A stretch of 64,000 bases of DNA from Collinsella aerofaciens (GTDB taxonomy: Bacteria; Actinomycetota; Coriobacteriia; Coriobacteriales; Coriobacteriaceae): NCBI RefSeq assembly GCF_028206795.1, contig NZ_JAQLFJ010000011.1, positions 1-64,000 on the forward strand. Direction: 5' to 3'. Shown piece after piece: positions 1 to 64,000 of this stretch; position 1 is the first letter of the stretch; each line of letters opens with the position of its first letter. Below the pieces are notes generated by a model. It did not search any database. It had not been told where the DNA came from and saw only the letters and a program-made list of their open reading frames with translations. Made by a program: the position numbers and the translations under genes.

Positions 1-122
1 ATGGGCTGGCGCCAGCATGGAGAGAATCTAGGTAGCTCAACGGAGAAAACCGTTGACAAAACTATAGGAACACCCCCCTGTTTGTTGAGCTGCCGATTTT
101 TGTGCTGGGCGGTCTGGTCTTG

Positions 123-806
123 CTAGAACCGCGCGACCTGGTGCGTGAGCAGACCTGTCGGAACTTGCGGCGCGGCGCCGCTGACCTGCGCGGCGGGGAA
201 GAGCACGGCAACGGTAAAGTTGAACGGCTCCTTGCCGGTGTACGTTCCGGCGGCACGGGCCTCATCGGCCAGCAGCTGCGACGCCCCGGTCAGAGCGGCG
301 GCGTAGGCGGGGTCGTCGGTCAGCGCCGGCTCCGGTGCTTGGTCGAGCATAGCGCGGATGGCCCCGACGGCGTCCTCGCGCTTGACCTCCCACACGTGGT
401 GCGTAATGCCCGCAGGATCGGTGACGGCGTAGAGCGAGGCGCCCTCTTTGGCAGCGCCCAGGATGATATCCATGACGGGCGAGGCCTCGTAGGCGAGCGA
501 CACGGGGCGCGGCTGCACCTTGAGCTCGGCGATCGCGCGCGCGGCGGCGGCCACGTCGGCGCTGGCATCGCCCTTGTCGCCCGCAAGTACACTCGTCGGG
601 CAGATCGCCACGACACCCGTCACACGTCCCGGCTCGCCCGAGCATTCGTACACGTAATACGCCGCGCCTGGATCCTTGAGCATTAGGCCGTCAGCAATGG
701 CGCCGCGCAGGGCGTCGTTGCCGCTCAGGATACCGCCCATCGCAGGCAGCGCCTCGAGCACACGGTCCTGAGCCGGGCGGATGCAGGGAAACGGAAGTGC
801 TTTCAT
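123..806 (-). CDS. DUF1015-like protein, shortened
   Basis: This 227-residue protein resembles part of the DUF1015 family, whose function is unknown and whose genes often lie near serA and serC, as here. The N-terminus (PFPCIRPAQDRV) and a later segment (EPFNFTVAVLFP, from about residue 193) look like family landmarks. The HHRY-type signature that normally precedes the second segment is replaced by DDPAYAAALTG (residues 163-173), and the protein stops where family members of about 400 residues continue. It may be a reduced or degenerate member. Codon use matches its neighbours and the frame is open throughout, so I treat it as a real gene. The family match is by eye only. Confidence 0.6.
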   Translation of the reverse strand: MKALPFPCIRPAQDRVLEALPAMGGILSGNDALRGAIADGLMLKDPGAAYYVYECSGEPGRVTGVVAICPTSVLAGDKGDASADVAAAARAIAELKVQPRPVSLAYEASPVMDIILGAAKEGASLYAVTDPAGITHHVWEVKREDAVGAIRAMLDQAPEPALTDDPAYAAALTGASQLLADEARAAGTYTGKEPFNFTVAVLFPAAQVSGAAPQVPTGLLTHQVARF

Positions 807-845
807 GGGCGGTCCTAACGCACGAGTCGGTTTGTTCGCGGCTTA

Positions 846-2066
846 TTATGCCCCAACTTGGCCGCTTGCGTCCCAGAGCGTGTTATCGGCAAGCGCGATG
901 AGCACGTTTTGGCAGCGAACGATATCGGCATGGGGCACATACTCGTTGGGCTTGTGCGCGAGCGCCAACGAGCCGGGGCCGTAGCTCATACAATTGCGGT
1001 TGCCTGTCTTGCCGGCAATGACGGCGGTATCGGTGTAGCCGGTAAAGAAGCCGACGGTCGTGTCCGCGTCCGTTACGTCATCGGCGGCACGCTTGAGCGC
1101 TGCTAGAAGGGGAGAGTTCGGGTCGCGCTCGATGGCGGGGCGGTCGCCCGTCACTGTGTAGCTGCCATGGCAACCGGGAACGGCGGCTTCGGCGACGGCG
1201 ATGGCATGCTCGACCATATTGATTGCGGCGGCCGTATCGGTCGGCGGGGTCAGGCGCATGTCGACCCAGACTTTGGCGCGGTCGGGTACGACGTAGGGGC
1301 GATATCCGCCCTCGATTTGGCCAAACGTGATGGTCGAAGGCCCCAGCTCATCGTGCGCGGGCAGCGCCGCAAACGCGCGACGAAGCGAACACACGACCTC
1401 GGCCATGGCGGCGACGGCATCCGCGCCCTTCCAAGGCTGGCTCGCATGCGCCGTCACGCCAGCCATTTCAATCTCGAACCACGTACGCCCCTTGTGCGCC
1501 ACCTGGATCTGTCCGTCGGTGGGCTCGGTGTCCAGCACCCATTCGCGCGAGCTGACCCAGCCAGCATCGATCGCGGCCTCTGAGCCGCGCATGAAGTCTT
1601 CCTCGTCGACCGAGCAGATGAGCGAAAAGCCGCGGCGTGGCAGCGCGCCATCCGCCGCCACGCGCTCGAGCGTATGGATCAGTGCGGCAATAGCGCAGGC
1701 CAGGCCACCCTTCATATCGCAGGCACCGCGGCCATAGAGTTTATCGTCGCGCACAACCGCCCCAAGCGGTGCGATGTCTGCGTCCCAACCATCGCCCAAG
1801 GTGACGGTATCCATGTGGCAGATATAGATCAGCCGCGGCTCGTCGCTTTGGCCCGGCACGGTGACTTTAAGGTTGCGGCGCCCGGGCAGCACTTCGAGCT
1901 CCTCAATCTGCACGGCATCGAGCGCAGAACTATCAAGTTGTGCCAGCTGCTGCTCAATGAGCCTCTTAATGAAGCGCTCAATTTCATCCTCATACGCGCC
2001 CGGGTTTGAGCTGTCGATCCGCACGAGCTCCTGCGCAAGCCGCCAGGCAAAGTCCTCATCAACCAT
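846..2066 (-). CDS. M20-family ArgE/DapE-type deacylase
   Basis: A 406-residue zinc-dependent amidohydrolase of the M20 family, the group of acetylornithine deacetylases, succinyl-diaminopimelate desuccinylases and dipeptidases. Metal-ligand motifs are in the expected order: HMD (residues 84-86), GRGACDMKGG with D117, the catalytic DEE (154-156), and a late LAHKPNEYV carrying the last His. I start at the ATG at 2066 because a GAGGT lies about six bases upstream on the minus strand; an in-frame ATG ten codons earlier has no such site. Substrate cannot be decided from sequence: the closest general description is ArgE/DapE family. It shares orientation with the DUF1015-like gene 40 bases downstream and may be cotranscribed with it. 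Confidence 0.85.
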   Translation of the reverse strand: MVDEDFAWRLAQELVRIDSSNPGAYEDEIERFIKRLIEQQLAQLDSSALDAVQIEELEVLPGRRNLKVTVPGQSDEPRLIYICHMDTVTLGDGWDADIAPLGAVVRDDKLYGRGACDMKGGLACAIAALIHTLERVAADGALPRRGFSLICSVDEEDFMRGSEAAIDAGWVSSREWVLDTEPTDGQIQVAHKGRTWFEIEMAGVTAHASQPWKGADAVAAMAEVVCSLRRAFAALPAHDELGPSTITFGQIEGGYRPYVVPDRAKVWVDMRLTPPTDTAAAINMVEHAIAVAEAAVPGCHGSYTVTGDRPAIERDPNSPLLAALKRAADDVTDADTTVGFFTGYTDTAVIAGKTGNRNCMSYGPGSLALAHKPNEYVPHADIVRCQNVLIALADNTLWDASGQVGA

Positions 2067-2220
2067 ATGCAACCTCACAATCAGTCTGCTTTCCAAACCG
2101 ATTGTAAGCCTCTTGAGAGATCCGCGGCGTGCGCGCAGCGGTATTTACCGTTCGCAGGCCGAGCCAGCGCGTTTGCCGTCCAGGCGGGTTTACAAACGAC
2201 GCGGTGGGTACGTACCCTTC

Positions 2221-3270
2221 ATGGACGACATGCTGTGCGACATATCTGCCTTTCGGTATCACCGGATACCCCCACAGGTCTTGGCAATAATGCCGGACCT
2301 GCCCGATTCTGCGGACGATCCGCGCAGGGAGCACCTATGTGAGCATCCGCTCGTCAAGCATTTCCTGGGCACCCCGTTACACGTGTTGGCGCAGGGCGTC
2401 TGCGGGCGCAAGGGCGATCGCATTGTCAGGCATGTTTGGAACGGGGAGAGGCCGTTTGATTCCGTGCGGCAGACGGAGTTTGGCCTCGATGTCGCGTCCC
2501 CGCTCTTTACCCTGCTGACCCTGGCTTCCTCGGTCTCAAACGAGCGTCTAATCATGTGCATGTATGAGATGTGCGGCACCTTTGCCGTGTGCAAGATTGC
2601 GCCTCAGGTAAAGTCGGCACTTGAGCAGGCATATGGGAGCCGATGGAGTGACGCACGGTCGGGCTGGGAAAACGTAAAGGATGTCTCGGGGAATCCAACG
2701 GACTTGTGGAAACGACCTCCCTTGATCGAGCTCTCTGAGCTTATAGAGTTCGTCGATAAGGTCCGGGGGCTCCGCGGCGCTAAATCGTTCATACGAGCCG
2801 CGAAATGCATTACGGGGGTGGCAGCATCGCCGCTCGAGGTCCAGGCTTCGATGCTGTTTGGCCTTACGAGGTTGCGCGGCGGCGAAGGGCTGAGCCTTAC
2901 CAATAACGTTGAGATTCGTATGACGCGCAGCGCCCGCCTGATTTCGGGGCTTGATAGGCGCTATGCCGATATCCTGCTGGCAAATAAGGACGGCAGCCGA
3001 GAGTGTCTGGTTGAATGCCAAGGTAAAGCCATTCACGGATCCATTGAATACAAGATCTCGGACTCCGATCGAACGACGGCCTTGCAAGCCATGGGATATC
3101 CCGTCGTTCTGATGACCTATGGTCAGCTGGCCGACTTCGATGCCTTCCGCGTGGTGATGGAGCTCATCATGTCCTATCTCGATGTGCCGCTGAAAGACAA
3201 GACGCCGCGACAGCAGGAGCTCGAACGGCGGCTTCGTGAGGAGATTTTTATCGATTGGGCGGGAATGTAG
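2221..3270 (+). CDS. Hypothetical protein with restriction-endonuclease-like C-terminal region
   Basis: A 349-residue soluble protein that I cannot name. The C-terminal third (RYADILLANKDGS, then LVECQGK, then DSDRTTALQAMGYPVVLMTY) has the order of strands and acidic residues seen in Vsr/DUF559-like members of the PD-(D/E)XK nuclease fold: a D, then an E within a hydrophobic strand followed by Q-G-K, then a charged helix and a second hydrophobic strand. The N-terminal part (CDISAFRYHRIPPQVL) has no motif I recognise. It is transcribed divergently from the deacylase and sits about 3 kb before the BREX locus, separated by serA-serC. The start ATG at 2221 has only a weak upstream site; the open frame extends further upstream, over the deacylase. 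Function is inferred from the fold-like pattern only. Confidence 0.6.
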   Translation: MDDMLCDISAFRYHRIPPQVLAIMPDLPDSADDPRREHLCEHPLVKHFLGTPLHVLAQGVCGRKGDRIVRHVWNGERPFDSVRQTEFGLDVASPLFTLLTLASSVSNERLIMCMYEMCGTFAVCKIAPQVKSALEQAYGSRWSDARSGWENVKDVSGNPTDLWKRPPLIELSELIEFVDKVRGLRGAKSFIRAAKCITGVAASPLEVQASMLFGLTRLRGGEGLSLTNNVEIRMTRSARLISGLDRRYADILLANKDGSRECLVECQGKAIHGSIEYKISDSDRTTALQAMGYPVVLMTYGQLADFDAFRVVMELIMSYLDVPLKDKTPRQQELERRLREEIFIDWAGM

Positions 3271-3540
3271 TCGCGCGGTGGGTAAACGGTAGCGCGAGCT
3301 AGAGTTCTGGTCGCAAAAAGGCTTCAATTTTGCCTTGGAGGGACCCTAAAAATGCTATCTAGAATAAGTTGTTTCGGAAAATAGACAGTCAACTTACATT
3401 CGGCACATAGAGACCGATTTTTACCTACTAAAGTCCCTGATAAAGCTGTTTATCAAAGCGGGTGTGCTTAGCGACTGGAGCCTCACTATCGATTATCTGA
3501 AAAAACTTGTTCCGGGTATCATTTTAAAGTCGTCCGGAGC
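3271..3540. other. Intergenic stretch with no gene seen
   Basis: Between the nuclease-like gene and the serA terminator. It is AT-richer than its surroundings, and I see no credible reading frame, RNA gene or repeat in it. Confidence 0.4.
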
Positions 3541-3548
3541 AACAAAAT

Positions 3549-3577
3549 CGCCCCCCGTTTCGTGAAAACGGGGGGCG
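3549..3577 (-). terminator. Rho-independent terminator of serC-serA
   Basis: A 12-bp perfect stem (CGCCCCCCGTTT pairing with AAACGGGGGGCG) with a 5-base loop, followed on the minus strand by ATTTTGTT. It lies about 40 bases past the serA stop codon. Confidence 0.9.
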
Positions 3578-3617
3578 AATGGGCTTCGTGGTCTGTCTGG
3601 CAGGCTTGGCACCGGCG

Positions 3618-4781
3618 CTATTTAATCACGCGCACGCGATACATCGACGGAATCTGCTTGAGCGCCTCGATCGTGCTGCCGTCCAGGTGCTCATCGGTGT
3701 CGAACATAGTGTAGGCGTTCTCGCCAGCGGACTCGTTGGTCATGCGCTGCACGTTGGCGTTGTCCTTGGCGAGAATGGCCGTGATCTGGCCGATCATGTT
3801 GGGCACGTTGGCATGCAGGCAGGCAATGCGGCTTGCGGCGCGCGCCTTGCCCATGCTGCAGGCGGGGTAGTTGACGCTGTGCGCGATGTTGCCGTTTTCC
3901 AGGTAATCCTTGAGCTCGCTGATGGCCATGTCGGCGCAGTTGGCCTCGGCCTCGCCGGTGCCGGCGCCCGAATGCGTGGTGATAAACGTATTGGGCATCT
4001 TGACGGTCTTGGGCGTGGCAAAGTCGCAGCTAAACCAGCTGAGCTTGCCCTCGCGCAGGGCGGCGTCGACGGCGTCCTCGTCAATGATGGTCTCGCGCGC
4101 GTAGTTGATGAGCACGGCGTCGGGCGCCAGCAGGTTAATCTGCTCGGTGCTTATCATGCCGATGGTGTCTGCCTTGCTGGGCACGTGCACGGTGAGGTAG
4201 TCGCAGCCGCGGCACAGATCCTCGAGCGTGCCCACGCGCTGCACCTCGCGGCTCAGCACCCACGCGTGCTCGACGGAAATGAACGGATCGTAGCCGTAGA
4301 CGTCCATGCCCAGGTCGACGCAGGCGTTGGCGACCTTGGAGCCCACGTTGCCCAGGCCGATGACGCCGATGCGCTTGCCCTTGAGCTCGCGGCCCACAAA
4401 GGCCTTCTTGGCCTTCTCGGCGTCGACCTGGATCTCGGGGTCGTCGGCGTTGTTGCGCACCCAGTTCATCGACTGTACCACGCCGCGGCTCGAGAGCACC
4501 AGCATGCCCAGGACGAGCTCCTTGACGGCGTTGCTGTTGGCACCGGGGGAGTTAAAGACGACGACGCCCTTCTTGGCGTACTCCTCGACGGGGATGTTGT
4601 TGACGCCGGCGCCGCAGCGGGCGATGGCGCGGATGCCCTCGGGCAGCTCGTAGCCGTGCAGGTCGGTGGAGCGCATCAGGATGGCGTCGGCCTCCTCGGC
4701 GGTGCCCACAAACTCGTAGCCCTCGCCAAACTCGACCTTGCCGTCTTTGGTGATGTCGTCGATGGTCTTAATCTTACGCAT
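3618..4781 (-). CDS. serA: D-3-phosphoglycerate dehydrogenase
   Basis: First committed enzyme of serine synthesis: it oxidises 3-phosphoglycerate to 3-phosphohydroxypyruvate with NAD. The 387-residue protein has the D-isomer 2-hydroxyacid dehydrogenase layout: a substrate-binding lobe (ARCGAGVNNI near residue 56), the Rossmann dinucleotide motif GLGNVG (142-147), the catalytic Arg in NYARETIIDE and a His in ITTHSGAGTGEAE. From about residue 315 a short ACT-like domain (NVPNMIGQITAILAKDNANV) follows, as in the roughly 390-400-residue type III-like enzymes, so serine feedback is possible. It lies 72 bases downstream of serC in the same orientation and is closed by a strong terminator, so the two form an operon. 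The length is normal for the short form. Confidence 0.95.
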   Translation of the reverse strand: MRKIKTIDDITKDGKVEFGEGYEFVGTAEEADAILMRSTDLHGYELPEGIRAIARCGAGVNNIPVEEYAKKGVVVFNSPGANSNAVKELVLGMLVLSSRGVVQSMNWVRNNADDPEIQVDAEKAKKAFVGRELKGKRIGVIGLGNVGSKVANACVDLGMDVYGYDPFISVEHAWVLSREVQRVGTLEDLCRGCDYLTVHVPSKADTIGMISTEQINLLAPDAVLINYARETIIDEDAVDAALREGKLSWFSCDFATPKTVKMPNTFITTHSGAGTGEAEANCADMAISELKDYLENGNIAHSVNYPACSMGKARAASRIACLHANVPNMIGQITAILAKDNANVQRMTNESAGENAYTMFDTDEHLDGSTIEALKQIPSMYRVRVIK

Positions 4782-4853
4782 GGAAAAACTCCTTAGCAGG
4801 TTTTGATCTAAACAGGGTGGTTTGAGATGGCTGGTCGGCCCGCGTGCTGCGGG

Positions 4854-5978
4854 CTAGTTAGATCGCGGGCTCAAACTATGCTGCGCTTCGAAGTCCTTCA
4901 TGTACGTGGCCAGCGCCTGCACGTCCTCCATGGTGACGGCGTTGTAGACGCTGGCGCGCATGCCGCCCACCAGGCGATGGCCCTTGACGTTTTGAATCTG
5001 GTGCTCGGCCGCGCCTGCGACAAAGGCCGCGTCGAGCCTGGCGTCGTCGGTGCGGAAGGTGACGTTGGCGATGGAGCGACTGTCGGCCTGCGTGGTGCCA
5101 TGGAACAGTTTGCTTTGCTCGAGCAAGTCATAGAGCAGGTTGGCTTTGGCCCAGTTGCGCTCGGCCATGGCGGCAAGTCCGCCGGTCTGCTCAACCCAAC
5201 GGAACACCTTGCCGCACACGTAGATACCAAAGGTGTTGGGCGTGTTGAGCATGGAGCCCTTGGCGGCCTGGGTCTTAAGGTCCATGTACTGCGGCGTCTG
5301 CGCAAAGGCTGGACCGTCGGCGATCAGGTCGTCGCGCACGATAACCACGGTGACGCCCGCGGCGCCGGCGTTTTTCTGAGCGCCGGCGTAGATGAGTCCG
5401 TAGCGCTCGACGTCGAGCGGCTGCGACAAAAAGCAGCTCGAGACATCGGCGACCAGCGGTACGTCGCCGAAGTTAGGCAGCTCGTGGTACATGGTGCCAA
5501 AGATGGTGTTGTTCTGGCAGATGTAGACGTAGTCGAGCCCGCCGCCCGCGGCCTCGGCGGCAATGCGCGCGTTGATGTCGGCCATGGCGGGAATGCGGTC
5601 GAAATTGGCGTCCTCGGAGCTCGCGAGCAGCACGGCCTCGCCGTACTTGGCGGCTTCCTTGTACGCCTTGTTGGCGAAGTTGCCGGTCACGACGTAGCCG
5701 GCGCGGCCGCGGCGCATGAGGTTCATCGGGATGCCCGCAAACTGCAGCGTGGCGCCGCCCTGCAAAAACAGAACACGGTAGTTATCGGGGATGCTCAGCA
5801 GGCGGCGCAGGGTTGCCTCGGCGTCGTCGATGATCTGCTGGTACATGCTAGATCGATGGCTCATCTCGAGCACGGACATGCCGCAACCGTGGTAGTCCAT
5901 CATCTCGTCGGCGATCTCGGCGAGCACGCTGGTAGGCAGCGCGGCCGGGCCAGCTGAGAAGTTGTGCACACGTGCCAT
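4854..5978 (-). CDS. serC: Phosphoserine aminotransferase
   Basis: Second enzyme of serine synthesis: a PLP enzyme that transfers an amino group from glutamate to 3-phosphohydroxypyruvate. The 374-residue protein begins with the family start HNFSAGPAALP, has the HRSS motif near residue 41 and the GGATLQF phosphate-binding loop (74-80), and places the PLP lysine at K202 in YAGAQKNAG. It is the first gene of the serC-serA operon; its product feeds the pathway one step after SerA. The start at 5978 has a GGGGAACTAGAAG-type purine stretch just upstream on the minus strand. Phosphoserine phosphatase (serB) is not in the window. Confidence 0.95.
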   Translation of the reverse strand: MARVHNFSAGPAALPTSVLAEIADEMMDYHGCGMSVLEMSHRSSMYQQIIDDAEATLRRLLSIPDNYRVLFLQGGATLQFAGIPMNLMRRGRAGYVVTGNFANKAYKEAAKYGEAVLLASSEDANFDRIPAMADINARIAAEAAGGGLDYVYICQNNTIFGTMYHELPNFGDVPLVADVSSCFLSQPLDVERYGLIYAGAQKNAGAAGVTVVIVRDDLIADGPAFAQTPQYMDLKTQAAKGSMLNTPNTFGIYVCGKVFRWVEQTGGLAAMAERNWAKANLLYDLLEQSKLFHGTTQADSRSIANVTFRTDDARLDAAFVAGAAEHQIQNVKGHRLVGGMRASVYNAVTMEDVQALATYMKDFEAQHSLSPRSN

Positions 5979-6283
5979 CTTCTAGTTCCCCTCGTAGTCG
6001 TTTGAACGTTCGGGATACTTTAGCACAGTGCAGCGTCAGGCGCGACCGCATCACGGTAAAACTCGAGTGCGCCGCTATGATTTACAGGATGGTTACATGG
6101 GGGAGGGCTTAGCTCGAGGCTCGCATCCGATCCGTCTCGGCCTTCACTCTATGTTGAGTGTAGCGGAGGGTGGGGACAGATTCACAAGCGCGCCTGTCTG
6201 ACAAGTGTGATTTGGGGCGATCTCGTCAAAGCTGCTGAGCTGAGAAAATAACCGTTAACCGGATTAAATTTTGTTACTCAACA

Positions 6284-6327
6284 TTTGACACTCTGTGCGT
6301 GGTAACTTTTTTACCAACAGGTATGAT
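6284..6327 (+). promoter_or_regulatory. Candidate BREX promoter and operator region
   Basis: In the 427-base gap between serC and brxA. TTGACA (6284-6289) and TATGAT (6322-6327) both resemble sigma-70 hexamers, but they are too far apart (32 bases) to be one promoter. Between them is a perfect dyad, TGGTAA-N5-TTACCA (6300-6316), that could bind a regulator. No regulator gene of the BrxR/WYL type lies next to the locus. Confidence 0.35.
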
Positions 6328-6332
6328 TAATG

Positions 6333-6374
6333 ACAAGTGCGCCGCGCCTGCCTGCTGGGCCGCGGCGCACTTGT
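6333..6374 (+). promoter_or_regulatory. Strong hairpin in the brxA leader
   Basis: A perfect 14-bp inverted repeat (ACAAGTGCGCCGCG pairing with CGCGGCGCACTTGT) with a 14-base loop. It lies 20 bases before the GGAG ribosome binding site and lacks a T-run, so it is unlikely to be a plain terminator. It may be a leader structure affecting translation or mRNA stability, or a protein-binding site. Confidence 0.55.
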
Positions 6375-6430
6375 GACAGCCTTTGACACCCTTGGAGCGT
6401 GTACTGTGGATGTAACCACAAAAAGCGTTC

Positions 6431-6440
6431 GGGGGGGGGG
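6431..6440 (+). repeat. Run of ten G at the brxA start
   Basis: A G10 homopolymer, the longest G run I noticed in the window, overlaps the first base of the GTG start codon at 6440. Upstream is a well-placed alternative start: GGAG at 6394-6397, eight bases, then GTG at 6406. With ten G that upstream frame ends at TGA (6469-6471); with nine or twelve G it reads straight into brxA. This is the arrangement of a slipped-strand phase-variation switch. The count could also be a sequencing or assembly error. Confidence 0.75.
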
Positions 6441-7090
6441 TGCTCACCCGCGAGCAATTCCTCCCGCATGAGATGCGCATCGTCGCTGCCCTTCGTATGC
6501 AGGGCGCAAGTGACGAGCAGGTCATTGTACGCGTAAAGAGCGAGAACCTCTTTCAATATCCCACGGAGCGCATGGTCGCCAACCGCGCAACCGTGTGCCT
6601 TCGCCGCCTTGACGCCATGGTGCCCACGGACGCCGTATGCGCCGCGCGCGGCATCGACCCCAAAACCGCCGTCGAGGCTGCGTCATCCCTAGCCAGGCTC
6701 ATGGCATCCGGCACTCCCACGCAGGCGGACCAGGCCATCTTCTACAGCATGATCTGCCGCTACGATATCGTGCGCGAGCTCGTGCTCGTCGAGGTAGGGG
6801 AGCGCCTACAAAATTTCGATTATGCCTTTACGGCGGTTGACCTCAACGCCTTTATGACACGCTTTACCACGGAGTATCCGGACGCGGCCCGCTGGACTGA
6901 GGCCACGGTCAAGCGCATTAAGGGCTCGCTCCGCCAGACGCTCCGCCATGCCGGCCTTATCGGCGAGGGCCAGGGCCCGGAGTCCGAGCGCCTGTCACCA
7001 CTCTTCCTCGATTCCGATGTCGAGCGAGCCTTGGTTCAGCTGGGCGAGCAGTCGCTTATCGCGGCCCTTACCGGCAGGGCGGTGATGTAG
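6440..7090 (+). CDS. brxA: BREX protein BrxA (DUF1819), start in a G tract
   Basis: First gene of the BREX type 1 locus. BrxA is a small helical DNA-binding protein of the DUF1819 family; its exact role in phage exclusion is unsettled. The 216 residues show the family pattern: LTREQFLPHEMRIVAALRMQG at the start, the SENLFQYPTERMV segment, and YDIVRELVLVEVG in the middle. As annotated, translation starts at GTG 6440 inside the G tract and has no ribosome binding site. Homologues usually have about ten residues before the LT position. Starting at GTG 6406 with nine G would supply them (MDVTTKSVRGGV then LTREQF), so the sequenced version is probably out of frame or poorly translated. ATG 6473 is another possible internal start. 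The stop is one base from the brxB start, so translation may be coupled. Confidence 0.88.
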   Translation: MLTREQFLPHEMRIVAALRMQGASDEQVIVRVKSENLFQYPTERMVANRATVCLRRLDAMVPTDAVCAARGIDPKTAVEAASSLARLMASGTPTQADQAIFYSMICRYDIVRELVLVEVGERLQNFDYAFTAVDLNAFMTRFTTEYPDAARWTEATVKRIKGSLRQTLRHAGLIGEGQGPESERLSPLFLDSDVERALVQLGEQSLIAALTGRAVM

Positions 7091-7091
7091 C

Positions 7092-7784
7092 GTGGCTCCC
7101 GTCAAAAGCGCCGTCGACCCTGTTATCACCCCGGCGACGGATCTCACCACCAATATCGGCATCCATTCCCGCAAGAGCGTCGTGGCGGCGCATGCCCGCT
7201 CTCAGCACGCCTGTCAGGAATTTGAGCGCCGTGCGCAGCTTCTGCGCGAGTGCCTGTGCAGCGAGGACTTTTTGGCCAACAAGGGCATAGGCAATGAGAT
7301 CGGCTTCCACACTTTTTGCTATGACCCCGCGCTGGAGTTTGAGGCGCGTGCATTATTTGACACCCTTTCACGCGATGCCGAGGCCGACAAGCTTCCGTGC
7401 ACGCTCAAGGTCGTGAACCTTTACGACGCCGTGCTGGCAATTCTCGAAAAGCGCCGTGTCCTCAAGGCTATCCCGCACCAAGAGGAGCGCCGCGGTACCC
7501 AACGCGTGCTCGAGGACGTGGCCAAGTTCGCCTCGCCCGAGAAAGTTGCCGCGTACATCCTTGAGCAGACCGAGCCGTTCGCGCCCGGAGACGTCATTCT
7601 CCTCACCGGCGCGGGCGAGGTTTTCCCGTTCTTTCGCATGCACACGCTTCTCCACTGCATGCTTGCGGATTTTGATGAGGTGCCTGTGGTCGCCGCCTAT
7701 CCGGGCAGTTTCAACGGCTCTTCTTTCCAGCTCTTTAACCGTCTGCCGGCCGACAACTACTACCGCGCCATCGATATCTCGTAA
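7092..7784 (+). CDS. brxB: BREX protein BrxB (DUF1788)
   Basis: Second BREX gene, 230 residues, DUF1788 family. The family signature is clear in the C-terminal half: ILLTGAGEVFPFFRMHTLL, then VPVVAAYPGSF, then LFNRLPADNYYRAIDI at the end. The segment FLANKGIGNEIGFHTFCYDP (from about residue 60) matches the usual family N-terminus, so the first 50 or so residues are an extension and the true start may be internal. In E. coli BREX, BrxB is needed for methylation and defence, probably bridging PglX and PglZ. GTG at 7092 follows the brxA stop by one base. A shift of the brxA frame could therefore lower brxB expression through uncoupling or polarity. Confidence 0.9.
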   Translation: MAPVKSAVDPVITPATDLTTNIGIHSRKSVVAAHARSQHACQEFERRAQLLRECLCSEDFLANKGIGNEIGFHTFCYDPALEFEARALFDTLSRDAEADKLPCTLKVVNLYDAVLAILEKRRVLKAIPHQEERRGTQRVLEDVAKFASPEKVAAYILEQTEPFAPGDVILLTGAGEVFPFFRMHTLLHCMLADFDEVPVVAAYPGSFNGSSFQLFNRLPADNYYRAIDIS

Positions 7785-7862
7785 GCACGGCTCCCCGCAG
7801 GCAAGTCCCTGCCGCCGGTAACAACCCTTTGCCATAACGTTCCCAAACCTAAAGGAGCACCC

Positions 7863-10800
7863 ATGGACAACACGATCATTCGCGACCTCTTTGCAAAAGA
7901 CATCAACCGCTCCATCAACGGCGTGGTCAAGGTCCAGGATTCAAAAGATGGGTCCATCCGCCAAGAGCTTGACGAGTACGTGGTGACGCGCGAGTTGCAG
8001 AGGCACTTTGCCACGTTCTTCAAGGCCTACGGCGATGCCATCAATGTGCGCACCGACAAGATCGGCGTGTGGATCAGCGGTTTCTTCGGTTCCGGTAAAT
8101 CGCACTTCCTCAAGATGCTGAGCTACCTGCTAGAGAATCGCCAGATCGGCGGTAAGAGCGCCATCCGCTACTTTGACGGCAAGATCGTCGACCCCATGGT
8201 CGCGGCGGCCATGGAGCGCGCCTGTTCGGTGCCCACGCAGGCCATCCTCTTTAACATCGATAGTAAGGCGGGCCAGTGGAAGCAGGGCGATACGGCTCCC
8301 ACGGCGCTGCTTCGCGGCTTTGAGCGCATGTTCTACGAGGCGCGCGGCTTCTACGGCGAGGACCTCAAGCTTGCAAAGCTCGAGGACTACATCGATTCCC
8401 TGGGCAAGACCCAGGAGTTCCGCGAGGCCTTTGAGCGCGTCAACGGCGAGTCCTGGCTCCAGACCCGCGACACCTACAGCTACTTTGAGGACGACGTGGT
8501 CGAGGTGCTGCAGAGCGTGCTCGGCATGAGCGAAAAGGCCGCATGGAACTGGCTCGAGGGTTCTGAGGACGAGGTTTTGGCCCCCGATGTTTTTGCCAAA
8601 AAGGTCAAGGACTACGTAGACGCTCGGGCAGCGGCCCACGGCGGCAACTTCCGTTTGCTCTTTATGGTCGATGAGGTGGGTCAGTTTATTACAAACGACA
8701 AGGACCCAAGCCTTATGCTGAGCCTTCAGACCATCGTCGAGGAGCTGGGTGCCGCCTGCGGTGGCCGCGTGTGGGTGATGGTCACGAGCCAGGAGGCCAT
8801 CGACAACCTGAGCCTGCCCGTGGGCAACGACTTTTCAAAGATCCAGGGCCGCTTCAATACCCGCCTTTCGCTCTCCAGCTCCAGCGTGGACGAGGTCATC
8901 CAGCGCCGCGTGCTCGAGAAGACCGCGCCGGTGGCCGATATGCTTGCACAGGTCTACGAGCAAGACGCCGCCGTGCTCAAAAACAACTTTACCTTTGAGG
9001 GTGGCTCGCGCTCCGACCTTGCCGGCTACGCCAACTCCAAGGATTTTGTGGCTAGCTACCCGTTTGTGGGCTACCAGTTTAAGCTCCTGCCCGACGTCAT
9101 GACCGAGGTGCGCAAGCACGGTGTCAAGGCCAAGCACATGTCAACGGGCGAGCGCTCCATGCTGAGCGCGTTCCAGGAGAGCGCTCAGGCCATCCAGCAT
9201 GACCGGGCCGGTGCGCTCGTGCCGTTCTGGCGCTTCTTCGATACCATCTCCAAGGACCTGGAGCACGGCATCAACCAGGTGGTCGACCGCGCGGTCCGCG
9301 CGGCCGAGGACGCAAAGGGCCTTGAGCCCTACGACGTTCAGGTGCTCAAGCTCCTGTACTTGATCCGCTACATCGGCTACGTTAAGGCCACGGTCGAGAA
9401 CATCTCCATCTTCATGATCGACGGCCTCGACGTGGACATGCGCGCCCTCAAGGACCGCGTCAAGGAGTCCCTTGCCCGCCTGGAGCGCGAGAACTACGTG
9501 GCACGCCAGGGCGATACTTATAGCTTCCTCACCGACGAGGAGCAGGAGATAGCGCAGGAGATCGCACGCACCCCGATCGATAACGTGCAGGTGATCGAGT
9601 CTATCAAAAAGCGCCTGTTCGACAGCATCTATACCGCGCGCAAACTCAACCGTGGGGCCAATGACTTTCCGTTTGACCGCTATGTGGACGGCTCAATCCA
9701 CGGTACCAGCATGGGCGGCATGGAGCTTTGCGTGGCGACTATGGCGAGCGACCTGGGCCGTGCGGACGATACCGAGCTGGCCTTGGCTTCTTCGGGCAAA
9801 GCCATCGTGGTCTTGAGCGACGAGGCGGATTATTGGGAGACGCTCGTCAACGCCGCCAAGATCCGCAAGTACGCCAAGACGCGAAATCTCCAGGAGCTTC
9901 AGCCGAGTACGCGCCAGATCGTCGAGTCCAAGATGCGCGAGGCGGCTTATAACGAGAAGGAGGCCGATACCCTTTTGAGCGAGGCCGTGCTCCATGCACG
10001 TTGCGCGGTCAACGACCGCATGGTTGAGGTCCGCGCGGCCAAACCCGCCCAGGTCTTTGAGCAGGTGCTGGCGCAGCTGTGCGATGTGGTCTTTGAAAAG
10101 GCCGACTATATCGGCTCGCCGGTCATGAGCGATTCCGATATCCGCTCCACTCTGGCGGGCAACGTTCAAGCGGGGCTCGCTGGCATGGACGCGGGTAACA
10201 CGCGTGCGCTCAAGGAGGTCGAGGACTACCTCAAAGTTCAGCACCAGCGCCACCTGGATACCGCTATGGGCGATATCCAGCGCCAGTACCAGCAAAGGCC
10301 CTTTGGCTGGCGCGAGGTCGACATCGCAAATGTGGTGGCGCAGCTTGTGGTAGAGCAGCGCGCGCAGGTGCTGTTTGGCGGTCAGACGGTTCAAGCTAAC
10401 GACAGCCGCATGGTGGCACTCCTTCGCAAGGATGCCGATAAGGCTCAGGTGCGCTTGCGCATGCGCATGAGCGACCGGTTGCTGCGCGCCACGGGCGAAC
10501 TCATGTGTGACCTGTTTGATCTCAAGACCGTGCCCTCCAACGAGGATAGGCTCGTGGTCGAGCTCAAGGAGCGCCTTGAGGACTTGCGCGAGTCGTGCCT
10601 CGCCATAGCACGCGACTACTATACGGGTATCAAACCGCTCTATCCGTATCCTGGCGAGAGCGAGTGTGAGAAGATGCGCTCGGAGGTGGCCGACGTCCTT
10701 AAGGACCAGAACGAGTCCGAGGCGTTCTTGACCACGTTCACCAAGCATGAGGAGCGCTTGCTCGATGCCAAGGAAGACTTTGACAAGGTGGTTGAATTCT

Positions 10801-11525
10801 TAGAGTCCAACCAACGAACAGCGTTTGACCACGCTAGGGATTTCTTGAGCCGCACCGAGGGTATCGAGTATGCCTCCGATGACATTCCCAGCGCGGTGGA
10901 GAACGTGGCAAAGGTGCGCGAGATCCTCAAAGATCCCAAGCCCTATGGCCGCATTAAAGACCTGCAGCCGCTTATGGATCCCGTTGAGGACGACATAAAA
11001 AAGCTGCTGGGCATCCGCCGCAATGAGTTTTTGTGCCGCATCGAGAGCGATCTGCAAGACCTGCAGGCACAGGCTGAGAGTCAAAAGGGCTTTGTCAATC
11101 AAGCCAAGGATGCCATAGCAGAAGCCGCCGCCAAATACGAGTCGTTCAAAAACCGTGCCCACAGTGCTCAAAGCCTCAACGAGCTGAGTGTTGCCGCGAC
11201 TAACTGGGGCAACTGGATCGTTGCTGCAACCAACAAGATATACGACGCCGTGGATGCGGCCCGCATGCGCATGGACAACGAGCGCCGCACCACTGAGGTC
11301 ACGAGTACGGGTGAGGTGGTCAAGAAGGTCTCCAACAAGGGCGCCGCATCGTCTGCTCCCGTGCCCGCGCCCAAGCCCCAGCGCAAGATCAAGACCGTGC
11401 GCCGCGCCGATCTGGCCAAGCCGAGTCGTCTCTTGTCCGCAGAGGACGTGGAGCGCTATGTGGATGACTTGCGCTCCCGCCTTATGCAGGCACTCGCTGC
11501 AAACGACGAGATCCGTATCAACTAA
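7863..11525 (+). CDS. brxC: BREX ATPase BrxC
   Basis: Large P-loop ATPase of the BREX complex, 1220 residues, the usual size. The N-terminus has the characteristic DLFAKDINRSINGVVKVQD stretch. Walker A is GFFGSGKS (residues 73-80) and the Walker B-like LLFMVDEVGQF is near residue 270. The long remainder is mostly helical with coiled-coil character and ends in a Pro/Ala/Lys-rich linker and a short conserved tail (LLSAEDVERYVDDLR). AAAGGAG lies seven bases before ATG 7863. BrxC is required for methylation and exclusion in studied type 1 systems and is thought to form oligomeric assemblies with BrxB, PglZ and PglX. No frame damage is seen. Confidence 0.95.
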   Translation: MDNTIIRDLFAKDINRSINGVVKVQDSKDGSIRQELDEYVVTRELQRHFATFFKAYGDAINVRTDKIGVWISGFFGSGKSHFLKMLSYLLENRQIGGKSAIRYFDGKIVDPMVAAAMERACSVPTQAILFNIDSKAGQWKQGDTAPTALLRGFERMFYEARGFYGEDLKLAKLEDYIDSLGKTQEFREAFERVNGESWLQTRDTYSYFEDDVVEVLQSVLGMSEKAAWNWLEGSEDEVLAPDVFAKKVKDYVDARAAAHGGNFRLLFMVDEVGQFITNDKDPSLMLSLQTIVEELGAACGGRVWVMVTSQEAIDNLSLPVGNDFSKIQGRFNTRLSLSSSSVDEVIQRRVLEKTAPVADMLAQVYEQDAAVLKNNFTFEGGSRSDLAGYANSKDFVASYPFVGYQFKLLPDVMTEVRKHGVKAKHMSTGERSMLSAFQESAQAIQHDRAGALVPFWRFFDTISKDLEHGINQVVDRAVRAAEDAKGLEPYDVQVLKLLYLIRYIGYVKATVENISIFMIDGLDVDMRALKDRVKESLARLERENYVARQGDTYSFLTDEEQEIAQEIARTPIDNVQVIESIKKRLFDSIYTARKLNRGANDFPFDRYVDGSIHGTSMGGMELCVATMASDLGRADDTELALASSGKAIVVLSDEADYWETLVNAAKIRKYAKTRNLQELQPSTRQIVESKMREAAYNEKEADTLLSEAVLHARCAVNDRMVEVRAAKPAQVFEQVLAQLCDVVFEKADYIGSPVMSDSDIRSTLAGNVQAGLAGMDAGNTRALKEVEDYLKVQHQRHLDTAMGDIQRQYQQRPFGWREVDIANVVAQLVVEQRAQVLFGGQTVQANDSRMVALLRKDADKAQVRLRMRMSDRLLRATGELMCDLFDLKTVPSNEDRLVVELKERLEDLRESCLAIARDYYTGIKPLYPYPGESECEKMRSEVADVLKDQNESEAFLTTFTKHEERLLDAKEDFDKVVEFLESNQRTAFDHARDFLSRTEGIEYASDDIPSAVENVAKVREILKDPKPYGRIKDLQPLMDPVEDDIKKLLGIRRNEFLCRIESDLQDLQAQAESQKGFVNQAKDAIAEAAAKYESFKNRAHSAQSLNELSVAATNWGNWIVAATNKIYDAVDAARMRMDNERRTTEVTSTGEVVKKVSNKGAASSAPVPAPKPQRKIKTVRRADLAKPSRLLSAEDVERYVDDLRSRLMQALAANDEIRIN

Positions 11526-11591
11526 CCCGCGGGGCAACCGGCGCCAAAACGTGCGCCGGTTGCTTATGGCGTTTAGAAAGGCTCATCAACC

Positions 11592-14087
11592 ATGAACGAT
11601 TCTGCTCTTAAGAGCTTCTGCACCTGGGCCCGCACGGAGCTCATCAAAGGCGTTGAGGCGCAGATGGTGCGCTACGGCATCACCGAACCTGCACCTGCGC
11701 CCGCTGGGTCCGAGACCGTCAACAGCCTGCCCCTAAGCCCGGCTGAGGTTGAGCAACGCGATGAACTGCTGCGCATGCAGGCAGAGGTGGGTCACGAGGC
11801 GCTCTGCGACCGAGCGGCCTACACCTGGTTCAACCGCATCGTGGCCATTCGCTTTATGGATGCACGCGGATGGCTCCCCAGCCGCATGCGTATGCTGAGC
11901 CGTGCGGACGGCAGCCATGGTAGCGAGGCCGTGGAGAATGCTCTGGACGTGGAGATAACGACGGCCGATACCGATCGCATAGCCGAGCTCAAAATGGCGG
12001 GCTTGGATGAACCGTTGTGGCGCTACCTGTTTGTTGCTCAGTGCGAGGAGCTTGCCGATTGCCTGCCGGGCGTCTTTGAACGCGTGGGCGGAGCCATGGA
12101 GCTGCTGTTGCCCCAGGGCCTCATGATGGCTGACAGTGTGGTGGGCAAACTCAATGCCGTCCTAGCTGACGAGGACTGGCGCGAGGGCGTGACCGTTCTG
12201 GGCTGGATGTATCAGTATTACAACGCTGACGTTAAAGACGAGTTCTTCAAGTCCAAGCGCAAGGCAGCGGCGGCGGATATCGCACCTGCCACGCAGCTCT
12301 TCACCCCCGAGTGGATCGTGCGCTATATGGTCCAGAACTCGCTCGGCCGTCTGTGGATGCTCAACAATCCGGGGAGTTCGCTGCGCGAGCGCATGGAGTA
12401 CTACATCGAGCCCGACGAGGAGCACGAGGACTTCATCTACATCTCGAGCCCCGAGGAGATCACGCTCTGCGACCCGGCGTGCGGCTCGGGCCATATCTTG
12501 GTCTATGCGTTTGAGCTGCTTTTTGCCATGTACGAGGAGCGCGGCTATCGTGAGCGCGAGATTCCCGAGCTCATTCTTACTAAAAACCTTGCAGGCATGG
12601 AAATCGATTCCCGCGCGGCACAGATCGCGGAGCTGGCGCTTGCCATGTGCGCCCGCGAGCACGACCGTCGCTTCTTTAGGCGTGGCGTTCGCGCCGACGT
12701 TACCGTGCTCTCGAGCATCCCGCTAGGGGAGGACGAGCTGCCGGGTAACAAGAAGCTCGCCGAGGAGCTGAGTCATTTGGGCGAGATCGGTTCGCTGCTC
12801 AATCCTTCAGAGGACGAGATCGACGAGCTCAAGGCTGCCGCCGCGAGTTGTTCCGATGACCTTTTTGCCGCTACGGCCAAAACTAAGCTCGAAAGCGCTG
12901 CCGCCATCTGCGAGAAGCTGTCCCATCGTTTTACCTGCACCGTTGCGAATCCTCCGTATATGGGCAGCAGCAGCTTTAATCCATTCATGAGCAAGTGGAT
13001 CAAGAAGAACTACCCCGACGTGAAGAGCGACCTCTGCACGTGCTTTATCGAGCGCGGTTTTAACCTTGTCGAGGATAAGGGCTACGCCGCAATGGTTACC
13101 ATGCAGAGTTGGATGTTCCTGGGCAGCTTTGAGAAGATGCGCGCCAAGGTTATCGACAACAAGACAATCGTTTCCATGGCCCATCTGGGACCTCGCGCGT
13201 TTGATGCTATCGGCGGCGAGGTCGTCAACGTTACAGCTGACGTGATCTACAACCAGCATTCGGACGCCGAGGGCGCCTATGTGCGCCTTGTTGATATCAA
13301 CGGCTCTGAGGCCAAGAGGCTCAAACTGGTCGAGGCCATCCAAAACCCCGATTGCGGCTGGTTCTACCGCCGCGACGCCGGCACCTTCAAGCAGATTCCC
13401 GGCATCCCCATCGCCTACTGGGCAAGCGACGGACTACTCTCTGCGATGGCTGATGGCGTTAAACTATCTTCGTTCGGAAGAACGTCTAAAGGAATTATCA
13501 CTGGTAAAAATGATAAGTTCATTAGGCTTTGGTGGGAGTGCGCCGTTGGGACTATCGGTTTTTCGTCATCATCTGTATCCGATTTATTTAGTGGCAGAAA
13601 ATGGCACCCCTGCACAAAGGGAGGCTCTTATCGTAAATGGTTCGGTAATCTTGACTCTGTAATTGATTGGTCAAATAACGGTCACAGTGTGTTTGAGTCG
13701 GCCTCGCGTGAAGGAAACCATGCGCAAGATTATTCGGATGAACTGAAATTCAAGCCCGCCATTTCATGGTCGGCGATTACTTCGTCCATCCCTTCGTTTA
13801 GGTATGCGTCCAATTGTCTTTCAGAGCATGCCGGCATGTGCCTTTTTGTTCCTGAGGATAAAATCGGTTATATGTTGTCGCTGCTTAACTCCAGCGTTTC
13901 TAAAGAGTATTTTTCGTTAATCGCTCCAACTCTGAACGTTAACGCTGGTGATGTGGATAAATTTCCCGTCCTACTGAGTTGCTTCAATCTCGTAGACGGG
14001 TTATTTAAGGAAAGCAGAGGATTATCAAAAACCGACTGGGACTCGTTTGAAACCTCCTGGGATTTCAAGCGTCATCCTCTCGTTTAG
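11592..14087 (+). CDS. pglX: BREX adenine methyltransferase PglX, N-terminal part
   Basis: The 831-residue N-terminal part of the type 1 BREX N6-adenine methyltransferase, which marks host DNA as self. The SAM-binding motif DPACGSG starts at D294 and the catalytic NPPY motif is at 453-456. From about residue 617 the protein enters the target-recognition region (FGRTSKGIITGKNDKFIRLWWE); from about base 13440 the DNA becomes visibly AT-rich. It ends in WDSFETSWDFKRHPLV, which in intact PglX proteins (about 1150-1250 residues) is followed directly by the C-terminal domain. Here a stop follows, and that domain is encoded separately at 14930-15898 beyond an inserted gene. The stop TAG overlaps an AGGAG that serves the next gene. 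Whether the two parts rebuild an active enzyme is unknown. Confidence 0.93.
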   Translation: MNDSALKSFCTWARTELIKGVEAQMVRYGITEPAPAPAGSETVNSLPLSPAEVEQRDELLRMQAEVGHEALCDRAAYTWFNRIVAIRFMDARGWLPSRMRMLSRADGSHGSEAVENALDVEITTADTDRIAELKMAGLDEPLWRYLFVAQCEELADCLPGVFERVGGAMELLLPQGLMMADSVVGKLNAVLADEDWREGVTVLGWMYQYYNADVKDEFFKSKRKAAAADIAPATQLFTPEWIVRYMVQNSLGRLWMLNNPGSSLRERMEYYIEPDEEHEDFIYISSPEEITLCDPACGSGHILVYAFELLFAMYEERGYREREIPELILTKNLAGMEIDSRAAQIAELALAMCAREHDRRFFRRGVRADVTVLSSIPLGEDELPGNKKLAEELSHLGEIGSLLNPSEDEIDELKAAAASCSDDLFAATAKTKLESAAAICEKLSHRFTCTVANPPYMGSSSFNPFMSKWIKKNYPDVKSDLCTCFIERGFNLVEDKGYAAMVTMQSWMFLGSFEKMRAKVIDNKTIVSMAHLGPRAFDAIGGEVVNVTADVIYNQHSDAEGAYVRLVDINGSEAKRLKLVEAIQNPDCGWFYRRDAGTFKQIPGIPIAYWASDGLLSAMADGVKLSSFGRTSKGIITGKNDKFIRLWWECAVGTIGFSSSSVSDLFSGRKWHPCTKGGSYRKWFGNLDSVIDWSNNGHSVFESASREGNHAQDYSDELKFKPAISWSAITSSIPSFRYASNCLSEHAGMCLFVPEDKIGYMLSLLNSSVSKEYFSLIAPTLNVNAGDVDKFPVLLSCFNLVDGLFKESRGLSKTDWDSFETSWDFKRHPLV

Positions 14088-14095
14088 GAGTCCAC

Positions 14096-14788
14096 ATGTC
14101 GCAGAAGAAAAAGGCTAACAATAATAAATGCGCACATCCACCTCTTAAGAATGATGTGTCGTGGATAAAACAGGTTCATGAATCGTATAAGGACGATGTC
14201 TCTAAGAAAAAACTACGCATATATTTGCAAAGATTTGTATCCGAATCAGAAGCTATTGATGCTACGAGGCAGACCAATGGGTTTATTACTGATTTGAATA
14301 TTTATACTACTGTTCAGGCAAATGCGTTTCTTGAACAGATGTGTTTCGACAGTGCCGTTAAAACAAGATGGGCATATACCCCTAATGACCTTGCAAAAGC
14401 GGCCCACGAAGCAGGTAGCGATTCATCTGATTTTATTAAACGAGATTACGAGTTTGCCCTCATTTGCTTATCAACAGCGGCTTGTCTTAACAAAAGGATT
14501 GCTGGGCTTTCAGAATTCAAGCCGGGTGCGAAGACCAAAACAGGCAGGAGAAAACAGAATAAAAGTTCATTTAGAAGACTTGACGCCGTTTTTAGACATC
14601 TGAGGAATGCTCTCGCTCATGGTCAATATTTGCGAGTTGTTAAGCCCGATGGATCAGTGTGGTGGGCTTTGCAGGACGCAAACGGTAAAGGAAACGTCAC
14701 GGCAAGAATGCTACTGAAAGAGGATACGCTTGATGCATGGGTGAATCTGCTCTCGCTAAGAGACAAGAGATATAGAGATAAAAGCTAG
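14096..14788 (+). CDS. HEPN-domain protein inserted within pglX
   Basis: A 230-residue basic protein of a family I cannot name, lying between the two halves of pglX. Its key feature is RHLRNALAHGQY (residues 167-178), which contains R170-N171-x3-H175, the R-x4-H motif with a polar residue after the Arg that defines HEPN domains. Many HEPN proteins are RNases in toxin-antitoxin, abortive-infection and CRISPR systems; others only bind. The N-terminus is Lys/Asn-rich. The AGGAG overlapping the pglX stop gives it a good ribosome binding site eight bases upstream, so it appears to be translated as part of the BREX operon. Its DNA is strikingly AT-rich against GC-rich flanks, a sign of transfer. 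It could be a back-up toxin, a PglX partner, or a passenger. Confidence 0.75.
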   Translation: MSQKKKANNNKCAHPPLKNDVSWIKQVHESYKDDVSKKKLRIYLQRFVSESEAIDATRQTNGFITDLNIYTTVQANAFLEQMCFDSAVKTRWAYTPNDLAKAAHEAGSDSSDFIKRDYEFALICLSTAACLNKRIAGLSEFKPGAKTKTGRRKQNKSSFRRLDAVFRHLRNALAHGQYLRVVKPDGSVWWALQDANGKGNVTARMLLKEDTLDAWVNLLSLRDKRYRDKS

Positions 14789-14929
14789 TAGTTAGAATAG
14801 GTGCGAAATTGCATCGCCTTAGTTCCTCAAGCTTCCTGTACAGCGGGGAGAGCGTTTTAGCGGTTTTTTTGGATACTGCAATCCATTTTTTCGCAGTGGT
14901 TTCCAACAGCAACGAAAGGATGGCCTACC

Positions 14930-15898
14930 ATGGCCACTTTACTTCAAGATAAATATGAGGCTCGCAAGGCCGAGGTCAATGCTCGCTTTGAGCAGCTTCG
15001 CGCTAACGAGGAAGAGCTCAACCGAATCTTTGCCAAGATCTACAACATGGAGGGCGAGGTACCCATCGAGGTCGAGGACAAGTACGTTTCGGTGGCGCGC
15101 ATCTTCGATACCGCAGATGAGATTCCCGAGAGCTATAAGGGCAACAAATACGTGCGTACCAAGCGCGACGAGGTCACCTCGCTCATAAGCTATGCCGTCG
15201 GCTGCATGTTTGGCCGCTATTCGCTGGATGTGGACGGGCTGGTTCTGGCCGATCAAGGCGCCACGGTCGACGACTATTTGGCCAAGATGCCCGATCCCGA
15301 TCACGTGACCTTTATGCCCGATAGCGACAACGTGCTGCCCATTACCGATGACGAGTACTTTGACGACGACATCGTGCGTTACTTTATCGACTTTGTGCGC
15401 ACCGTGTACGGCGAGGAGACGCTCGAGCAGAACCTGGCCTTTATTGCCGAGGCGATCGGCGGCAAGGGTACCTCGCGGGAGGTAATCCGCGCCTACTTTT
15501 TGAAGGACTTCTTTAAGGACCACTGCCAGACCTATAAGAAGCGTCCCATCTACTGGCTGTTCGACAGTGGAAAAAAGAACGGCTTCAAGTGCCTTGTTTA
15601 CATGCATCGCTATCAGCCCGACCTGTTGGCTCGCATCCGCACCGACTATGTGCATGAGCAGCAGGAGCGCTATCGCTCGCAGATCGGCTATGCCAACGAT
15701 GCCCTTGCCAGTGCCGAGCGCGGCGAGCGCGTGCGCTTGGATAAGCGCGTCAAAAAGCTCAACGACCAGCTCAAAGAGACCATTGGCTACGAGGAGAAGC
15801 TGCATCACTTGGCAGACCAGATGATTAAGATCGACCTGGATGACGGCGTCAAGGTCAACTACGCCAAGTTTCAGGATGTGCTGGCAAAGATCAAGTAA
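14930..15898 (+). CDS. pglX: BREX methyltransferase PglX, C-terminal part
   Basis: A 322-residue protein corresponding to the C-terminal domain of type 1 PglX and carrying no methyltransferase motifs. Landmarks are RANEEELNRIFAKIYNMEGE (from about residue 24), SLISYAVGCMFGRYSLD, RPIYWLFDSGKKNGFKCLVY, and MHRYQPDLLARIRTDYVHEQ, a block seen near the end of full-length PglX. The rest is coiled coil (KLNDQLKETIGYEEKLHHLADQ). It has its own start codon and ribosome binding site (GAAAGGATGGCCTACC before ATG 14930), so it is set up for independent translation. Base composition returns to the GC-rich norm here. Together with the N-terminal part it would give 1153 residues, close to a normal PglX. It is therefore either half of a two-subunit enzyme or a relic. 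Confidence 0.88.
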   Translation: MATLLQDKYEARKAEVNARFEQLRANEEELNRIFAKIYNMEGEVPIEVEDKYVSVARIFDTADEIPESYKGNKYVRTKRDEVTSLISYAVGCMFGRYSLDVDGLVLADQGATVDDYLAKMPDPDHVTFMPDSDNVLPITDDEYFDDDIVRYFIDFVRTVYGEETLEQNLAFIAEAIGGKGTSREVIRAYFLKDFFKDHCQTYKKRPIYWLFDSGKKNGFKCLVYMHRYQPDLLARIRTDYVHEQQERYRSQIGYANDALASAERGERVRLDKRVKKLNDQLKETIGYEEKLHHLADQMIKIDLDDGVKVNYAKFQDVLAKIK

Positions 15899-15921
15899 CT
15901 GCAGATACGGTAAGGATATTC

Positions 15922-18630
15922 ATGCCCAAGATCGATGTAGAAGAACAGCTCAAACTGCGGTTTTTGCAACCGTTGCTCGCATGTATGCCCCGCCGTGTGG
16001 TGGTTTGGCACGATGCGGACGGCGAGTTTGCCCCTGAGTTTGAGCGATTGGCCGCCGAGGGATTCGATGGCGCGGGGACCGATGACGGCGTTATGCCTGT
16101 TCAAGGTGACTTTGAACGCCCGGTGCGATTTATTGAGGCCTGCGAGGGCCGCATGTTTGCCGTCAAGAAGCTAATCAACCGCGATGACCTTGCGAGCGAT
16201 ATCTTGTTGTATCGCCGTTGCCCGCGCGGCAGGCTTGAGGGCGATTGGCTTGCCGATGTTGAGCTGTATGCCGATCAGTTCCAGGCTGACTATCTTTCAC
16301 TTTTGGCCGATCAGCTGGGTATCGAGAATATTGACGCCGTGCGCGAGAGTCTGCGCGAGCACAAGACGTTCTATGATGCCAAGACCCGCTGCGCTAAGTT
16401 TGCCGCGTGTGTTCCGCATGCCTCGGGCGCATCCGATATCGAACTTGGCATCCTTACGGTGATTTTTGGCGGTAAAGAGCCTGGCGACGCGCGGCCCGCG
16501 TTTGTACTGCGCGGCTGTATGACCATGCTGCTGCACGAGGGGCCCGAGGCACTGGCCGAGTTGGCGGACAAGTACTGTGCGCGCGATGTTCTCTCTGCCT
16601 TCATTGTGCGTTGCTATGGGTTTGAGGGGCCGCTGTATGAGCGTGATTCGCTGCTTGCACTGGCATCCCACGTGTTCCTTACGGCGGCATCCACAGCGAT
16701 TCCCGAGGGAGCGCTCAAGGGACTCGAGCGTTTTGTGGCTCCTGCCTATGGTCCCTATTGTCTTGAGGCAGTGCGTACGTGGGACCAGGTTGCCGATGCT
16801 CAGGCTTCGAGCGAGGACCTATTTGAGATCTGCCGTTTGGTAGAGGATGCTCGCGGGCTCTTTGCACGGTTTGAGGCCTTGCCGATCGATGTGCTGGCCT
16901 CGCTTGATGTGTTCCCGTGCGTCAACGAGGCCGTGCTTTCGCAGCTGTTCTGCTCGTTTGCTCAGGGCGCGGACCGTGTTGAGGACGCGCGCACCTTTGC
17001 GGCGCGTCGCTGCGACCTGAGCTGGTACCGCCGTGTCGAGAGCTACTTTGACCTGCTTGTCGCCGTGGCCGATATGTGCGCGTTTAGGCAGGTGCACGCG
17101 GGCGGGTTCCATCTGGCGCAGCCCCAGCAGGTGTGGGATGCCTACACGTCCGATTGGTATGTCATGGACGCTGCCTATCGCCATATGTGCACCGCGTATT
17201 TGCGGGCACGCTCCGTCGAGTGCGATGTGCTCGAGGAACCTGCCCGAGCCGTAGTGGACTGGGCGGAGAATCTCTACAGTAACTGGTTCTTGGCCGATGC
17301 CAATGCATGCTGGGCATCGGCTGCGCAAGGGGAGTGGGCCGATTGCGGCTACATCGAGGGGCCCGAACGACAGGATGAGTTCTACTGGCACGTGCTGCCC
17401 GCCTTTGTGGGCTCTGCCAAAACGAAGGTCGTTATCGTGAGCGACGCGCTGCGCTATGAGGTGGCCCGCGACGTCGCGGCGCTGCTCGAGCGCGAGCGTG
17501 GCGGTAATGTCAAGGTCTCTAGCATGCAGGCGGTCTTTCCCTCCATTACCGAGGTTGGTATGCCCGCGCTGCTGCCACACCAAGCGCTTAAGCTTGCAGC
17601 GGATGGCTCGTTTGTGCTGGCTGACGGCATGCCCACTGCGACGACTCCGCAGCGCGAGGCCGTACTTGCCCACGTTGAGCCCACGGCCCGCGCTTTGCGC
17701 TCGAGCGCATTCCTCAACATGGCGGGAACCGAGCGTAAAGCGCTGCTCAAAGACTCCGAGCTCGTTTATCTCTACCACAACAAGATCGATGCCACGGGCG
17801 AGAAGGCCGCTACGCAGGATGACGTTTTCGATGCCTGCGCGGACGCCGTGGAGGAACTTGCCGCATTGGCGCGACGCGTGTGCACCGACGCTCCGGGCGC
17901 GCGTGTTGTTATAACGGCGGATCATGGCTTTATCTACACGCGTCGGGAACTTAACGAGTGCCAGATGCTCGGCAAGCCAGACCTTCCCTTCCTTGACGCT
18001 CCCGTCATGCACGGCAAACGTCATCTGGTGGTGCCCAACGAGGCCGTGGCCAAGCTTTCGGACGAGGCGCGCGGGGTGTTTGCTGATGTTGACATGGGGC
18101 GTTTGGGTGCCGGCTTTGAGGGGTTTGCCCCGCGTGAGAACGTGCACTTCAAACGACCCGGCGGTACTAACAACTACGTACACGGCGGCATGAGCCTGCA
18201 GGAGCTTTGCGTGCCCGTTATCGGATTTTGGCGTGCGCGCTCGGGTTCCAAGGACTTTGTCGATGCGCGTGCGGCGACGCTGCGCGTACTTAGTGAGGGA
18301 CGCCGAGTGACCAACTCGCTCTTTTCGGTCAATTTGATCCAGGAAGAACCTGCCCAAGGTAAGGTCTTGCCGTGCGAGTACGAGTTGGTGTTTACCGATG
18401 CAAGTGGCAACGAGGTGAGCGATACGGTCAAGGCGCATGCCAACAAGACTTCTGTTAACTCGCAGGAGCGCGTGGTGCATGCCAAGTTTGCGTTGCATGC
18501 AGCGGATGGATTCTCGGCCAAGGGTCCGTACTATCTGGTCTGCCGCGAGCGCGAGACGGGCAAGATCGTTTGGCGCGAGACGTACACCATCGCTGTTTCA
18601 TTTGCCCCCGTTGCTGATTTTGGTTTTTAG
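15922..18630 (+). CDS. pglZ: BREX alkaline-phosphatase-like protein PglZ
   Basis: PglZ, 902 residues, the near-universal core protein of BREX systems, with an alkaline phosphatase-type fold. The metal-site motifs are present: VVIVSDALRYE with D508, and VITADHGFIYTR with D667-H668-G669, followed by the glycine-rich NNYVHGGMSLQE further on. The N-terminal 450 residues are the helical region typical of type 1 PglZ. TAAGGA precedes ATG 15922 at a good distance, and the stop is only a few bases from the brxL ribosome binding site. PglZ proteins have been reported to act as nucleases or phosphodiesterases and to interact with BrxB and PglX. No missing catalytic residue is evident. Confidence 0.95.
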   Translation: MPKIDVEEQLKLRFLQPLLACMPRRVVVWHDADGEFAPEFERLAAEGFDGAGTDDGVMPVQGDFERPVRFIEACEGRMFAVKKLINRDDLASDILLYRRCPRGRLEGDWLADVELYADQFQADYLSLLADQLGIENIDAVRESLREHKTFYDAKTRCAKFAACVPHASGASDIELGILTVIFGGKEPGDARPAFVLRGCMTMLLHEGPEALAELADKYCARDVLSAFIVRCYGFEGPLYERDSLLALASHVFLTAASTAIPEGALKGLERFVAPAYGPYCLEAVRTWDQVADAQASSEDLFEICRLVEDARGLFARFEALPIDVLASLDVFPCVNEAVLSQLFCSFAQGADRVEDARTFAARRCDLSWYRRVESYFDLLVAVADMCAFRQVHAGGFHLAQPQQVWDAYTSDWYVMDAAYRHMCTAYLRARSVECDVLEEPARAVVDWAENLYSNWFLADANACWASAAQGEWADCGYIEGPERQDEFYWHVLPAFVGSAKTKVVIVSDALRYEVARDVAALLERERGGNVKVSSMQAVFPSITEVGMPALLPHQALKLAADGSFVLADGMPTATTPQREAVLAHVEPTARALRSSAFLNMAGTERKALLKDSELVYLYHNKIDATGEKAATQDDVFDACADAVEELAALARRVCTDAPGARVVITADHGFIYTRRELNECQMLGKPDLPFLDAPVMHGKRHLVVPNEAVAKLSDEARGVFADVDMGRLGAGFEGFAPRENVHFKRPGGTNNYVHGGMSLQELCVPVIGFWRARSGSKDFVDARAATLRVLSEGRRVTNSLFSVNLIQEEPAQGKVLPCEYELVFTDASGNEVSDTVKAHANKTSVNSQERVVHAKFALHAADGFSAKGPYYLVCRERETGKIVWRETYTIAVSFAPVADFGF

Positions 18631-18641
18631 GAGTGTGCCCT

Positions 18642-20975
18642 ATGTTTGATAGCCATGACGACGATCTGTGGGAAGTCCCCTCGATTGATGCGGATGTGCC
18701 CGAGCAGGCTGCGGTGCCTACAGGGGTGGCCGTGCCTGCTGCGGAGGCTGAGACTGCCGCGCCCGTTGAAGCTGCCGCGCCCGCCGAGGGTGAATCCTCG
18801 ACCGATGGCTATGACCAGGCCGTGGCCGAGGACCCCGAGGGCGACGGCTACGACATGGATGGGCTGGACGGCAAACTGCTCGAGCACTTTGCTGGCAAGA
18901 TCGTGCGCAAGGACCTGACGGCCCTTATGAAGCGCGGCGCCAACGTGCCCACCTTTGTGCTGGAGTACCTGCTAGGCATGTACTGCTCAACTGACGACGA
19001 GGATGCCGTGGCAGAGGGTTTGGAGCGCATCCGCAGGATCCTCACCGATAACTACGTGCGTCCCGACGAGTCCGAGCGCATTAAGTCCAAGATCCGCGAA
19101 CTGGGCCGCTTTACCATCATCGATAAGGTGACGGCCAAGCTCGACGAGTACAAAGACATTTACGTGGCGTCGTTTGCCAATCTGACCATCGAGCCGTTTG
19201 TGATGCCGGCCGAGTACGTGCGCGACTATTCCAAGATTCTGCAAGGCGGCATTTGGTGCATTATGAGCATCGAGTATCGTCACCCCTTGGATGAGGAAGA
19301 CGAGTTTGGCATGGAGGTCTTTGGCGACGATGCGCCGCGCCGCTCCAAGGCCAAGCGCAAAAAGCGCGGACCCGAGGACTCTCCGTTTAGTGTGGCGTCG
19401 CTCACGCCCATCCAGATGCCCAATCTAGACCTGGATGCCATGGTCGACGAGCGCCAGTACTTTACGCGCGACGAGTGGCTCAACATGCTGCTGCGCTCGG
19501 CTGGCTATGAGCCCAGCGAGCTTTCCGAGAAGGAGCGCCTGCACTTTATCGAGCGCATGGTGCCGCTGATCGAGCGCAACTACAATCTGTGCGAGCTGGG
19601 TCCCCGCGGCACCGGCAAGAGCCATATCTACAAAGAGGTCTCGCCTTACGCCATCTTGCTTTCGGGCGGCCAGACCACTACGGCCAACCTGTTCGGCCGC
19701 ATGAACTCCATGCGCGCCGACCGTGTGGGCTTGGTGGGTCACTGGGACTGCGTGACGTTCGACGAGGTCGCCGGCATGCGCTTTAAGGACACCAATGCCG
19801 TGCAGATCATGAAGGACTATATGGCGAGCGGCAGCTACGCGCGCGGCCGCGACCAGATCAACGCCGATGCCTCCATGGTCTTTGAGGGCAACATCAACGA
19901 CACTGTGCAAAACGTCCTTAAGACCACGCACCTGTTTGATCCGTTCCCGCCGGAGTTTAACAACGATTCGGCTTTTTTCGACCGTATCCATTATTACCTG
20001 CCGGGCTGGGAGATTCCCAAGATGCGCTCGAGTCTGCTGACCGGGCATTACGGCCTGATCACCGACTGCCTGTCGGAGTTTTGCAAGGAGATGCGCCGCA
20101 AGGACTTTACGCACCATATCGACCGGTATTTCCGCTTTAACAGCGACTTTAACAAGCGCGACGAGATCGCCGTGCGCAAGACCTTTAGCGGCCTGGCCAA
20201 GCTGCTGTTCCCCGACGAGGCCATGGACAAGGACGACGTGCGCTGGCTGCTGGACTATGCCATCGAGGGCCGTCGCCGCGTAAAGGAGCAGCTCAAGATT
20301 ATGGCGGGCGTCGAGTTTATCGACGTCAACCTGGGCTATATGGATGCCGACAACCCGCAGGACGTGCATGTGGTGCGCGTGCCCGAGCAGAGCGAGGACA
20401 CGCTGATTCCCGACGGGCCGCTGCTGTCCGGTCACGTGTTTGGCGTGGGCAGATCGCAGGGCGGCGAGGTCGCCGTGTACAAGCTGGAGAACAAGGCCGT
20501 TGCCGGCGAGTGCAAGTTTAAGCACGAGGGCGTGGCCTTTAACAAGCCGGTGCGCGATACGCTGGAGGCCGCGTTCGACAACTTTGTGAACCTGGCGAAC
20601 CGCGTGGCGCCGGGCATGCACATTGGCTCCAAGGACTACCTGCTGTTCTACAACGACTTGCAGAGCAAGGGCCTGTCCGAAGAAGTTTCGCTCGCCGAGT
20701 TTGTGGGCCTGTGCTCCGCGGCCTGCAACCGCCCGGTGATGCCCGCGCTGGCGATTCCTGGAATCTTGCGCATGTCGGGTTCTATGGACGAGATCCGTGG
20801 GCTCGAGGACATTATGCGCGTGGCCAAAAACGCTGGTGCTAAGCGCGTGATTTTGCCGCTGAGCGCCATCGCGGGCCTACAGAGTGTTTCGTCCGAGATT
20901 ATTTCGGGGTTGAGCCCGGTGTTCTACATGGATGGCGACCCGGTCGACGCCGCAAAGAAGGCGCTGGATCTGTAG
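18642..20975 (+). CDS. brxL: BREX Lon-like AAA+ protein BrxL
   Basis: BrxL, 777 residues: an AAA+ ATPase with a Lon-like C-terminal domain that forms rings on DNA and is needed for phage exclusion but not methylation in studied systems. Walker A is GPRGTGKS (residues 320-327), followed by VTFDEVAGM (Walker B-like). The conserved family start, LLEHFAGKIVRKDLTALMKR, begins only near residue 82. Before it is an acidic, Ala/Pro-rich and probably disordered extension that most BrxL proteins (about 680 residues) lack. I chose ATG 18642 because AGGAG lies eight bases upstream; the GTG at 18633 is too close to that site. The gene begins immediately after pglZ, so the two are surely cotranscribed. Confidence 0.95.
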   Translation: MFDSHDDDLWEVPSIDADVPEQAAVPTGVAVPAAEAETAAPVEAAAPAEGESSTDGYDQAVAEDPEGDGYDMDGLDGKLLEHFAGKIVRKDLTALMKRGANVPTFVLEYLLGMYCSTDDEDAVAEGLERIRRILTDNYVRPDESERIKSKIRELGRFTIIDKVTAKLDEYKDIYVASFANLTIEPFVMPAEYVRDYSKILQGGIWCIMSIEYRHPLDEEDEFGMEVFGDDAPRRSKAKRKKRGPEDSPFSVASLTPIQMPNLDLDAMVDERQYFTRDEWLNMLLRSAGYEPSELSEKERLHFIERMVPLIERNYNLCELGPRGTGKSHIYKEVSPYAILLSGGQTTTANLFGRMNSMRADRVGLVGHWDCVTFDEVAGMRFKDTNAVQIMKDYMASGSYARGRDQINADASMVFEGNINDTVQNVLKTTHLFDPFPPEFNNDSAFFDRIHYYLPGWEIPKMRSSLLTGHYGLITDCLSEFCKEMRRKDFTHHIDRYFRFNSDFNKRDEIAVRKTFSGLAKLLFPDEAMDKDDVRWLLDYAIEGRRRVKEQLKIMAGVEFIDVNLGYMDADNPQDVHVVRVPEQSEDTLIPDGPLLSGHVFGVGRSQGGEVAVYKLENKAVAGECKFKHEGVAFNKPVRDTLEAAFDNFVNLANRVAPGMHIGSKDYLLFYNDLQSKGLSEEVSLAEFVGLCSAACNRPVMPALAIPGILRMSGSMDEIRGLEDIMRVAKNAGAKRVILPLSAIAGLQSVSSEIISGLSPVFYMDGDPVDAAKKALDL

Positions 20976-21049
20976 AAGTGCGGGCGAGCGGGCTTGCGTG
21001 CGCGTGGGCCCGCGAGCGTATTGGCGTGTTCGGGTAAGGAGGCCTTGCC

Positions 21050-22414
21050 ATGGCGGGCGAGCGTTCTGTTGGCGAGCTGCTCGACGAGCTGTTTGGCTTT
21101 GAATCGGTGGCCAAGCGTCAGACGGCGCTTGAGCAGTACGATCGTGGGGAGTTGGTGCGCAAGGCGCGCTCCCGCGAGCTGCTGGGTGTGCTTAGGGGCG
21201 TCGAGGCTGCCGAGCACGCTGCGCGCGACTCTGCCGTGCAGGCTGTTGACGGGTATGTTCGCCGTGTCGAGGGCGCGGCCCTTGCGCGCGCTCGCAAGCA
21301 GGCGGGTGTTGTGGGCCCGCTGCAGATGGAGCGCCGCTATGCTGCCTTTTTGCGTATGGAGGACAAGGCCGAACTGTTGGCCCGCTTGGAGCAGACGCTT
21401 GCGTTTATCGAGGTAAAGCTGCGTGCCAATACGGCGGACAGGGTTCGTGCGGCATACGATGCTGCGGGGGCTTTGGTGTTGCAGGGCGCGGCGCGTCTGA
21501 GTGACGCGCGCGTTGTGGATGCCGCACCCTTGGATGCCGATCTGCTATGCACGCAGCTGGAGCAGCTGCGTTGCACCGCCGATACAACGGACCTTGCCGG
21601 CATGATTACGGCGACGTTTGAGTCCGAGCTGAGTGCGACTGGTCCGCAGCGCGCTGATGGGTTTACGGGCGATTTGGCTGGCGATGTTGCTGGTGACGTG
21701 GCGTTGGAGCGCGAACTTACCAACGTGCGCGGCGCTGCGCAGCGAGCGCGCTTGGCGGCGCAGGCGTATCGGGCCGAGCGCGCCGCCCGCGTTGCGGGGA
21801 GCACGGTGGAGCCGGTATTGTTGCCCGAGCCTTCGTGCGTTGCGTGCGAGACGGCGTGCGATGCCGGTTTGCTTGCCGAGCTGCTCGTTCAGGTTAAGAA
21901 GTCGTTTGAGACCTACCGTCGTGTTGTTGCCGACGGCGGGTTGTTCTGTGCGTTTGGCTCTGGCTCGCCGCATGGGATATGCCGGGGTTCGTGCTATTTA
22001 GACTACGATTCTCGGCTTGACGAAGACGTGCTGGTGGGCGAGTACGATGGCGCTACCAGGCATGATGTTTGCCGTGAGGTTCCGATTCCCGAGCTTGTGG
22101 ATGAGGTTTCGGCCGAGGGCGGCGACTCGCTCGAGGTTGCCGTGGCGCGCATGCGTGAGTTTAATGCGCGCCGCTACGAAGGTGTGCTGGACGAGGACCC
22201 CGCGCGCCATGTGAATGCGTTTTGGTATGGACTCAAAAAGCTCAGCCAGTATTGCGAGGCCGCCGTGCGTGTGGATGAGCGTGCTTGGGATTGCTTTATC
22301 GATAAGGTACAGTTCGCCTACGATGAACCCGTGGGGCGCCTGGCCACGCAGATGGACGACAAGCAGGTTGCGGCTTTTGTTGCTGCCGTGGAAGTGCTCG
22401 GTGCTAGTGAGTAG
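21050..22414 (+). CDS. Unrecognised BREX-operon protein
   Basis: A 454-residue protein I do not recognise. It follows brxL by 74 bases in the same orientation with a strong AAGGAGG site, so it is very likely part of the BREX transcript. The first 260 residues are Ala/Arg/Glu-rich and helical with probable coiled coil (LARLEQTLAFIEVKLRANTA). A cysteine cluster follows (EPSCVACETACDAG), then a second one (HGICRGSCYLDYDSRLDED), and then an acidic region ending in a conserved-looking helical tail. The four to six cysteines could bind zinc. No known accessory BREX protein (BrxD, BrxE, BrxF, BrxHI, BrxHII, BrxU, BrxR) resembles it to my eye. Codon use is like the neighbours. Confidence 0.7.
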   Translation: MAGERSVGELLDELFGFESVAKRQTALEQYDRGELVRKARSRELLGVLRGVEAAEHAARDSAVQAVDGYVRRVEGAALARARKQAGVVGPLQMERRYAAFLRMEDKAELLARLEQTLAFIEVKLRANTADRVRAAYDAAGALVLQGAARLSDARVVDAAPLDADLLCTQLEQLRCTADTTDLAGMITATFESELSATGPQRADGFTGDLAGDVAGDVALERELTNVRGAAQRARLAAQAYRAERAARVAGSTVEPVLLPEPSCVACETACDAGLLAELLVQVKKSFETYRRVVADGGLFCAFGSGSPHGICRGSCYLDYDSRLDEDVLVGEYDGATRHDVCREVPIPELVDEVSAEGGDSLEVAVARMREFNARRYEGVLDEDPARHVNAFWYGLKKLSQYCEAAVRVDERAWDCFIDKVQFAYDEPVGRLATQMDDKQVAAFVAAVEVLGASE

Positions 22415-22441
22415 GGGCTTGGCTCGATAGGAGGTTGCACC

Positions 22442-22633
22442 ATGAAGATCGAAGTCGATGTTGACCAGCTGCGCGAGGGCCTGCTCGACCGCGCGGGGAG
22501 TGCGGCAGGCGTTGGCTTTCCCGCTGCCATGCTCGACGTGATGGATATCGAGGACGAGTCGCCCCAAGAGCTCCTAGCCCGAGCCGAACGCGAAGGCCTC
22601 GACCTCCGCGACTTTGCCGTCGACGATGACTAG
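22442..22633 (+). CDS. Small acidic protein at end of BREX operon
   Basis: A 63-residue, highly acidic protein (MKIEVDVDQLREGLLDRAG at the start, LDLRDFAVDDD at the end) with a strong ribosome binding site (AGGAGG, seven bases before ATG 22442), 27 bases after the preceding gene. The spacing and site make it a genuine gene rather than a chance frame. Charge and size suggest a partner or inhibitor of a basic or DNA-binding protein, by analogy with small DNA mimics, but nothing in the sequence proves this. It is immediately followed by an intergenic repeat. Confidence 0.65.
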   Translation: MKIEVDVDQLREGLLDRAGSAAGVGFPAAMLDVMDIEDESPQELLARAEREGLDLRDFAVDDD

Positions 22634-22945
22634 GGTAGCTTATTTGGGACGGGTGTCTGCGCCCGCAGCTGCGCGAAAATACACGATAGGCCGTCGCAAT
22701 GGAGTCTAACGACCCTGCGATTGCTCTATTTTGACTGCCCGCAGGCTAAGTGAGTAGGCTTTTTTGAAAATCCTGAGCATACGACAAATTTGCTTCAGCA
22801 AATCCGCAGGTAACAGACTTGTGCTTTGGTGACGTGGTCGGCAATTCGGCAAAAGTCTACTCACTTAGTTTTGAGAGACACTAATTGTCCGCAACGAGAT
22901 CCCAGACGGGGCGATTGATGCGCAAATGTAGCCAATTCGGGACGG
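22634..22945. repeat. Intergenic palindromic repeat, copy A
   Basis: About 310 bases filling the gap between the BREX operon and the antiporter gene. The head reads AGCTTATTTGGGACGGG. Inside, a 123-base unit (22746-22868) is bounded by CTAAGTGAGTAGGCTTTT and its inverse AAAAGTCTACTCACTTAG, with an asymmetric core containing CCGCAGGTAACAGACTTGTG. A second copy with the same unit length lies at 25734-26100. No coding capacity is evident; it looks like a non-autonomous mobile element or REP/BIME-type repeat. Confidence 0.8.
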
Positions 22946-22958
22946 CTGTCCCTGGCCG

Positions 22959-24560
22959 CTACGACGCGAGCGTGGCGATGACGGCTTCGTCGCCGGCGTG
23001 GACTTGGGTGTCGCCGTCGGGGATGATCGTCTGGCCTTCGCGCTTGAGCATTACCACGATAAACGGGTGCTTGCCCTGCGGCACGTCGCGCAGGCGCTGG
23101 CCGGCCAGGCGACCGTGGGGAGTCACGGTGACCTCGCGCAGCGTAACCTCGGCGCGCTCCTCAAACGTCGGGGCGGCCATTACCAGAAGGTCGCCTTCCT
23201 CGATGACGGTATCGCCGTTGGGCAGCACCGGGTGCGCTCCATCGCGCAGCACCAGGACCACGAGCATATCCGTCGCACTGCCAATATCCGCGAGCGAGCG
23301 TCCGGCAAACGGATGGCCCGCGCCCACCTTGAGCTTGACGAACGACATACCGTCCTCGTCGCGGTAATCGTTAAAGGTGCGGCGCACATCGCCTTCCGCG
23401 TCGATCATGTCGAGCTTCTTTGCCACCGCCGGCAGCAGCGAGCCCTGCACCACAATGCTCGACACGGCAATCACAAAGACAAGGTCAAATAGGTCGTGGC
23501 CACCGGGGACGCCGGCCACCACGGCAAAGAGGCTAAACACGACTGAAGCCGCGCCGCGCAGGCCCGCCCAGCTTACGAGCGCAACTTGGCGGGGGTTCGT
23601 CTTAAAGGGCGCCAGTAGCATGCCAACGGCAATGGGGCGGCTCACAAAGAGCATAAACGCCATGAGCGCCAGGCCGGGTAGCAGCATTTGCGGCAGGCGC
23701 GCGGGCGTGACGAGCAGGCCGAGCAAGAAGAAGATCGTCATCTCGGCCATCTCGGTAAGGGTGTCAAAGAAGTGCGCCATCTCGACCTTGCCGGTGATGT
23801 CGCTCGCGCCCAGCACAATGCCTGCCAGGTATACGGCCAAAAAGCCGTTGCCGCCCAGGTAGCTCGGCAGTGCGTAGGCGACGATCGCCACGGCGAACAA
23901 GAAGATGGTCTGCGCGCCTTCGGCCGTTGCGTGTGCGCGCTCAATCAGACGGCTGGATGTCCAGCCGATGGCAAGGCCCAACCCCACGCCCAGGATGATC
24001 TGCTTGGTCAGCAGCACGGGAATGTCGATGTTGCCACCCGCCGCGAGGGTGGCGAGTACCGCGGTGAGCATGTAGGCGACGGGGTCGTTGGAGCCCGATT
24101 CGACCTCGAGCAGCGAGTCGGTGCCGCCCTTTAGCGACAGGTTGTGCTCGCGCAGCACGCTAAAGACGCTCGCCGCGTCGGTCGACGCCACGACCGAGCC
24201 CAGCAGCAGGCCGCCAATCCAGTCGAAGCCCAGTGCGAAGTGTGCGAACACGCCAGTGATGCCGGCGGTGGTGATAACGCCGAGCGTGCTCAGCAGCACA
24301 GCGGGCGCGGCGACGGGTTTGGCACGGTCGATGTTGGTGTTAAAGCCGCCGTAGAACATGATGAATAGCAGCGCCGTGCTGCAGACGGTTTCGGTGAGCG
24401 CGTAGTCGCTAAAGTCGATGTGCGCCGGACCGTTGACGCCGAGCAGCATGCCGAGCGCAATAAAGATGAGGAGGGTGGGGAAGGGGAGTTTTTTGCCGAC
24501 GGGTTTGATGGTCAGGCACAAAATGATGACGAGGCCGATAAAGAGAAGTATCTGGTTCAT
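22959..24560 (-). CDS. Cation/proton antiporter of the NhaP2/CPA1 type with two TrkA-C domains
   Basis: A 533-residue inner-membrane antiporter. Residues 1 to about 385 are membrane segments of the CPA fold, including VASTDAASVFSVLREHNLS with the paired acidic positions of the ion site and ESGSNDPVAYMLT, a motif of potassium/proton antiporters of the NhaP2 (CvrA) group. The soluble tail has two TrkA-C (RCK-C) units, SFVKLKVGAGHPFAGRSLAD and REVTVTPHGRLAGQRLRDVP, which bind regulatory nucleotides or ions in relatives. The likely role is potassium or sodium exchange for protons, in pH and turgor control. It is transcribed alone, away from the phosphatase gene. Ion specificity cannot be decided from sequence. 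Confidence 0.87.
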   Translation of the reverse strand: MNQILLFIGLVIILCLTIKPVGKKLPFPTLLIFIALGMLLGVNGPAHIDFSDYALTETVCSTALLFIMFYGGFNTNIDRAKPVAAPAVLLSTLGVITTAGITGVFAHFALGFDWIGGLLLGSVVASTDAASVFSVLREHNLSLKGGTDSLLEVESGSNDPVAYMLTAVLATLAAGGNIDIPVLLTKQIILGVGLGLAIGWTSSRLIERAHATAEGAQTIFLFAVAIVAYALPSYLGGNGFLAVYLAGIVLGASDITGKVEMAHFFDTLTEMAEMTIFFLLGLLVTPARLPQMLLPGLALMAFMLFVSRPIAVGMLLAPFKTNPRQVALVSWAGLRGAASVVFSLFAVVAGVPGGHDLFDLVFVIAVSSIVVQGSLLPAVAKKLDMIDAEGDVRRTFNDYRDEDGMSFVKLKVGAGHPFAGRSLADIGSATDMLVVLVLRDGAHPVLPNGDTVIEEGDLLVMAAPTFEERAEVTLREVTVTPHGRLAGQRLRDVPQGKHPFIVVMLKREGQTIIPDGDTQVHAGDEAVIATLAS

Positions 24561-24780
24561 GGATAGTGTCCGCTCCTGGGTGGTTGGCGTGGCACGGTCA
24601 GTTGTCTGCGGTTATTTGTACCCAAAGATGGTGGGTTTATGGACCTGGATTGCGGGCGTGCGCATTTTCGACACGAGGCGCGGCGTGTGCGACGCTGGTC
24701 GGGGCGCCGGGCCTGACGGCGTGACGTGAGCGGCGCGGGTTGGCAGGCGTGCGCTGGTGACCGTTGACGGTATACAACCC

Positions 24781-24809
24781 TTTCCAGCTTTATTGCAACG
24801 GAGTACAAT
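24781..24809 (+). promoter_or_regulatory. Candidate promoter of the phosphatase gene
   Basis: TTTCCA, a 17-base spacer, then TACAAT, about 75 bases before the start codon at 24885. The rest of the 324-base divergent gap (24561-24884) shows nothing else I can name. Confidence 0.4.
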
Positions 24810-24884
24810 GGGTAACGTTTAAGTTCAACTTGAAGTTTTAGTTGCGGCTTCGGGCTTCGGCCGCAAAGTAAAGAGAGGCGTTCC

Positions 24885-25724
24885 ATGGCGATCTATGTGA
24901 CATCTGATGCTCACGGGCATGTGCGTGCGCTTGATGAGGCCCTGTCCAAGATTTCGCTGGCGTCCGACGATACGCTGTACGTGCTGGGCGACATGATCGA
25001 TCGCGGACCCGATCCGGTTGGCGTTATTAAGCTCGTGCGCTCGCTGCCCAACGCCCGCGTGCTCAAGGGTAATCACGAGCAGATCATGCTCGACGCTATC
25101 ATTGGCCAGGATCCGCTCGATGCCGAGACCTGGGATATCAACGGCGGTTGGACTACCCGTCAGCAGCTCAACGATATGGAATTTGAGGCGTACGAGGAGC
25201 TCGTGCGTTGGATGGCGACGCTGCCGCTTTATGCGGTGGCCGAGACTGGCGAGCGACCGTACCTGCTGGTACATGCTGGTATTGAGACCGAGACGGCGCG
25301 GGCGTTTTTGCTTGAACATGGGGTTGATTGTGCCGATGGTGCGGGGGCGGTGGATGCCGATCGCGAACTGCTGAAGCAGATGCTTGCCGTGCAGTCGTCC
25401 GATGACTTGCTGTGGATTCGTCACGGTTATTGGGATGCGCCGACGGGGTTGCTTTCTGCCGAGGGCAAGGGTCCGGTCGTGGTGAGCGGCCACACGCCAA
25501 CGGTGTCGCTCGGGCGTTATTGCGAGGTAGGCGGCCTGGCGGGGCTCGATGAGGAGTCCGGCCGTGGGCAGATTGTGCGCCTGGGCGGCGAGGATACCGC
25601 CGGCGTGCCCGACCGCATCGACATCGACTGCGCCGCCGCCACTGGGTCGGAGTTTGGCCGCGTAGGTATCCTGCGCCTAGACGACGGGGCCGAGTTCTAC
25701 GCGAACATCAACCCGGGCGAGTAA
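24885..25724 (+). CDS. PP2A-like metallophosphoesterase
   Basis: A 279-residue metallophosphatase of the PPP group (PrpA/PrpB, ApaH-like). All metal and phosphate motifs are visible near the N-terminus: SDAHGH (residues 7-12), LGDMIDRGPDP and LKGNHEQ. Later histidines fall in YLLVHAGIE and VVVSGHTPT. Members dephosphorylate proteins on Ser/Thr/Tyr or cleave dinucleoside polyphosphates; the actual substrate is not evident here. An AGAGAGG site precedes ATG 24885. It is a single gene between two copies of the same intergenic repeat (22634-22945 and 25734-26100), together with the divergent antiporter. Confidence 0.88.
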   Translation: MAIYVTSDAHGHVRALDEALSKISLASDDTLYVLGDMIDRGPDPVGVIKLVRSLPNARVLKGNHEQIMLDAIIGQDPLDAETWDINGGWTTRQQLNDMEFEAYEELVRWMATLPLYAVAETGERPYLLVHAGIETETARAFLLEHGVDCADGAGAVDADRELLKQMLAVQSSDDLLWIRHGYWDAPTGLLSAEGKGPVVVSGHTPTVSLGRYCEVGGLAGLDEESGRGQIVRLGGEDTAGVPDRIDIDCAAATGSEFGRVGILRLDDGAEFYANINPGE

Positions 25725-25733
25725 TCGGTGCTA

Positions 25734-26100
25734 AGGGTAGCTAATTTGGGACGGGGCTTTTTCTACCACTTTCGGAGAGTAGCGCCTTCTTGCTCGGTAA
25801 GTGCTAGAAACGAGGAACGTCTGCGTCCTCGGCAGCGCGAAAATGCTCGAAAAACCGTCGCAACGGAGTCAAACGACGTCGCGACGGTTCTTTTTTGGCT
25901 GCCCGCTGGCTAAGTGAGTAGACTTTTTTGGAAATGTCGAGCAGCCGGCAAATTTGCCTCAACAAAACCGCAGGTCACTGACTTGTGTTTTGCCTGTGTG
26001 GTCAGGGATTCGGCAAAAGTCTACTCACTTAGTTTTGCGTGTCGCAAATCGTCCGCAACGAGACCCCAGCCGGGGTGATTCCATCGCAAATTAGCTCCCC
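25734..26100. repeat. Intergenic palindromic repeat, copy B
   Basis: Second copy of the repeat at 22634-22945. The ends are short inverted repeats (AGCTAATTTGGGA on the left, TCGCAAATTAGCT on the right). The inner unit, 25910-26032, is again 123 bases, bounded by CTAAGTGAGTAGACTTTT and AAAAGTCTACTCACTTAG, with core AAAACCGCAGGTCACTGACT. An extra internal hairpin (ACCGTCGC pairing with GCGACGGT) lies to its left. The copies differ at many positions but keep their palindromes. Confidence 0.8.
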
Positions 26101-26110
26101 ATTGCACCGG

Positions 26111-27691
26111 TTAGGCACCGTACGGATTGCGGTCGCGCTCGATGCGCTGGCGGATGTGGGCGTACTCGATTATCAGCAACACCAGCAGTAGGGCCATGAC
26201 CGCCAGGTAGCTCACCACGGCGCCCATCAGGCCCAGCAGGTTGATCATGATCACCGGGAGCACCACGCTCACGGCAAAGCAGATCAGGTAGATTTTGGTT
26301 ACGTCGCCGGCGTGGCGCAACACCGTGATGATGGCGTAGATAAAGTCGATTGCCGCGGTGACGCCGCCGGCGACAACCATTAGCAGTGCCAGCGTGCGGT
26401 AGCGCTCAAAGTTGAGGCCGTACATAAAGCTCATGATGGGGATGCCGGGGCCTGCCATAAATGCGGCGCACGCTCCAGTAATGACCACGATCAGTGCGAT
26501 AACGGCAACAATAATCAGGTCAAAGCGACGACGCTTGCGCGGGTTCCCCCAAATGCTCGACAGACGCAGGAGCTGCGGTTTATAGACAAATCCGATGCTC
26601 AGCAAAATAGCCTGCGCCGGAAAGAACAGGGCATTAAAGTACAGCTGATACTTGTAGGCCAGCGTGCCCTCCATCACAAACTTGGGCATGCTCTCGATAA
26701 GGTTGAACAGGAACAGCGCACCAAAGAGCGGGGCGCACTGGACAAACAGGTGGCCGACCTCGCGCAGGCTCACGCGGCGCGATTTTTCGGTCTCGAGCAG
26801 GGCGAGCGGGGCGGTGACCAGCACGAGCGAGGCGATGGCGGTGACACCCATGGCCATGGCCGCGATGGGCATGCTGCGTGTAAGGAACAGCGCCACGCTA
26901 AAGACCACGATGACGCCGACGGAGCGTAACGTTTGGCTCATGCCGGCCAAATAGAGCTTGTCGGCCTGCTGCAGGCGGCCCTCGTACACGTCGGCGATGC
27001 CGTCGATCACCTTATACAGGTAGACGCCCAGGCCGATCGTGGCCATCTGCGCATCGTAGCCGCGGGCGCTGCTGTATACCAGGCCGCATGCCAGCGCGAG
27101 CGCTCCGCAGAGCCAGCGGTTGAGCTGATAGGAGGCGAAGGAGGTTTTTTCATCGATGTCCGAGACCTGAAAGTTGCGCACGCCATAGTTGCACGCGATC
27201 ATGATGAGCGTGCCGGTGACAAAGGCGATGGAGAACTTGCCAGCCTCCTCGGCGCCTACGAGTTGCGTCGACACAATGGTGAGCAGCGGAAACGCCATGC
27301 CCCAAACGGTGGTACCCAGGGTGTTCCAAAGGTAGTCGCGACGGGTGGCGTGATCTTCGTACTCGGCTTCTTGCGTGGAGAAGCCGCCGCCGTAGACAGC
27401 GCCGAGCAGGCGGTTCCACCATGCGTTAACCATGCGGTGGATGGGGCCGGGTTGGCGATCGCGCTCGCGACGACGGTGTGTGGCCTGGCTGCTGTCGGGA
27501 CCGCCGGCGTTACGTTGGCTTAGTTCTTGGATTCGCGCGAGCTCTTCGGCAGTGTGCGATGCGGGGAACAGGCCGTTCTCGATGCGTCCGCCCTGGGCCT
27601 TTGCGGTGCCGCTGCTCGCTATGGCGGGGTCGGCGACGCCATTGCGGCGGGCGATGGCGCGGCGGATGCTATCGAGGGGCGTGATACTCAA
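26111..27691 (-). CDS. Polysaccharide flippase (Wzx/MATE-like)
   Basis: A 526-residue membrane protein of the MOP superfamily, most like Wzx-type exporters that flip lipid-linked oligosaccharides across the membrane. After about 120 hydrophilic residues (an unusually long Arg-rich cytoplasmic start with HRRRERDRQPGP), a dozen or more hydrophobic segments follow, beginning LWNTLGTTVWGMAFPLLTI. The pairing of segments in two bundles and QLVGAEEAGKFSIAF fit the family. It ends in a short charged tail (HIRQRIERDRNPYGA). No glycosyltransferase genes are adjacent, so its substrate is unknown; the WecA/TagO-type transferase at 36126-37325 could start such a glycan. It is divergent from the lactate permease gene. 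Confidence 0.75.
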   Translation of the reverse strand: MSITPLDSIRRAIARRNGVADPAIASSGTAKAQGGRIENGLFPASHTAEELARIQELSQRNAGGPDSSQATHRRRERDRQPGPIHRMVNAWWNRLLGAVYGGGFSTQEAEYEDHATRRDYLWNTLGTTVWGMAFPLLTIVSTQLVGAEEAGKFSIAFVTGTLIMIACNYGVRNFQVSDIDEKTSFASYQLNRWLCGALALACGLVYSSARGYDAQMATIGLGVYLYKVIDGIADVYEGRLQQADKLYLAGMSQTLRSVGVIVVFSVALFLTRSMPIAAMAMGVTAIASLVLVTAPLALLETEKSRRVSLREVGHLFVQCAPLFGALFLFNLIESMPKFVMEGTLAYKYQLYFNALFFPAQAILLSIGFVYKPQLLRLSSIWGNPRKRRRFDLIIVAVIALIVVITGACAAFMAGPGIPIMSFMYGLNFERYRTLALLMVVAGGVTAAIDFIYAIITVLRHAGDVTKIYLICFAVSVVLPVIMINLLGLMGAVVSYLAVMALLLVLLIIEYAHIRQRIERDRNPYGA

Positions 27692-27828
27692 GGCGGTTCC
27701 TTTCTCTTACTGCGCTCTAGTATAGTCGCGGTGGTGTCCATTCGTGTTTTTGAACAGGTTGTTCAATAATTTCGGCGTGCGGCTGTAATTTGTCGGTTAA
27801 CGTGCTGTATCCTGTTGAAGTTTTGTGA

Positions 27829-27858
27829 CCCCCCCCGATACCGCTTGCGCGGTACCAA
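27829..27858 (+). promoter_or_regulatory. Leader of lactate permease: C8 tract and hairpin
   Basis: Eight C (27829-27836) followed by a small hairpin, TACCGC-TTGC-GCGGTA, which ends immediately before the AAGGAG ribosome binding site. It could influence translation; the C run could vary in length. Confidence 0.35.
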
Positions 27859-27871
27859 GGAGTTTTTACCC

Positions 27872-29452
27872 ATGGATATCGCTGCGTTTTTGCTGGCTCT
27901 TGTGCCGATCATCTGGCTTGTCGTGATGCTGCTGTGCTTTAAATGGCCGGCTTGGAAGGCCGCTATGGGCTCGTTCGCCCTTTCGTGCGTGCTCGCCTTC
28001 GCATGGTGGCGCCTGCCGGTGATGCAGATTGCCTCGGCCTCGCTCGAGGGCTTTTTGATGGCCCTGTGGCCCATTGTGTTGGTGATTATCGCCGCGGTGT
28101 TTACGTATAACCTGTGTGTGCGCACGGGCGCCATGGACGTGATTGGCAGCATGATCACCTCCATCAGCAGCGACCGCCGTCTGCTGGCGCTGCTCGTGGC
28201 TTGGTGCTTCGGTGGCTTTATGGAGGGCATGGCCGGTTTTGGCACCGCCGTTGCCATTCCTGCCGGCATGCTTGCGGGCCTGGGTTTTGAGGCCGTACCC
28301 GCCGTGCTCATCTGCCTGCTGGCCAACGGCGTGCCCACGCCCTACGGCTCCATTGGCATTCCCACGGTGTCCGTTGCCGACTTGGTGGGCCTGGATTCCC
28401 TGCACTTGGCGACCGTTCAGCTGGTGCAGCTCGCGCCCTTCTTTGTGGCGATGCCGCTGCTTATCGTGCTGGTTGCGGGCCGTGTCAGCGATGGTCAAGG
28501 CAACGTTGCGAGCGTGGGCGAGCGTCTGCACGGCGTTGCCGGTGTGGCACTGCTTTCCGGTGTGTCCTTTGTAGGTGCGGCCCTGGTCGTTGCCATGTTT
28601 GTGGGTCCCGAGCTGGCCGTAGTCGTGGGCTCCATCGTGTCGCTTGCGCTGACCGCCGCGCTTGCCATGCGCACCGAGAAGTCGGGACATCTGGATGCGC
28701 GCTTCCATATGAATATCGAGGCCGGCGAACAGCTCACCGCTAAGTCGGCGCTTTCGGCTTGGTCGTGCTTCATCCTGATCTTTGTGCTGCTGTTGGGTAC
28801 CTCCAACCTGGTGCCCGACGTGCACGCCGCGCTCGCGCCGTTTGCGAGTCACGTGCAGGTGTATTGCGGCGAGAACCCCGGTACGCTCACGTTTTCGTGG
28901 GTCAACACGCCGGGCGTCTGGATTTTCCTGGCGGCGTTTGTCGGTGGTGCCATTCAGGGTGCGTCGCCGCGCATGATGGGCGAGGTGCTGGCCGCGACCG
29001 TCAAGCAGATGATGCCCACGGTCATAACCATGCTTTCGGTGCTGGGTTGCGCCAAGGTGATGGGCTACGCCGGCATGATCTCTTCGATCAGTGCATTTTG
29101 CATTGCGGTCGCCGGCGGTCTGTACCCGATCCTGGCTCCGTGGATCGGTGCGGTTGGCGCGTTTGTGACTGGCTCGGGCACATCGTCAGGCATGCTGTTT
29201 GGCCCCATCCAGAGCCAGGCCGCCAAGGCGCTGGGCGTGAGCGACTACTGGATGGTCGCGCTGAACGCCCTGGGTGTTGCCGCTGGCAAGATGATCTCGC
29301 CGCAGACCCTCGCCATTGGTCTTGCCGCCGTTCACGTGCGCGGCAAGGATGCCGAGCTTCTGGGTGCCATTCTGCCCTACGCCGCCGGCATGCTGGTCCT
29401 CATGAGCGCCATCGCCATGCTCGGCCAAGGCCTGCCGCTGGAGGCTGTTTAG
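27872..29452 (+). CDS. lctP: L-lactate permease
   Basis: A 526-residue lactate/proton symporter of the LctP family, with about 13 membrane segments through the whole length. Family landmarks include GFMEGMAGFGTAVAIPAGML near residue 114, NGVPTPYGSIGIPTV, and the late segment FVTGSGTSSGMLFGPIQSQA with its glycine/serine-rich turn. I start at ATG 27872, which has AAGGAG seven to eight bases upstream; the open frame extends 19 codons earlier without a site. It allows uptake (or export) of lactate or glycolate in an anaerobe. It is a single gene between the flippase and a MITE-like repeat; no lactate dehydrogenase is adjacent. Confidence 0.92.
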   Translation: MDIAAFLLALVPIIWLVVMLLCFKWPAWKAAMGSFALSCVLAFAWWRLPVMQIASASLEGFLMALWPIVLVIIAAVFTYNLCVRTGAMDVIGSMITSISSDRRLLALLVAWCFGGFMEGMAGFGTAVAIPAGMLAGLGFEAVPAVLICLLANGVPTPYGSIGIPTVSVADLVGLDSLHLATVQLVQLAPFFVAMPLLIVLVAGRVSDGQGNVASVGERLHGVAGVALLSGVSFVGAALVVAMFVGPELAVVVGSIVSLALTAALAMRTEKSGHLDARFHMNIEAGEQLTAKSALSAWSCFILIFVLLLGTSNLVPDVHAALAPFASHVQVYCGENPGTLTFSWVNTPGVWIFLAAFVGGAIQGASPRMMGEVLAATVKQMMPTVITMLSVLGCAKVMGYAGMISSISAFCIAVAGGLYPILAPWIGAVGAFVTGSGTSSGMLFGPIQSQAAKALGVSDYWMVALNALGVAAGKMISPQTLAIGLAAVHVRGKDAELLGAILPYAAGMLVLMSAIAMLGQGLPLEAV

Positions 29453-29484
29453 CGCCGCCGTGCAGGGTGTCTTTAAAGAGTCGT

Positions 29485-29710
29485 GACCAAAAATCGTCAA
29501 ATATGAGTACTGATACCTTTTCAGTAGCAGCAATTTTGGCCATTTTTAAGACTATCCGACGTATCCATCGAGTGGATATGCTGTTGTATCTCCTCAAATG
29601 TTCAATAAAAGAAGTCCTTGATGTGAATAAATCTCATCAAGGACTTCTTTTATAAACAAAATAAATGCATCCGCAACGGTAACAGTACTCATATTTGCCA
29701 TTTTTTGGCC
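29485..29710. repeat. MITE-like element with 33-base terminal inverted repeats
   Basis: The ends are imperfect inverted repeats of about 33 bases. The shared part is CAAATATGAGTACTG on the left (from 29498) and CAGTACTCATATTTG on the right, each flanked by GACCAAAAA-like outer bases. In the centre is a perfect 19-bp hairpin: ATAAAAGAAGTCCTTGATG (29605-29623) against its complement at 29635-29653, loop 11. The element is AT-rich and non-coding, between the lactate permease and PEP carboxykinase genes. The central hairpin may also stop transcription from either side. Confidence 0.7.
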
Positions 29711-29741
29711 ACAGCCCTTCAGAGAATCTACGAAAACGGTC

Positions 29742-29830
29742 CTGTGCCGGCATCCGGGGACGGTCCTTGGTTGTTGCCTGTTCAAGAGTGTCCCCAGCGA
29801 CTAGTCGTTTAAAAACGTCCCCAATGACTA
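29742..29830. repeat. GGGGAC-type repeats before pckA
   Basis: Two short repeats. GTGCCGGCATCCGGGGACGG at 29745 recurs in related form at 42545. GACTAGTCGTTTAAAAACGT at 29798 recurs nearly identically at 49443. Neither is coding. Confidence 0.6.
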
Positions 29831-29970
29831 GGCCGCTTGCGTGCGATTTTTGACCGTTGGGCGGGCGCTTCGCCGTTGCCGCAAAAACGTTTTTGCATAT
29901 CGGGTACAACGGGCTTTACGTGAGTAAAGTGCGCGCCTCGTCCACGTGTCGCGCTTTTAAAGGAGGCCCC

Positions 29971-31641
29971 ATGCCAGGTATTACCCCTGCAGAAGTTCTG
30001 TCCAACTTTGGCATTACGCTGGTCGAAGATCCTGCCGAGAACCAGCCCCGCCTGCTGGTCGACCTGCCGGCAGCCGAGCTCGTCGAGCACGCCATCCGTC
30101 GCAACGAAGGTCGTATGGCCTCCAACGGCGCGCTGGTGATCGAGACGGGGGAGCGCACTGGCCGCTCGCCTAATGACCGCTTTATCGTTGACACCCCCGA
30201 TGTTCACGACAAGATTGCCTGGGGTGCCGTCAACCGCCCGCTGTCTGTCGAGAGCTACGAGGCCATCAAGGCCGGCATCGTCGACTATCTCAACGAGCGC
30301 GACGTGTTCGTCACTCGCGGTATGGCCGGTGCCGACCGCAACCATACGCGTCGTCTGCTTGTCGCCTGCGAGCGTGCCAGCCAGGCGCTCTTTATTAAGC
30401 AGATGCTCGCCCGCCCGCTTGCCCGTGAAATCGCACGCACCGGCGAGCCGGACTTCTGTGTGCTCGCCGCGCCGGGCTACCAGTGCGATCCCGCCATCAA
30501 GGGCCTCAACTCCAGCGCCGCCGTGGTCATTAACTTCCAGGAGCGCGTGATTCTGGTCGCCGGCACCGGCTACTCCGGCGAGATCAAAAAGTCCATTTTC
30601 AGCGTCATGAATTACCTGCTGCCCGTCGAGGACGACGTGCTGCCCATGCACTGCTCGGCCAGTATGGATCCCGTCACGCACGAGACCGCCGTGTTCTTTG
30701 GCCTGTCCGGCACCGGCAAGACCACGCTTTCGGCCAATCCCACGCGCCTGCTGATCGGCGACGACGAGCACGGCTGGTCTGACATGGGCATCTTTAACAT
30801 CGAGGGTGGCTGCTACGCCAAATGCGAGGGCCTGGACGCCTTCCACGAGCCCGAGATCTTCAACGCTGTCCGCTTTGGCGCGATCTGCGAAAACGTGGTG
30901 CTCGACGAGAACCGCAAGCCCAACTACGACGACATCTCGATCACGCACAACACGCGCGTGGCATACCCTGTGGAGCACATTCCCAACGCGTGGACCAAGG
31001 GCATGGGCACCACTCCAAGCGTCGTGCTGTTCCTGACCTGCGATGCCTTTGGCGTGCTGCCGCCCATCTCACGCCTGACGGCCGATGCCGCCATGTACCA
31101 CTTCGTGACGGGCTTTACGGCCAAGATCCCCGGCACCGAGGTCGGCGTCACCGAGCCCACGCCCACGTTCTCTTCGCTGTTTGGCGAGCCGTTTATGCCG
31201 CTCGACCCCATGGTCTATGCCAAGATGCTCGGTGAGCGCATCGCCGACGGCCGCACGCGTGTGTACCTGGTCAACACCGGCTGGATCGGCGGCGGCTACG
31301 GCGTGGGCCATCGCATCGAGCTTGCCTACACGCGCGCCCTGGTGGCCCGCGCCCTCGACGGTACCATCGAGGACAGCGAATTCGTGCATGACGATATCTT
31401 TAACGTCGACATTCCCACCACGTGCCACGGCGTGCCCGACGGCATCCTGGTGCCGCGCCAGTATTGGCAGAGCACCGCTCGCTACGACGAGGCCGCGCAC
31501 AACTTGGCCGTGATGTTCGAGGAGAACTTCGAGAAGAAGTACTCGCACCTGCCCGAATCTGTCAAGGCCGCCGGTCCGCACGCTCAGGTGCACGCCGACG
31601 CCCGTCATCGCGGCCACGGCCTGCTGGGACTTCGCCACTAG
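29971..31641 (+). CDS. pckA: Phosphoenolpyruvate carboxykinase (ATP)
   Basis: A 556-residue ATP-dependent PEP carboxykinase, interconverting oxaloacetate plus ATP with PEP, CO2 and ADP; in fermenting anaerobes it often runs toward oxaloacetate and succinate. Visible motifs are RTGRSPNDRF (residues 62-71), the kinase-1a P-loop GLSGTGK (244-250) followed by TTLSANP, the metal-binding IGDDEHGW, and the adenine-binding region TRVAYPVEHIPNA. The very strong AAAGGAGG before ATG 29971 suggests high expression. Length is a little above the common 530-540 residues. It is a single gene; the palindromic repeat at 31657-31697 just after it probably ends the transcript. Confidence 0.96.
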   Translation: MPGITPAEVLSNFGITLVEDPAENQPRLLVDLPAAELVEHAIRRNEGRMASNGALVIETGERTGRSPNDRFIVDTPDVHDKIAWGAVNRPLSVESYEAIKAGIVDYLNERDVFVTRGMAGADRNHTRRLLVACERASQALFIKQMLARPLAREIARTGEPDFCVLAAPGYQCDPAIKGLNSSAAVVINFQERVILVAGTGYSGEIKKSIFSVMNYLLPVEDDVLPMHCSASMDPVTHETAVFFGLSGTGKTTLSANPTRLLIGDDEHGWSDMGIFNIEGGCYAKCEGLDAFHEPEIFNAVRFGAICENVVLDENRKPNYDDISITHNTRVAYPVEHIPNAWTKGMGTTPSVVLFLTCDAFGVLPPISRLTADAAMYHFVTGFTAKIPGTEVGVTEPTPTFSSLFGEPFMPLDPMVYAKMLGERIADGRTRVYLVNTGWIGGGYGVGHRIELAYTRALVARALDGTIEDSEFVHDDIFNVDIPTTCHGVPDGILVPRQYWQSTARYDEAAHNLAVMFEENFEKKYSHLPESVKAAGPHAQVHADARHRGHGLLGLRH

Positions 31642-31656
31642 CGTCGCCTCAGACCC

Positions 31657-31697
31657 AAAACCACCATAAAGGGGACAGGCACCTTTGTGGTGGTTTT
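31657..31697. repeat. GGTGGTTTT palindrome, copy 1
   Basis: One of six near-identical 40-base palindromes. The stem is AAAACCACCATAAAGG against CCTTTGTGGTGGTTTT, with GGGGACAGGCACC across the loop. It lies 16 bases after pckA. The A/T-flanked GC stem fits a bidirectional terminator; the conserved asymmetric loop fits a REP element. Confidence 0.85.
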
Positions 31698-31868
31698 ACT
31701 CGCGCGGATGACTCGGGTTACAATACGCCTAACATATCGCTCCCTTCTCCGGATGGGGGCAGCGTAAGCGCTCTTGTGGCGGCACCGTAGGACTTTGAAG
31801 GTGGCCGTCGTAAGGGCGCTTTTTGTTTAGGCGCCCTCGCTCGGGCGCGCACGATGAAGGGAGAGCGC

Positions 31869-32588
31869 ATGAAGAGCTTTATTGCCGAGGATTCGTTTTG
31901 GGAGCTATTTCCGCAGGCGGCTGTCGGTGTTGCGGTCGTAAAGGGCATGAAGCCCGCGGCTCAGATTCCTCAAGAGGACGTGGACGCGATTGCGGCGTTG
32001 CTCGACCGCGCCAATATCGACGCGGAGCGTCATCTGACCAGCGATACTATCAGCGAGAACGCACCGGTCAAGGCATGGCGCGAGGCTTATCGGCTGTTCA
32101 AGACCAAAAAGGGCGCGCGTTGCTCAATTGAGAACCTGCTCAAGCGCGTGCTCAAGGGCAAACCGGTGGGCCACATTACGCCCGCGGTGGACATCTACAA
32201 CACGGTGTCGCTGACCTACGCGCTGCCCGTTGGCGGCGAGGACCTGCATGCGATTGAGGGGGATCTTCGCTTGAAGGTGACTGACGGCGGCGATGCGTTC
32301 CTGCCACTTGGCGAGGAAACGGATGACCCGACGCTGCCCGGCGAGCTCGCCTATATCGATGATGCGGGCGCCGTATGCCGCTGCTGGAACTGGCGCGATG
32401 GCGTTCGCACGGCGCTGTCCGACGATTCGGCCGATGCATTCCTGGCGATTGAGTGCGTGGAGCCCGAGCGGATGGGGGATTGCCAGGCCGCGATCGATCG
32501 CTTAGCCGAGCTGCTTGAGCGCTATCTGGGAGCGACGGTTGTCGTTAAGACGCTTGTGACCCGCGACAATCCCTGCGTGGAACTGTAG
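31869..32588 (+). CDS. B3/B4 tRNA-binding-domain protein
   Basis: A 239-residue protein related to the B3/B4 domain of phenylalanyl-tRNA synthetase beta chain, a fold also found in free-standing proteins that may edit or bind aminoacyl-tRNA. Typical segments are PVKAWREAYRLFKTKKGARC, then IENLLKRVLKGKPVGHITPA, then VDIYNTVSLTYALPVGGEDL, the last being the hallmark of the stand-alone group. GGGAG lies five bases before ATG 31869, preferred over an ATG five codons earlier. It is a single gene between two palindromic repeats. The biochemical role of the free-standing proteins is largely unproven. Confidence 0.8.
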   Translation: MKSFIAEDSFWELFPQAAVGVAVVKGMKPAAQIPQEDVDAIAALLDRANIDAERHLTSDTISENAPVKAWREAYRLFKTKKGARCSIENLLKRVLKGKPVGHITPAVDIYNTVSLTYALPVGGEDLHAIEGDLRLKVTDGGDAFLPLGEETDDPTLPGELAYIDDAGAVCRCWNWRDGVRTALSDDSADAFLAIECVEPERMGDCQAAIDRLAELLERYLGATVVVKTLVTRDNPCVEL

Positions 32589-32616
32589 CGACGCCTGCGG
32601 ATCATGTTCGCCGGTC

Positions 32617-32657
32617 AAAACCACTACAAAGGTGCCTGTCCCCTTTGTGGTGGTTTT
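32617..32657. repeat. GGTGGTTTT palindrome, copy 2
   Basis: Same palindrome as at 31657, with the loop in the opposite orientation (GGTGCCTGTCCCC). It sits 28 bases after the B3/B4 gene and before the MarR gene, and has a T-run after the stem. Confidence 0.85.
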
Positions 32658-32761
32658 TATGTTGATGGGTTAACAAATGGGATATTTGGGTATGGGTGTT
32701 GCCTCGTGCGGCTAAGATGTTTACCCGTTAGCATCATGTAAGCGAAAGGCGGTCGTCTCCC

Positions 32762-33211
32762 ATGCAGCAGAACGACGAGACACGTTTCGAGGACTTTGTC
32801 GGACTGATCAGCGGGCTCTACAAGGAGATCCAGCGCATTAAGACATCCGAGGGCGCAAGGCTGGGCCTCAAGGGCTCCGACGTTATGTGCCTGTACTATC
32901 TTGAGCGCAGCAAGGACGGCCTGACTGGCGCTGACCTGGCTCGCATGGCAGGCGTGACCCGTGCCGCCGTCTCGCGCACGCTCGCGCATCTGGAGGAGGG
33001 CGGCTACGTCGAGGTCGACGACTCGGGTGATGCGGCCGTTAAGTATCGTGCCCCGGTGCGCCTGACCGCTCTGGGCGGCGAGAGCATGAGCGAGGCGGAC
33101 CGCATCATTCGCGAGGTGCTCGACACCACCGGTAAGGCTATGGGTGTGGAGCAGCGCGAGCAGATGTATGCGTCGCTGCGTACGATTCTCAACACCCTGC
33201 GTGAGATCTAA
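32762..33211 (+). CDS. MarR-family transcriptional regulator
   Basis: A 149-residue winged-helix regulator of the MarR family. The DNA-binding core is LTGADLARMAGVTRAAVSRT (from about residue 60), followed by the wing (GYVEVDDSGDAAVKYRAPVRLT). Flanking N- and C-terminal helices form the dimer interface. Such proteins usually repress themselves and neighbours in response to small ligands. The likely candidate target is the DegV gene 119 bases downstream in the same direction, but no matching operator is obvious. Start at ATG 32762; an AAAGG lies about a dozen bases upstream, somewhat far. Confidence 0.88.
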   Translation: MQQNDETRFEDFVGLISGLYKEIQRIKTSEGARLGLKGSDVMCLYYLERSKDGLTGADLARMAGVTRAAVSRTLAHLEEGGYVEVDDSGDAAVKYRAPVRLTALGGESMSEADRIIREVLDTTGKAMGVEQREQMYASLRTILNTLREI

Positions 33212-33330
33212 GGCCGCCAAGGCATTTGCCTCCCATTAAAAACTGCATAGTCCCGTTTGAGCGCGTATGCCGTGCCGGGGCATTGCTGTCAAAATTCCCC
33301 GCGCGGGACCTGCGCAAGAAAGGATTCGTT

Positions 33331-34185
33331 ATGTCCGTCCGCATTATTACCGATTCCGCAAGCGATATGTCGCCGGCGGAGCACCCCGCTCTGCGTGTTC
33401 TGCCGCTGTCCGTCACCTTTGGCACCGATGTGTATATGGATGGCGTCGACATCGATCACCAGCGCTTTTACGAGATGCTTGTGGAGCGCGATGAGCTGCC
33501 CAAGACCGGTCAGGTCAACCCGTACGCCTTTTCGCAGGCGATTGCCGAAGCGCGTGAGGCCGGCGATGAGGCCGTGATTATTACCGTGGGCGCCAAGCTC
33601 TCGGGCACCAACCAGAGTGCTCGTACGGCACTTGCCGAGGCGCCGGGCGGCGACATGTTCGTCGTGGACAGCAATAACGTGACCTTGGGCGAGCGCGTGC
33701 TGGTCGAGTATGCGCTGCGCCTGGTGGACGAGGGCCAGGGCGCGGCTCAGGTTGCGGCGGCTGTCGAGGCCGTGCGCGACCGCGTGGTCGTCATCGGCCT
33801 GCTCGAGACGCTGGAGTACCTGGTGCGCGGCGGTCGCCTGTCTGCTGCGGCCGGTGCCGTGGGTACGCTGCTCAACGTAAAGCCCGTGGTGGCTGCCGAG
33901 GACGGTCTGATCGTGCAGCTGGGCAAGGCGCGCGGTTCCAAGAACGGACGTAACCTGCTCAACCAGAAGGTCGAAAAGGCGGGCGGCATCGACTTTTCCA
34001 TGCCGCTGGCGCTCGGCTATACGGGCCTTTCGGATGCGGTGCTCAAGAAGTATATCGAGGACAGCGCGGCACTGTGGGCTGGCCATACCGAGGGCGAACT
34101 GCCCGTTCACACCATCGGCGCCACCATCGGCACCCATGTAGGCCCCGGCGCCGTAGCCGTAGCCTTCTTCCAGCCCGTTAACTAG
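33331..34185 (+). CDS. DegV-family fatty-acid-binding protein
   Basis: A 284-residue DegV-family protein. Members bind a fatty acid and include FakB, which presents fatty acids to the kinase FakA. Family landmarks are the start VRIITDSASDMSP, the TGQVNPYAF segment near residue 57 (family usually TSQP/TSQVN), the ligand-binding SGTNQSA, and the second-domain stretch LEYLVRGGRLSAAAGAVGTL with KPVV following. AAAGGA lies seven bases before ATG 33331. No fakA is nearby. The repeat at 34196-34235 follows directly. The family assignment is firm; a role in FakAB-type lipid scavenging is inference. Confidence 0.9.
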   Translation: MSVRIITDSASDMSPAEHPALRVLPLSVTFGTDVYMDGVDIDHQRFYEMLVERDELPKTGQVNPYAFSQAIAEAREAGDEAVIITVGAKLSGTNQSARTALAEAPGGDMFVVDSNNVTLGERVLVEYALRLVDEGQGAAQVAAAVEAVRDRVVVIGLLETLEYLVRGGRLSAAAGAVGTLLNVKPVVAAEDGLIVQLGKARGSKNGRNLLNQKVEKAGGIDFSMPLALGYTGLSDAVLKKYIEDSAALWAGHTEGELPVHTIGATIGTHVGPGAVAVAFFQPVN

Positions 34186-34195
34186 CCCACCTGCC

Positions 34196-34235
34196 AAAAC
34201 CACCACAAAGGGGACAGGCACCTTTGTGGTGGTTT
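34196..34235. repeat. GGTGGTTTT palindrome, copy 3
   Basis: Same palindrome, orientation as copy 1 (GGGGACAGGCACC). It lies between the DegV gene and the Ogt-like gene, 29 bases before that gene's start codon, so its right arm is within the promoter or leader of that gene. Confidence 0.85.
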
Positions 34236-34264
34236 ATGCTATTCCGGGTGGAAGGGGGCGAGCA

Positions 34265-34585
34265 ATGGCGTCTGAGGGCTTTTTTGAGCGGGTGTACGAG
34301 GTGGTCGAGCAGATTCCCGAGGGGATGGTCGCCACGTATGGTCAGGTGGCGCTGCTTGCTGGACGTCCACGAAGTGCGCGGTACGTGGGGTATGCCCTGC
34401 ATGGCAATCCGCGCCCCGGCGAGATTCCCTGTCACCGCGTGGTGTTTGCCGATGGCCGCATATGCGATGGTTTTGCTTTTGGCGGTCCCGATGCTCAACG
34501 TGAGCTTTTGCTAGGGGAGGGTGTGGCGTTTAAGGACGACATGCACGTCGACTTGGCCGCCTGTCGCTGGCCTGCAGGGCTCTAG
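34265..34585 (+). CDS. Ogt/ATL-like DNA repair protein
   Basis: A 106-residue protein equal to the C-terminal DNA-binding domain of O6-alkylguanine-DNA alkyltransferases. The active-site motif IPCHRVV is intact with Cys56, so it is a methyltransferase-type protein rather than the alkyltransferase-like group with Trp at that position. The helix-turn-helix part is VATYGQVALLAGRPRSARYV, and YALHGNPRPGEIP precedes the active site. It lacks the N-terminal domain of full Ogt, as is common for short YbaZ/Ogt relatives. It is flanked on both sides by copies of the palindromic repeat. Start at ATG 34265 with a purine-rich GGGGGCGAGCA upstream. Confidence 0.85.
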   Translation: MASEGFFERVYEVVEQIPEGMVATYGQVALLAGRPRSARYVGYALHGNPRPGEIPCHRVVFADGRICDGFAFGGPDAQRELLLGEGVAFKDDMHVDLAACRWPAGL

Positions 34586-34601
34586 CGGCTCTGCCGTCGC
34601 T

Positions 34602-34642
34602 TAAACCACCACAAAGGTGCCTATCCCCTTTGTGGTGGTTTT
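34602..34642. repeat. GGTGGTTTT palindrome, copy 4
   Basis: Same palindrome with the loop variant GGTGCCTATCCCC, 16 bases after the Ogt-like gene, where it can act as its terminator. The 180 bases that follow, up to the trpS terminator, hold nothing I recognise. Confidence 0.85.
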
Positions 34643-34822
34643 GGCAGGTTTACCGAGGTTAACTTATGGAGAAGGTATGGCGGCGCGGTTTGTCGCAGCA
34701 AAGTAAACCACGGTGAACTATATTGTTTTCAGCAACGGAGCAGGCAATAGGCGATGAAAAAGCCTGCCCTGTTGAGTTTGATTCGCATTCCTCCCCTCTG
34801 TGCGATTCAACGGTGTACTTCG

Positions 34823-34864
34823 GGAACAGGCCCGCTGGCAACTATCTGCCAGCGGGCCTGTTCC
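34823..34864 (-). terminator. Terminator-like hairpin after trpS
   Basis: An 18-bp perfect stem (left arm GGAACAGGCCCGCTGGCA) with a 6-base loop, about 50 bases past the trpS stop. The T-run is weak on either strand, so efficiency is uncertain. Confidence 0.65.
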
Positions 34865-34916
34865 TGTTTCGGTGAGGATTCAGCCTCACCGTCTATGTTG
34901 TGCGAAGGCGCTTTGC

Positions 34917-35966
34917 CTAGTACACCATGCCCATGGCGTCCTGAACCTCGGCCAGGGTCTGCTCGGCAATCTCGTTGGCGCGACGGTTGCCCTCGTGCAG
35001 CACGTCCTTCACATAGTCCAGATCGTTCTCATAGCGCTGACGACGCTCGCGGATCGGCGCGAAGTACTCGTTGACGGCCTCGGTCACGTACTTCTTGAGC
35101 TGGCCGGAGCCGCCCATGCCAATCTCCTCGGCAATCTCGACCTCGGAACGGCCAGTGCAGATGGCGGCGGTTGAAAGCAGGCCGGACACGCCGGGGCGGT
35201 TCTCGGGATCGAACGTGATCATGCGCTCGGAGTCGGTCTGGCTCTTCTTGATGCGCTTGGCCGTCTCCTCGGCGGTCATCGAGATGTTGATGGCGTTGCC
35301 GTAGCTCTTGCTCATCTTGCGACCGTCCAGGCCCGGCAGTAGCGGGGTCTCGGACAGCAGCGCTTCGACCTCGGGGAACACTTTGCCGTAGCGGTTGTTA
35401 AAGCGGCGGGCGATGGTGCGGGTGAGCTCGATGTGCGGCAGCTGGTCGCGACCGACGGGCACCACATTGCCCTTGCAGAACAGGATGTCGCAGGCCTGGT
35501 GCACCGGGTAGGTGAGCAGAAGGCCGGTGAGCTCGTGGCCCGAGGCCTCCATCTCGGCCTTGACCGTGGGGTTGCGCGCCAGCTCGGCCTCGGAGACCAG
35601 CGACAGGAACGGCAGCATGAGCTGGTTGGCGGCGGGCACGGCGGAGTGCGCGTAGATCATGGTCTTGTCGGGGTCGATGCCGCAGGCAAGGTAGTCCATG
35701 ACCATGTTGTACACGTTGTCCTGGATGTGCTCGGTCGTGTCGCGGTCAGTGATGACCTGGTAGTCGGCGATGAGCACGTTGGTCTTGGCGCCCATGTTCT
35801 GCAGCTCAACACGGCCCTTAAGGGTGCCGAAGTAGTGACCCAGATGCAGACGGCCGGTGGGGCGGTCGCCGGTGAGCATGGTGAACTTGTCGGGCGTCTT
35901 GGCCAGGCCCTCGCGAATGGCGTTGCTCTTTTGCAGCGCGACTTCGTAGCTGTTCTCGTTTGGCAT
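34917..35966 (-). CDS. trpS: Tryptophanyl-tRNA synthetase
   Basis: Charges tRNA-Trp. A 349-residue class I synthetase of the usual bacterial size, with the HIGH-type motif HLGH (residues 41-44), the KMSKS loop (217-221), and TGDRPTGRL just before the first. I start at ATG 35966 (MPNENSYEV) because AGGAGC lies five bases upstream on the minus strand; the longer open frame adds 48 residues with no family resemblance. It is transcribed alone, from a start about 160 bases from the WecA/TagO gene end, with a long hairpin behind it. Confidence 0.96.
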   Translation of the reverse strand: MPNENSYEVALQKSNAIREGLAKTPDKFTMLTGDRPTGRLHLGHYFGTLKGRVELQNMGAKTNVLIADYQVITDRDTTEHIQDNVYNMVMDYLACGIDPDKTMIYAHSAVPAANQLMLPFLSLVSEAELARNPTVKAEMEASGHELTGLLLTYPVHQACDILFCKGNVVPVGRDQLPHIELTRTIARRFNNRYGKVFPEVEALLSETPLLPGLDGRKMSKSYGNAINISMTAEETAKRIKKSQTDSERMITFDPENRPGVSGLLSTAAICTGRSEVEIAEEIGMGGSGQLKKYVTEAVNEYFAPIRERRQRYENDLDYVKDVLHEGNRRANEIAEQTLAEVQDAMGMVY

Positions 35967-36125
35967 AATTGCTCCTAACGTATGTTCATGGGTCAAGATG
36001 ATAACGCGTTTATTGGAGGGGCGGGGCGTAAGTAGGCGAGGGGCTGGCAAGGGGTGGCTTACGCGATTGATGCGATGTAGTTGCACTTGGTCAGCGATGC
36101 CTTGGCACATTCTCGGCAGCTTACC

Positions 36126-37325
36126 CTAGAGCTTGTGGTGGCGCTCTTCCTTACGTTCTTCGGCTGCCTGCTCCTCCTGCTTAAAGGCGGGGTCGTCGGG
36201 GGTGACGAGCTCATCCTCGTGTGTGCGCTTGTTGTAATGGTGGCGCAGCACGGGCTCAAACAGATGTAGATGCTTGGCAAAGGCCGCCGAGCCAATGGCG
36301 AGCACGGTAAAGATGAGCACGCGCATGGGCACCTCGACCTGGTTAATCGCGGCGGCGCCGGCCGAAAGCATAATGCACCAGGCGTAGATGAGGAGCACTG
36401 CCTGTTTTTGGTTGTAGCCCTCTTGGATCAGGCGGTGGTGGATGTGGCCCTTGTCGGCCTGCCCGATGCTAATGTGGGCGCGCTTGCGGCGCACGATGGC
36501 GCTAAACGTGTCGATGATGGGCACGCCGGCAACGATGAGTGGGATGATAAGCGAGGTGAGCGCGGCGGTGCGGCTCACGTTGAGCAACGAGATGGAGCCC
36601 AGCGCAAAGCCCAGAAGCAGCGACCCCGAGTCGCCCAAGAAGATGCTTGCGGGGTTGAAGTTGTAGCGCAAAAAGGCCAGGCAGGCGCCAAAGAGCGCAA
36701 TGGAGAGCGCGGCGGCGTCGATGCGGCCCGAGAGAACGGCCATCGAAAACATGGTGAACGACGCGATGCCGCAGATGCCCGTGGCCAAGCCGTCGAGGCC
36801 GTCGATGAGGTTAATGATGTTGGTGAATGCCACCAGATAGATCACGGTGATGGGGTAGGCGAGCCATCCGAGCATGATCTCGCCGGGGGCAAACGGGTTG
36901 ACGATGACGCCGATGCGCAGGCCGCCCACGCAGGCGATGAGCGCGGCGAGGACCTGACCGGCCAGTTTTTGCTTGGGCTTGAGCTGGAAGACGTCGTCGA
37001 TAGCGCCGGTCGCAAAGATGACGGTAAAGGAGAGCGCCAGCATGGGATAGCTAATGTGAAGGCGCGGGTGCGGCACCAGGACGGGCGGCCAGCCTAGGTG
37101 CCAGGTGCCTAGGATTTGCACAATGCAGGCAACGACCAGGCCCAAAAACACCGCCGTTCCGCCCAAACGCGGGATGGGCTTGGTGTTGATGCGGCGCTTG
37201 GAAGGATAGTCGACGGCGTCGAGCTTAATTGCCAAGCGCTTGACCAGGGGCACAATGAGGAAGGTCGTGATAAAGGCCGCCGCTGCCACGCATAGGTACG
37301 GTATGTAGCTCGGGGATGAAGCCAT
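36126..37325 (-). CDS. WecA/TagO-type undecaprenyl-phosphate sugar-1-phosphate transferase
   Basis: An integral-membrane transferase of about 399 residues in the MraY/WecA/TagO family, which links a sugar-1-phosphate (usually GlcNAc-1-P) to undecaprenyl phosphate as the first step of a cell-wall or surface glycan. Catalytic motifs are present in order: the paired Asp of ATGAIDDVFQLKPKQKL, the NLIDGLDGLATG loop, FLGDSGSLLLGF and the cytoplasmic HIHHRL. About ten hydrophobic segments are followed by a charged 40-residue tail. The start is uncertain: ATG 37325 and a TTG six codons earlier both lack a clear ribosome binding site. The 5' side faces a structured intergenic region (37518-37701) that could be its leader. 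Confidence 0.9.
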   Translation of the reverse strand: MASSPSYIPYLCVAAAAFITTFLIVPLVKRLAIKLDAVDYPSKRRINTKPIPRLGGTAVFLGLVVACIVQILGTWHLGWPPVLVPHPRLHISYPMLALSFTVIFATGAIDDVFQLKPKQKLAGQVLAALIACVGGLRIGVIVNPFAPGEIMLGWLAYPITVIYLVAFTNIINLIDGLDGLATGICGIASFTMFSMAVLSGRIDAAALSIALFGACLAFLRYNFNPASIFLGDSGSLLLGFALGSISLLNVSRTAALTSLIIPLIVAGVPIIDTFSAIVRRKRAHISIGQADKGHIHHRLIQEGYNQKQAVLLIYAWCIMLSAGAAAINQVEVPMRVLIFTVLAIGSAAFAKHLHLFEPVLRHHYNKRTHEDELVTPDDPAFKQEEQAAEERKEERHHKL

Positions 37326-37517
37326 GAATCTAAAAACCGCCAAGCGTCGAAGGAAAAGGTCAGAAGAACGCCATGCGCAAAGGGCATAGCCGAACCATGA
37401 TACTCGACCACGGGGGGTGCATGGAATTGCATGCAGCGATAATCACGCGCTTACCAGATATTGGGATGTTGTCGATGGCTTGTCGGGATACCGGCGGGGA
37501 TCCATATGGGCTGTAAT

Positions 37518-37544
37518 GGTGGTTTTCGGCAAATGAAAACCACC
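37518..37544. other. 10-bp perfect hairpin
   Basis: GGTGGTTTTC pairing with GAAAACCACC across a 7-base loop, between the candidate RNA and the WecA/TagO gene. The sequence recalls the arms of the GGTGGTTTT palindromes but lacks their loop. Confidence 0.5.
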
Positions 37545-37559
37545 CCCCACGTTACGAAA

Positions 37560-37701
37560 ATGAACCCACCTAAAACAGGTGGGTGCCCTCATCGACTGTT
37601 CCAGCGTCCTTAACAACGAAGGATACCTGTACTAGGTACGACTGTGTGGGCTCCCTAAATAAACGCGACGGTTCACCCAGTTGCTCCGCGGGGGGCGGAA
37701 T
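37560..37701 (-). ncRNA. Candidate structured RNA, family not identified
   Basis: About 140 bases on the minus strand. A TATGAT -10 hexamer (37708-37713 complement) precedes it. Possible local hairpins are TACCT-N5-AGGTA and TCCTT-N7-AAGGA, and TGGGTG near the start can pair with CACCCA near the end. It ends in a terminator-like hairpin (ACCCACCT and AGGTGGGT, 37564-37584) followed by TCATTTT. It could be a free RNA (a 6S-like regulator is one thought) or the leader of the WecA/TagO gene. There is no family match I can prove. Confidence 0.4.
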
Positions 37702-37738
37702 ACCTACATCATAAAGCGGCACTTTATCGATTCCAGTC

Positions 37739-37767
37739 TTGACATTACAAAAATCGTGTCGGACGAT
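37739..37767 (+). promoter_or_regulatory. Candidate promoter of the radical-SAM gene
   Basis: TTGACA, a 17-base spacer, then GACGAT, about 85 bases before the start codon at 37851. Confidence 0.4.
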
Positions 37768-37850
37768 TACGGCGCCTTGGGCTCGAGCCGTCTGTGCGGT
37801 TGGTCCCTTTACGTTTGAGCTGCTGAATCATTGTTTTGGAGCATGTTTTT

Positions 37851-38795
37851 ATGCCGACGTCGTTGACCGAACTTTTTTCGCCCGCCTGCCATTTGTGTCC
37901 GCGCCGTTGCGGTGCGGCGCGCGACGAGGGCGCGCGTGGCGTGTGCGGCGCCGACAACACGCTTAAGGTCGCCCGCGCGGCGCTCCATATGTGGGAGGAG
38001 CCGCCCATTTCGGGCGAGGCCGGCTCGGGTACGATTTTCTTTAGCGGCTGTTCGCTCAAATGTATCTACTGCCAAAACCACGAGATCTCGACGGGCAATT
38101 TCGGTCTTGAGATTTTGCCCGAGCGTTTGGTCGAGATTATGCTGGAGCTGCAGGACCAGGGCGCCAATAACATCAACCTGGTGACGGCGACGCACTATGC
38201 GCACCTGTTGCCTGCCGCGATTGCCGCGGCACGGACGCGCGGGTTGGTCATCCCAATTGTCTACAACACGAGTGGTTACGAGCGCGCGAGTGCCGTGGCG
38301 GCGCTGGGCGACCTTGTCGACGTGTGGCTTACGGACTTTAAATATGCCGATGCCGGGCTTGCTCAGTCGCTTTCTCATATTAAGGACTACCCGCGCGTGG
38401 CCGTGTCGGGTCTGGCCCAGATGGCGCGCGAGATTGAGCGCCGCGGGGGAGAGCTGGTAGACGAGGACGGGCTCATGAGGCGCGGCATAATCGTGCGTCA
38501 TCTGGTGCTGCCGGGGCATGCGGACGATTCGTGCCGCGTGTTGGACCTGGTGTGGCAGACGGTGGGCGACGTGCCGATCTCGGTCATGAACCAGTACACG
38601 CCCAATGCCCTCATGCGCGAACAAGGCGGCGACCTGGCGCGCGCCGTGACGCGCGAGGAGTACGAGCAGGTGCTCGACCATGCCGACGACCTGGGCTTTA
38701 CGACGATGTTTTGGCAAGAAGGCGGCGCGGTAGACGAGAGCTTTACCCCGGCGTTCGATACCACCGGTGTTCTTACTAGTGCTCAAACCAGCTAA
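37851..38795 (+). CDS. Radical-SAM protein, PflA-like
   Basis: A 314-residue radical-SAM enzyme of the group annotated as putative pyruvate formate-lyase activating proteins. The iron-sulphur motif is C67-x3-C71-x2-C74 in SGCSLKCIYCQNHEIS. An extra N-terminal cysteine set (ACHLCPRRCGAARDEGARGVC) precedes it, as usual for this subfamily, and may hold a second metal site. Later blocks WLTDFKYADAG and VMNQYTPN also fit. No glycyl-radical enzyme is adjacent, so its target is unknown. A GGAG about nine bases before ATG 37851 decides the start. It is followed by a long inverted-repeat element. Confidence 0.85.
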   Translation: MPTSLTELFSPACHLCPRRCGAARDEGARGVCGADNTLKVARAALHMWEEPPISGEAGSGTIFFSGCSLKCIYCQNHEISTGNFGLEILPERLVEIMLELQDQGANNINLVTATHYAHLLPAAIAAARTRGLVIPIVYNTSGYERASAVAALGDLVDVWLTDFKYADAGLAQSLSHIKDYPRVAVSGLAQMAREIERRGGELVDEDGLMRRGIIVRHLVLPGHADDSCRVLDLVWQTVGDVPISVMNQYTPNALMREQGGDLARAVTREEYEQVLDHADDLGFTTMFWQEGGAVDESFTPAFDTTGVLTSAQTS

Positions 38796-38921
38796 TCTGG
38801 GACGAGGCTCTTTGAGTAGTCTTTTTGGGACGGGGCTGTTTTAGCTACCCCTGCCGCTGTTCGACCAAACCGTTCGCGTTGTCTGTCGGGGTAGCTAAAA
38901 CAGCCGCGTCCCAAAAAGACT
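38790..38921. repeat. Inverted-repeat element with 34-base arms
   Basis: Arms at 38818-38851 and 38888-38921 are complementary over 34 bases with one mismatch, separated by 36 bases. The left arm begins AGTCTTTTTGGGACGGGGCT. A preceding segment, AGCTAATCTGGGACGAGGCT, matches the head of the repeats at 22634 and 25734, linking the families. It directly follows the radical-SAM gene and precedes the tRNA-Ala promoter. Non-coding. Confidence 0.8.
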
Positions 38922-38933
38922 GGGTATTGGGCG

Positions 38934-38961
38934 TTGACAGTTGGCGAGCCGTAGGTAAAAT
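38934..38961 (+). promoter_or_regulatory. Promoter of tRNA-Ala
   Basis: A perfect TTGACA, a 16-base spacer, then TAAAAT; the tRNA begins 13 bases downstream. Confidence 0.75.
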
Positions 38962-38974
38962 ATCGACTTGTCCT

Positions 38975-39047
38975 GGGGACGTAGCTCAGTTGGGAGAGCG
39001 CTGCCGTCGCATGGCAGAGGCCGAGGGTTCGACTCCCTTCGTCTCCA
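38975..39047 (+). tRNA. tRNA-Ala (anticodon CGC)
   Basis: A full cloverleaf of 73 bases. The anticodon stem is CTGCC/GGCAG with loop GTCGCAT, giving anticodon CGC, which reads GCG. The G3-U70 wobble pair in the acceptor stem is the alanine identity element. CCA is not encoded. Confidence 0.95.
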
Positions 39048-39111
39048 CCCTTGGATTTGATAAGCCGCTGACATTGTGTCGGCGGCTTTTTTTAAAAGAA
39101 AGGGCTGTACC

Positions 39112-39552
39112 ATGGCCAAGCTTGAGTCCCAACCACTGTCTGCCGAGGAACGCGCCGAGTTGGAAGAGCTCCGCGCCGAGAAAGCTCGTCGCGAGGCCCA
39201 GGAAGAGGCACGCCGCGAGCGTGAGGAGCTGGCCGCCCTGCGTGCCGAGCGCGAGAAGGCCGAGGAGGCCGCCGCGAACGTCGCCCCCGCGCCCAAGCCC
39301 GCCGCCGCGAAGCCCGCGCCCACCGCACCTAAACCTCAGCCTAAAAAGGTCGCTCGTTCCAAGTCCGTCGAGCCCAAGCCGAGCCGTGACGAGATGACCT
39401 TTGCCCAGCGCATGGTTACCTCCAAGGAGCCTACGGGCGAGAACGAGATCCCTGGCATGGCGCCGGCTCAAAAAATCATCATTGTCCTTGCCCTCATCGC
39501 GTTTGTCATCTTTATGGGCTACACGATCCTGACCAGCATGGGCCTGCTCTAG
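39112..39552 (+). CDS. Small coiled-coil membrane protein
   Basis: A 146-residue protein I do not recognise. Residues 10 to about 60 are a highly charged Glu/Arg/Ala coiled coil, residues 60-90 a Pro/Ala/Lys linker (APAPKPAAAKPAPTAPKPQP), and the end is one membrane helix (IIIVLALIAFVIFMGYTIL). That makes it a C-terminally anchored protein with its coiled coil in the cytoplasm, probably linking the membrane to another partner. It has a good GAAAGGG ribosome binding site, lies 64 bases after tRNA-Ala, and precedes pncB by 84 bases in the same direction. Confidence 0.75.
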   Translation: MAKLESQPLSAEERAELEELRAEKARREAQEEARREREELAALRAEREKAEEAAANVAPAPKPAAAKPAPTAPKPQPKKVARSKSVEPKPSRDEMTFAQRMVTSKEPTGENEIPGMAPAQKIIIVLALIAFVIFMGYTILTSMGLL

Positions 39553-39636
39553 CCCATTCGCGCTGGGTGCCATGCCCGAACACTCTGCCCTTTTCCAACC
39601 CTCAACCTCTGCACAACGCATCCGAAAGGTCGCCCC

Positions 39637-41142
39637 ATGGCTTTGACCGACATCTCGCATCCCACCGACATTGCAATGCTCACCGATCTGTACGAGCTCA
39701 CTATGGCCCAGGGCCTGTGGGAGAGCGGCAAGGCCAATGAGCAGGGTTGTTTTACCGCGTTTTACCGCGACCATCCCTTTGGCAGCGCCTATGCCGTCAT
39801 GTGCGGCACCGCCGAGCTGCCCGAGCTGGTCGAGAACCTGCGCTTTACGCCCGAGGATATCGACTACCTCGCCTCACTCCAGGCCCCGGCCGGCGGTGCG
39901 ATGTTCAAGCCTGCATTCCTCGACTACCTGCGCGATTTTCATGCACATGTAAACATCGACGCCGTCCCCGAGGGCGAGCTCGTCTTTCCGCGCGAACCCA
40001 TGGTTCGCGTCACCGGTCCCGCGCTGGAGTGCCAGCTGCTCGAAACGGCGCTGCTCAACATCGTCGGCTTCCAGACGCTTGTCGCCACCAAGACGGCGCG
40101 CGTGGTGCTGGCGGCGGACGGCCGTCCCGTTGCCGAGTTTGGCCTGCGCCGCGCCCAGGGTCCCGATGGCGGGCTGGCCGTCGCGCGCGCGAGCTACGTT
40201 GCCGGCTGCTCCTCTACGTCCAATGTGCTCGCCGGCCGCCGCTACGGTATTCCCGTCTTTGGCACGCATGCGCACAGCTGGGTCATGAGCTTCGACTCCG
40301 AGCTCGAGGCCTTCCGCGCCTTTGCCAAGTCGAGCCCCAAGAATTGCACGCTGCTCATCGACACCTACGACGTACGCGAGGGTTGCGAGCATGCCATTAC
40401 GGTTGCCAAGGAGATGGAAGCGGTGGGCGAGCGCCTGTCGGCCATTCGCATCGACTCCGGCGACCTCGCCAAGCTCTCCAAGTATGTGCGCGGCCGTTTT
40501 GATGCCGAGGGCCTGCCCTATGTGGGGATCTCGGTTTCTAACGATTTGGATGAGTACACGATTCAGTCGCTGCTCGACCAGGGCGCGCCTATCGATAGCT
40601 TTGGCGTGGGCACCAAGCTCGCGACCTGCTACGACCAGCCGGCGCTGGGCGGCGTGTACAAGCTCGCCGCCCGCCGTGCGAGTGAGACGGACCCGTGGAC
40701 GCCGGTGGTCAAGCTCTCCGAGCAGCCCTACAAGCGCACGATCCCGGGTGTGCAACGCGTGCGCCGTTATTACGACGGCTTTGGCGGCCCAGTCTGCGAC
40801 ATGATCTACGACGAGGACCATCTGGCGGGGGAGGGCGCCGCGCGCGGCAATACCCTCGTGGCCGTGAATGATGCCGCTCTGGTGACCGACGTGTCCGAAC
40901 TTGAGTATCGCGAGCTGCTGGTGCCGATCGTGCGCGATGGCAGTGCGGTGGCTCCGCGTGAGAGCATCCAGGACGCGCGCGAGCGTCGCGCCTGGGCACT
41001 TGACCATCTGGACGCAGCTTTCAAGCGCTTCCTGTACCCGCAGACCTATGTGGTGGGCATGGAGCAGGGCCTGGCTCAGGTGCGCGACGAGCTCGTGCGC
41101 AAGAACATGGCTGCGGCTTCGGCCTTCCCCTGGGCAAAATGA
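39637..41142 (+). CDS. pncB: Nicotinate phosphoribosyltransferase
   Basis: NAD salvage enzyme that joins nicotinate to phosphoribosyl pyrophosphate. The 501-residue protein has the family start (MLTDLYELTMAQGLW), the FGLRRAQGPDGG region, GTHAHSWVMSF with the regulatory or catalytic His, and SGDLAKLSKYVR with SFGVGTKLATC in the phosphate-binding barrel. Length and order are normal for the longer (Gram-positive-like) type. The stop codon lies inside a perfect inverted repeat (41136-41174) that probably serves as terminator. Confidence 0.95.
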   Translation: MALTDISHPTDIAMLTDLYELTMAQGLWESGKANEQGCFTAFYRDHPFGSAYAVMCGTAELPELVENLRFTPEDIDYLASLQAPAGGAMFKPAFLDYLRDFHAHVNIDAVPEGELVFPREPMVRVTGPALECQLLETALLNIVGFQTLVATKTARVVLAADGRPVAEFGLRRAQGPDGGLAVARASYVAGCSSTSNVLAGRRYGIPVFGTHAHSWVMSFDSELEAFRAFAKSSPKNCTLLIDTYDVREGCEHAITVAKEMEAVGERLSAIRIDSGDLAKLSKYVRGRFDAEGLPYVGISVSNDLDEYTIQSLLDQGAPIDSFGVGTKLATCYDQPALGGVYKLAARRASETDPWTPVVKLSEQPYKRTIPGVQRVRRYYDGFGGPVCDMIYDEDHLAGEGAARGNTLVAVNDAALVTDVSELEYRELLVPIVRDGSAVAPRESIQDARERRAWALDHLDAAFKRFLYPQTYVVGMEQGLAQVRDELVRKNMAAASAFPWAK

Positions 41143-41174
41143 TCCGAAGGGGACGGAGGAAAACGGATCATTTT
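41136..41174. repeat. Hairpin overlapping the pncB stop codon
   Basis: AAAATGATCCG pairs perfectly with CGGATCATTTT (11 bp); the loop contains GGGGACGGAGG. The stop TGA of pncB is in the left arm. A partial second copy lies at 49149-49178. It is terminator-like, with TTTT at the end of the right arm. Confidence 0.75.
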
Positions 41175-41245
41175 CGTCCGTTCCGCACCAGGCGCCCCGA
41201 CTGCCCCAGCTCGCCCGAACGCTCGACATTCGATTGGTTTGACGT

Positions 41246-42373
41246 ATGACGACTTCTTATAAAACGATGGTGGTAAAGATCGGTTCGTCCACGGTGGTGG
41301 GCGCCGACGGCAAGGTCAACCGCGCCTTTATCGGCGGGCTTGCCGACCAGGCCGCAGCGCTGCGCGAGCTTGGCTGGCGCCTGGTCGTGGTGAGCTCGGG
41401 TGCCATTGCCTGCGGCTATCCCGTGCTGGGCTTCGACCGCAAGCCGGTCGGTGACCTGCCGAGCCTGCAGGCCTGTGCCTCGGCCGGTCAGTGCATCATC
41501 TCGTCGGCCTACGACGAGGAGTTCCATGCGCGCGACCTGCTCACCTCGCTCGTGCTGCTCACGCGTCACGACACGGCGCGCCGCACGTCCTACCTGCACG
41601 CGCGCGACGCCCTGCTGCGCCTGGTGGAGCTGGGCGTGGTGCCGGTCGTCAACGAGAACGACACCGTTACCGTCGATGAGATCAAGTTCGGCGACAACGA
41701 CACGCTGGCGGCGCTTGTGAGCTGCCTGGTTTCTGCCGATCTGTGCGTGACGCTCTCGGACATCGATGGCCTCTACACCGCCAATCCGCATGAGGATCCG
41801 ACGGCCGAGTTTATCCCGGTCGTGCATAAGATCGATGCCAAGATTATCGCCTCGGCGGGCGATTCTTCCACATCGGTGGGTACGGGCGGCATGATCACCA
41901 AGATTCGCGCGAGCCGCATTCTCATGACGGCGGGCATTCAAAGCGTGATTTGCTCGGGCGAGGAGCCCGATGCGCTCGTGCGTCTGGCCCGCGGCGAGAG
42001 CGTGGGTACGCTGTTCGATCCGCCGGCGGAGCGCCTGGACATTGCGCCGCGCAAGTTGTGGATTGCACTGGGCGACAAGGCACACGGCTCGGTGACGGTC
42101 GATGACGGCGCCGCGAAGGCGCTGGTCAGCCGCGGATCGTCGCTGCTCGCGGTGGGTATTCGCGAGGTCGATGGCCAGTTTGCCGAGGGCGATGTGCTCG
42201 ACGTGTGCGACCCGAGCGGCATGGTTGTCGCCCGCGGTATCGCTGAGGCCGATTCGGACGTGCTGGAGCTTGCCGCCGGCCGCCGCCAGGACCAGATTGC
42301 CGGCAACCGTCTACTGGCAGACCTAGCCGAGAAGCCCGCAATCCATAGGGACAACTTGATAGTGTTCGCCTAA
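41246..42373 (+). CDS. proB: Glutamate 5-kinase
   Basis: First enzyme of proline synthesis: it phosphorylates glutamate with ATP. The 375-residue protein has the amino-acid kinase domain (MVVKIGSSTVVG at the start, VVVSSGAIACG, VVNENDTVTVDEIKFGDND, LSDIDGLYTANP, GTGGMITKI) and a C-terminal PUA domain from about residue 280 (GSVTVDDGAAKALVSRGSSL), which takes part in regulation in the E. coli enzyme. Proline feedback inhibition is therefore likely. proA, the next step, lies 1.7 kb downstream in the same direction, separated by a peptidase gene on the other strand. Confidence 0.96.
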   Translation: MTTSYKTMVVKIGSSTVVGADGKVNRAFIGGLADQAAALRELGWRLVVVSSGAIACGYPVLGFDRKPVGDLPSLQACASAGQCIISSAYDEEFHARDLLTSLVLLTRHDTARRTSYLHARDALLRLVELGVVPVVNENDTVTVDEIKFGDNDTLAALVSCLVSADLCVTLSDIDGLYTANPHEDPTAEFIPVVHKIDAKIIASAGDSSTSVGTGGMITKIRASRILMTAGIQSVICSGEEPDALVRLARGESVGTLFDPPAERLDIAPRKLWIALGDKAHGSVTVDDGAAKALVSRGSSLLAVGIREVDGQFAEGDVLDVCDPSGMVVARGIAEADSDVLELAAGRRQDQIAGNRLLADLAEKPAIHRDNLIVFA

Positions 42374-42387
42374 CCAATTGACGCTGC

Positions 42388-42485
42388 AAACGCCCCTAAG
42401 CGGCAATCTGACGTTCAATCGTCGGGCATGACCAAAAGGTCAATGCCCTCCTCTTTCACGTCACCTTGCTCGCTTAGGGGCGTTT
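42388..42485. other. Three-way-junction structure after proB
   Basis: Outer stem of 15 perfect base pairs (AAACGCCCCTAAGCG at 42388-42402 with its complement at 42471-42485), enclosing two hairpins: GACG-TTCAAT-CGTC (42410-42423) and GGGCAT-GACC-AAAA-GGTC-AATGCCC (42424-42448). The right outer arm ends in CGTTTT. It could be an elaborate terminator, a mobile repeat or a small RNA. Confidence 0.65.
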
Positions 42486-42518
42486 TCGCTTTCTGTCCTC
42501 TACCAGCGGCATTGTCGT

Positions 42519-42571
42519 TGCCGGCACTTGGGGACGTTCCTTTTGTGCCGGCAGACGGGGACGCTCCTTTG
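42519..42571. repeat. TGCCGGCAC palindrome with GGGGAC units
   Basis: TGCCGGCAC (42519-42527) pairs with GTGCCGGCA (42545-42553). Each half is followed by a GGGGACG-TCC unit. Related to the repeat at 29742. It ends exactly at the peptidase stop codon and may act as terminator. Confidence 0.6.
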
Positions 42572-43990
42572 CTAGAAGATCTGGCGTAGGTCTCCGCGGT
42601 TGAGCGCTTCGTCGAAGAGGTGCTTGAACACCACGCTGCCGTGCAGACCGTCGTGCTCGAACTCGTTGGTTACCCAGGCGTGCGAGTTGCCCACGCGGCT
42701 GAGCGTGTCGAGCTGCAGACTCGAATCGACGTACATGTCATCGAAGTACACCGCGGCCTGGAGCGGCACCTCGTTGCAGGCCAGGCGCTGCGGGTCATAG
42801 ATCTTGTCCCAGCTGGTGTCTTCCATCAGCAGGTCCATGGCGGGCTTGAAGGGCTTGAGCTCGGGCATCTGCTCGAACATCCACGGGAACATGGCCTCGC
42901 CGGTAAACATGAGCGGGCGCGCGAGGGTGTCGAACTCGGCGCGGTGTGCCTTCTCTTCAGCTGCGGCCCAGCCAATGGGCATAGTGTCACCGTCGGCGTA
43001 TATGAACTCCTGCAGCGTCCAGTACAGCGGATTCGTGCGCGTGTTGGTGCGCTCGAAGGCGCGCATCAAAAAGCTGTCGGATACCGAGGAGCCGCAGCTC
43101 AGCGTACCGTCGCCTGTAACAAACGCGTGATCGATAATCCAATGCATGCGCTCAAAGCTCGGCTTCATGCCAAAGTCGCTGCCCATGAGCTGTAGGCGCT
43201 CGACCGTCATTGGCGAGCCGTCGGGCAACACGGGCTTTTGCTCCTCGAGGGCATCTGCCAGGGTCGCCACGCGCTCGACGTCGGCGGGGTAGCGGTCGTA
43301 ATACTGCTGCGTCTTGGCTGCCATGCGTGGGAAGGTGTGCGCGTAGACCTCGCTGGCGCTCGCCGGCACGTGCGGAATGCCGCCGCAGGTAAAGCTTGCC
43401 GCCACGCCCTCGGGGAAGAGCGACAGATAGCTCAACGTCAAAAAGCCGCCGTAGCTCTGCCCGAGTGTGACCCAGGGCTTGCCGCCAAAGCCCACCAGGC
43501 GCAGGTACTCAAAATCGCGCACGATGGAGCTGGCGAGGTGACGCTTGAGGAAGTCCGCCTGCGAGCGGGCCGCATCGGAGCCTGCCGCCTCGGCGCGCTC
43601 GCCCAGTGCGGCAATCGTGCGCCCGTCTACACAGCTGCTGCGCCCGGTACCGCGCTGGTCGGGCAGCACGACGCGGAAATGCTTGACGGCCTCTTCGATC
43701 CAGCCATCGCTTGTGGGCGACAGCGGACGCGGGCTCTCGCCACCGGGGCCACCCTGCAAAAAGAGAAGGAGCGGCAGGTCGTCGTTGATGCGGTCGGGTG
43801 CGCAAACCACACGGTAGAAGAGCTTGATGCTCTCGGGCGCGCCGGCGATGGGTGTCGGTATAGCGCCGCGGCGCATGGTGCTGCCGACGGCCAGGAGCAT
43901 CGGCTCCAGGCCGCGCCAGTCGAGGGGGACGTCGATGCTGTGGTCCTCGACATACAGGCCGGGGACGTGGTACGAAGTGATGAGGGCCAT
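42572..43990 (-). CDS. S33-family prolyl aminopeptidase-like hydrolase
   Basis: A 472-residue alpha/beta hydrolase of peptidase family S33, near proline iminopeptidases, which release N-terminal proline from peptides. Motifs are the oxyanion-hole LQGGPGGESPRP, VLPDQRGTGRSSC and the nucleophile elbow GQSYGGF. The C-terminal acid/His region is less clear, with the His probably in EFEHDGLHGS. The start ATG 43990 has GGAAG six bases upstream; the longer open frame is unsupported. It lies inverted between proB and proA, a suggestive setting for a proline-releasing enzyme, although it is transcribed separately. Confidence 0.87.
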   Translation of the reverse strand: MALITSYHVPGLYVEDHSIDVPLDWRGLEPMLLAVGSTMRRGAIPTPIAGAPESIKLFYRVVCAPDRINDDLPLLLFLQGGPGGESPRPLSPTSDGWIEEAVKHFRVVLPDQRGTGRSSCVDGRTIAALGERAEAAGSDAARSQADFLKRHLASSIVRDFEYLRLVGFGGKPWVTLGQSYGGFLTLSYLSLFPEGVAASFTCGGIPHVPASASEVYAHTFPRMAAKTQQYYDRYPADVERVATLADALEEQKPVLPDGSPMTVERLQLMGSDFGMKPSFERMHWIIDHAFVTGDGTLSCGSSVSDSFLMRAFERTNTRTNPLYWTLQEFIYADGDTMPIGWAAAEEKAHRAEFDTLARPLMFTGEAMFPWMFEQMPELKPFKPAMDLLMEDTSWDKIYDPQRLACNEVPLQAAVYFDDMYVDSSLQLDTLSRVGNSHAWVTNEFEHDGLHGSVVFKHLFDEALNRGDLRQIF

Positions 43991-44102
43991 GTGAGTCTTC
44001 CGTTCGTTGCGGTGTTTCGGGTTGACCAATTCTACCGCCGCGGGCGAGGCCATGCGCAAATCGGCTACCATGGTTGCAAACTTCTAGGAGAAAGGGCCGC
44101 CC

Positions 44103-45389
44103 ATGTCGGTCGATATGGCCACGTATGTCCACGATCTTGCCGTTGCCGCTAAGGCAGCGTCGGCCTCGCTTGCCACGGCGAGCGACGAGCAGCGCCAGGA
44201 GGCCGTGCGCGCCATGGCCGCAGCACTGCGCAACGGTGTCGACTCCATCGTCGCCGCCAACGAGCTCGATATGTCCGCCGCGCGCGATGCGGGGACCTCG
44301 GCGGGGCTCCTCGACCGTCTGCTGCTGACGCCCGAGCGCGTCGAGGGTATGGCCGCCGGCCTGGAGAAGCTCGCCGAGCTGCCCGATCCTGTCGGCCGCG
44401 TGCTCGACCACCGCGTGCTCGCAAGCGGCGTGGACCTCACCCGCGTGAGCGTGCCGTTGGGCCTGGTCGCCATGGTGTACGAGGCGCGCCCCAACGTGAC
44501 GGCCGACGCCGCGGGCATCTGCATCCGCACCGGCAACGCCTGCATTCTGCGCGGCGGCTCGCTGGCCTATCACTCGTGTGCCATGATTTCTGAGCTGCTG
44601 GCCGATGCGCTCGAGGCCAAGGGCTTCCCGCGCGAGGCCGTGTCGATGATCGAGTCTACCGACCGCGAGGCCACCGGCGAGCTCATGAAGCTCCGCGGCG
44701 TCGTCGATGTGCTCATTCCGCGTGGCGGTGCGGGCCTGATCCAGCGCTGCGTGCGCGAGTCGCTCGTTCCGGTGATCGAGACGGGCACGGGTAACTGCCA
44801 CATCTACGTGCATGAATCCGCCGACTTCGATAAAGCGCTCAATATTATCGTTAATGCCAAGACCCAGCGTGTAGGCGTGTGCAATGCCGCCGAGTCGCTG
44901 CTGGTCGACCATGCTGTGGCCAATGTGTTTTTGCCTGCGGTCGTTGCCGTGCTGCACGACCACGGCGTGCTCATTCACGGCGACGAGGCCACGTGCGCCG
45001 CGTGCGCCGATGCCGGCTTTGTGGAGGGCGATGACTACGTCGCCGCGACTGAGGAGGACTGGGGTCGCGAGTACCTGGCGCTCGAGATGAGCGTGAAGGT
45101 CGTGGCAAACGAGGACGAGGCCATCGCACACATCAATCGCTACGGCACGATGCACTCCGAGGCCATCGTTGCCGAGGATACGGATGCTTGCGAGCGCTTC
45201 CTGGACGCGGTCGATGCCTCGGCCGTGTACGCCAACGCCAGCACGCGCTTTACCGACGGCGGCGAGTTTGGCCTGGGCGCCGAGATCGGCATCTCGACCC
45301 AAAAGCTCCACGCCCGTGGCCCCTTTGCCGCCGAGGCCCTCACCACCTACAAATACAAGCTCCGAGGCACCGGCCAGGTCCGCCCCTAA
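44103..45389 (+). CDS. proA: Gamma-glutamyl phosphate reductase
   Basis: Second enzyme of proline synthesis: it reduces glutamyl-5-phosphate to glutamate semialdehyde with NADPH. The 428-residue protein has the aldehyde dehydrogenase fold: RVSVPLGLVAMVYEARPNVT near residue 118, a glycine-rich cofactor loop (VLIPRGGAGLIQ), and the catalytic cysteine C260 in VGVCNAAESLL. The C-terminal HARGPFAAEALTTYKYKL is the family ending. GGAGAAAGGG precedes ATG 44103. A GGTGGTTTT palindrome 13 bases after the stop likely terminates it. The last enzyme, proC, is not in the window. Confidence 0.96.
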   Translation: MSVDMATYVHDLAVAAKAASASLATASDEQRQEAVRAMAAALRNGVDSIVAANELDMSAARDAGTSAGLLDRLLLTPERVEGMAAGLEKLAELPDPVGRVLDHRVLASGVDLTRVSVPLGLVAMVYEARPNVTADAAGICIRTGNACILRGGSLAYHSCAMISELLADALEAKGFPREAVSMIESTDREATGELMKLRGVVDVLIPRGGAGLIQRCVRESLVPVIETGTGNCHIYVHESADFDKALNIIVNAKTQRVGVCNAAESLLVDHAVANVFLPAVVAVLHDHGVLIHGDEATCAACADAGFVEGDDYVAATEEDWGREYLALEMSVKVVANEDEAIAHINRYGTMHSEAIVAEDTDACERFLDAVDASAVYANASTRFTDGGEFGLGAEIGISTQKLHARGPFAAEALTTYKYKLRGTGQVRP

Positions 45390-45402
45390 CGCCCGCGCAA
45401 AC

Positions 45403-45444
45403 AAAAACCACCACAAAGGTGCCTGTCCCCTTTGTGGCGGTTTT
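45403..45444. repeat. GGTGGTTTT palindrome, copy 5
   Basis: Between the convergent proA and HD-domain genes, in the orientation of copy 2, with one arm change (TGTGGCGG). Well placed as a bidirectional terminator. Confidence 0.85.
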
Positions 45445-45459
45445 AGGTGGCGTGGGCGG

Positions 45460-46059
45460 TTAGGCCTGGAAGGTATCGCGGTCGGGGGCGAAGGACTGCA
45501 TGGCCGCTATGGTGCGGTCAAAGAGCTCGGGGAGCTCCCAGCCCAACATCTCGGCGCCCTGCGAAATCACGTCGCGCGAGCAGCCGGCGGCAAAGCGCTT
45601 GTCCTTGAACTTCTTCTTGAGCGACTTGGTCGTAAAGTCCATAACGCTCTTGCTCGGGCGCATGATGACTGCAGCGCCGATCAGGCCGGTGAGCTCATCG
45701 CAGGCAAACAGGATCTTTTCCATCTGCAGCTCGGGTTTGGGCAGCGAGGTGTTGAAGTCCGACGTGTGCGTCTGGATGGCGCGAATGAGCTCGGGAGACG
45801 CACCTTCGCCCTCAAGAATCTCGGCAGCATAGATGGTGTGGTTCATGGGGTCGTCCTCATGCTCCTCCCAATCCAGGTCGTGCAGCAGACCGACGATGCC
45901 CCAAAACTCCTCGTTCTCGGGGTCGAACTCGCGCGCAAAGTAGCGCATAGTGCCCTCGACCGTCTCGCCATGGGTGATGTGGAACGGGTCCTTGTTGTGT
46001 TCGTTGAGCAGTTCGAACGCGCGGTCGCGGGTGATTCCGGCGGTAAGCGGCTCTGCCAT
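45460..46059 (-). CDS. HD-domain hydrolase
   Basis: A 199-residue metal-dependent phosphohydrolase of the HD superfamily. The HD pair is H60-D61 in GIVGLLHDLDWEE; an upstream H30 (HITHGETVEG) and the later HTSDF and CDELTG positions complete the metal-site pattern. Relatives hydrolyse nucleotides or signalling nucleotides; the substrate is not evident. It lies between two copies of the palindromic repeat and is the only gene in its transcript. Start at ATG 46059 with an AAGGAGT-type site upstream on the minus strand. Confidence 0.85.
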   Translation of the reverse strand: MAEPLTAGITRDRAFELLNEHNKDPFHITHGETVEGTMRYFAREFDPENEEFWGIVGLLHDLDWEEHEDDPMNHTIYAAEILEGEGASPELIRAIQTHTSDFNTSLPKPELQMEKILFACDELTGLIGAAVIMRPSKSVMDFTTKSLKKKFKDKRFAAGCSRDVISQGAEMLGWELPELFDRTIAAMQSFAPDRDTFQA

Positions 46060-46120
46060 AAGAGACTCCTTGTGCTCGTGGGTATCAATAAGAATGAATA
46101 CTACTAGAACGACTAGAACG

Positions 46121-46164
46121 AAAAAACCACCACAAAGGTGCCTGTCCCCTTTGTGGTGGTTTTT
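46121..46164. repeat. GGTGGTTTT palindrome, copy 6
   Basis: Same palindrome and orientation as copy 2, with a six-A start and five-T end that make it the best terminator of the six. It lies between the HD-domain gene start and the CarD gene stop, both on the minus strand, so it can stop CarD transcription. Confidence 0.85.
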
Positions 46165-46176
46165 GGCGCGGATGGG

Positions 46177-46662
46177 TTAGTTGAGGGCGGCTTGGGCTAG
46201 GCGGGCTTCGGCGGCCTCCTCGGTGACGCCCAATGCCACGGCGAACTCCTCGATGGAGCGGCGCTTGGCTTCCTTGAGTACACGCATATAGTAAGAGCTG
46301 GGCTTTTTATCGGCTTCCTCGGCCTGGCGAATGCGGTGCATCATGGTCTTTGCCACGCGGACCGTCTCGGGCGCGCCCAGCTTGAGCTGCTGCTTAAAGT
46401 GTGTCTCTTCAAGCGAGCTGTTGCGCTCGGTAAAGGTGTCGCACTCCAGCTCGTCATAGTGGCTCAGCAGATGCTCGGCATCTTGCTGAGAGATGGCGGC
46501 ATGCAGACGGTCGGCCTGCGCCACGGGGTACATAAGGATCGTCTGCGCATGCCCCTGCTTGGCTTCGAGCAACAACATGGGCTGCGGCGTGTCGTCCCTA
46601 AAACCGACGACGGTGCAGACTCCCTGACCCGGATGAATGACGTGTTGACCGATTGAGAACAT
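46177..46662 (-). CDS. CarD-family transcription regulator
   Basis: A 161-residue member of the CarD/CdnL/TRCF RNA-polymerase-interacting family. The N-terminal domain (MFSIGQHVIHPGQGVCTVVG) is the Tudor-like fold that binds the polymerase beta subunit; the C-terminal half is helical, with KKPSSYYMRVLKEAKRRSIE near its end. In actinobacteria CarD stabilises open complexes at rRNA and other promoters; here it is somewhat divergent. Upstream on the minus strand an AGGTAGC-type site precedes ATG 46662. It is monocistronic, closed by the palindrome at 46121-46164. Confidence 0.9.
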   Translation of the reverse strand: MFSIGQHVIHPGQGVCTVVGFRDDTPQPMLLLEAKQGHAQTILMYPVAQADRLHAAISQQDAEHLLSHYDELECDTFTERNSSLEETHFKQQLKLGAPETVRVAKTMMHRIRQAEEADKKPSSYYMRVLKEAKRRSIEEFAVALGVTEEAAEARLAQAALN

Positions 46663-47004
46663 GCTACCTCCAACTTATACGAATTTACGTATGTCTAGAA
46701 TAACACGCTGACGTGCGCAAATCCTCACTTTATGCAGGAAAAGCACACAACTCTGATAGGTAAGAGTATTCGATAAAAGACACAGCTCATTCACACCTTT
46801 ATGCATTTTCAACGCGTGCATAATCTGCAGGCAGACCGGCATCTTTGAGTGACTCCATGCAAGCTGTAGTCAATTTTGTGCATATGCAATTTCGATTGGC
46901 TTTACCCTGCGACAGTGCCCCTCGCTTGTGATAGAGTGCTACAAACTCTGGCTTTTGCCCTACGAGTGACCAAGAGCTCGGGGGCTTTAACACAAGGAGG
47001 ATCT
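46663..47004. other. Divergent control region between carD and argS
   Basis: 342 bases, AT-richer than average. It contains a short palindrome, TACG-AATTTA-CGTA (around 46679-46692), just before the CarD gene. No gene, repeat or clear paired promoter hexamers can be supported. Confidence 0.4.
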
Positions 47005-48858
47005 ATGCCCGAGAAGATTGAAGAGCTGGTACGCGCTGCGCTTGCTGCGGCCCAGGAGGCCGGCGACCTTTCCGCATTTGAACTTGACGATTGCGCTATC
47101 GAGCGACCGGCTGACACTTCTCATGGCGAGTGGACCTCTACCATGGCCCTGAAGTCCGCCAAGCTGGCCCACTGCGCCCCGCGCAAGATCGCCGAGGCCA
47201 TCGTTGCCCATATGCCCGAGGATCCCGCGATCGAGAAGGTTGAGATCGCAGGCCCCGGTTTCATCAACTTCTACCTCTCCGTTGCCGTCAAGAATGCCAT
47301 CTTTGGCGAGGCTCGCGAGAAGGGCATGGACTTCGCTAAGTCCAACGTCGGTGGTGGCCTGAAGACCCAGGTCGAGTTCGTTTCCGCCAACCCCGTCGGC
47401 CCCATGCACATCGGCCACGGCCGCTGGGCCGCGCTGGGCGATTCGCTCTGCCGCGTTATGGACCACGCCGGCTATGAGATCCAGCGTGAGTTCTACATCA
47501 ATGACCACGGCTCTCAGATGAACACCTTCGGCAACTCCATCAGCACGCGCTATATGCAGCTTGCCGACATCATCGCCAAGCAGGGCGTTGATATCGACGA
47601 GGCTCACAAGCTGCTGATCGCCGACCGTGACGCCTTTGTTGCCGACGAGAACGACGAGCACCCCGAGACCCATCCGTATCAGGACAACTTTGCCGAGACC
47701 TTGGGCAAGGACTCTTACGGCGGCGACTACATCATCGACGAGGCCGCCGAGTTCTGGCGCACCGACGGCGATAAGTGGGTCAACGCCGATCCTCAGGAGC
47801 GCATGGAGAGCTTCCGCGAGCGCGGCTATGTAAAGATGGTCGATAACATGCGCGACCTCTGCCACGCCGTCAACTGCGACTTCGATCGTTGGTACTCCGA
47901 GCGCTCGCTGTATGTGAAGGACACCGAGGGCGAGACCGCCGGCACCTCCGCCGTCGACCGCGCTTTTGAGAAGCTCGACAAGATGGGCTACCTCTACACC
48001 AAGGACGGCGCCCTGTGGTTCCGCTCCACCGATCTGGGCGACGACAAGGACCGCGTCCTGATCAAGTCCGACGGCGAGTACACCTACTTCGCCTCCGACG
48101 TCGCCTATCACTGGGATAAGTTCCAGCGCGTCGATCACGTCATCGACATCTGGGGCGCCGACCACCACGGTTACATCGAGCGCGTACGCTGCGTCTGCGA
48201 CGCTCTGGGTTACCCCGGCAAGTTTGAGGTTCTGCTGGGCCAGCTCGTCAACCTGCTGCGTAACGGCAAGCCCGTCCGTATGTCCAAGCGCAAGGGCACC
48301 ATGGTGACCCTGCAGGAGCTCGTCGACGAGGTCGGCTCCGATGCCGCTCGCTACACGCTCATCTCCAAGAGCTCCAACCAGATGGTCGACTTCGACATCG
48401 AGGCCGTTAAGAAGCGCGACAACTCCAACCCGGTCTATTACGTGCAGTATGCTCACGCCCGCGTGTGCTCCATCCTGCGCCGTGCCGCCGACGTTACCGC
48501 CGAGCAGGCCGACGAGATGGGCATGAAGGCCGTTGCCGCCAAGGCCATCGGTGAGAACGTCGATTACTCGCTGCTGACCGACCCGACCGAGCTCGCCCTT
48601 TCGCGCAAGCTCAACGAGCTCACCGACCTGATCGCCAGCTGTGCTCGCGATCGCGCTCCGTTCCGTCTGACCCACTTTGCCGAGGAGCTCGCCGGCGACT
48701 TCCACAGCTTCTACGCTGCCTGCCAGGTTCTGCCGAGCGAGGGCCGTCCCGTCGACCCCGAGCTTTCGCGCGCCCGTCTGGCAGCTTGCGACGCTGTCCG
48801 CGTGACGCTCGCCCTGGTGCTTACCCTCGTTGGCGTTTCCGCGCCCGAGCAGATGTAA
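47005..48858 (+). CDS. argS: Arginyl-tRNA synthetase
   Basis: Charges tRNA-Arg. A 617-residue class I synthetase with an N-terminal Add-1-like domain (GEWTSTMALKSAKLAHCAPR), the HIGH motif as H135-I-G-H138 in NPVGPMHIGHGRWA, the KMSKS counterpart RMSKRKG, and a C-terminal anticodon-binding DALR domain ending LVLTLVGVSAPEQM. AAGGAGG lies five bases before ATG 47005, excluding the longer open frame. It is closed by a canonical terminator 47 bases after the stop. Confidence 0.96.
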   Translation: MPEKIEELVRAALAAAQEAGDLSAFELDDCAIERPADTSHGEWTSTMALKSAKLAHCAPRKIAEAIVAHMPEDPAIEKVEIAGPGFINFYLSVAVKNAIFGEAREKGMDFAKSNVGGGLKTQVEFVSANPVGPMHIGHGRWAALGDSLCRVMDHAGYEIQREFYINDHGSQMNTFGNSISTRYMQLADIIAKQGVDIDEAHKLLIADRDAFVADENDEHPETHPYQDNFAETLGKDSYGGDYIIDEAAEFWRTDGDKWVNADPQERMESFRERGYVKMVDNMRDLCHAVNCDFDRWYSERSLYVKDTEGETAGTSAVDRAFEKLDKMGYLYTKDGALWFRSTDLGDDKDRVLIKSDGEYTYFASDVAYHWDKFQRVDHVIDIWGADHHGYIERVRCVCDALGYPGKFEVLLGQLVNLLRNGKPVRMSKRKGTMVTLQELVDEVGSDAARYTLISKSSNQMVDFDIEAVKKRDNSNPVYYVQYAHARVCSILRRAADVTAEQADEMGMKAVAAKAIGENVDYSLLTDPTELALSRKLNELTDLIASCARDRAPFRLTHFAEELAGDFHSFYAACQVLPSEGRPVDPELSRARLAACDAVRVTLALVLTLVGVSAPEQM

Positions 48859-48904
48859 TCTGCGGGTCATTTGACCGTGTAAGTTCGGCTTTGCTGAACC
48901 CTAT

Positions 48905-48938
48905 AAGCCCGATCTCCATGCGGAGGTCGGGCTTTTTT
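48905..48938 (+). terminator. Rho-independent terminator of argS
   Basis: AAGCCCGATCTCC pairs with GGAGGTCGGGCTT (one G-U wobble) around a 4-base loop, followed by a T-run. Confidence 0.9.
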
Positions 48939-48983
48939 CGTTTGGCGGGGCTTTTAGGCGTGTTGGAAAATGCTACCAAATCG

Positions 48984-49133
48984 CAACTATACTGGTTTAC
49001 GGGGCTGAATCGCCAACTGGCGACCATGGTGCCAATAGCAAAATTAAACCCGCAGGTAGATGGCTTATTGTTTCTTGAAAATGCAGGGTATGGTTGGCTT
49101 GCAGCATTCTGGCCCCGTAATCCGGCATAGTTG
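48984..49133. repeat. Palindromic element with CCGCAGGTA core, copy C
   Basis: About 150 bases. CAACTATACTGGTTTACGGG on the left is matched in reverse complement on the right (49113-49133), and the complementarity continues inward imperfectly. The centre reads AAACCCGCAGGTAGATGGCT, recalling the core of the repeats at 22746 and 25910. Non-coding. Confidence 0.65.
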
Positions 49134-49148
49134 TGAAAATTGTCCCTT

Positions 49149-49178
49149 GGGGACGGGGGGGAACGGATCATTTTTGTC
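49149..49178. repeat. Partial copy of the pncB-end repeat
   Basis: GGGGACGGGGGGGAACGG then ATCATTTTTGTC resembles the loop and right arm of 41136-41174; the left arm is missing. Confidence 0.5.
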
Positions 49179-49203
49179 TTGTGGAAGGGTGGCGGGATAC
49201 CGT

Positions 49204-49375
49204 CCGCCGCGAATCGTGCCCATCTCCTACGTTTTGCCGCATACCCCGAACCATGCCGTAAAGTTCGATATTAAAACCGCAGGTAGCGGACTCGCTGTTT
49301 TTGATAAAACAAGGGTATGGTCAGGGGTCCGGGGGCAAGCGTAGTAGATAGGCGCGTTTCGTGGCGCGGCGAATC
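49204..49375. repeat. Palindromic element with CCGCAGGTA core, copy D
   Basis: About 170 bases. The left half (CCATCTCCTACGTTTTGCCG then ACCCCGAACCAT) is mirrored by the reverse complement of the right half (CTATCTACTACGCTTGCC then ACCCCTGACCAT). The centre is AAAACCGCAGGTAGCGGACT, the same core as copies A-C. Non-coding. Confidence 0.65.
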
Positions 49376-49429
49376 CCGACGCCACGGATTTGCCCCCTAG
49401 TCGCTTCATTTCAAGGCGCCTTAGGGGAA

Positions 49430-49474
49430 GAGTGTCCCTTTTGACTAGTCGTTTAAGAACGTCCCCAATGACTA
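49430..49474. repeat. GACTAGTCG repeat upstream of rho
   Basis: GACTAGTCGTTTAAGAACGT with CCCCAATGACTA following: near-identical to 29798-29830. It ends two bases before the -35 box of the candidate rho promoter. Confidence 0.65.
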
Positions 49475-49476
49475 AG

Positions 49477-49504
49477 TTGCAGGTGGCGGCGGTTGTGTTA
49501 CACT
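49477..49504 (+). promoter_or_regulatory. Candidate rho promoter
   Basis: TTGCAG, a 16-base spacer, then TACACT. It leaves a leader of roughly 135 bases before the rho start, long enough for autoregulation, which is known for rho in other bacteria. Confidence 0.5.
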
Positions 49505-49647
49505 AACGCTGCGTATATGACGCAATCATCTCGATACAGATCAATGATGTCCGTCGTTTTGAACGGAACTAGACTGTTTAGCCGCCCTGAAGGTTTATGC
49601 AGGGAGCATGTGATCACAGGGCTTGAAAAGAAAGTTGAGCAAACACT

Positions 49648-52194
49648 GTGTCTGATCAACAGCAAGAAAACGAAATAACGACGACGCAAGCCGCTCCCGC
49701 TGCACCGGTTGCGTCGGACCAGGTCGCGGCGCCCGCGCAAGCCTCGGCTCCCGAGACGCCTAAGGCTGCTTCGACGCCTGCGCCTGCAACTGGTGAGGAG
49801 GCTGCTCCGGCAAAGCCCAAGCTCGCGCGCCGCACGGCCAAGCCTGCCGCTGACGGCGAGGAGGTCACCAAGCCCAAGCGCCGTACCACGCGCACGACGC
49901 GCGCCAAGCGCACCGTTGCAGCTGACTCCTCGGCTCCAATTTCCGATGAGGTCGCGCAGGCACGTGCGTTGGCGCAGATTAGCGAGGCTCAGGTGGTGCG
50001 CGCCCGCCGTCGTGCTGCCGAGCGCGAGGCCGCGGCTCTGACCGAGCTTGCAGCTCCGTCTGTGCCCGAGACGCCTGCCGCCATCGAGACCCCTGCCGCC
50101 GACCTGCCGACCGAGAAGCCGGCACCGCGCACACGCCGCCGCACGGCTGCTAAGGCCGAGCAAGTTGCGGAACAGGTAGCCCCCGAGCTCACTGAGGCTT
50201 CGGTCCGTTCCGCGGCAGGGGAGGGCACATTGCCTGTTGAGCCCGCTGCGCCTGTCGAGGCCAACGAAGTTCCCGTTGTCGATCCGGCTTTGCGCCCGCA
50301 CCGTCGCGGTCGCAAGCCCAAGGCCTTTGTCGAGGCAGAGAAGGCCGCAGCAGCAGCCGCCGCCGCTCGGGATGCTGCGGCGACCGCCGAGTCTGCAACC
50401 GCTGCCGATGCACCCGTCCAGGATGCTACGACTTCCGAGGCCGCTCCCGCCGATGCCGAGCCCGCCGACGTCCGTCCCGGTCGCAGCCGCCGTACTGCTG
50501 CTAAGCGCACGTCAAAGGCCAAGGCTGCCAAGAAGGGTGCGTCCGAGGATTCTGCCGAGACGACCGCCGATGCGTCGACTGATGTCGCCAAGGCCCAGGA
50601 CGTCGAACAGCCTGCGTCCGAGAAGCCCAAGCGCGGTCGTAAGAAGTCCGTTAAGGCCAAGGCGTCCGAGCAGCAGGATGTCGAAGCGCAGGTTGATTCT
50701 GGCGCCGAGGCCAATGACGCCGCCGCGGCCAATGTTGGCACCGCCGCAACCGATGGTGCCGCCCCCGCTGAGGGCGAAGACGGCACTCGTCCCAACCGTC
50801 GCCAGCACAAGCGCAACGACGAGCGCAACGAGCGTAAGGACGACCGCAACAACGACCGTCGCAACCGCCAGCGCGATCGCAAACAGCGCAACAAGGAGCG
50901 TAATGCCGCTCCCACCGAGCCCACGCTTTCGCGCGAGGAACTCGCGGCCATGAAGGTCGCTGAGCTGCGCGAGAAGGCTAAGGAGTTCGAGATCGAGACG
51001 ACCGGCAAGAAGAAGGCCGAGCTCGTCGAGGAAATCTACGTCACCGCTGCGAAGGCCGAGGGCTTCCGCGACATCAAGGGCATTCTGCAGATTCGCCCGG
51101 ACAGCTCCGGCATCATCCACGCCCATGGCTACATGAAGTCCAACGACGACGCCTTCGTGCCCGCCTACCTCATCCGCTCCGCGCGCCTGCGCACGGGCGA
51201 CGCCATCGAGGGCTCGCTGCGTCCTTCGCGCGGCGGCGACAAGCGCGCCGGCCTCGCCAAAATCACGACCGTCAACGGTCTGGACCCCGAGCAGATTCGC
51301 AACCGTCCCAAGTTCGGCGACCTCACCCCGGTCTATCCCAACGAGCCGCTGCGCATGGAGCACGGCAAGGACTCTATTACCGGCCGCGCCATCGACATCG
51401 TGTCACCGATCGGCAAGGGCCAGCGCGGCCTGATCGTGTCCCCGCCCAAGGCCGGCAAGACCACGATCCTCAAGAAGATCTGCCAGTCTATCTCGATTAA
51501 CAACCCCGAGGTGCACCTCATCTGCCTGCTCGTCGACGAGCGCCCCGAAGAGGTCACCGATATGCAGCGTTCCATCAAGGGCGAGGTTGTGGCGTCGACC
51601 TTCGATATGCCTGCCGACAACCACACCCGCGTGGCAGAGCTCGTCATCGAGCGCGCCAAGCGCATCGTAGAGCTGGGTGGCGACGTCGTGGTGGTGCTCG
51701 ACTCCATCACGCGCCTCGCCCGCGCCTACAACTTGGCGGCGCCCGCCTCGGGCCGCATCCTTTCGGGCGGCGTCGATTCGGCGGCCCTATATCCGCCCAA
51801 GCGCTTCCTGGGTGCAGCCCGCAATATCGAGAACGGTGGCTCGCTTACCATCCTGGCCTCTGCCCTCATCGACACCGGTTCCAAGATGGACGAAGTCATC
51901 TTTGAGGAGTTCAAGGGCACCGGCAACATGGAGCTTAAGCTCGACCGCGACCTGGCCGACCGCCGCATCTTCCCGGCTATCGACCCCGTTGCCTCCGGTA
52001 CGCGTAACGAGGACCTGTTGGTCGACGAGCAGATGCGTCCGTTTGTCTTTGGTCTGCGTCGCATTCTTGCCGGCATGAACAACACCGAGCGCGCAGCCGC
52101 ATCGTTTATCAAGGGTCTTAAGGGCACCAACACCAACCAGGAGTTCCTGGTGCGTTCGGCCAAAAAACACAGCGACTACGAGCAGACGTTCTAG
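49648..52194 (+). CDS. rho: Transcription termination factor Rho with long N-terminal extension
   Basis: Hexameric RNA helicase that ends transcription. The protein has 848 residues, about twice E. coli Rho. Residues 1 to about 425 are a low-complexity Ala/Pro/Lys/Arg/Glu extension with several RRTAAK-like basic blocks and a final Arg/Asn/Asp-rich tract (ERNERKDDRNNDRRNRQRDR). Extensions like this occur in actinobacterial Rho and can add RNA binding. The normal Rho follows: the Rho-N domain from about 427 (LSREELAAMKVAELREKAKE), the cold-shock RNA-binding domain, the P-loop with K604 (PPKAGKTT), DERPEEV, and the Q-loop/R-loop region. Translation begins at GTG 49648 with only a weak upstream site, suggesting controlled expression. 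Confidence 0.95.
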   Translation: MSDQQQENEITTTQAAPAAPVASDQVAAPAQASAPETPKAASTPAPATGEEAAPAKPKLARRTAKPAADGEEVTKPKRRTTRTTRAKRTVAADSSAPISDEVAQARALAQISEAQVVRARRRAAEREAAALTELAAPSVPETPAAIETPAADLPTEKPAPRTRRRTAAKAEQVAEQVAPELTEASVRSAAGEGTLPVEPAAPVEANEVPVVDPALRPHRRGRKPKAFVEAEKAAAAAAAARDAAATAESATAADAPVQDATTSEAAPADAEPADVRPGRSRRTAAKRTSKAKAAKKGASEDSAETTADASTDVAKAQDVEQPASEKPKRGRKKSVKAKASEQQDVEAQVDSGAEANDAAAANVGTAATDGAAPAEGEDGTRPNRRQHKRNDERNERKDDRNNDRRNRQRDRKQRNKERNAAPTEPTLSREELAAMKVAELREKAKEFEIETTGKKKAELVEEIYVTAAKAEGFRDIKGILQIRPDSSGIIHAHGYMKSNDDAFVPAYLIRSARLRTGDAIEGSLRPSRGGDKRAGLAKITTVNGLDPEQIRNRPKFGDLTPVYPNEPLRMEHGKDSITGRAIDIVSPIGKGQRGLIVSPPKAGKTTILKKICQSISINNPEVHLICLLVDERPEEVTDMQRSIKGEVVASTFDMPADNHTRVAELVIERAKRIVELGGDVVVVLDSITRLARAYNLAAPASGRILSGGVDSAALYPPKRFLGAARNIENGGSLTILASALIDTGSKMDEVIFEEFKGTGNMELKLDRDLADRRIFPAIDPVASGTRNEDLLVDEQMRPFVFGLRRILAGMNNTERAAASFIKGLKGTNTNQEFLVRSAKKHSDYEQTF

Positions 52195-52231
52195 GTTGTC
52201 ATCCACGCGCAGCGATAGTCATCAATGCGAT

Positions 52232-52266
52232 AAAGGGTCGGGGCTTTGAGCCTCGGCCCTTTTCTA
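52232..52266 (+). terminator. Rho-independent terminator of rho
   Basis: AAAGGGTCGGGGCT pairs with AGCCTCGGCCCTTTT around TTG, with a small mismatch and a T-run. It is 38 bases after the stop. The remaining 240 bases to the next gene show nothing else clear. Confidence 0.8.
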
Positions 52267-52507
52267 TAGCGCCGCTCCGCGCTTATTTTTGACCGTAAGA
52301 CCGACGAGCAGCAGGTTTCCCGTTTCAATCCGACATCGTCACTTGCAATCGACAGGACGGTTTCGCATAATAACTTTTAAGCTTCGCGACGGAAAACGCA
52401 GATGAAACGAACCATATACCGTTGCTTTGGGGCATAGCCCCGCTTCATCTTCTCTCGCGCAGCCAACTGAATGATGCGATTTGGGTGCTGGAAGATGGGG
52501 AGAGCTC

Positions 52508-53908
52508 ATGGCTTCTTCTGATGCAACACAACGAGCAGTCCTTGCCGGACTTTCGTGCGGGATCGGCCTTGCCGCTCCCGTGGTTATGTATGCCGCGACG
52601 CTGCCGTTTTCGTCGGTGAACGAGACGGTCGTGGCGGGTGCAGTTCCCTTCGCCGTGGGCGCGGTGGCGGGCGTGGGTATCTATGCCGCCTCGCTGGGTA
52701 TCTCCGAGTATCGTGCGCAGCGTGAAGAGCGTCTGTTCCAGCCCGATGCCATGGGCGGTGCCGCCAATCTCAATCAGCATCAAAGCGAGTTCAAGACCGC
52801 CTCGATTTCAGCTCAGCAGCAGGATGCGATTCCGTACGCTGCGGCTTCTGCTTCTCAGGCTCAGTCGGAGCAGTCTACCTCGGCATTCCTTTCCGGCCTG
52901 ACTGGTGCGTTCCAGCGCCGTCACGCCGATGATGGTGTCCCTACCATCGCTCGAGCCGCAGATGCTATGGACGAGGCCGAGGCTTGGTCCATGATCGACA
53001 GCATGCTCGACGACGATTCGCCGGTGAGCTGCGACCCTGCGCGCTCGCGCGACGTCTATCAAGTCGCCATCGACGAGCTCACCAACGGCGGGCAGACCGG
53101 CTCCTTCAATCGCGATGATATCGCCGCCGCGGCACGCGCCGTGTCGGGCTCCCAGGCCGCCCCTGCGGGCAGCACGGCGGCTTTCGTGGCACTCGTTGCC
53201 AATGCGGCGGTCAATAACGCCTACAGCGCTACCTCGGCGGACGCGAACGCTTCTGCCGATAATTCGTACGTTGATGAAGCCATGACCGCGGACGAGGAGG
53301 CTGTTGCCGCCCGCCGTGCCGCCGAAAGCTCGCTTTGGGGCGCTCCTGCCCAGCAGCAGGCGGCTGAGGCTGCGCCGTACAATGCAAACCTCGCCAGCAT
53401 GCCTATCATCTCCGGTGCCGCGGGCATCGATCTCGATGACCTCGATGAGCCTGCAGCCATCACCGCATCGATTGATGCCCAAGATCGCATCGACACCGGC
53501 GACCTTCCGGACGCCTCGCTCGAGGTTGATGTCCCCATGGCCGATTACTCGGGCCACGAGGGTATGTGGGCCGCCGCCACCGCGATTCTGGATGAGATTG
53601 ACGAGCCTGCTCCTGTTTCAGCCCCCGCTCCCGTCGCTGCCCCTCAGCCTGCTGCCCCCGCCTATGTCGGCCGTCACAGCGCTGTGTTCCCCGAGGATAC
53701 TGCCCGTATCTCGCGTGAGAGCATCGAGCGGGCCGAGGCTATTGCCGCCGGCATTATGGAAAATCGTCGTCACGAGCGCGTCAATCAGATCCTCGAGGAA
53801 GAGATCGAGCGTCTTCAGTCCTCTACCGCCAAGCGTACGGGCCGTGCTTATCTGAGCGTTATCGAGGGCGGTACCGCCAGCTTCGCGCCGCTCCGTGCGG
53901 AGGCATAA
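52508..53908 (+). CDS. Membrane-anchored protein of unknown function
   Basis: A 466-residue protein I do not recognise. Two hydrophobic helices lie at the N-terminus (AVLAGLSCGIGLAAPVVMYA, then VVAGAVPFAVGAVAGVGIYA), followed by about 330 residues that are acidic, Ala/Asp/Ser-rich and probably disordered, with a Pro/Ala tract. A short conserved-looking helical C-terminus contains ESIERAEAIAAGIMENRRHE and EEEIERLQSS. The topology suggests a short membrane hairpin with a long soluble acidic tail. GGGGAG lies just before ATG 52508. The VanZ-like gene starts seven bases after it, so the two are probably cotranscribed. Confidence 0.7.
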   Translation: MASSDATQRAVLAGLSCGIGLAAPVVMYAATLPFSSVNETVVAGAVPFAVGAVAGVGIYAASLGISEYRAQREERLFQPDAMGGAANLNQHQSEFKTASISAQQQDAIPYAAASASQAQSEQSTSAFLSGLTGAFQRRHADDGVPTIARAADAMDEAEAWSMIDSMLDDDSPVSCDPARSRDVYQVAIDELTNGGQTGSFNRDDIAAAARAVSGSQAAPAGSTAAFVALVANAAVNNAYSATSADANASADNSYVDEAMTADEEAVAARRAAESSLWGAPAQQQAAEAAPYNANLASMPIISGAAGIDLDDLDEPAAITASIDAQDRIDTGDLPDASLEVDVPMADYSGHEGMWAAATAILDEIDEPAPVSAPAPVAAPQPAAPAYVGRHSAVFPEDTARISRESIERAEAIAAGIMENRRHERVNQILEEEIERLQSSTAKRTGRAYLSVIEGGTASFAPLRAEA

Positions 53909-53915
53909 CTTCTGC

Positions 53916-54365
53916 ATGGTTAAGATCAATCGAAAATGGGCGGTCGTAACCTGCCTGATGGCGCTCTTGATCTGTGGCAATTCGCTGGTTCCCGGCTCGG
54001 GGTCGGGCTCACTGAGCCTAACGGTCATGGAAGCTATCCGCGGTTTCCTGCACGGCGTGGGACTTCCATATGAATGGGTGACCAACTTTGTTGTTCGTAA
54101 GTGCGCGCATTTTACCGAGTATTTGGTGCTCGGCATCCTGGCAACGCACGCCTTTGATTTTGAGGGCCGACGCACCTTTGACGTGCTGCTGCCCACGGCA
54201 GTGTTCCTGCTGCTGATTCCCTCGATCGACGAGACGATTCAGCTCTTTGTGCCGGGACGCGCCGGCATGATCACCGATGTGATGATCGACTGCTGTGGAG
54301 CGGCAACGGGCGTTGTGCTCCGATATCTCTTACGGTCGCTGATGTGCGCCAAAAAGGCCGCCTAA
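53916..54365 (+). CDS. VanZ-like membrane protein
   Basis: A 149-residue membrane protein of the VanZ family, with four hydrophobic segments and the family blocks VVRKCAHFTEYLVLGILATH and PSIDETIQLFVPGRAGMITD (conserved E..Q.F.PGR and D). VanZ of Tn1546 gives low teicoplanin resistance by an unclear route; most chromosomal members have no proven role. I start at ATG 53916; the site upstream (GGAGG, 13 bases away) is inside the end of the preceding gene, consistent with coupling. The stop codon lies within the terminator stem. Confidence 0.85.
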   Translation: MVKINRKWAVVTCLMALLICGNSLVPGSGSGSLSLTVMEAIRGFLHGVGLPYEWVTNFVVRKCAHFTEYLVLGILATHAFDFEGRRTFDVLLPTAVFLLLIPSIDETIQLFVPGRAGMITDVMIDCCGAATGVVLRYLLRSLMCAKKAA

Positions 54366-54398
54366 GGACGCATTGTTTGGTCCTAGGCGGCCTTTTTT
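54351..54398. terminator. Terminator after the VanZ-like gene
   Basis: AAAAAGGCCGCCTAAGGAC pairs with GGTCCTAGGCGGCCTTTTTT, one bulge, loop about nine bases. T-runs on both strands let it serve the convergent ROK kinase gene as well. Confidence 0.9.
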
Positions 54399-54480
54399 AT
54401 TGGAGGGCTTATATGAGGTGTGGCGGCGTCGTTCCATAGGTCGGATTTGCCGGGTGCGCCACGCCCTGTGGGTGCGTCTG

Positions 54481-55371
54481 CTACTGAAGCGCCTGAGCGC
54501 CCAGGGCCAAGCAGCCCATAATGCCCTGTTTGCCCTCGAGGCTGTTGTTGACGATATAGCTATCGATGTCGGCCATCTCGGGCGTGACGATGTAGCCGTT
54601 GAGCATCTCGGCGCACTTCTTGCGCGCGAGCGGCACGATGGGGGTGTGGTCGGCCACGCCGCCACCGATGACGATCTTTTGCGGTGCGTAGCACAGGATG
54701 TAGGTCATGAGCGCCTGCGCCAGATAGCCGGCGAGCAGGTCCATGGCCTCCGGGTCATCGGCCATCTCTCCGGCGCTCTTGCCACCCCAGCGCTTTTTGA
54801 CGCCGGGACCGGCGATGAGGCCCTCGAGGCAGTTGTCGTGGAAGGGGCAGCCGCTGTGCTCGCCGATGGTGTCGCGCGGGTCGCGCGTGACCAGGATGTG
54901 ACCGGCCTCGGGATGCATCATGCCGTGCACGAGCTTACCGCCCGAGAGCACGCCGGCGCCCACGCCGGTACCGATGGTCAGATACACCACGTCAGTGAGG
55001 CCCTGGGCGCAACCAAAGGTGACCTCGCCCAGGCAGGCGACGTTGACGTCGGTGTCGTAGCCGCAGGGAATATTGAGCTCGTTTTGGATGGTGCCCAGCA
55101 GGTCAAAGTAGCACCATGCCGTTTTGGGCGTCTCCAGGATCTTGCCGTATTGGGACGAGGCAGGGTTGACTGCGGTGGGGCCAAAGGCGCCGATGCCCAG
55201 CGCGGCGATGTCCTTGTCGGCAAACCATGCGTTGACGGCCTCAACGGTCTCCTGCGGGGTCGTGGTCGCAATCTGCTCGCGTTCCAGGACCGTGCCGTCT
55301 GCATAGCCCGTGGCGCAGACCATCTTGGTGCCGCCGGCCTCGAGCGCTCCGATAAGCTGCTGCTCTGCCAT
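54481..55371 (-). CDS. ROK-family sugar kinase (fructokinase-like)
   Basis: A 296-residue sugar kinase of the ROK family. The ATP-binding GALEAGGTKMVCA is at residues 8-20. Near residue 175, HPEAGHILV starts the zinc-site block, and CPFHDNCLEGLIAGPG supplies its cysteines. The match to the GmuE/fructokinase branch is suggested by EAGGTK (rather than DIGGTK) and by ETPKTAW. The likely reaction is ATP-dependent phosphorylation of fructose or a related hexose. A ribosome binding site (AGAGAGGAATAC) precedes ATG 55371 on the minus strand. It stands alone, closed by the shared terminator at 54351-54398. Confidence 0.88.
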   Translation of the reverse strand: MAEQQLIGALEAGGTKMVCATGYADGTVLEREQIATTTPQETVEAVNAWFADKDIAALGIGAFGPTAVNPASSQYGKILETPKTAWCYFDLLGTIQNELNIPCGYDTDVNVACLGEVTFGCAQGLTDVVYLTIGTGVGAGVLSGGKLVHGMMHPEAGHILVTRDPRDTIGEHSGCPFHDNCLEGLIAGPGVKKRWGGKSAGEMADDPEAMDLLAGYLAQALMTYILCYAPQKIVIGGGVADHTPIVPLARKKCAEMLNGYIVTPEMADIDSYIVNNSLEGKQGIMGCLALGAQALQ

Positions 55372-55443
55372 AGTATTCCTCTCTGGACGAGTTGCTCCGT
55401 GACTAAAGTATAGCGCTCTAAAAAATAAATGAGGTCGCTATAA

Positions 55444-55483
55444 AAAGAAACCTCATGGCCCAACGGGTTCACGAGGTTTCTTT
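55444..55483 (-). terminator. Terminator of the aminotransferase gene
   Basis: AAAGAAACCTC and GAGGTTTCTTT form an 11-bp stem around 18 bases, 25 bases past the aminotransferase stop, followed by T-rich sequence on the minus strand. Confidence 0.65.
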
Positions 55484-55507
55484 AGTGCCTTTAGTTACTG
55501 ACCGTCC

Positions 55508-56689
55508 TTACCCGCGCGGGTTGATTTTATCACGTAGCGACTTGAGGTTCTCAAGCGCAGCGTTGAGCGTCTCGTCTCGCTTGGCAAAGTGGAAACGAAT
55601 CAGATGGTTGACGGGCTCGCGGAAGAAGCTCGAGCCCGGAACGGCGCCCACGCCCACCTTGGAGGCCAAATCCTCACAGAAGTCGAGGTCGCTGTCATAG
55701 CCAAACTCCGAGATATCCATCATCACGTAGTAGGCGCCCTGCGGCACGTTGTGCGTGAGACCGATGCTATCGAGCCCCTGACAGAATAGGTCGCGCTTGG
55801 CGGTGTAGAGGTCGAGGACCTCCTGGTAATAGCTGTCGTCGAATTTGAGGGCGGTGACGACAGCTTCCTGCAGGGGAGCGGCAGCACCCACGGTGAGGAA
55901 GTCGTGGACCTTTTTAATGCGCTCGGTGATCTGGGCCGGGGCGATGGTGTAGCCCAGGCGCCAGCCGGTGATGGAGTAGGTCTTGGATAGCGAGCTGCAG
56001 CTGATGGTGCGCTCAAACATGCCGGGCAGCGTGGCCATGTACACGTGCTCGTGGGGCGCGTAGACGATGTGCTCGTAGACCTCGTCGGTGATGCAGTAGG
56101 CGTCATACTTTTTGCACAGGTCGGCGATAAGGGTGAGCTCCTCGCGGGTAAAGACCTTGCCGCAGGGGTTGGACGGGTTGCATAGAACGATCGCCTTGGG
56201 ATCGTTGTCGCGGAAGGCCGCCTCCAGGACCTCACGGTCAAAGTCAAAGGTGGGCGGGTTGAGCGGCACGTAGATAGGCTCCGCACCCGAAAGGATCGTG
56301 TCGGCGCCGTAGTTCTCGTAGAATGGCGAGAAGATGACGACCTTGTCGCCGGGGTTCGTGACCGTCATCATGGCGGCCATCATGGCCTCGGTGGAGCCGC
56401 AGGTGACCACGATGTTCTCGTTGGGGTTGATCGGCATGCCCATAAAGTGCTCCTGCTTGGCGGCAAGCGCCTCGCGCATGGCCTGGGAGCCCCAGGTGAT
56501 GGAGTACTGGTGGTAAAGCGGCTTGGGGTCGGTGGCAATGGTGCTGAGGCTATCGAGCAGCTGCGCCGGGGGATCGAAATCGGGGAAGCCCTGCGACAGG
56601 TTGACGGCACCATACTTGTTGGAGATGCGCGTCATGCGGCGGATGACCGAATCGGTAAACGCCGCCGTGCGGTTGGAGAGTTCTTTCAT
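55508..56689 (-). CDS. Class I PLP-dependent aminotransferase
   Basis: A 394-residue fold-type I aminotransferase of the aspartate/aromatic group. Motifs are the substrate-side NLSQGFPDFDPP near residue 29, NPSNPCGKVF, the PLP-contacting TDEVYEHIVY, and the PLP lysine in SSLSKTYSITGWRLGY; RFHFAKRDET carries the carboxylate-binding Arg. It resembles the methionine/kynurenine aminotransferase (YbdL-like) branch, but the exact amino acid is not decided. AAGGATAGGC before ATG 56689 sets the start; the longer open frame is not supported. It precedes the tRNA cluster on the opposite strand. Confidence 0.9.
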   Translation of the reverse strand: MKELSNRTAAFTDSVIRRMTRISNKYGAVNLSQGFPDFDPPAQLLDSLSTIATDPKPLYHQYSITWGSQAMREALAAKQEHFMGMPINPNENIVVTCGSTEAMMAAMMTVTNPGDKVVIFSPFYENYGADTILSGAEPIYVPLNPPTFDFDREVLEAAFRDNDPKAIVLCNPSNPCGKVFTREELTLIADLCKKYDAYCITDEVYEHIVYAPHEHVYMATLPGMFERTISCSSLSKTYSITGWRLGYTIAPAQITERIKKVHDFLTVGAAAPLQEAVVTALKFDDSYYQEVLDLYTAKRDLFCQGLDSIGLTHNVPQGAYYVMMDISEFGYDSDLDFCEDLASKVGVGAVPGSSFFREPVNHLIRFHFAKRDETLNAALENLKSLRDKINPRG

Positions 56690-56853
56690 GCCTATCCTTT
56701 CGAGCATTGGGTGGAGCAAGTTTACTCCTATGGAACCGGTGGGATTTGCTCGAAACGGGCTCGAAAAACTCTTTTCAAAATTCTTGAAAATTGGGGCTTG
56801 CATCGCGTGGCGTTCCTTGCAATAATAGTCGAGCGCGAAGCGCACAGGACACG

Positions 56854-56930
56854 GTGGGTGTAGCTCAGTTGGCTAGAGCGACGGGTTGTGGTCCCGTAGG
56901 TCGAGGGTTCGAGTCCCTTTACCCACCCCA
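56854..56930 (+). tRNA. tRNA-His (anticodon GTG)
   Basis: Acceptor GTGGGTG/TACCCAC with discriminator C73 and encoded CCA. The anticodon loop is TTGTGGT, so the anticodon is GTG. The G at 56853 is the extra G-1 that marks histidine tRNAs. Confidence 0.95.
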
Positions 56931-56952
56931 GTTCTTGCTTCGTGTCGATATC

Positions 56953-57028
56953 GGGTCGTTAGCTCAGTTGGTAGAGCAGGGGACTCTTAATCCCAAGGTC
57001 CAGGGTTCGACCCCCTGACGGCCCACCA
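56953..57028 (+). tRNA. tRNA-Lys (anticodon CTT), copy 1
   Basis: Acceptor GGGTCGT/ACGGCCC, anticodon loop CTCTTAA giving CTT, encoded CCA. It lies 22 bases after tRNA-His and is probably cotranscribed. Confidence 0.95.
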
Positions 57029-57071
57029 CACGATATCTCCTCTAAAGTCCGCCACCACGGACTTTAGCTTT

Positions 57072-57144
57072 GGGTCGTTAGCTCAGTTGGTAGAGCAGGG
57101 GACTCTTAATCCCAAGGTCCAGGGTTCGACCCCCTGACGGCCCA
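57072..57144 (+). tRNA. tRNA-Lys (anticodon CTT), copy 2
   Basis: Identical in the 73-base body to copy 1, but followed by CCC rather than CCA. A terminator follows at 57158. Confidence 0.95.
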
Positions 57145-57345
57145 CCCAAAGATGATTAAGACGGTCAACGAAGGTTGGCCGTCTTTTTTTGTTGACCTTT
57201 CATGGGGTCGAACCCGTCGGGGCGCGGAGCGCCGCAGCGGCCGTCTGCAAAGCAGGCTGACCCCCTGACGGCCCACCAAAGCAAGTTAAGACGGTCAACG
57301 AAAGTTGGCCGTCTTTTTTGTTGACCTCGCTTGGGGTCGAACCCG
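57128..57345. repeat. Duplicated tRNA-Lys 3' end plus terminator (integration scar)
   Basis: Unit 1 (57128-57216) runs from the T-arm of tRNA-Lys copy 2 through its terminator to GGGGTCGAACCCG. Unit 2 (57259-57345) repeats this with few changes, starting with the last 20 bases of the tRNA including CCA, but with no tRNA body before it. A 3'-end tRNA fragment downstream of an intact tRNA is the usual footprint of an integrated element. GGGGTCGAACCC at the end of each unit is an inverted copy of the T-arm. The 42 bases between the units are GC-rich and non-coding. Confidence 0.7.
57158..57190 (+). terminator. Terminator of the tRNA-His/Lys cluster
   Basis: AAGACGGTCAAC pairs with GTTGGCCGTCTT (one G-U) around GAAG, followed by a run of T. 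An almost identical second copy lies at 57288-57319. Confidence 0.9.
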
Positions 57346-57387
57346 AAAGGGCACAGCCGCTTTCACAGATCGAGTCTACCCTGGGGA

Positions 57388-57750
57388 TCAGTAAAACCGG
57401 CGCGTCTGCACGGCAAAGTATGCCTGGGCGAGCGCGATCTCTGGCTTGTTTGAATCTCCGTTTTGGGCGATTAAATAGCATGCATAGCGCGTAAGCTTGT
57501 AGTCTTTAACCGCGCGAGCGGCGACACCGGCAGTTATCATTTTCGTGGTGTCACGAAAATGGGAATCAACTGGAGTTTTATTTGTTTCGCACGAGACTTT
57601 TGCCCTCTTAACAACTTCGGCGAAGTTCTCCCATCGAGTGTATCCCATGGGTTCCATTAAATCGCGTGCGAGCCAATACTCAACGCCGTCTTCCACATTG
57701 GCGTAGCTATCAAGTTCGACACGCCACTTCTCGATATCACTGCTGTCCAT
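57388..57750 (-). pseudogene. Truncated dinD-like gene
   Basis: 120 residues matching the N-terminal part of DNA-damage-inducible protein D (DinD, a BRO-N-like protein that inhibits RecA filaments in E. coli): VEYWLARDLMEPMGYTRWEN, then VDSHFRDTTKMITAG, then TRYACYLIAQNGDSNKPEIA, then AQAYFAVQTR. Full DinD has about 270 residues; here the frame ends two residues after QTRR, where the helical C-terminal half should begin. It sits 43 bases from the duplicated tRNA end, so it is probably a remnant of the element that used that site. Base composition is lower in GC than its neighbours. A short functional protein cannot be excluded. Confidence 0.75.
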
Positions 57751-57833
57751 ATCTCCTCCTCGCTGATCTATTGTCTATGCGCGCTTTGCCCGCTCTGTAC
57801 TCAGAATAAGGATACGCTGCCGTGCGGACACGA

Positions 57834-57869
57834 ATGGGCCCCGTGCCACTTCGAGGTCACGGGGCCCAT
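57834..57869 (-). terminator. Terminator-like hairpin after the FAD oxidoreductase
   Basis: ATGGGCCCCGTG pairs perfectly with CACGGGGCCCAT around 12 bases, about 40 bases past the stop codon; only a weak T-run follows. Confidence 0.7.
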
Positions 57870-57911
57870 AGATATCGATTAGTTGTGCTCTGCTCTAGAT
57901 AGGTGTCCAGT

Positions 57912-59438
57912 TTAATTCGATCGATAGTGCGAACCCAGGCTTTCGGTCCGCTTGCGCATGGCTTTGACCATCTCCGTTGCCAGCTGATTCTGCGATTGCA
58001 GGCGGGCGAGGGCTGCGATCTCGCTGTCATTGGCATGCGGCTTGCTCAGCGCCGTTGCCTCGTCTTTCAGGCTTTCAAGCTGTTGCAGGGCCTTGGATAG
58101 ACCTGCTTCGGTCCTGTTGATCATGCAATAGGTGCTCATCGTGTGCCTTAGGCTGTGTGTCAGGCGTTCGGCATCCGTTGTGGCAATGCCATACTGAGGG
58201 AGGGCGATATCCATCGGAGCGGCCGCCTCGGGAGCGTCCAGCGCTGCTTGGGCTGCCGATGCGCCCGCGATGCGCCCGAACACGATGCCGTTGGCGCTTG
58301 ACAAGCCACCAATGCGGTCGGCGCCGTGCATGCCGCCTGTCGCCTCGCCGCAAGCGTAGAGGCCCTCAACGCCCGTTTGCGCGGTCTTATCGATCTTGAT
58401 GCCGCCGTTAGCGGCGTGGGCATACATCGCAACGCGCATCTCGTCAGTCGGGGCGATGCCGTGCTCGTCTTGCAGCCAGGTGGCAAAGGTCTGCACAAAC
58501 TCTGGGACATCCTCGCGGGGAAAGTCGTAGTGGAGTGCCAGGCCTTCGACACCTGCCTGATCGATGACGAGATCGATGGCGCTGGAAGCCAGGCGCGAAG
58601 TGAAGGGACCGTATCCGGAGCGTTGCTCAAGCAGGTCGTCCAGCTTGTCGTCGGCAATATCTACCGGCTGGTCTACATGTACGTAGCGCCAGGTTTTCTC
58701 GTTGAAGACCAGGTTGCGCTTGGGCTCGATGAAACCGGGCATCATCTGCATGAACTCTATATTAGTAAGTGTTGCGCCGTGCGCCAGCGCGATGGCCTGC
58801 GAGGAGCTGAGCACATCAGCCGACGTAAGGCTGCGCTCGAACAGGCCGCCTGTGCCACCGGTTGCGATGATCGTGGCCTTGGCAGCAAAGGGCACGATTC
58901 GATTTTCGGTGAGGTCGTAGAGCACGGTTCCGGTTATTCTACCGTTCGTGTCCTCAACAAGGTCGATAAGCTCATAGCGGGGGAGCAGGCGAATGCCGAG
59001 TGACTCGATTCGGGTCGTCAGAGCGTCCTCAAGGGGCTTGCGGGTGAGGCCGCGCCACATGCGCGTCTTGTGGTCAAAGCAGGGGATAAACTGCTTTTGC
59101 TGGGCGCTCTCGGCATTTTGTGGGCGTTGAAGTTCAACACCAAGATCCCGTTCGAGCCATGTAATTGCCTGGGGAATGCCGCGGACAAACGTCTGGACAA
59201 GCTCGGGGTCGGCGACGCCGCCACCAACGGTCTGGATGGTGTCGATGAGGTCTTGTTCGTCGTCTTCGTTAACGGGTCCGATAAGCCCCAGGCCCCAGGT
59301 TCCGGGGAAGAAGCTCGATCCACTCATAGTCTTGCCGGCGCTTGCCACAGTGACGGTTGCACCCGTGCGTGTCGCTTCGATGGCGGCGCAAAGTCCCGCA
59401 ATGCCAGATCCAATTACCAGTACATCAGTCGATTCCAT
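57912..59438 (-). CDS. FAD-dependent oxidoreductase, fumarate reductase/aspartate oxidase type
   Basis: A 508-residue flavoprotein of the succinate dehydrogenase/fumarate reductase flavoprotein and NadB superfamily. The N-terminal dinucleotide motif is VLVIGSGIAGLCAAIEA. ATGGTGGLF is the second FAD contact, and the C-terminal YACGEATGGMHGADRIGGLS block is characteristic of the superfamily. No signal peptide, haem or FMN domain is present, so it is cytoplasmic, unlike many secreted coriobacterial members. Its real substrate is open: fumarate or L-aspartate are only the best-known ones, and no nadA/nadC or frdB lies nearby. AAAGGA seven bases before ATG 59438 sets the start. Confidence 0.85.
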   Translation of the reverse strand: MESTDVLVIGSGIAGLCAAIEATRTGATVTVASAGKTMSGSSFFPGTWGLGLIGPVNEDDEQDLIDTIQTVGGGVADPELVQTFVRGIPQAITWLERDLGVELQRPQNAESAQQKQFIPCFDHKTRMWRGLTRKPLEDALTTRIESLGIRLLPRYELIDLVEDTNGRITGTVLYDLTENRIVPFAAKATIIATGGTGGLFERSLTSADVLSSSQAIALAHGATLTNIEFMQMMPGFIEPKRNLVFNEKTWRYVHVDQPVDIADDKLDDLLEQRSGYGPFTSRLASSAIDLVIDQAGVEGLALHYDFPREDVPEFVQTFATWLQDEHGIAPTDEMRVAMYAHAANGGIKIDKTAQTGVEGLYACGEATGGMHGADRIGGLSSANGIVFGRIAGASAAQAALDAPEAAAPMDIALPQYGIATTDAERLTHSLRHTMSTYCMINRTEAGLSKALQQLESLKDEATALSKPHANDSEIAALARLQSQNQLATEMVKAMRKRTESLGSHYRSN

Positions 59439-59631
59439 CGGATTCCTTTCTCGTCCGGCGCATTGTCGCACGGGTGATCGGCAATGGGGCCGCAAAGACT
59501 CGGCAAATCGGTAAAGGGCACATATGGCAGGTGGGCGTCATGGGCGTTCTGATGCTCCATTTCATCACATCTCGTATATCGCCCCAACTGATATATTGGC
59601 GTTAGCCACCCTGCAGCAGCGCAAACAAAAA

Positions 59632-59659
59632 GAGCCGCTACCTCGAAAGGTAGCGGCTC
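59632..59659 (-). terminator. Terminator of the GGGtGRT operon
   Basis: GAGCCGCTACCT pairs perfectly with AGGTAGCGGCTC around a 4-base loop, 36 bases past the stop; on the minus strand TTTTTGTTTG follows. Confidence 0.9.
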
Positions 59660-59694
59660 CAAAGCTCAACTATATGAGCATCGCGCGGGCGCGA

Positions 59695-60699
59695 TTAGGC
59701 CTTGAGGGCCTCCTCGACGGCGACAGCGCAGGCGACGGTGGCACCGACCATGGGGTTGTTGCCCATGCCGATGAGACCCATCATGTCGACGTGCGCAGGC
59801 ACGGAGGAAGAACCGGCGAACTGGGCGTCGGAGTGCATGCGACCCATGGTGTCGGTCATGCCGTAAGAGGCAGGGCCGGCGCCCATGTTGTCCGGGTGCA
59901 GGGTACGGCCAGTGCCGCCACCAGAAGCGACGGAGAAGTACTTCTTGCCAGCCTCGAGGCGCTCCTTCTTGTAGGTGCCAGCGACGGGGTGCTGGAAGCG
60001 CGTGGGGTTGGTGGAGTTACCGGTGATCGAGATGTCGACGTTCTCGTGCCACATGATGGCAACGCCCTCGCGGACGTCGTCGGAGCCGTAGCAGTTAACG
60101 GCAGCGCGGGGACCATCGGAGTAGGGGATGGTCTCGACGACCTTGAGCTCGCCCGTGTAGTAGTCGAACTGGGTCTTCACGTAGGTGAAGCCGTTGATGC
60201 GGGCGATGATCTGAGCAGCGTCCTTGCCCAGACCGTTGAGGATGACGCGCAGCGGCTTCTTGCGAGCCTTGTTGGCGTTCAGAGCCAGGCCGATAGCACC
60301 CTCAGCGGCAGCGAAGGACTCGTGGCCAGCCAGGAAGGCGAAGCACTCGGTGTCGTCGGAGAGCAGCATAGCGCCCAGGTTGCCGTGGCCCAGACCGACC
60401 TTGCGGTCCTCGGCGACGGAGCCGGGAACGGTGAAGGCCTGGATGCCCTCGCCGATGATGGCGGCAGCCTCAGAAGCGGTCTTGGCGCCACGCTTGACAG
60501 CGAGAGCGCAACCGAGGGTGTAGGCCCACTCGGCGTTCTGGAAGGCGATGGACTGGGTGTTGTTGACGATCTCACGCGGGTTGAAGCCCTTGTCGGTGCA
60601 GATCTGCAGAGCTTCCTCGAGGGAGGCGATGCCGTTGTCGGCGAGGCACTTGTTGATCTTGTCAGCGCGGCGCTCGTAACCTTCGAACGTAACAGTCAT
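59695..60699 (-). CDS. GGGtGRT-family protein
   Basis: A 334-residue protein of the GGGtGRT family, named after the motif seen here as VASGGGTGRTLHPDN (around residue 262). The function is unproven; genes of this family are nearly always next to an iron-sulphur scaffold gene in anaerobes, as here. Other conserved stretches are GHGNLGAMLLSDDTECFAFL, LAGHESFAAAEGAIG and MWHENVDISITGNSTNPTRF. No transmembrane segment or signal peptide is present. It lies 18 bases downstream of the NifU-like gene in the same orientation, clearly one operon with a strong terminator. Codon bias looks like that of a highly expressed gene. Confidence 0.9.
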   Translation of the reverse strand: MTVTFEGYERRADKINKCLADNGIASLEEALQICTDKGFNPREIVNNTQSIAFQNAEWAYTLGCALAVKRGAKTASEAAAIIGEGIQAFTVPGSVAEDRKVGLGHGNLGAMLLSDDTECFAFLAGHESFAAAEGAIGLALNANKARKKPLRVILNGLGKDAAQIIARINGFTYVKTQFDYYTGELKVVETIPYSDGPRAAVNCYGSDDVREGVAIMWHENVDISITGNSTNPTRFQHPVAGTYKKERLEAGKKYFSVASGGGTGRTLHPDNMGAGPASYGMTDTMGRMHSDAQFAGSSSVPAHVDMMGLIGMGNNPMVGATVACAVAVEEALKA

Positions 60700-60717
60700 A
60701 GTTATTTCCCTCCCTTT

Positions 60718-61452
60718 CTACTCGTGAACCGGGAACACGCTGGCGACGGAGTGAGTCTCCTCGTCGGTGCGCGGGTCGATGTACTTGGCAGCGTTCTCCC
60801 ACTGACCATAGTGGCCCATAGCGCCAGCGATGGCCTCCTCGGGGGTCTTGCCGGCCTTGACGGCGTCGGTGAACTTGCCGAGGTTCAGGAACTCGAATGC
60901 GATGATCTCGTTCTTGTCGTTGAGAGCCATGCGGGTGACGTAGCCCTGAGCGAGCTCAAGGTAACGAGCGCCCTTGGCCTTGGTGCCGAACATGGTGCCA
61001 ACCTGAGAGCGAAGGCCCTTGCCGAGGTCGTCGAGGGAGGCGCCCACGGGCAGGCCGCCCTCGGAGAACGCGGTCTGGCTGCGGCCGTAAACGATCTGCA
61101 GGAAGATCTCGCGCATAGCAACGTTGATGGCGTCGCAGACGAGGTCGGTGTTGAGGGCCTCGAGGATGGTCTTACCGGGAAGGATCTCGGAAGCCATGGC
61201 AGCAGAGTGGGTCATGCCCGAGCAGCCGATGGTCTCAACGAGGGCCTCCTCGATGATGCCGTCCTTGACGTTCAGCGTGAGCTTGCAGGCGCCCTGCTGA
61301 GGTGCGCACCAACCCACACCGTGCGTAAGACCGGAGATGTCGGAAATCTCCTTAGCCTGGACCCACTTGCCCTCCTCGGGGATGGGTGCGGGGCCGTGGT
61401 ATGCACCCTTGGCAACGGGGCACATGTTCTCCACTTCCTGTGAGTACTGCAT
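60718..61452 (-). CDS. NifU-like iron-sulphur scaffold protein
   Basis: A 244-residue protein whose central part resembles the NifU/IscU N-terminal scaffold domain: KLTLNVKDGIIEEALVETIG, then CSGMTHSAAMAS, with cysteines C17-type, CAPQQGAC and GCSG in the N-terminal half. Unlike SufU at 63327-63761 it carries a longer C-terminal region (residues about 150-244) ending DEETHSVASVFPVHE. It is always paired with GGGtGRT in anaerobes, and the pair probably serves a dedicated Fe-S or metal-transfer task that has not been worked out. GAGGAGAGG before ATG 61452 fixes the start. It is the first gene of the two-gene operon. Confidence 0.85.
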   Translation of the reverse strand: MQYSQEVENMCPVAKGAYHGPAPIPEEGKWVQAKEISDISGLTHGVGWCAPQQGACKLTLNVKDGIIEEALVETIGCSGMTHSAAMASEILPGKTILEALNTDLVCDAINVAMREIFLQIVYGRSQTAFSEGGLPVGASLDDLGKGLRSQVGTMFGTKAKGARYLELAQGYVTRMALNDKNEIIAFEFLNLGKFTDAVKAGKTPEEAIAGAMGHYGQWENAAKYIDPRTDEETHSVASVFPVHE

Positions 61453-61855
61453 GCCTCTCCTCTCTATCGTGTTGGCGTCCCGTCTGGGGGTCGTGGCTGG
61501 CGATTGCCGGGCGACCCTTCGAAAGGGACATGACATGCAGCCCCTATAATACCGCGAAATGCACGGAATATTCGGCGAACGGCTCAGTTTTCGTAGCGAG
61601 AAGTCCGGAAGTTTTAATTGAAACGGTTTAACTATATGTTCTGTGGTCGCGAATTTCCGTAGAGGGGGTTCGTCTTGGGCAAGCTTTTGGTCAGCTCTTG
61701 TAAGCGTTGCAGGGGTTGACCTGTTGCAACGGTGCCGTTCGCCGCCCGTTTACTGCCTTTGGCCGCGCGAGTGTATTGTTTTGCGTGAATGTTTTGATGG
61801 CACGCTTCAATCGTGCTGTATTGGATGGCAATCAGATCCCGGCGAAGGGAGCGCC
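61453..61855. other. Intergenic region between the NifU-like and RAYT genes
   Basis: About 400 bases. TATAAT on the plus strand near 61545 and TATTAT in the complement at almost the same place are -10-like, so divergent promoters are possible. No gene or repeat can be supported. Confidence 0.35.
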
Positions 61856-62668
61856 ATGCAGCGCGTTTGGAGAACGGTTACCGGCTTTTACCATGTCTGT
61901 GCCCGCGGTGTGGGCAAGCAGCTCATCTTTGAGGGCGATGAAGACCGGTGGGAGTTTTTGGAGCTGATGCGCGAGTGCTGCCGCGAGGCGGGCGTGACGG
62001 TTATCGCCTGGTGCCTTATGGGCAATCACGTGCATCTGGTGCTTGCAGATTACGAGGACGCGATGAGCGCGGCGATGCACCGGCTGCTTTTGACGTACGC
62101 GCGGCGGTTCAATAAACGCACGGGGCGCACGGGTCATCTGTTCCAGAACCGTTTTGACCGGCGCTCGCTCGATACCGACTGGCAGGTGATGGAGGCTATT
62201 CGCTCCGTACACGCCGATCCACAGGAGGCGGGCGTTGGCCTAATCGAGCGTTATCCCTGGAGCAGCTTTGCGGAGCATTTGCGCGCTTACGACGGTGACG
62301 CGGCTGATGTCGCGAGGGGATTTTCCGATCCTTCTTGCGTGCTTGAGCTCTTTGGTTCTGCCGAGGGCTTTATTGCCTATTCACTTTCGACGCCCGACGG
62401 CGGCGAGCCAGCGCTGGGCGATATGAAAGAGACGGAGTGGGAACGCCACGCCTTTGCCGGCAAGATGGCTAAGGAACTCGGGGTTCCGCTTCGCGGGGTT
62501 AAAGCCGCACCGCCGGCGCAGCGCGATACCGTTATTTTTGGATTGCACGATGCCGGTTTCACGGTGCGCCAGATTGAGCGCTATACCGGGATTGGCAAAA
62601 GTACCGTCTCTCGTATTGTGCGTGCCCGCGCGCGGACGGCGATGCGGACTGGCGGAAACGTGATGTAG
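61856..62668 (+). CDS. RAYT-type (Y1/HUH) transposase homologue with C-terminal HTH
   Basis: A 270-residue relative of REP-associated tyrosine transposases (IS200/IS605-like Y1 fold). The HUH metal site is intact: WCLMGNHVHLVL with H58 and H60. The block LLLTYARRFNKRTGRTGHLF, then QNRFDRRSLDTDWQVMEAIR, is standard for the family. The position that normally reads RYIHLNPVRAG is RSVHADPQEAG here, so the usual catalytic Tyr appears to be Ser117; no Tyr remains in that helix. Residues about 225-260 form a helix-turn-helix (LHDAGFTVRQIERYTGIGKS). GAAGGG six bases before ATG 61856 decides the start. No flanking inverted repeats are seen: it behaves like a resident single gene rather than an insertion sequence. 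Confidence 0.8.
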   Translation: MQRVWRTVTGFYHVCARGVGKQLIFEGDEDRWEFLELMRECCREAGVTVIAWCLMGNHVHLVLADYEDAMSAAMHRLLLTYARRFNKRTGRTGHLFQNRFDRRSLDTDWQVMEAIRSVHADPQEAGVGLIERYPWSSFAEHLRAYDGDAADVARGFSDPSCVLELFGSAEGFIAYSLSTPDGGEPALGDMKETEWERHAFAGKMAKELGVPLRGVKAAPPAQRDTVIFGLHDAGFTVRQIERYTGIGKSTVSRIVRARARTAMRTGGNVM

Positions 62669-63271
62669 GGTCGCCTGTGCGCCGCAGATGGGGTCGTCCA
62701 TACGCCGCAACAAGCGTTCAAAAGCTTGGTGCGGCAACTGCACTTCTTAATATGCATAGAACAATCGCCATCTTGCATAAAATAAGGGCTCAGTCCGGGT
62801 TTGCCCGTGCCTACCCCCATCTGCGCCGTGCAAAAAATGGAGTTTTCAGCATCGCGGTACTGCCACTACCGTCGCAATTTTGCAACATACGGGCCCCGAA
62901 GCTATTTATGCCTGCCGATGCGCTCCCGAAGCTCATGTTTGCGCCCCTGAGACCACGATGCTTGTTCTAAAACGCACTATATATGCGCCTGGAGACGTTG
63001 ATTAACGCTTTCGATGCGTATACACACAGCTTGGCGTGCTGAATATTCGCAAAAATGCACGTCGCTCCCTATGGGACCCGTCTGCAGCAGGCGCGAAGCG
63101 AATCGGAGCCCAGCTGGATGGGGCATGGGACGATGCTAGGCGTGCTCGTGGCCCTGCCGCAGGCCTTTGGTGCTGTGGAAAACGCCCGTGTTCGCGTCTG
63201 GCTGTGTGGTAAATGACAGACGGGGTGCCGGACGCGCGGACTTTGTGCGTTCGCGCTCATTAGAAAAAACA
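62669..63271. other. Long intergenic region with no gene seen
   Basis: About 600 bases after the RAYT gene. Several short frames exist but none has a ribosome binding site or normal codon use, and I see no strong palindrome or match to the repeats elsewhere in the window. Confidence 0.45.
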
Positions 63272-63294
63272 GAGCCGCCCGTATCGGGCGGCTC
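63272..63294 (-). terminator. Terminator of the suf operon
   Basis: GAGCCGCCCG pairs perfectly with CGGGCGGCTC around a 3-base loop, followed on the minus strand by TGTTTTTT. Confidence 0.9.
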
Positions 63295-63326
63295 GGCAAT
63301 CAAAAACCTTGGATTCGGGGCATACG

Positions 63327-63761
63327 CTACTGGTTTGCTTGCCCCTCGAGCATGCCGTCGAGGGTGCGCCAGGCGAGCTCGGCGCATTTGACGCGGGCGG
63401 GCATGTGCGAGATGTCCTGGAGCTGGGCGGCCTCGTCCAGATCTTCCAGGTCCTCCTCGGAGAGCTGTTCGCCGCGGATCATGGCGAGGAAGAGCCCTGC
63501 CAAGCGACGCGCTTCCTCGATCGTCTCGCCGGTGATGAGGTCGGCCATGATGTCGGCGCTGGCCTGACTGATGGCGCAGCCGTGGCCGGTAAAGGAGGCC
63601 TCCTCGATCACGCCGTTCTCGACACGCAGCTGCAAGGTGAGCTCGTCTCCGCAGCTGGGGTTGATGCCGTCGTGCTCGTGCGTGGGAGCATCCATCTCGT
63701 ACTTATAGTCGGGGTGCGAGTTGTGCTCCATAAATGTGGTGGAGGTGTACAGATTACCCAT
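63327..63761 (-). CDS. sufU: SUF system scaffold/sulphur-transfer protein SufU
   Basis: A 144-residue SufU-type protein, zinc-dependent sulphur acceptor of SufS. The ligand motifs are C37-x-D39 in NPSCGDELTLQLRV, C62 in FTGHGCAISQASADIM, and a third Cys in ARVKCAELAW; the insertion typical of SufU over IscU (EEARRLAGLFLAMIRGEQLS) is present. GGAG eight bases before ATG 63761 sets the start. The start overlaps the end of sufS by eight bases, so the two are translationally coupled. It is the last gene of its operon. Confidence 0.93.
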   Translation of the reverse strand: MGNLYTSTTFMEHNSHPDYKYEMDAPTHEHDGINPSCGDELTLQLRVENGVIEEASFTGHGCAISQASADIMADLITGETIEEARRLAGLFLAMIRGEQLSEEDLEDLDEAAQLQDISHMPARVKCAELAWRTLDGMLEGQANQ

Positions 63762-64000
63762 TGAATGTGCTCCAAACGTGATGCAGGCCGGCGATGAACT
63801 TGTCGATGTCGGCCTTGTCGTTGTAGAAGGCCACGCTGGCGCGGCAGCAGGCAAGGTTCTCGACGCCCAGCCAGGTGAGCAGCGGCTGCGCGCAGTGGTG
63901 ACCGGCGCGGATGCAGACGCCGTCCATGTCCATGATGCTCGCGACATCGTGCGGGTGGATGCCCTTGACATTAAAGCTCACGACACCGTGGTGGTTATCC
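63754..64000 (-). CDS. sufS: Cysteine desulphurase SufS, C-terminal end (partial)
   Basis: Only the last 80 or so residues are in the window; the gene runs off the right edge. The visible part includes VVSFNVKGIHPHDVASIMD and the active-site loop IRAGHHCAQPLL, whose Cys carries the persulphide, then the usual end (CCRASVAFYNDKADIDKFIA). SufS takes sulphur from cysteine and hands it to SufU, whose gene overlaps the end of this one. Confidence 0.93.
   Translation of the reverse strand, partial: DNHHGVVSFNVKGIHPHDVASIMDMDGVCIRAGHHCAQPLLTWLGVENLACCRASVAFYNDKADIDKFIAGLHHVWSTFNG

Follow-up and report, generated by a model that had tools for sequence, protein, structure and literature searches.

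A two-gene PglX and its exchangeable cargo slot in BREX type 1 operons of Coriobacteriia

In BREX, self/non-self discrimination centers on the PglX methyltransferase, which raises the question of what each of its parts contributes to modification and restriction. In the 64,000-nucleotide stretch of Collinsella aerofaciens DNA analyzed here (contig NZ_JAQLFJ010000011.1; hereafter the window), this enzyme is encoded by two open reading frames with a gene for a HEPN-like protein between them. Has pglX decayed at this locus, or do its two parts form a working enzyme, and what might the gene between them do? We prefer, and consider probable, a reading in which the PglX of this BREX type 1 system is a stable two-chain enzyme, the junction between the N- and C-terminal parts serves as a swappable slot for backup effectors, and the HEPN protein is likely an RNase of last resort.

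The BREX operon of the window

The window carries a complete BREX type 1 operon, with brxA, brxB, brxC, pglX, pglZ type A and brxL all in one cluster on the forward strand. The operon begins with brxA (6440..7090; Pfam BrxA, 6.5e-33), brxB (7092..7784; Pfam BrxB, 2.6e-31) and brxC (7863..11525; NF033441 BrxC, 1067.8 bits), and ends with pglZ type A (15922..18630; TIGR02687, 409.8 bits) and brxL (18633..20975; TIGR02653, 853.5 bits). The intervening region holds three forward-strand open reading frames, confirming the original prediction of a PglX divided by a HEPN-like gene: pglX-N (11592..14087; 831 amino acids), the cargo gene (14096..14788; 230 amino acids) and pglX-C (14930..15898; 322 amino acids). 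PglX-N and PglX-C are consecutive parts of the single BREX type 1 PglX model NF033452, covering positions 1-899 and 906-1209 of 1210, respectively. This agrees with the earlier observation that the blocks flanking the break, the first ending in SWDFKRHPLV, are adjacent in intact PglX, and the proposed total of 1153 residues is likewise correct (831+322).

Each junction also has the ribosome-binding site ascribed to it. An AGGAG sequence for the HEPN gene, read from the forward strand at 14086..14090, overlaps the TAG stop codon of pglX-N, and AAAGGA is located upstream of the PglX-C start. The two halves would be made by separate translation. The intergenic stretch between the cargo gene and pglX-C (14789..14929, forward strand) is not constant, differing between loci whenever the cargo does. 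An RNA fold of the gap gave a z value of -0.67, and promoter and terminator scans of the operon remained at chance level. In one public C. aerofaciens record that we examined, the slot gene and PglX-C are both labeled 'hypothetical protein'.

The two halves of PglX

The full domain set and methyltransferase motifs of BREX type 1 PglX/BrxX are present in the window, spread over both halves. PglX-N comprises an N-terminal helical domain, the methyltransferase domain (DPACGSG, NPPY) and the target-recognition domain, and extends into the beginning of the helical spacer. Solved BrxX/PglX chains align with it up to chain residue 869-885. PglX-C contains the second spacer helix, a wHTH region, a metal site and C-terminal helices. 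This domain order matches that of PglX/BrxX from E. coli HS and Salmonella (PDB 9ewz, 8c45, 8zek). However, the solved enzymes are single chains of 1205-1225 amino acids, whereas the enzyme of the window is specified by two open reading frames with another gene between them, the break falling in the spacer past the recognition domain.

The AlphaFold2 model of PglX-C (pLDDT 87.1) adopts the fold of the C-terminal part of BrxX. It matches E. coli BrxX with a TM of 0.84 (E 1.3e-21), and TM values against the six solved chains found are 0.82-0.87. The available text of PMC11842806 names four side-chain metal ligands for BrxX, and by alignment all four are identical in the window, at D131, D133, D146 and Y240 of PglX-C.

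Could the split simply reflect gene decay or an assembly error? The PglX-N, HEPN and PglX-C proteins of the window are each 100% identical to their counterparts in an independent genome (G006), which excludes sequencing error as the cause. With one genome sampled per species, a standalone PglX-C occurs in 11 of 14 PglX-C places in the genus, and a complete one in 32 of 50 places in the class sample. The break point is identical across distant lineages: in 32 of 33 loci, PglX-N has only six residues left after its SWDF-type motif, and PglX-C starts 23 residues ahead of NEEELN in all 42 counted split loci. Moreover, split PglX-C proteins carry a characteristic N-terminal signature, MATLLQDKY in the window (14930..14956, forward strand). 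Lys8 of this MxxLIxDKY-type start is present in 42/42 counted split proteins and 0/46 counted fused enzymes, where 42 of 49 split rows and 46 of 51 fused rows could be counted. The tree omits the stop-containing rows L038 and L148, rows whose match is shorter than 230 residues, and identical rows.

Both halves are also under purifying selection in the five pairs tested, with dN/dS values of 0.07-0.13 for PglX-C and 0.09-0.21 for residues 1-520 of PglX-N. Among the best 120 of 7991 database matches to PglX-C, 119 are 322 amino acids long and one is 465, which also speaks against decay; this search accepted only proteins 0.55-1.75 times the query length and therefore cannot reveal fused enzymes. 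Signs of breakage do occur. Outside Coriobacteriia, certain rows scored as split (L093, L097) resemble frame breaks, and PglX-N is disrupted in two of the 28 resolved Coriobacteriia loci, by an IS in L023 and by an insertion in L136. For Coriobacteriia, however, decay is refuted by the selection, the constant break point and the K8 signature, and we judge decay or misassembly to be a highly improbable explanation of the split. The prediction of an organized two-part methyltransferase thus holds across many genomes.

Permuted loci and the recognition domain

In some loci the gene order is permuted, with PglX-C ahead of PglX-N. A single chain is impossible there, which shows that the halves can be made separately and makes assembly in trans likely. 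The halves most likely re-form an ordinary PglX by packing of the spacer helices in trans.

The variable target-recognition region spans approximately residues 600-820 of PglX-N (13389..14051, forward strand), as judged from seven close loci. Between alleles this region is 31-47% identical, while residues 1-600 are 83-97% identical; in three pairs of loci that share an allele, its identity rises to 88-97%. GC content is low from about position 13300 of the window.

Type I restriction-modification systems have separate HsdM and HsdS subunits, and exchange recognition modules between conserved helical spacers. Split PglX differs in keeping its recognition domain fused to the methyltransferase; what is detached here is the C-terminal spacer/wHTH part. 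The split might nevertheless serve specificity switching, with PglX-C as a shared subunit for interchangeable PglX-N/recognition cassettes and the cargo of secondary importance. The permuted locus L038/L148 fits such a scheme: PglX-C is followed by PglX-N and then by the inverted 3' part of a second PglX-N (13313-14689, minus strand, in L038), with inverted repeats at 11268-11396 and 14465-14593. Locus L051 has the order N-C-N, and recognition domains are exchanged between close loci. However, tblastn found no second PglX-N copy in the first 24 kb of the window or in stretches of up to about 20 kb from the Coriobacteriia N..C loci, and switching seems a somewhat unlikely role for the split.

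The cargo slot

All 28 resolved Coriobacteriia split loci have an N/C gap of more than 300 nucleotides. Gaps of this size are found at pglX/pglZ in 7 of 29 cases, and at brxC/pglX and pglZ/brxL in none of 25 and none of 23, respectively. The gene order PglX-N/HEPN/PglX-C, for which a genome search had been suggested, extends well beyond one strain: 17 of the 28 slots are occupied by a HEPN. These proteins fall into two families, being mostly pEK499_p136-like and sometimes RiboL-PSP, and a profile-profile comparison of the two families detected no similarity (probability 0.5%). The other 11 slots lack a recognized HEPN; two hold a SIR2-like gene and the rest unknown genes. Outside Coriobacteriia, split loci are less clear. 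N/C and pglX/pglZ gaps each exceed 300 nucleotides in 8 of 12 loci, and the four remaining N/C gaps measure 67-147 nucleotides, some resembling frame breaks.

Backup effector genes would occupy this slot of the operon, close behind PglX-N. Homologous recombination is the probable means of swapping, bounded by the stop of PglX-N on one side and the start of PglX-C on the other, and the swapping is independent of the recognition domain. Across nine loci, the stretch from cargo to pglX-C is conserved only immediately before the start codon, and no conserved recombination site was seen 5' of pglX-C.

The diversity and swapping of the cargo would also be expected if the HEPN and other genes were plain defence-island passengers, using a safe transcribed landing place without interacting with BREX. 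Fused systems outside Coriobacteriia likewise carry a filled pglX/pglZ gap (more than 300 nucleotides in 29 of 43 loci), and the 48 open reading frames scanned in this fused-locus slot include Schlafen, Fic, PtuA-like and other proteins. According to the available text of PMC9009780, the fused BREX of Salmonella has ATPase/DUF4435 accessory genes between pglX and pglZ that are dispensable for methylation. That slot is also just downstream of PglX, but follows its C-terminal part, whereas the split-locus slot precedes it. Weighing against plain passengers are the recurrence of HEPN in Coriobacteriia and the position of the gene, overlapping the pglX-N stop or lying tightly behind it, which suggest co-expression at least. 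We view passenger status as a realistic possibility, if short of probable.

A proposed restriction of HEPN to split loci was dropped. Our two HEPN profiles found none in 51 fused loci, but among the 48 open reading frames Pfam identified two, a RiboL-PSP HEPN and a Swt1-like HEPN. At E<=1e-3 the restriction holds with the pEK499-like profile alone.

The HEPN-like protein

As predicted, the middle gene encodes RNALAH at residues 170-175 (14603..14620, forward strand). This putative catalytic motif, R170-N171-x3-H175, conforms to the HEPN superfamily pattern R-x4-6-H, and its R170, N171 and H175 are the sole invariant columns among 63 relatives, 13 of which came from loci and were selected partly by this motif. 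The window protein has no Pfam HEPN match at E<=1 and a weak PADLOC CARF_HEPN match (E 0.0057). PF18736 (pEK499_p136) recognizes twelve of the 63 at E<=0.01, with a best value of 4.3e-7; it does not recognize the window protein itself. A profile from 44 database relatives matches the window protein at 1.3e-10, an E-value that refers to a few dozen scored cargo proteins. These relatives were retrieved with query alignment A2, composed of slot proteins chosen partly by RNxxxH, and the profile is not independent of L142/L021 because its member P0128 is probably the L142 protein.

A structure search with the AlphaFold2 model of the window protein (mean pLDDT 75.7) returned no PDB match, a result that places the motif neither inside a HEPN fold nor outside one. 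The gene is flanked by the PglX halves, with no MNT antitoxin gene adjoining as in HEPN/MNT toxin-antitoxin pairs. Two metagenome relatives, P0002 and P0003, look frame-shifted by eye (10 of 315 member sequences in clusters P0001-P0003), indicating that the HEPN can be dispensable; alignment A3 excludes both, together with the short matches P0172 and P0173. The HEPN protein most likely acts as an RNase of last resort, causing abortive infection when BREX fails.

HEPN proteins of the pEK499_p136 type, in operons with PglX/PglZ, have been viewed as suicide or backup effectors (PMC3710099, 2013; PMC12839542, 2026). These operons share with the window a HEPN beside PglX/PglZ, but the available text of each paper describes no split PglX or intra-PglX insertion point, and the word 'split' appears 0 times in each. 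A search of listings and main-text passages, mainly from open-access papers and among them PMC12707154, found no published report of a split PglX with a slot. In the claim of a new BREX architecture, the split and the slot are apparently new, whereas HEPN genes inside Pgl/BREX operons have already been published.

A specific partnership of PglX with HEPN had also been proposed. Assembled PglX-N/PglX-C might keep the HEPN inactive, releasing it once PglX comes under attack or disassembles. The HEPN genes closely follow PglX-N, in the permuted locus L193 as well, and PrrC with EcoprrI and PARIS with Ocr provide analogies for such control. However, the same HEPN family is found away from PglX, beside an apparent type III restriction-modification pair or SPFH/zinc-ribbon genes (neighbors identified by eye), and 11 of 28 slots hold something else. 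Furthermore, all three pairs of loci that share a recognition domain differ in cargo, and one pair shares cargo with different recognition domains. This independent exchange on the seven close loci rejects specific HEPN/recognition-domain pairing and counts against a specificity-matched PglX-HEPN pair. Control by PglX would fit only if the HEPN contacts conserved parts of PglX, and we consider it unlikely.

More speculatively, and in our estimation doubtful, PglX of Coriobacteriia could be an obligate two-subunit enzyme in which PglX-C, with its MxxLIxDKY start, is a platform shared by interchangeable recognition subunits, the slot effector (HEPN, SIR2 or another) being held by contact with the conserved spacer and freed on separation of the chains. 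If true, the junction would be an evolved device giving BREX an exchangeable fail-safe.

Implications

This natural, precise and widespread split offers a ready two-piece enzyme for probing the role of the C-terminal part of PglX, and its slot is a site where new effectors might be sought. In gut bacteria related to Collinsella, the contents of the gap in split PglX are exchangeable and often include a suspected RNase suicide gene.

The pglX operon and its surroundings

Re-reading of the window agrees with the original prediction on the three ORFs and where they end, as well as on the RNALAH motif (R170-N171-x3-H175) of the 230-residue HEPN-like protein (14096-14788). A model search places the flanking products, PglX-N (831 amino acids) and PglX-C (322 amino acids), on the BREX-1 PglX model (1210 positions) at 1-899 and 906-1209, respectively. 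The BREX type 1 gene set is complete, with brxA (6440-7090), brxB (7092-7784), and brxC (7863-11525) followed by pglX-N, the HEPN gene, and pglX-C in that order, and then by pglZ-A (15922-18630) and brxL (18633-20975). GC content falls from about 0.55-0.63 to 0.39-0.50 across 13300-14900, a region that covers the recognition domain and the HEPN gene.

Directly 3' of brxL lies a gene for a 454-residue protein (21050-22411) for which Pfam, PADLOC, and NCBIfam give no match at E≤1. A homologue with 88-92% identity occurs 3' of brxL in 8 of 15 relative loci, and the protein may be part of this BREX. A 273-nt repeat is present in two copies (22655-22927 and 25819-26091) that are 80% alike and carry inverted CTAAGTGAGTAGACTTTT-type 18-mers. 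Six related genomes each hold 5-13 copies of the 18-mer (reversed control, 0), frequently as facing pairs spaced by about 105 nt.

Distribution of the split

The split extends well beyond one strain. PglX-C matches occur at 14 places in 13 of 43 genus genomes, including 11 standalone genes (open frames of 323-367 residues), two fused genes (1155 and 1189), and one fragment. Across the class, 47 of 396 genomes carry matches at 50 places, where a count by hand gives 32 complete standalone genes (one with an internal TAG); the rest are 11 open frames of fused size (723-1327) and seven partial, contig-edge, or weak matches. The phylum sample yielded matches in 16 of 396 genomes. The window's genus accounts for four of these (three split, one fused); none of the 12 others is split, their open frames all being at least 614 residues. 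Further splits were found among the best 80 of 539 GTDB relatives, in Bacillota, a Spirochaetales, a Planctomycetia, and a Proteobacteria MAG.

A conserved break point

Of 33 loci, 32 have a PglX-N that stops exactly six residues past the SWDF-type motif, the sole exception being interrupted by an IS element, and split PglX-C starts 23 residues ahead of the NEEELN block in all 42 cases counted (of 49). Since the linker of fused enzymes at this site spans 28-106 residues with a median of 30 (readable in 46 of 51), the 6+23 residues of the split correspond to the common fused linker cut once, almost without loss. Split PglX-C proteins share a MxxLIxDKY-type start, in which Lys8 is present in 42/42 split versus 0/46 fused enzymes; outside Coriobacteriia, the full signature is found in 9/10 split versus 0/43 fused.

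In a tree of 104 rows (49 split, 51 fused, 4 unknown), 34 of 35 Coriobacteriia split rows and two unknowns form one group (support 95/84), and the remaining row is a long branch (L156). The distribution of split and fused states requires 10 changes, at least nine of these being forced by supported branches. This scatter, combined with the shared start signature, points either to horizontal exchange of the junction or to a strong convergent demand on the helix start.

Both halves appear to be functional

Across five pairs, PglX-C has dN/dS values of 0.07-0.13 and residues 1-520 of PglX-N have values of 0.09-0.21, compared with 0.14-0.17 for brxC and 0.09-0.14 for pglZ. An AlphaFold2 model of PglX-C (pLDDT 87.1, first helix at 5-37) matches six solved BrxX/PglX chains (TM 0.82-0.87, E 1.3e-21 to 2.3e-19). 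PMC11842806 divides BrxX into NTD (1-210), MTD (211-650), TRD (651-837), and CTD (838-1205), and names D997, D999, D1012, and Y1113 as side-chain metal ligands; counted along the alignment, these correspond to D131, D133, D146, and Y240 of the window PglX-C. With these limits, the break falls early in the CTD, inside a helical spacer.

A full enzyme cannot arise by frameshift or readthrough in the permuted loci L148/L038, L149, L150/L047, L153/L053, and L154, where PglX-C lies 5' of PglX-N. We consider a two-chain PglX, likely assembled in trans and accompanied by an exchangeable cargo slot, to be the probable explanation.

The permuted BREX of L038 (8914-14689) encodes PglX-C, interrupted by an in-frame stop, then PglX-N, a 170-residue ORF, and an inverted second 3' half of PglX-N. 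Its inverted repeats measure 129 nt (79%) and 29 nt (90%), and the inverted half resembles a recognition cassette that is silent or can be inverted.

The slot and its cargo

The gap between the two pglX genes measures 719-6884 nt and exceeds 300 nt in 28/28 resolved Coriobacteriia loci. Gaps of this size occur there at brxB/brxC in 0/19, brxC/pglX in 0/25, pglX/pglZ in 7/29, and pglZ/brxL in 0/23. Outside Coriobacteriia, split loci have a less exclusive slot, with gaps over 300 nt at N/C in 8/12 and at pglX/pglZ in 8/12. Among 47 fused loci outside Coriobacteriia, such gaps are found at pglX/pglZ (29/43) and brxC/pglX (12/37).

HEPN genes occupy 17 of the 28 resolved Coriobacteriia slots. A profile of 44 database relatives, only partly independent of the loci scored, matches 15 of these at E≤3e-5 (window, 1.3e-10) and scores no remaining cargo better than 0.39; the other two are RiboL-PSP HEPN proteins (PF18735). 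Two slots hold SIR2-like cargo (ThsA-like by PADLOC), and nine have unknown, HTH, or IS-disrupted content. Sixteen of the 17 HEPN genes come first after PglX-N, and that of L021 begins roughly 600 nt later. Split loci outside Coriobacteriia carry HEPN (L048, L054), DUF2971 (L045, L056), or DUF559 (L066, L082), and in permuted locus L193 HEPN again follows PglX-N. HEPN is one among several interchangeable cargoes.

Long slots also encode proteins of 782-1205 residues ahead of PglX-C (L024, 6407-10024; L021, 6802-9492 as oriented; L034, 4275-6623), without Pfam match at E≤0.01. ORFs named DUF3800-like by eye, from ELSIFVDESG-type starts, lie on the opposite strand within the slots of L022, L023, and L024.

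Cargo and specificity

Seven close loci include three pairs with a common recognition domain (L017/L028, 91%; L018/L019, 88% apart from one block that differs; L020/L032, 97%), and in each pair the cargo differs. Conversely, L019 and L028 have common cargo and different recognition domains (34%). By these sequence comparisons, cargo and specificity are not coupled. In 60-nt windows, identity within the three pairs is at least 83-87% right before the PglX-N stop, falls to 27-55% across the cargo, and recovers to at least 90% no more than about one window from the PglX-C start. The L019 and L028 HEPN genes are 72-88% identical over the first 240 nt and 100% thereafter, which suggests that the cargo itself recombined recently.

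The HEPN family

Only R170, N171, and H175 are invariant among 63 HEPN relatives, 12 of which match PF18736 at E≤0.01. The class sample has 30 family places in 29 of 396 genomes. Of the 28 read by eye, 16 occupy a PglX slot or follow PglX-N and 12 are elsewhere, a slot share biased upwards because the query was built from slot proteins. The 16 include one HEPN about 600 nt behind PglX-N (G012) and one whose PglX-N lies beyond the contig end (G064). Judged by eye, HEPN neighbors elsewhere include, presumably, type III R-M genes as a pair (L188), genes for SPFH/zinc-ribbon proteins (L189, L190, L198-L200), and a RloA/RloB-like pair (L192). The small sets of HEPN, SPFH-like, and zinc-ribbon-like proteins (L189, L190, L198, L199, L200) are perhaps another defence module.

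Relation to known BREX type 1 systems

HEPN genes embedded within Pgl/BREX operons have been described before (PMC3710099, PMC12839542), in texts from which the word 'split' is absent. No account of a split PglX turned up in the literature searched. A public C. aerofaciens record lists pglX, two 'hypothetical protein' genes, and pglZ. Control of the HEPN protein by PglX, as originally suggested, is possible but not indicated. The two-gene PglX with its exchange slot is a real, conserved, and new variant of BREX type 1.
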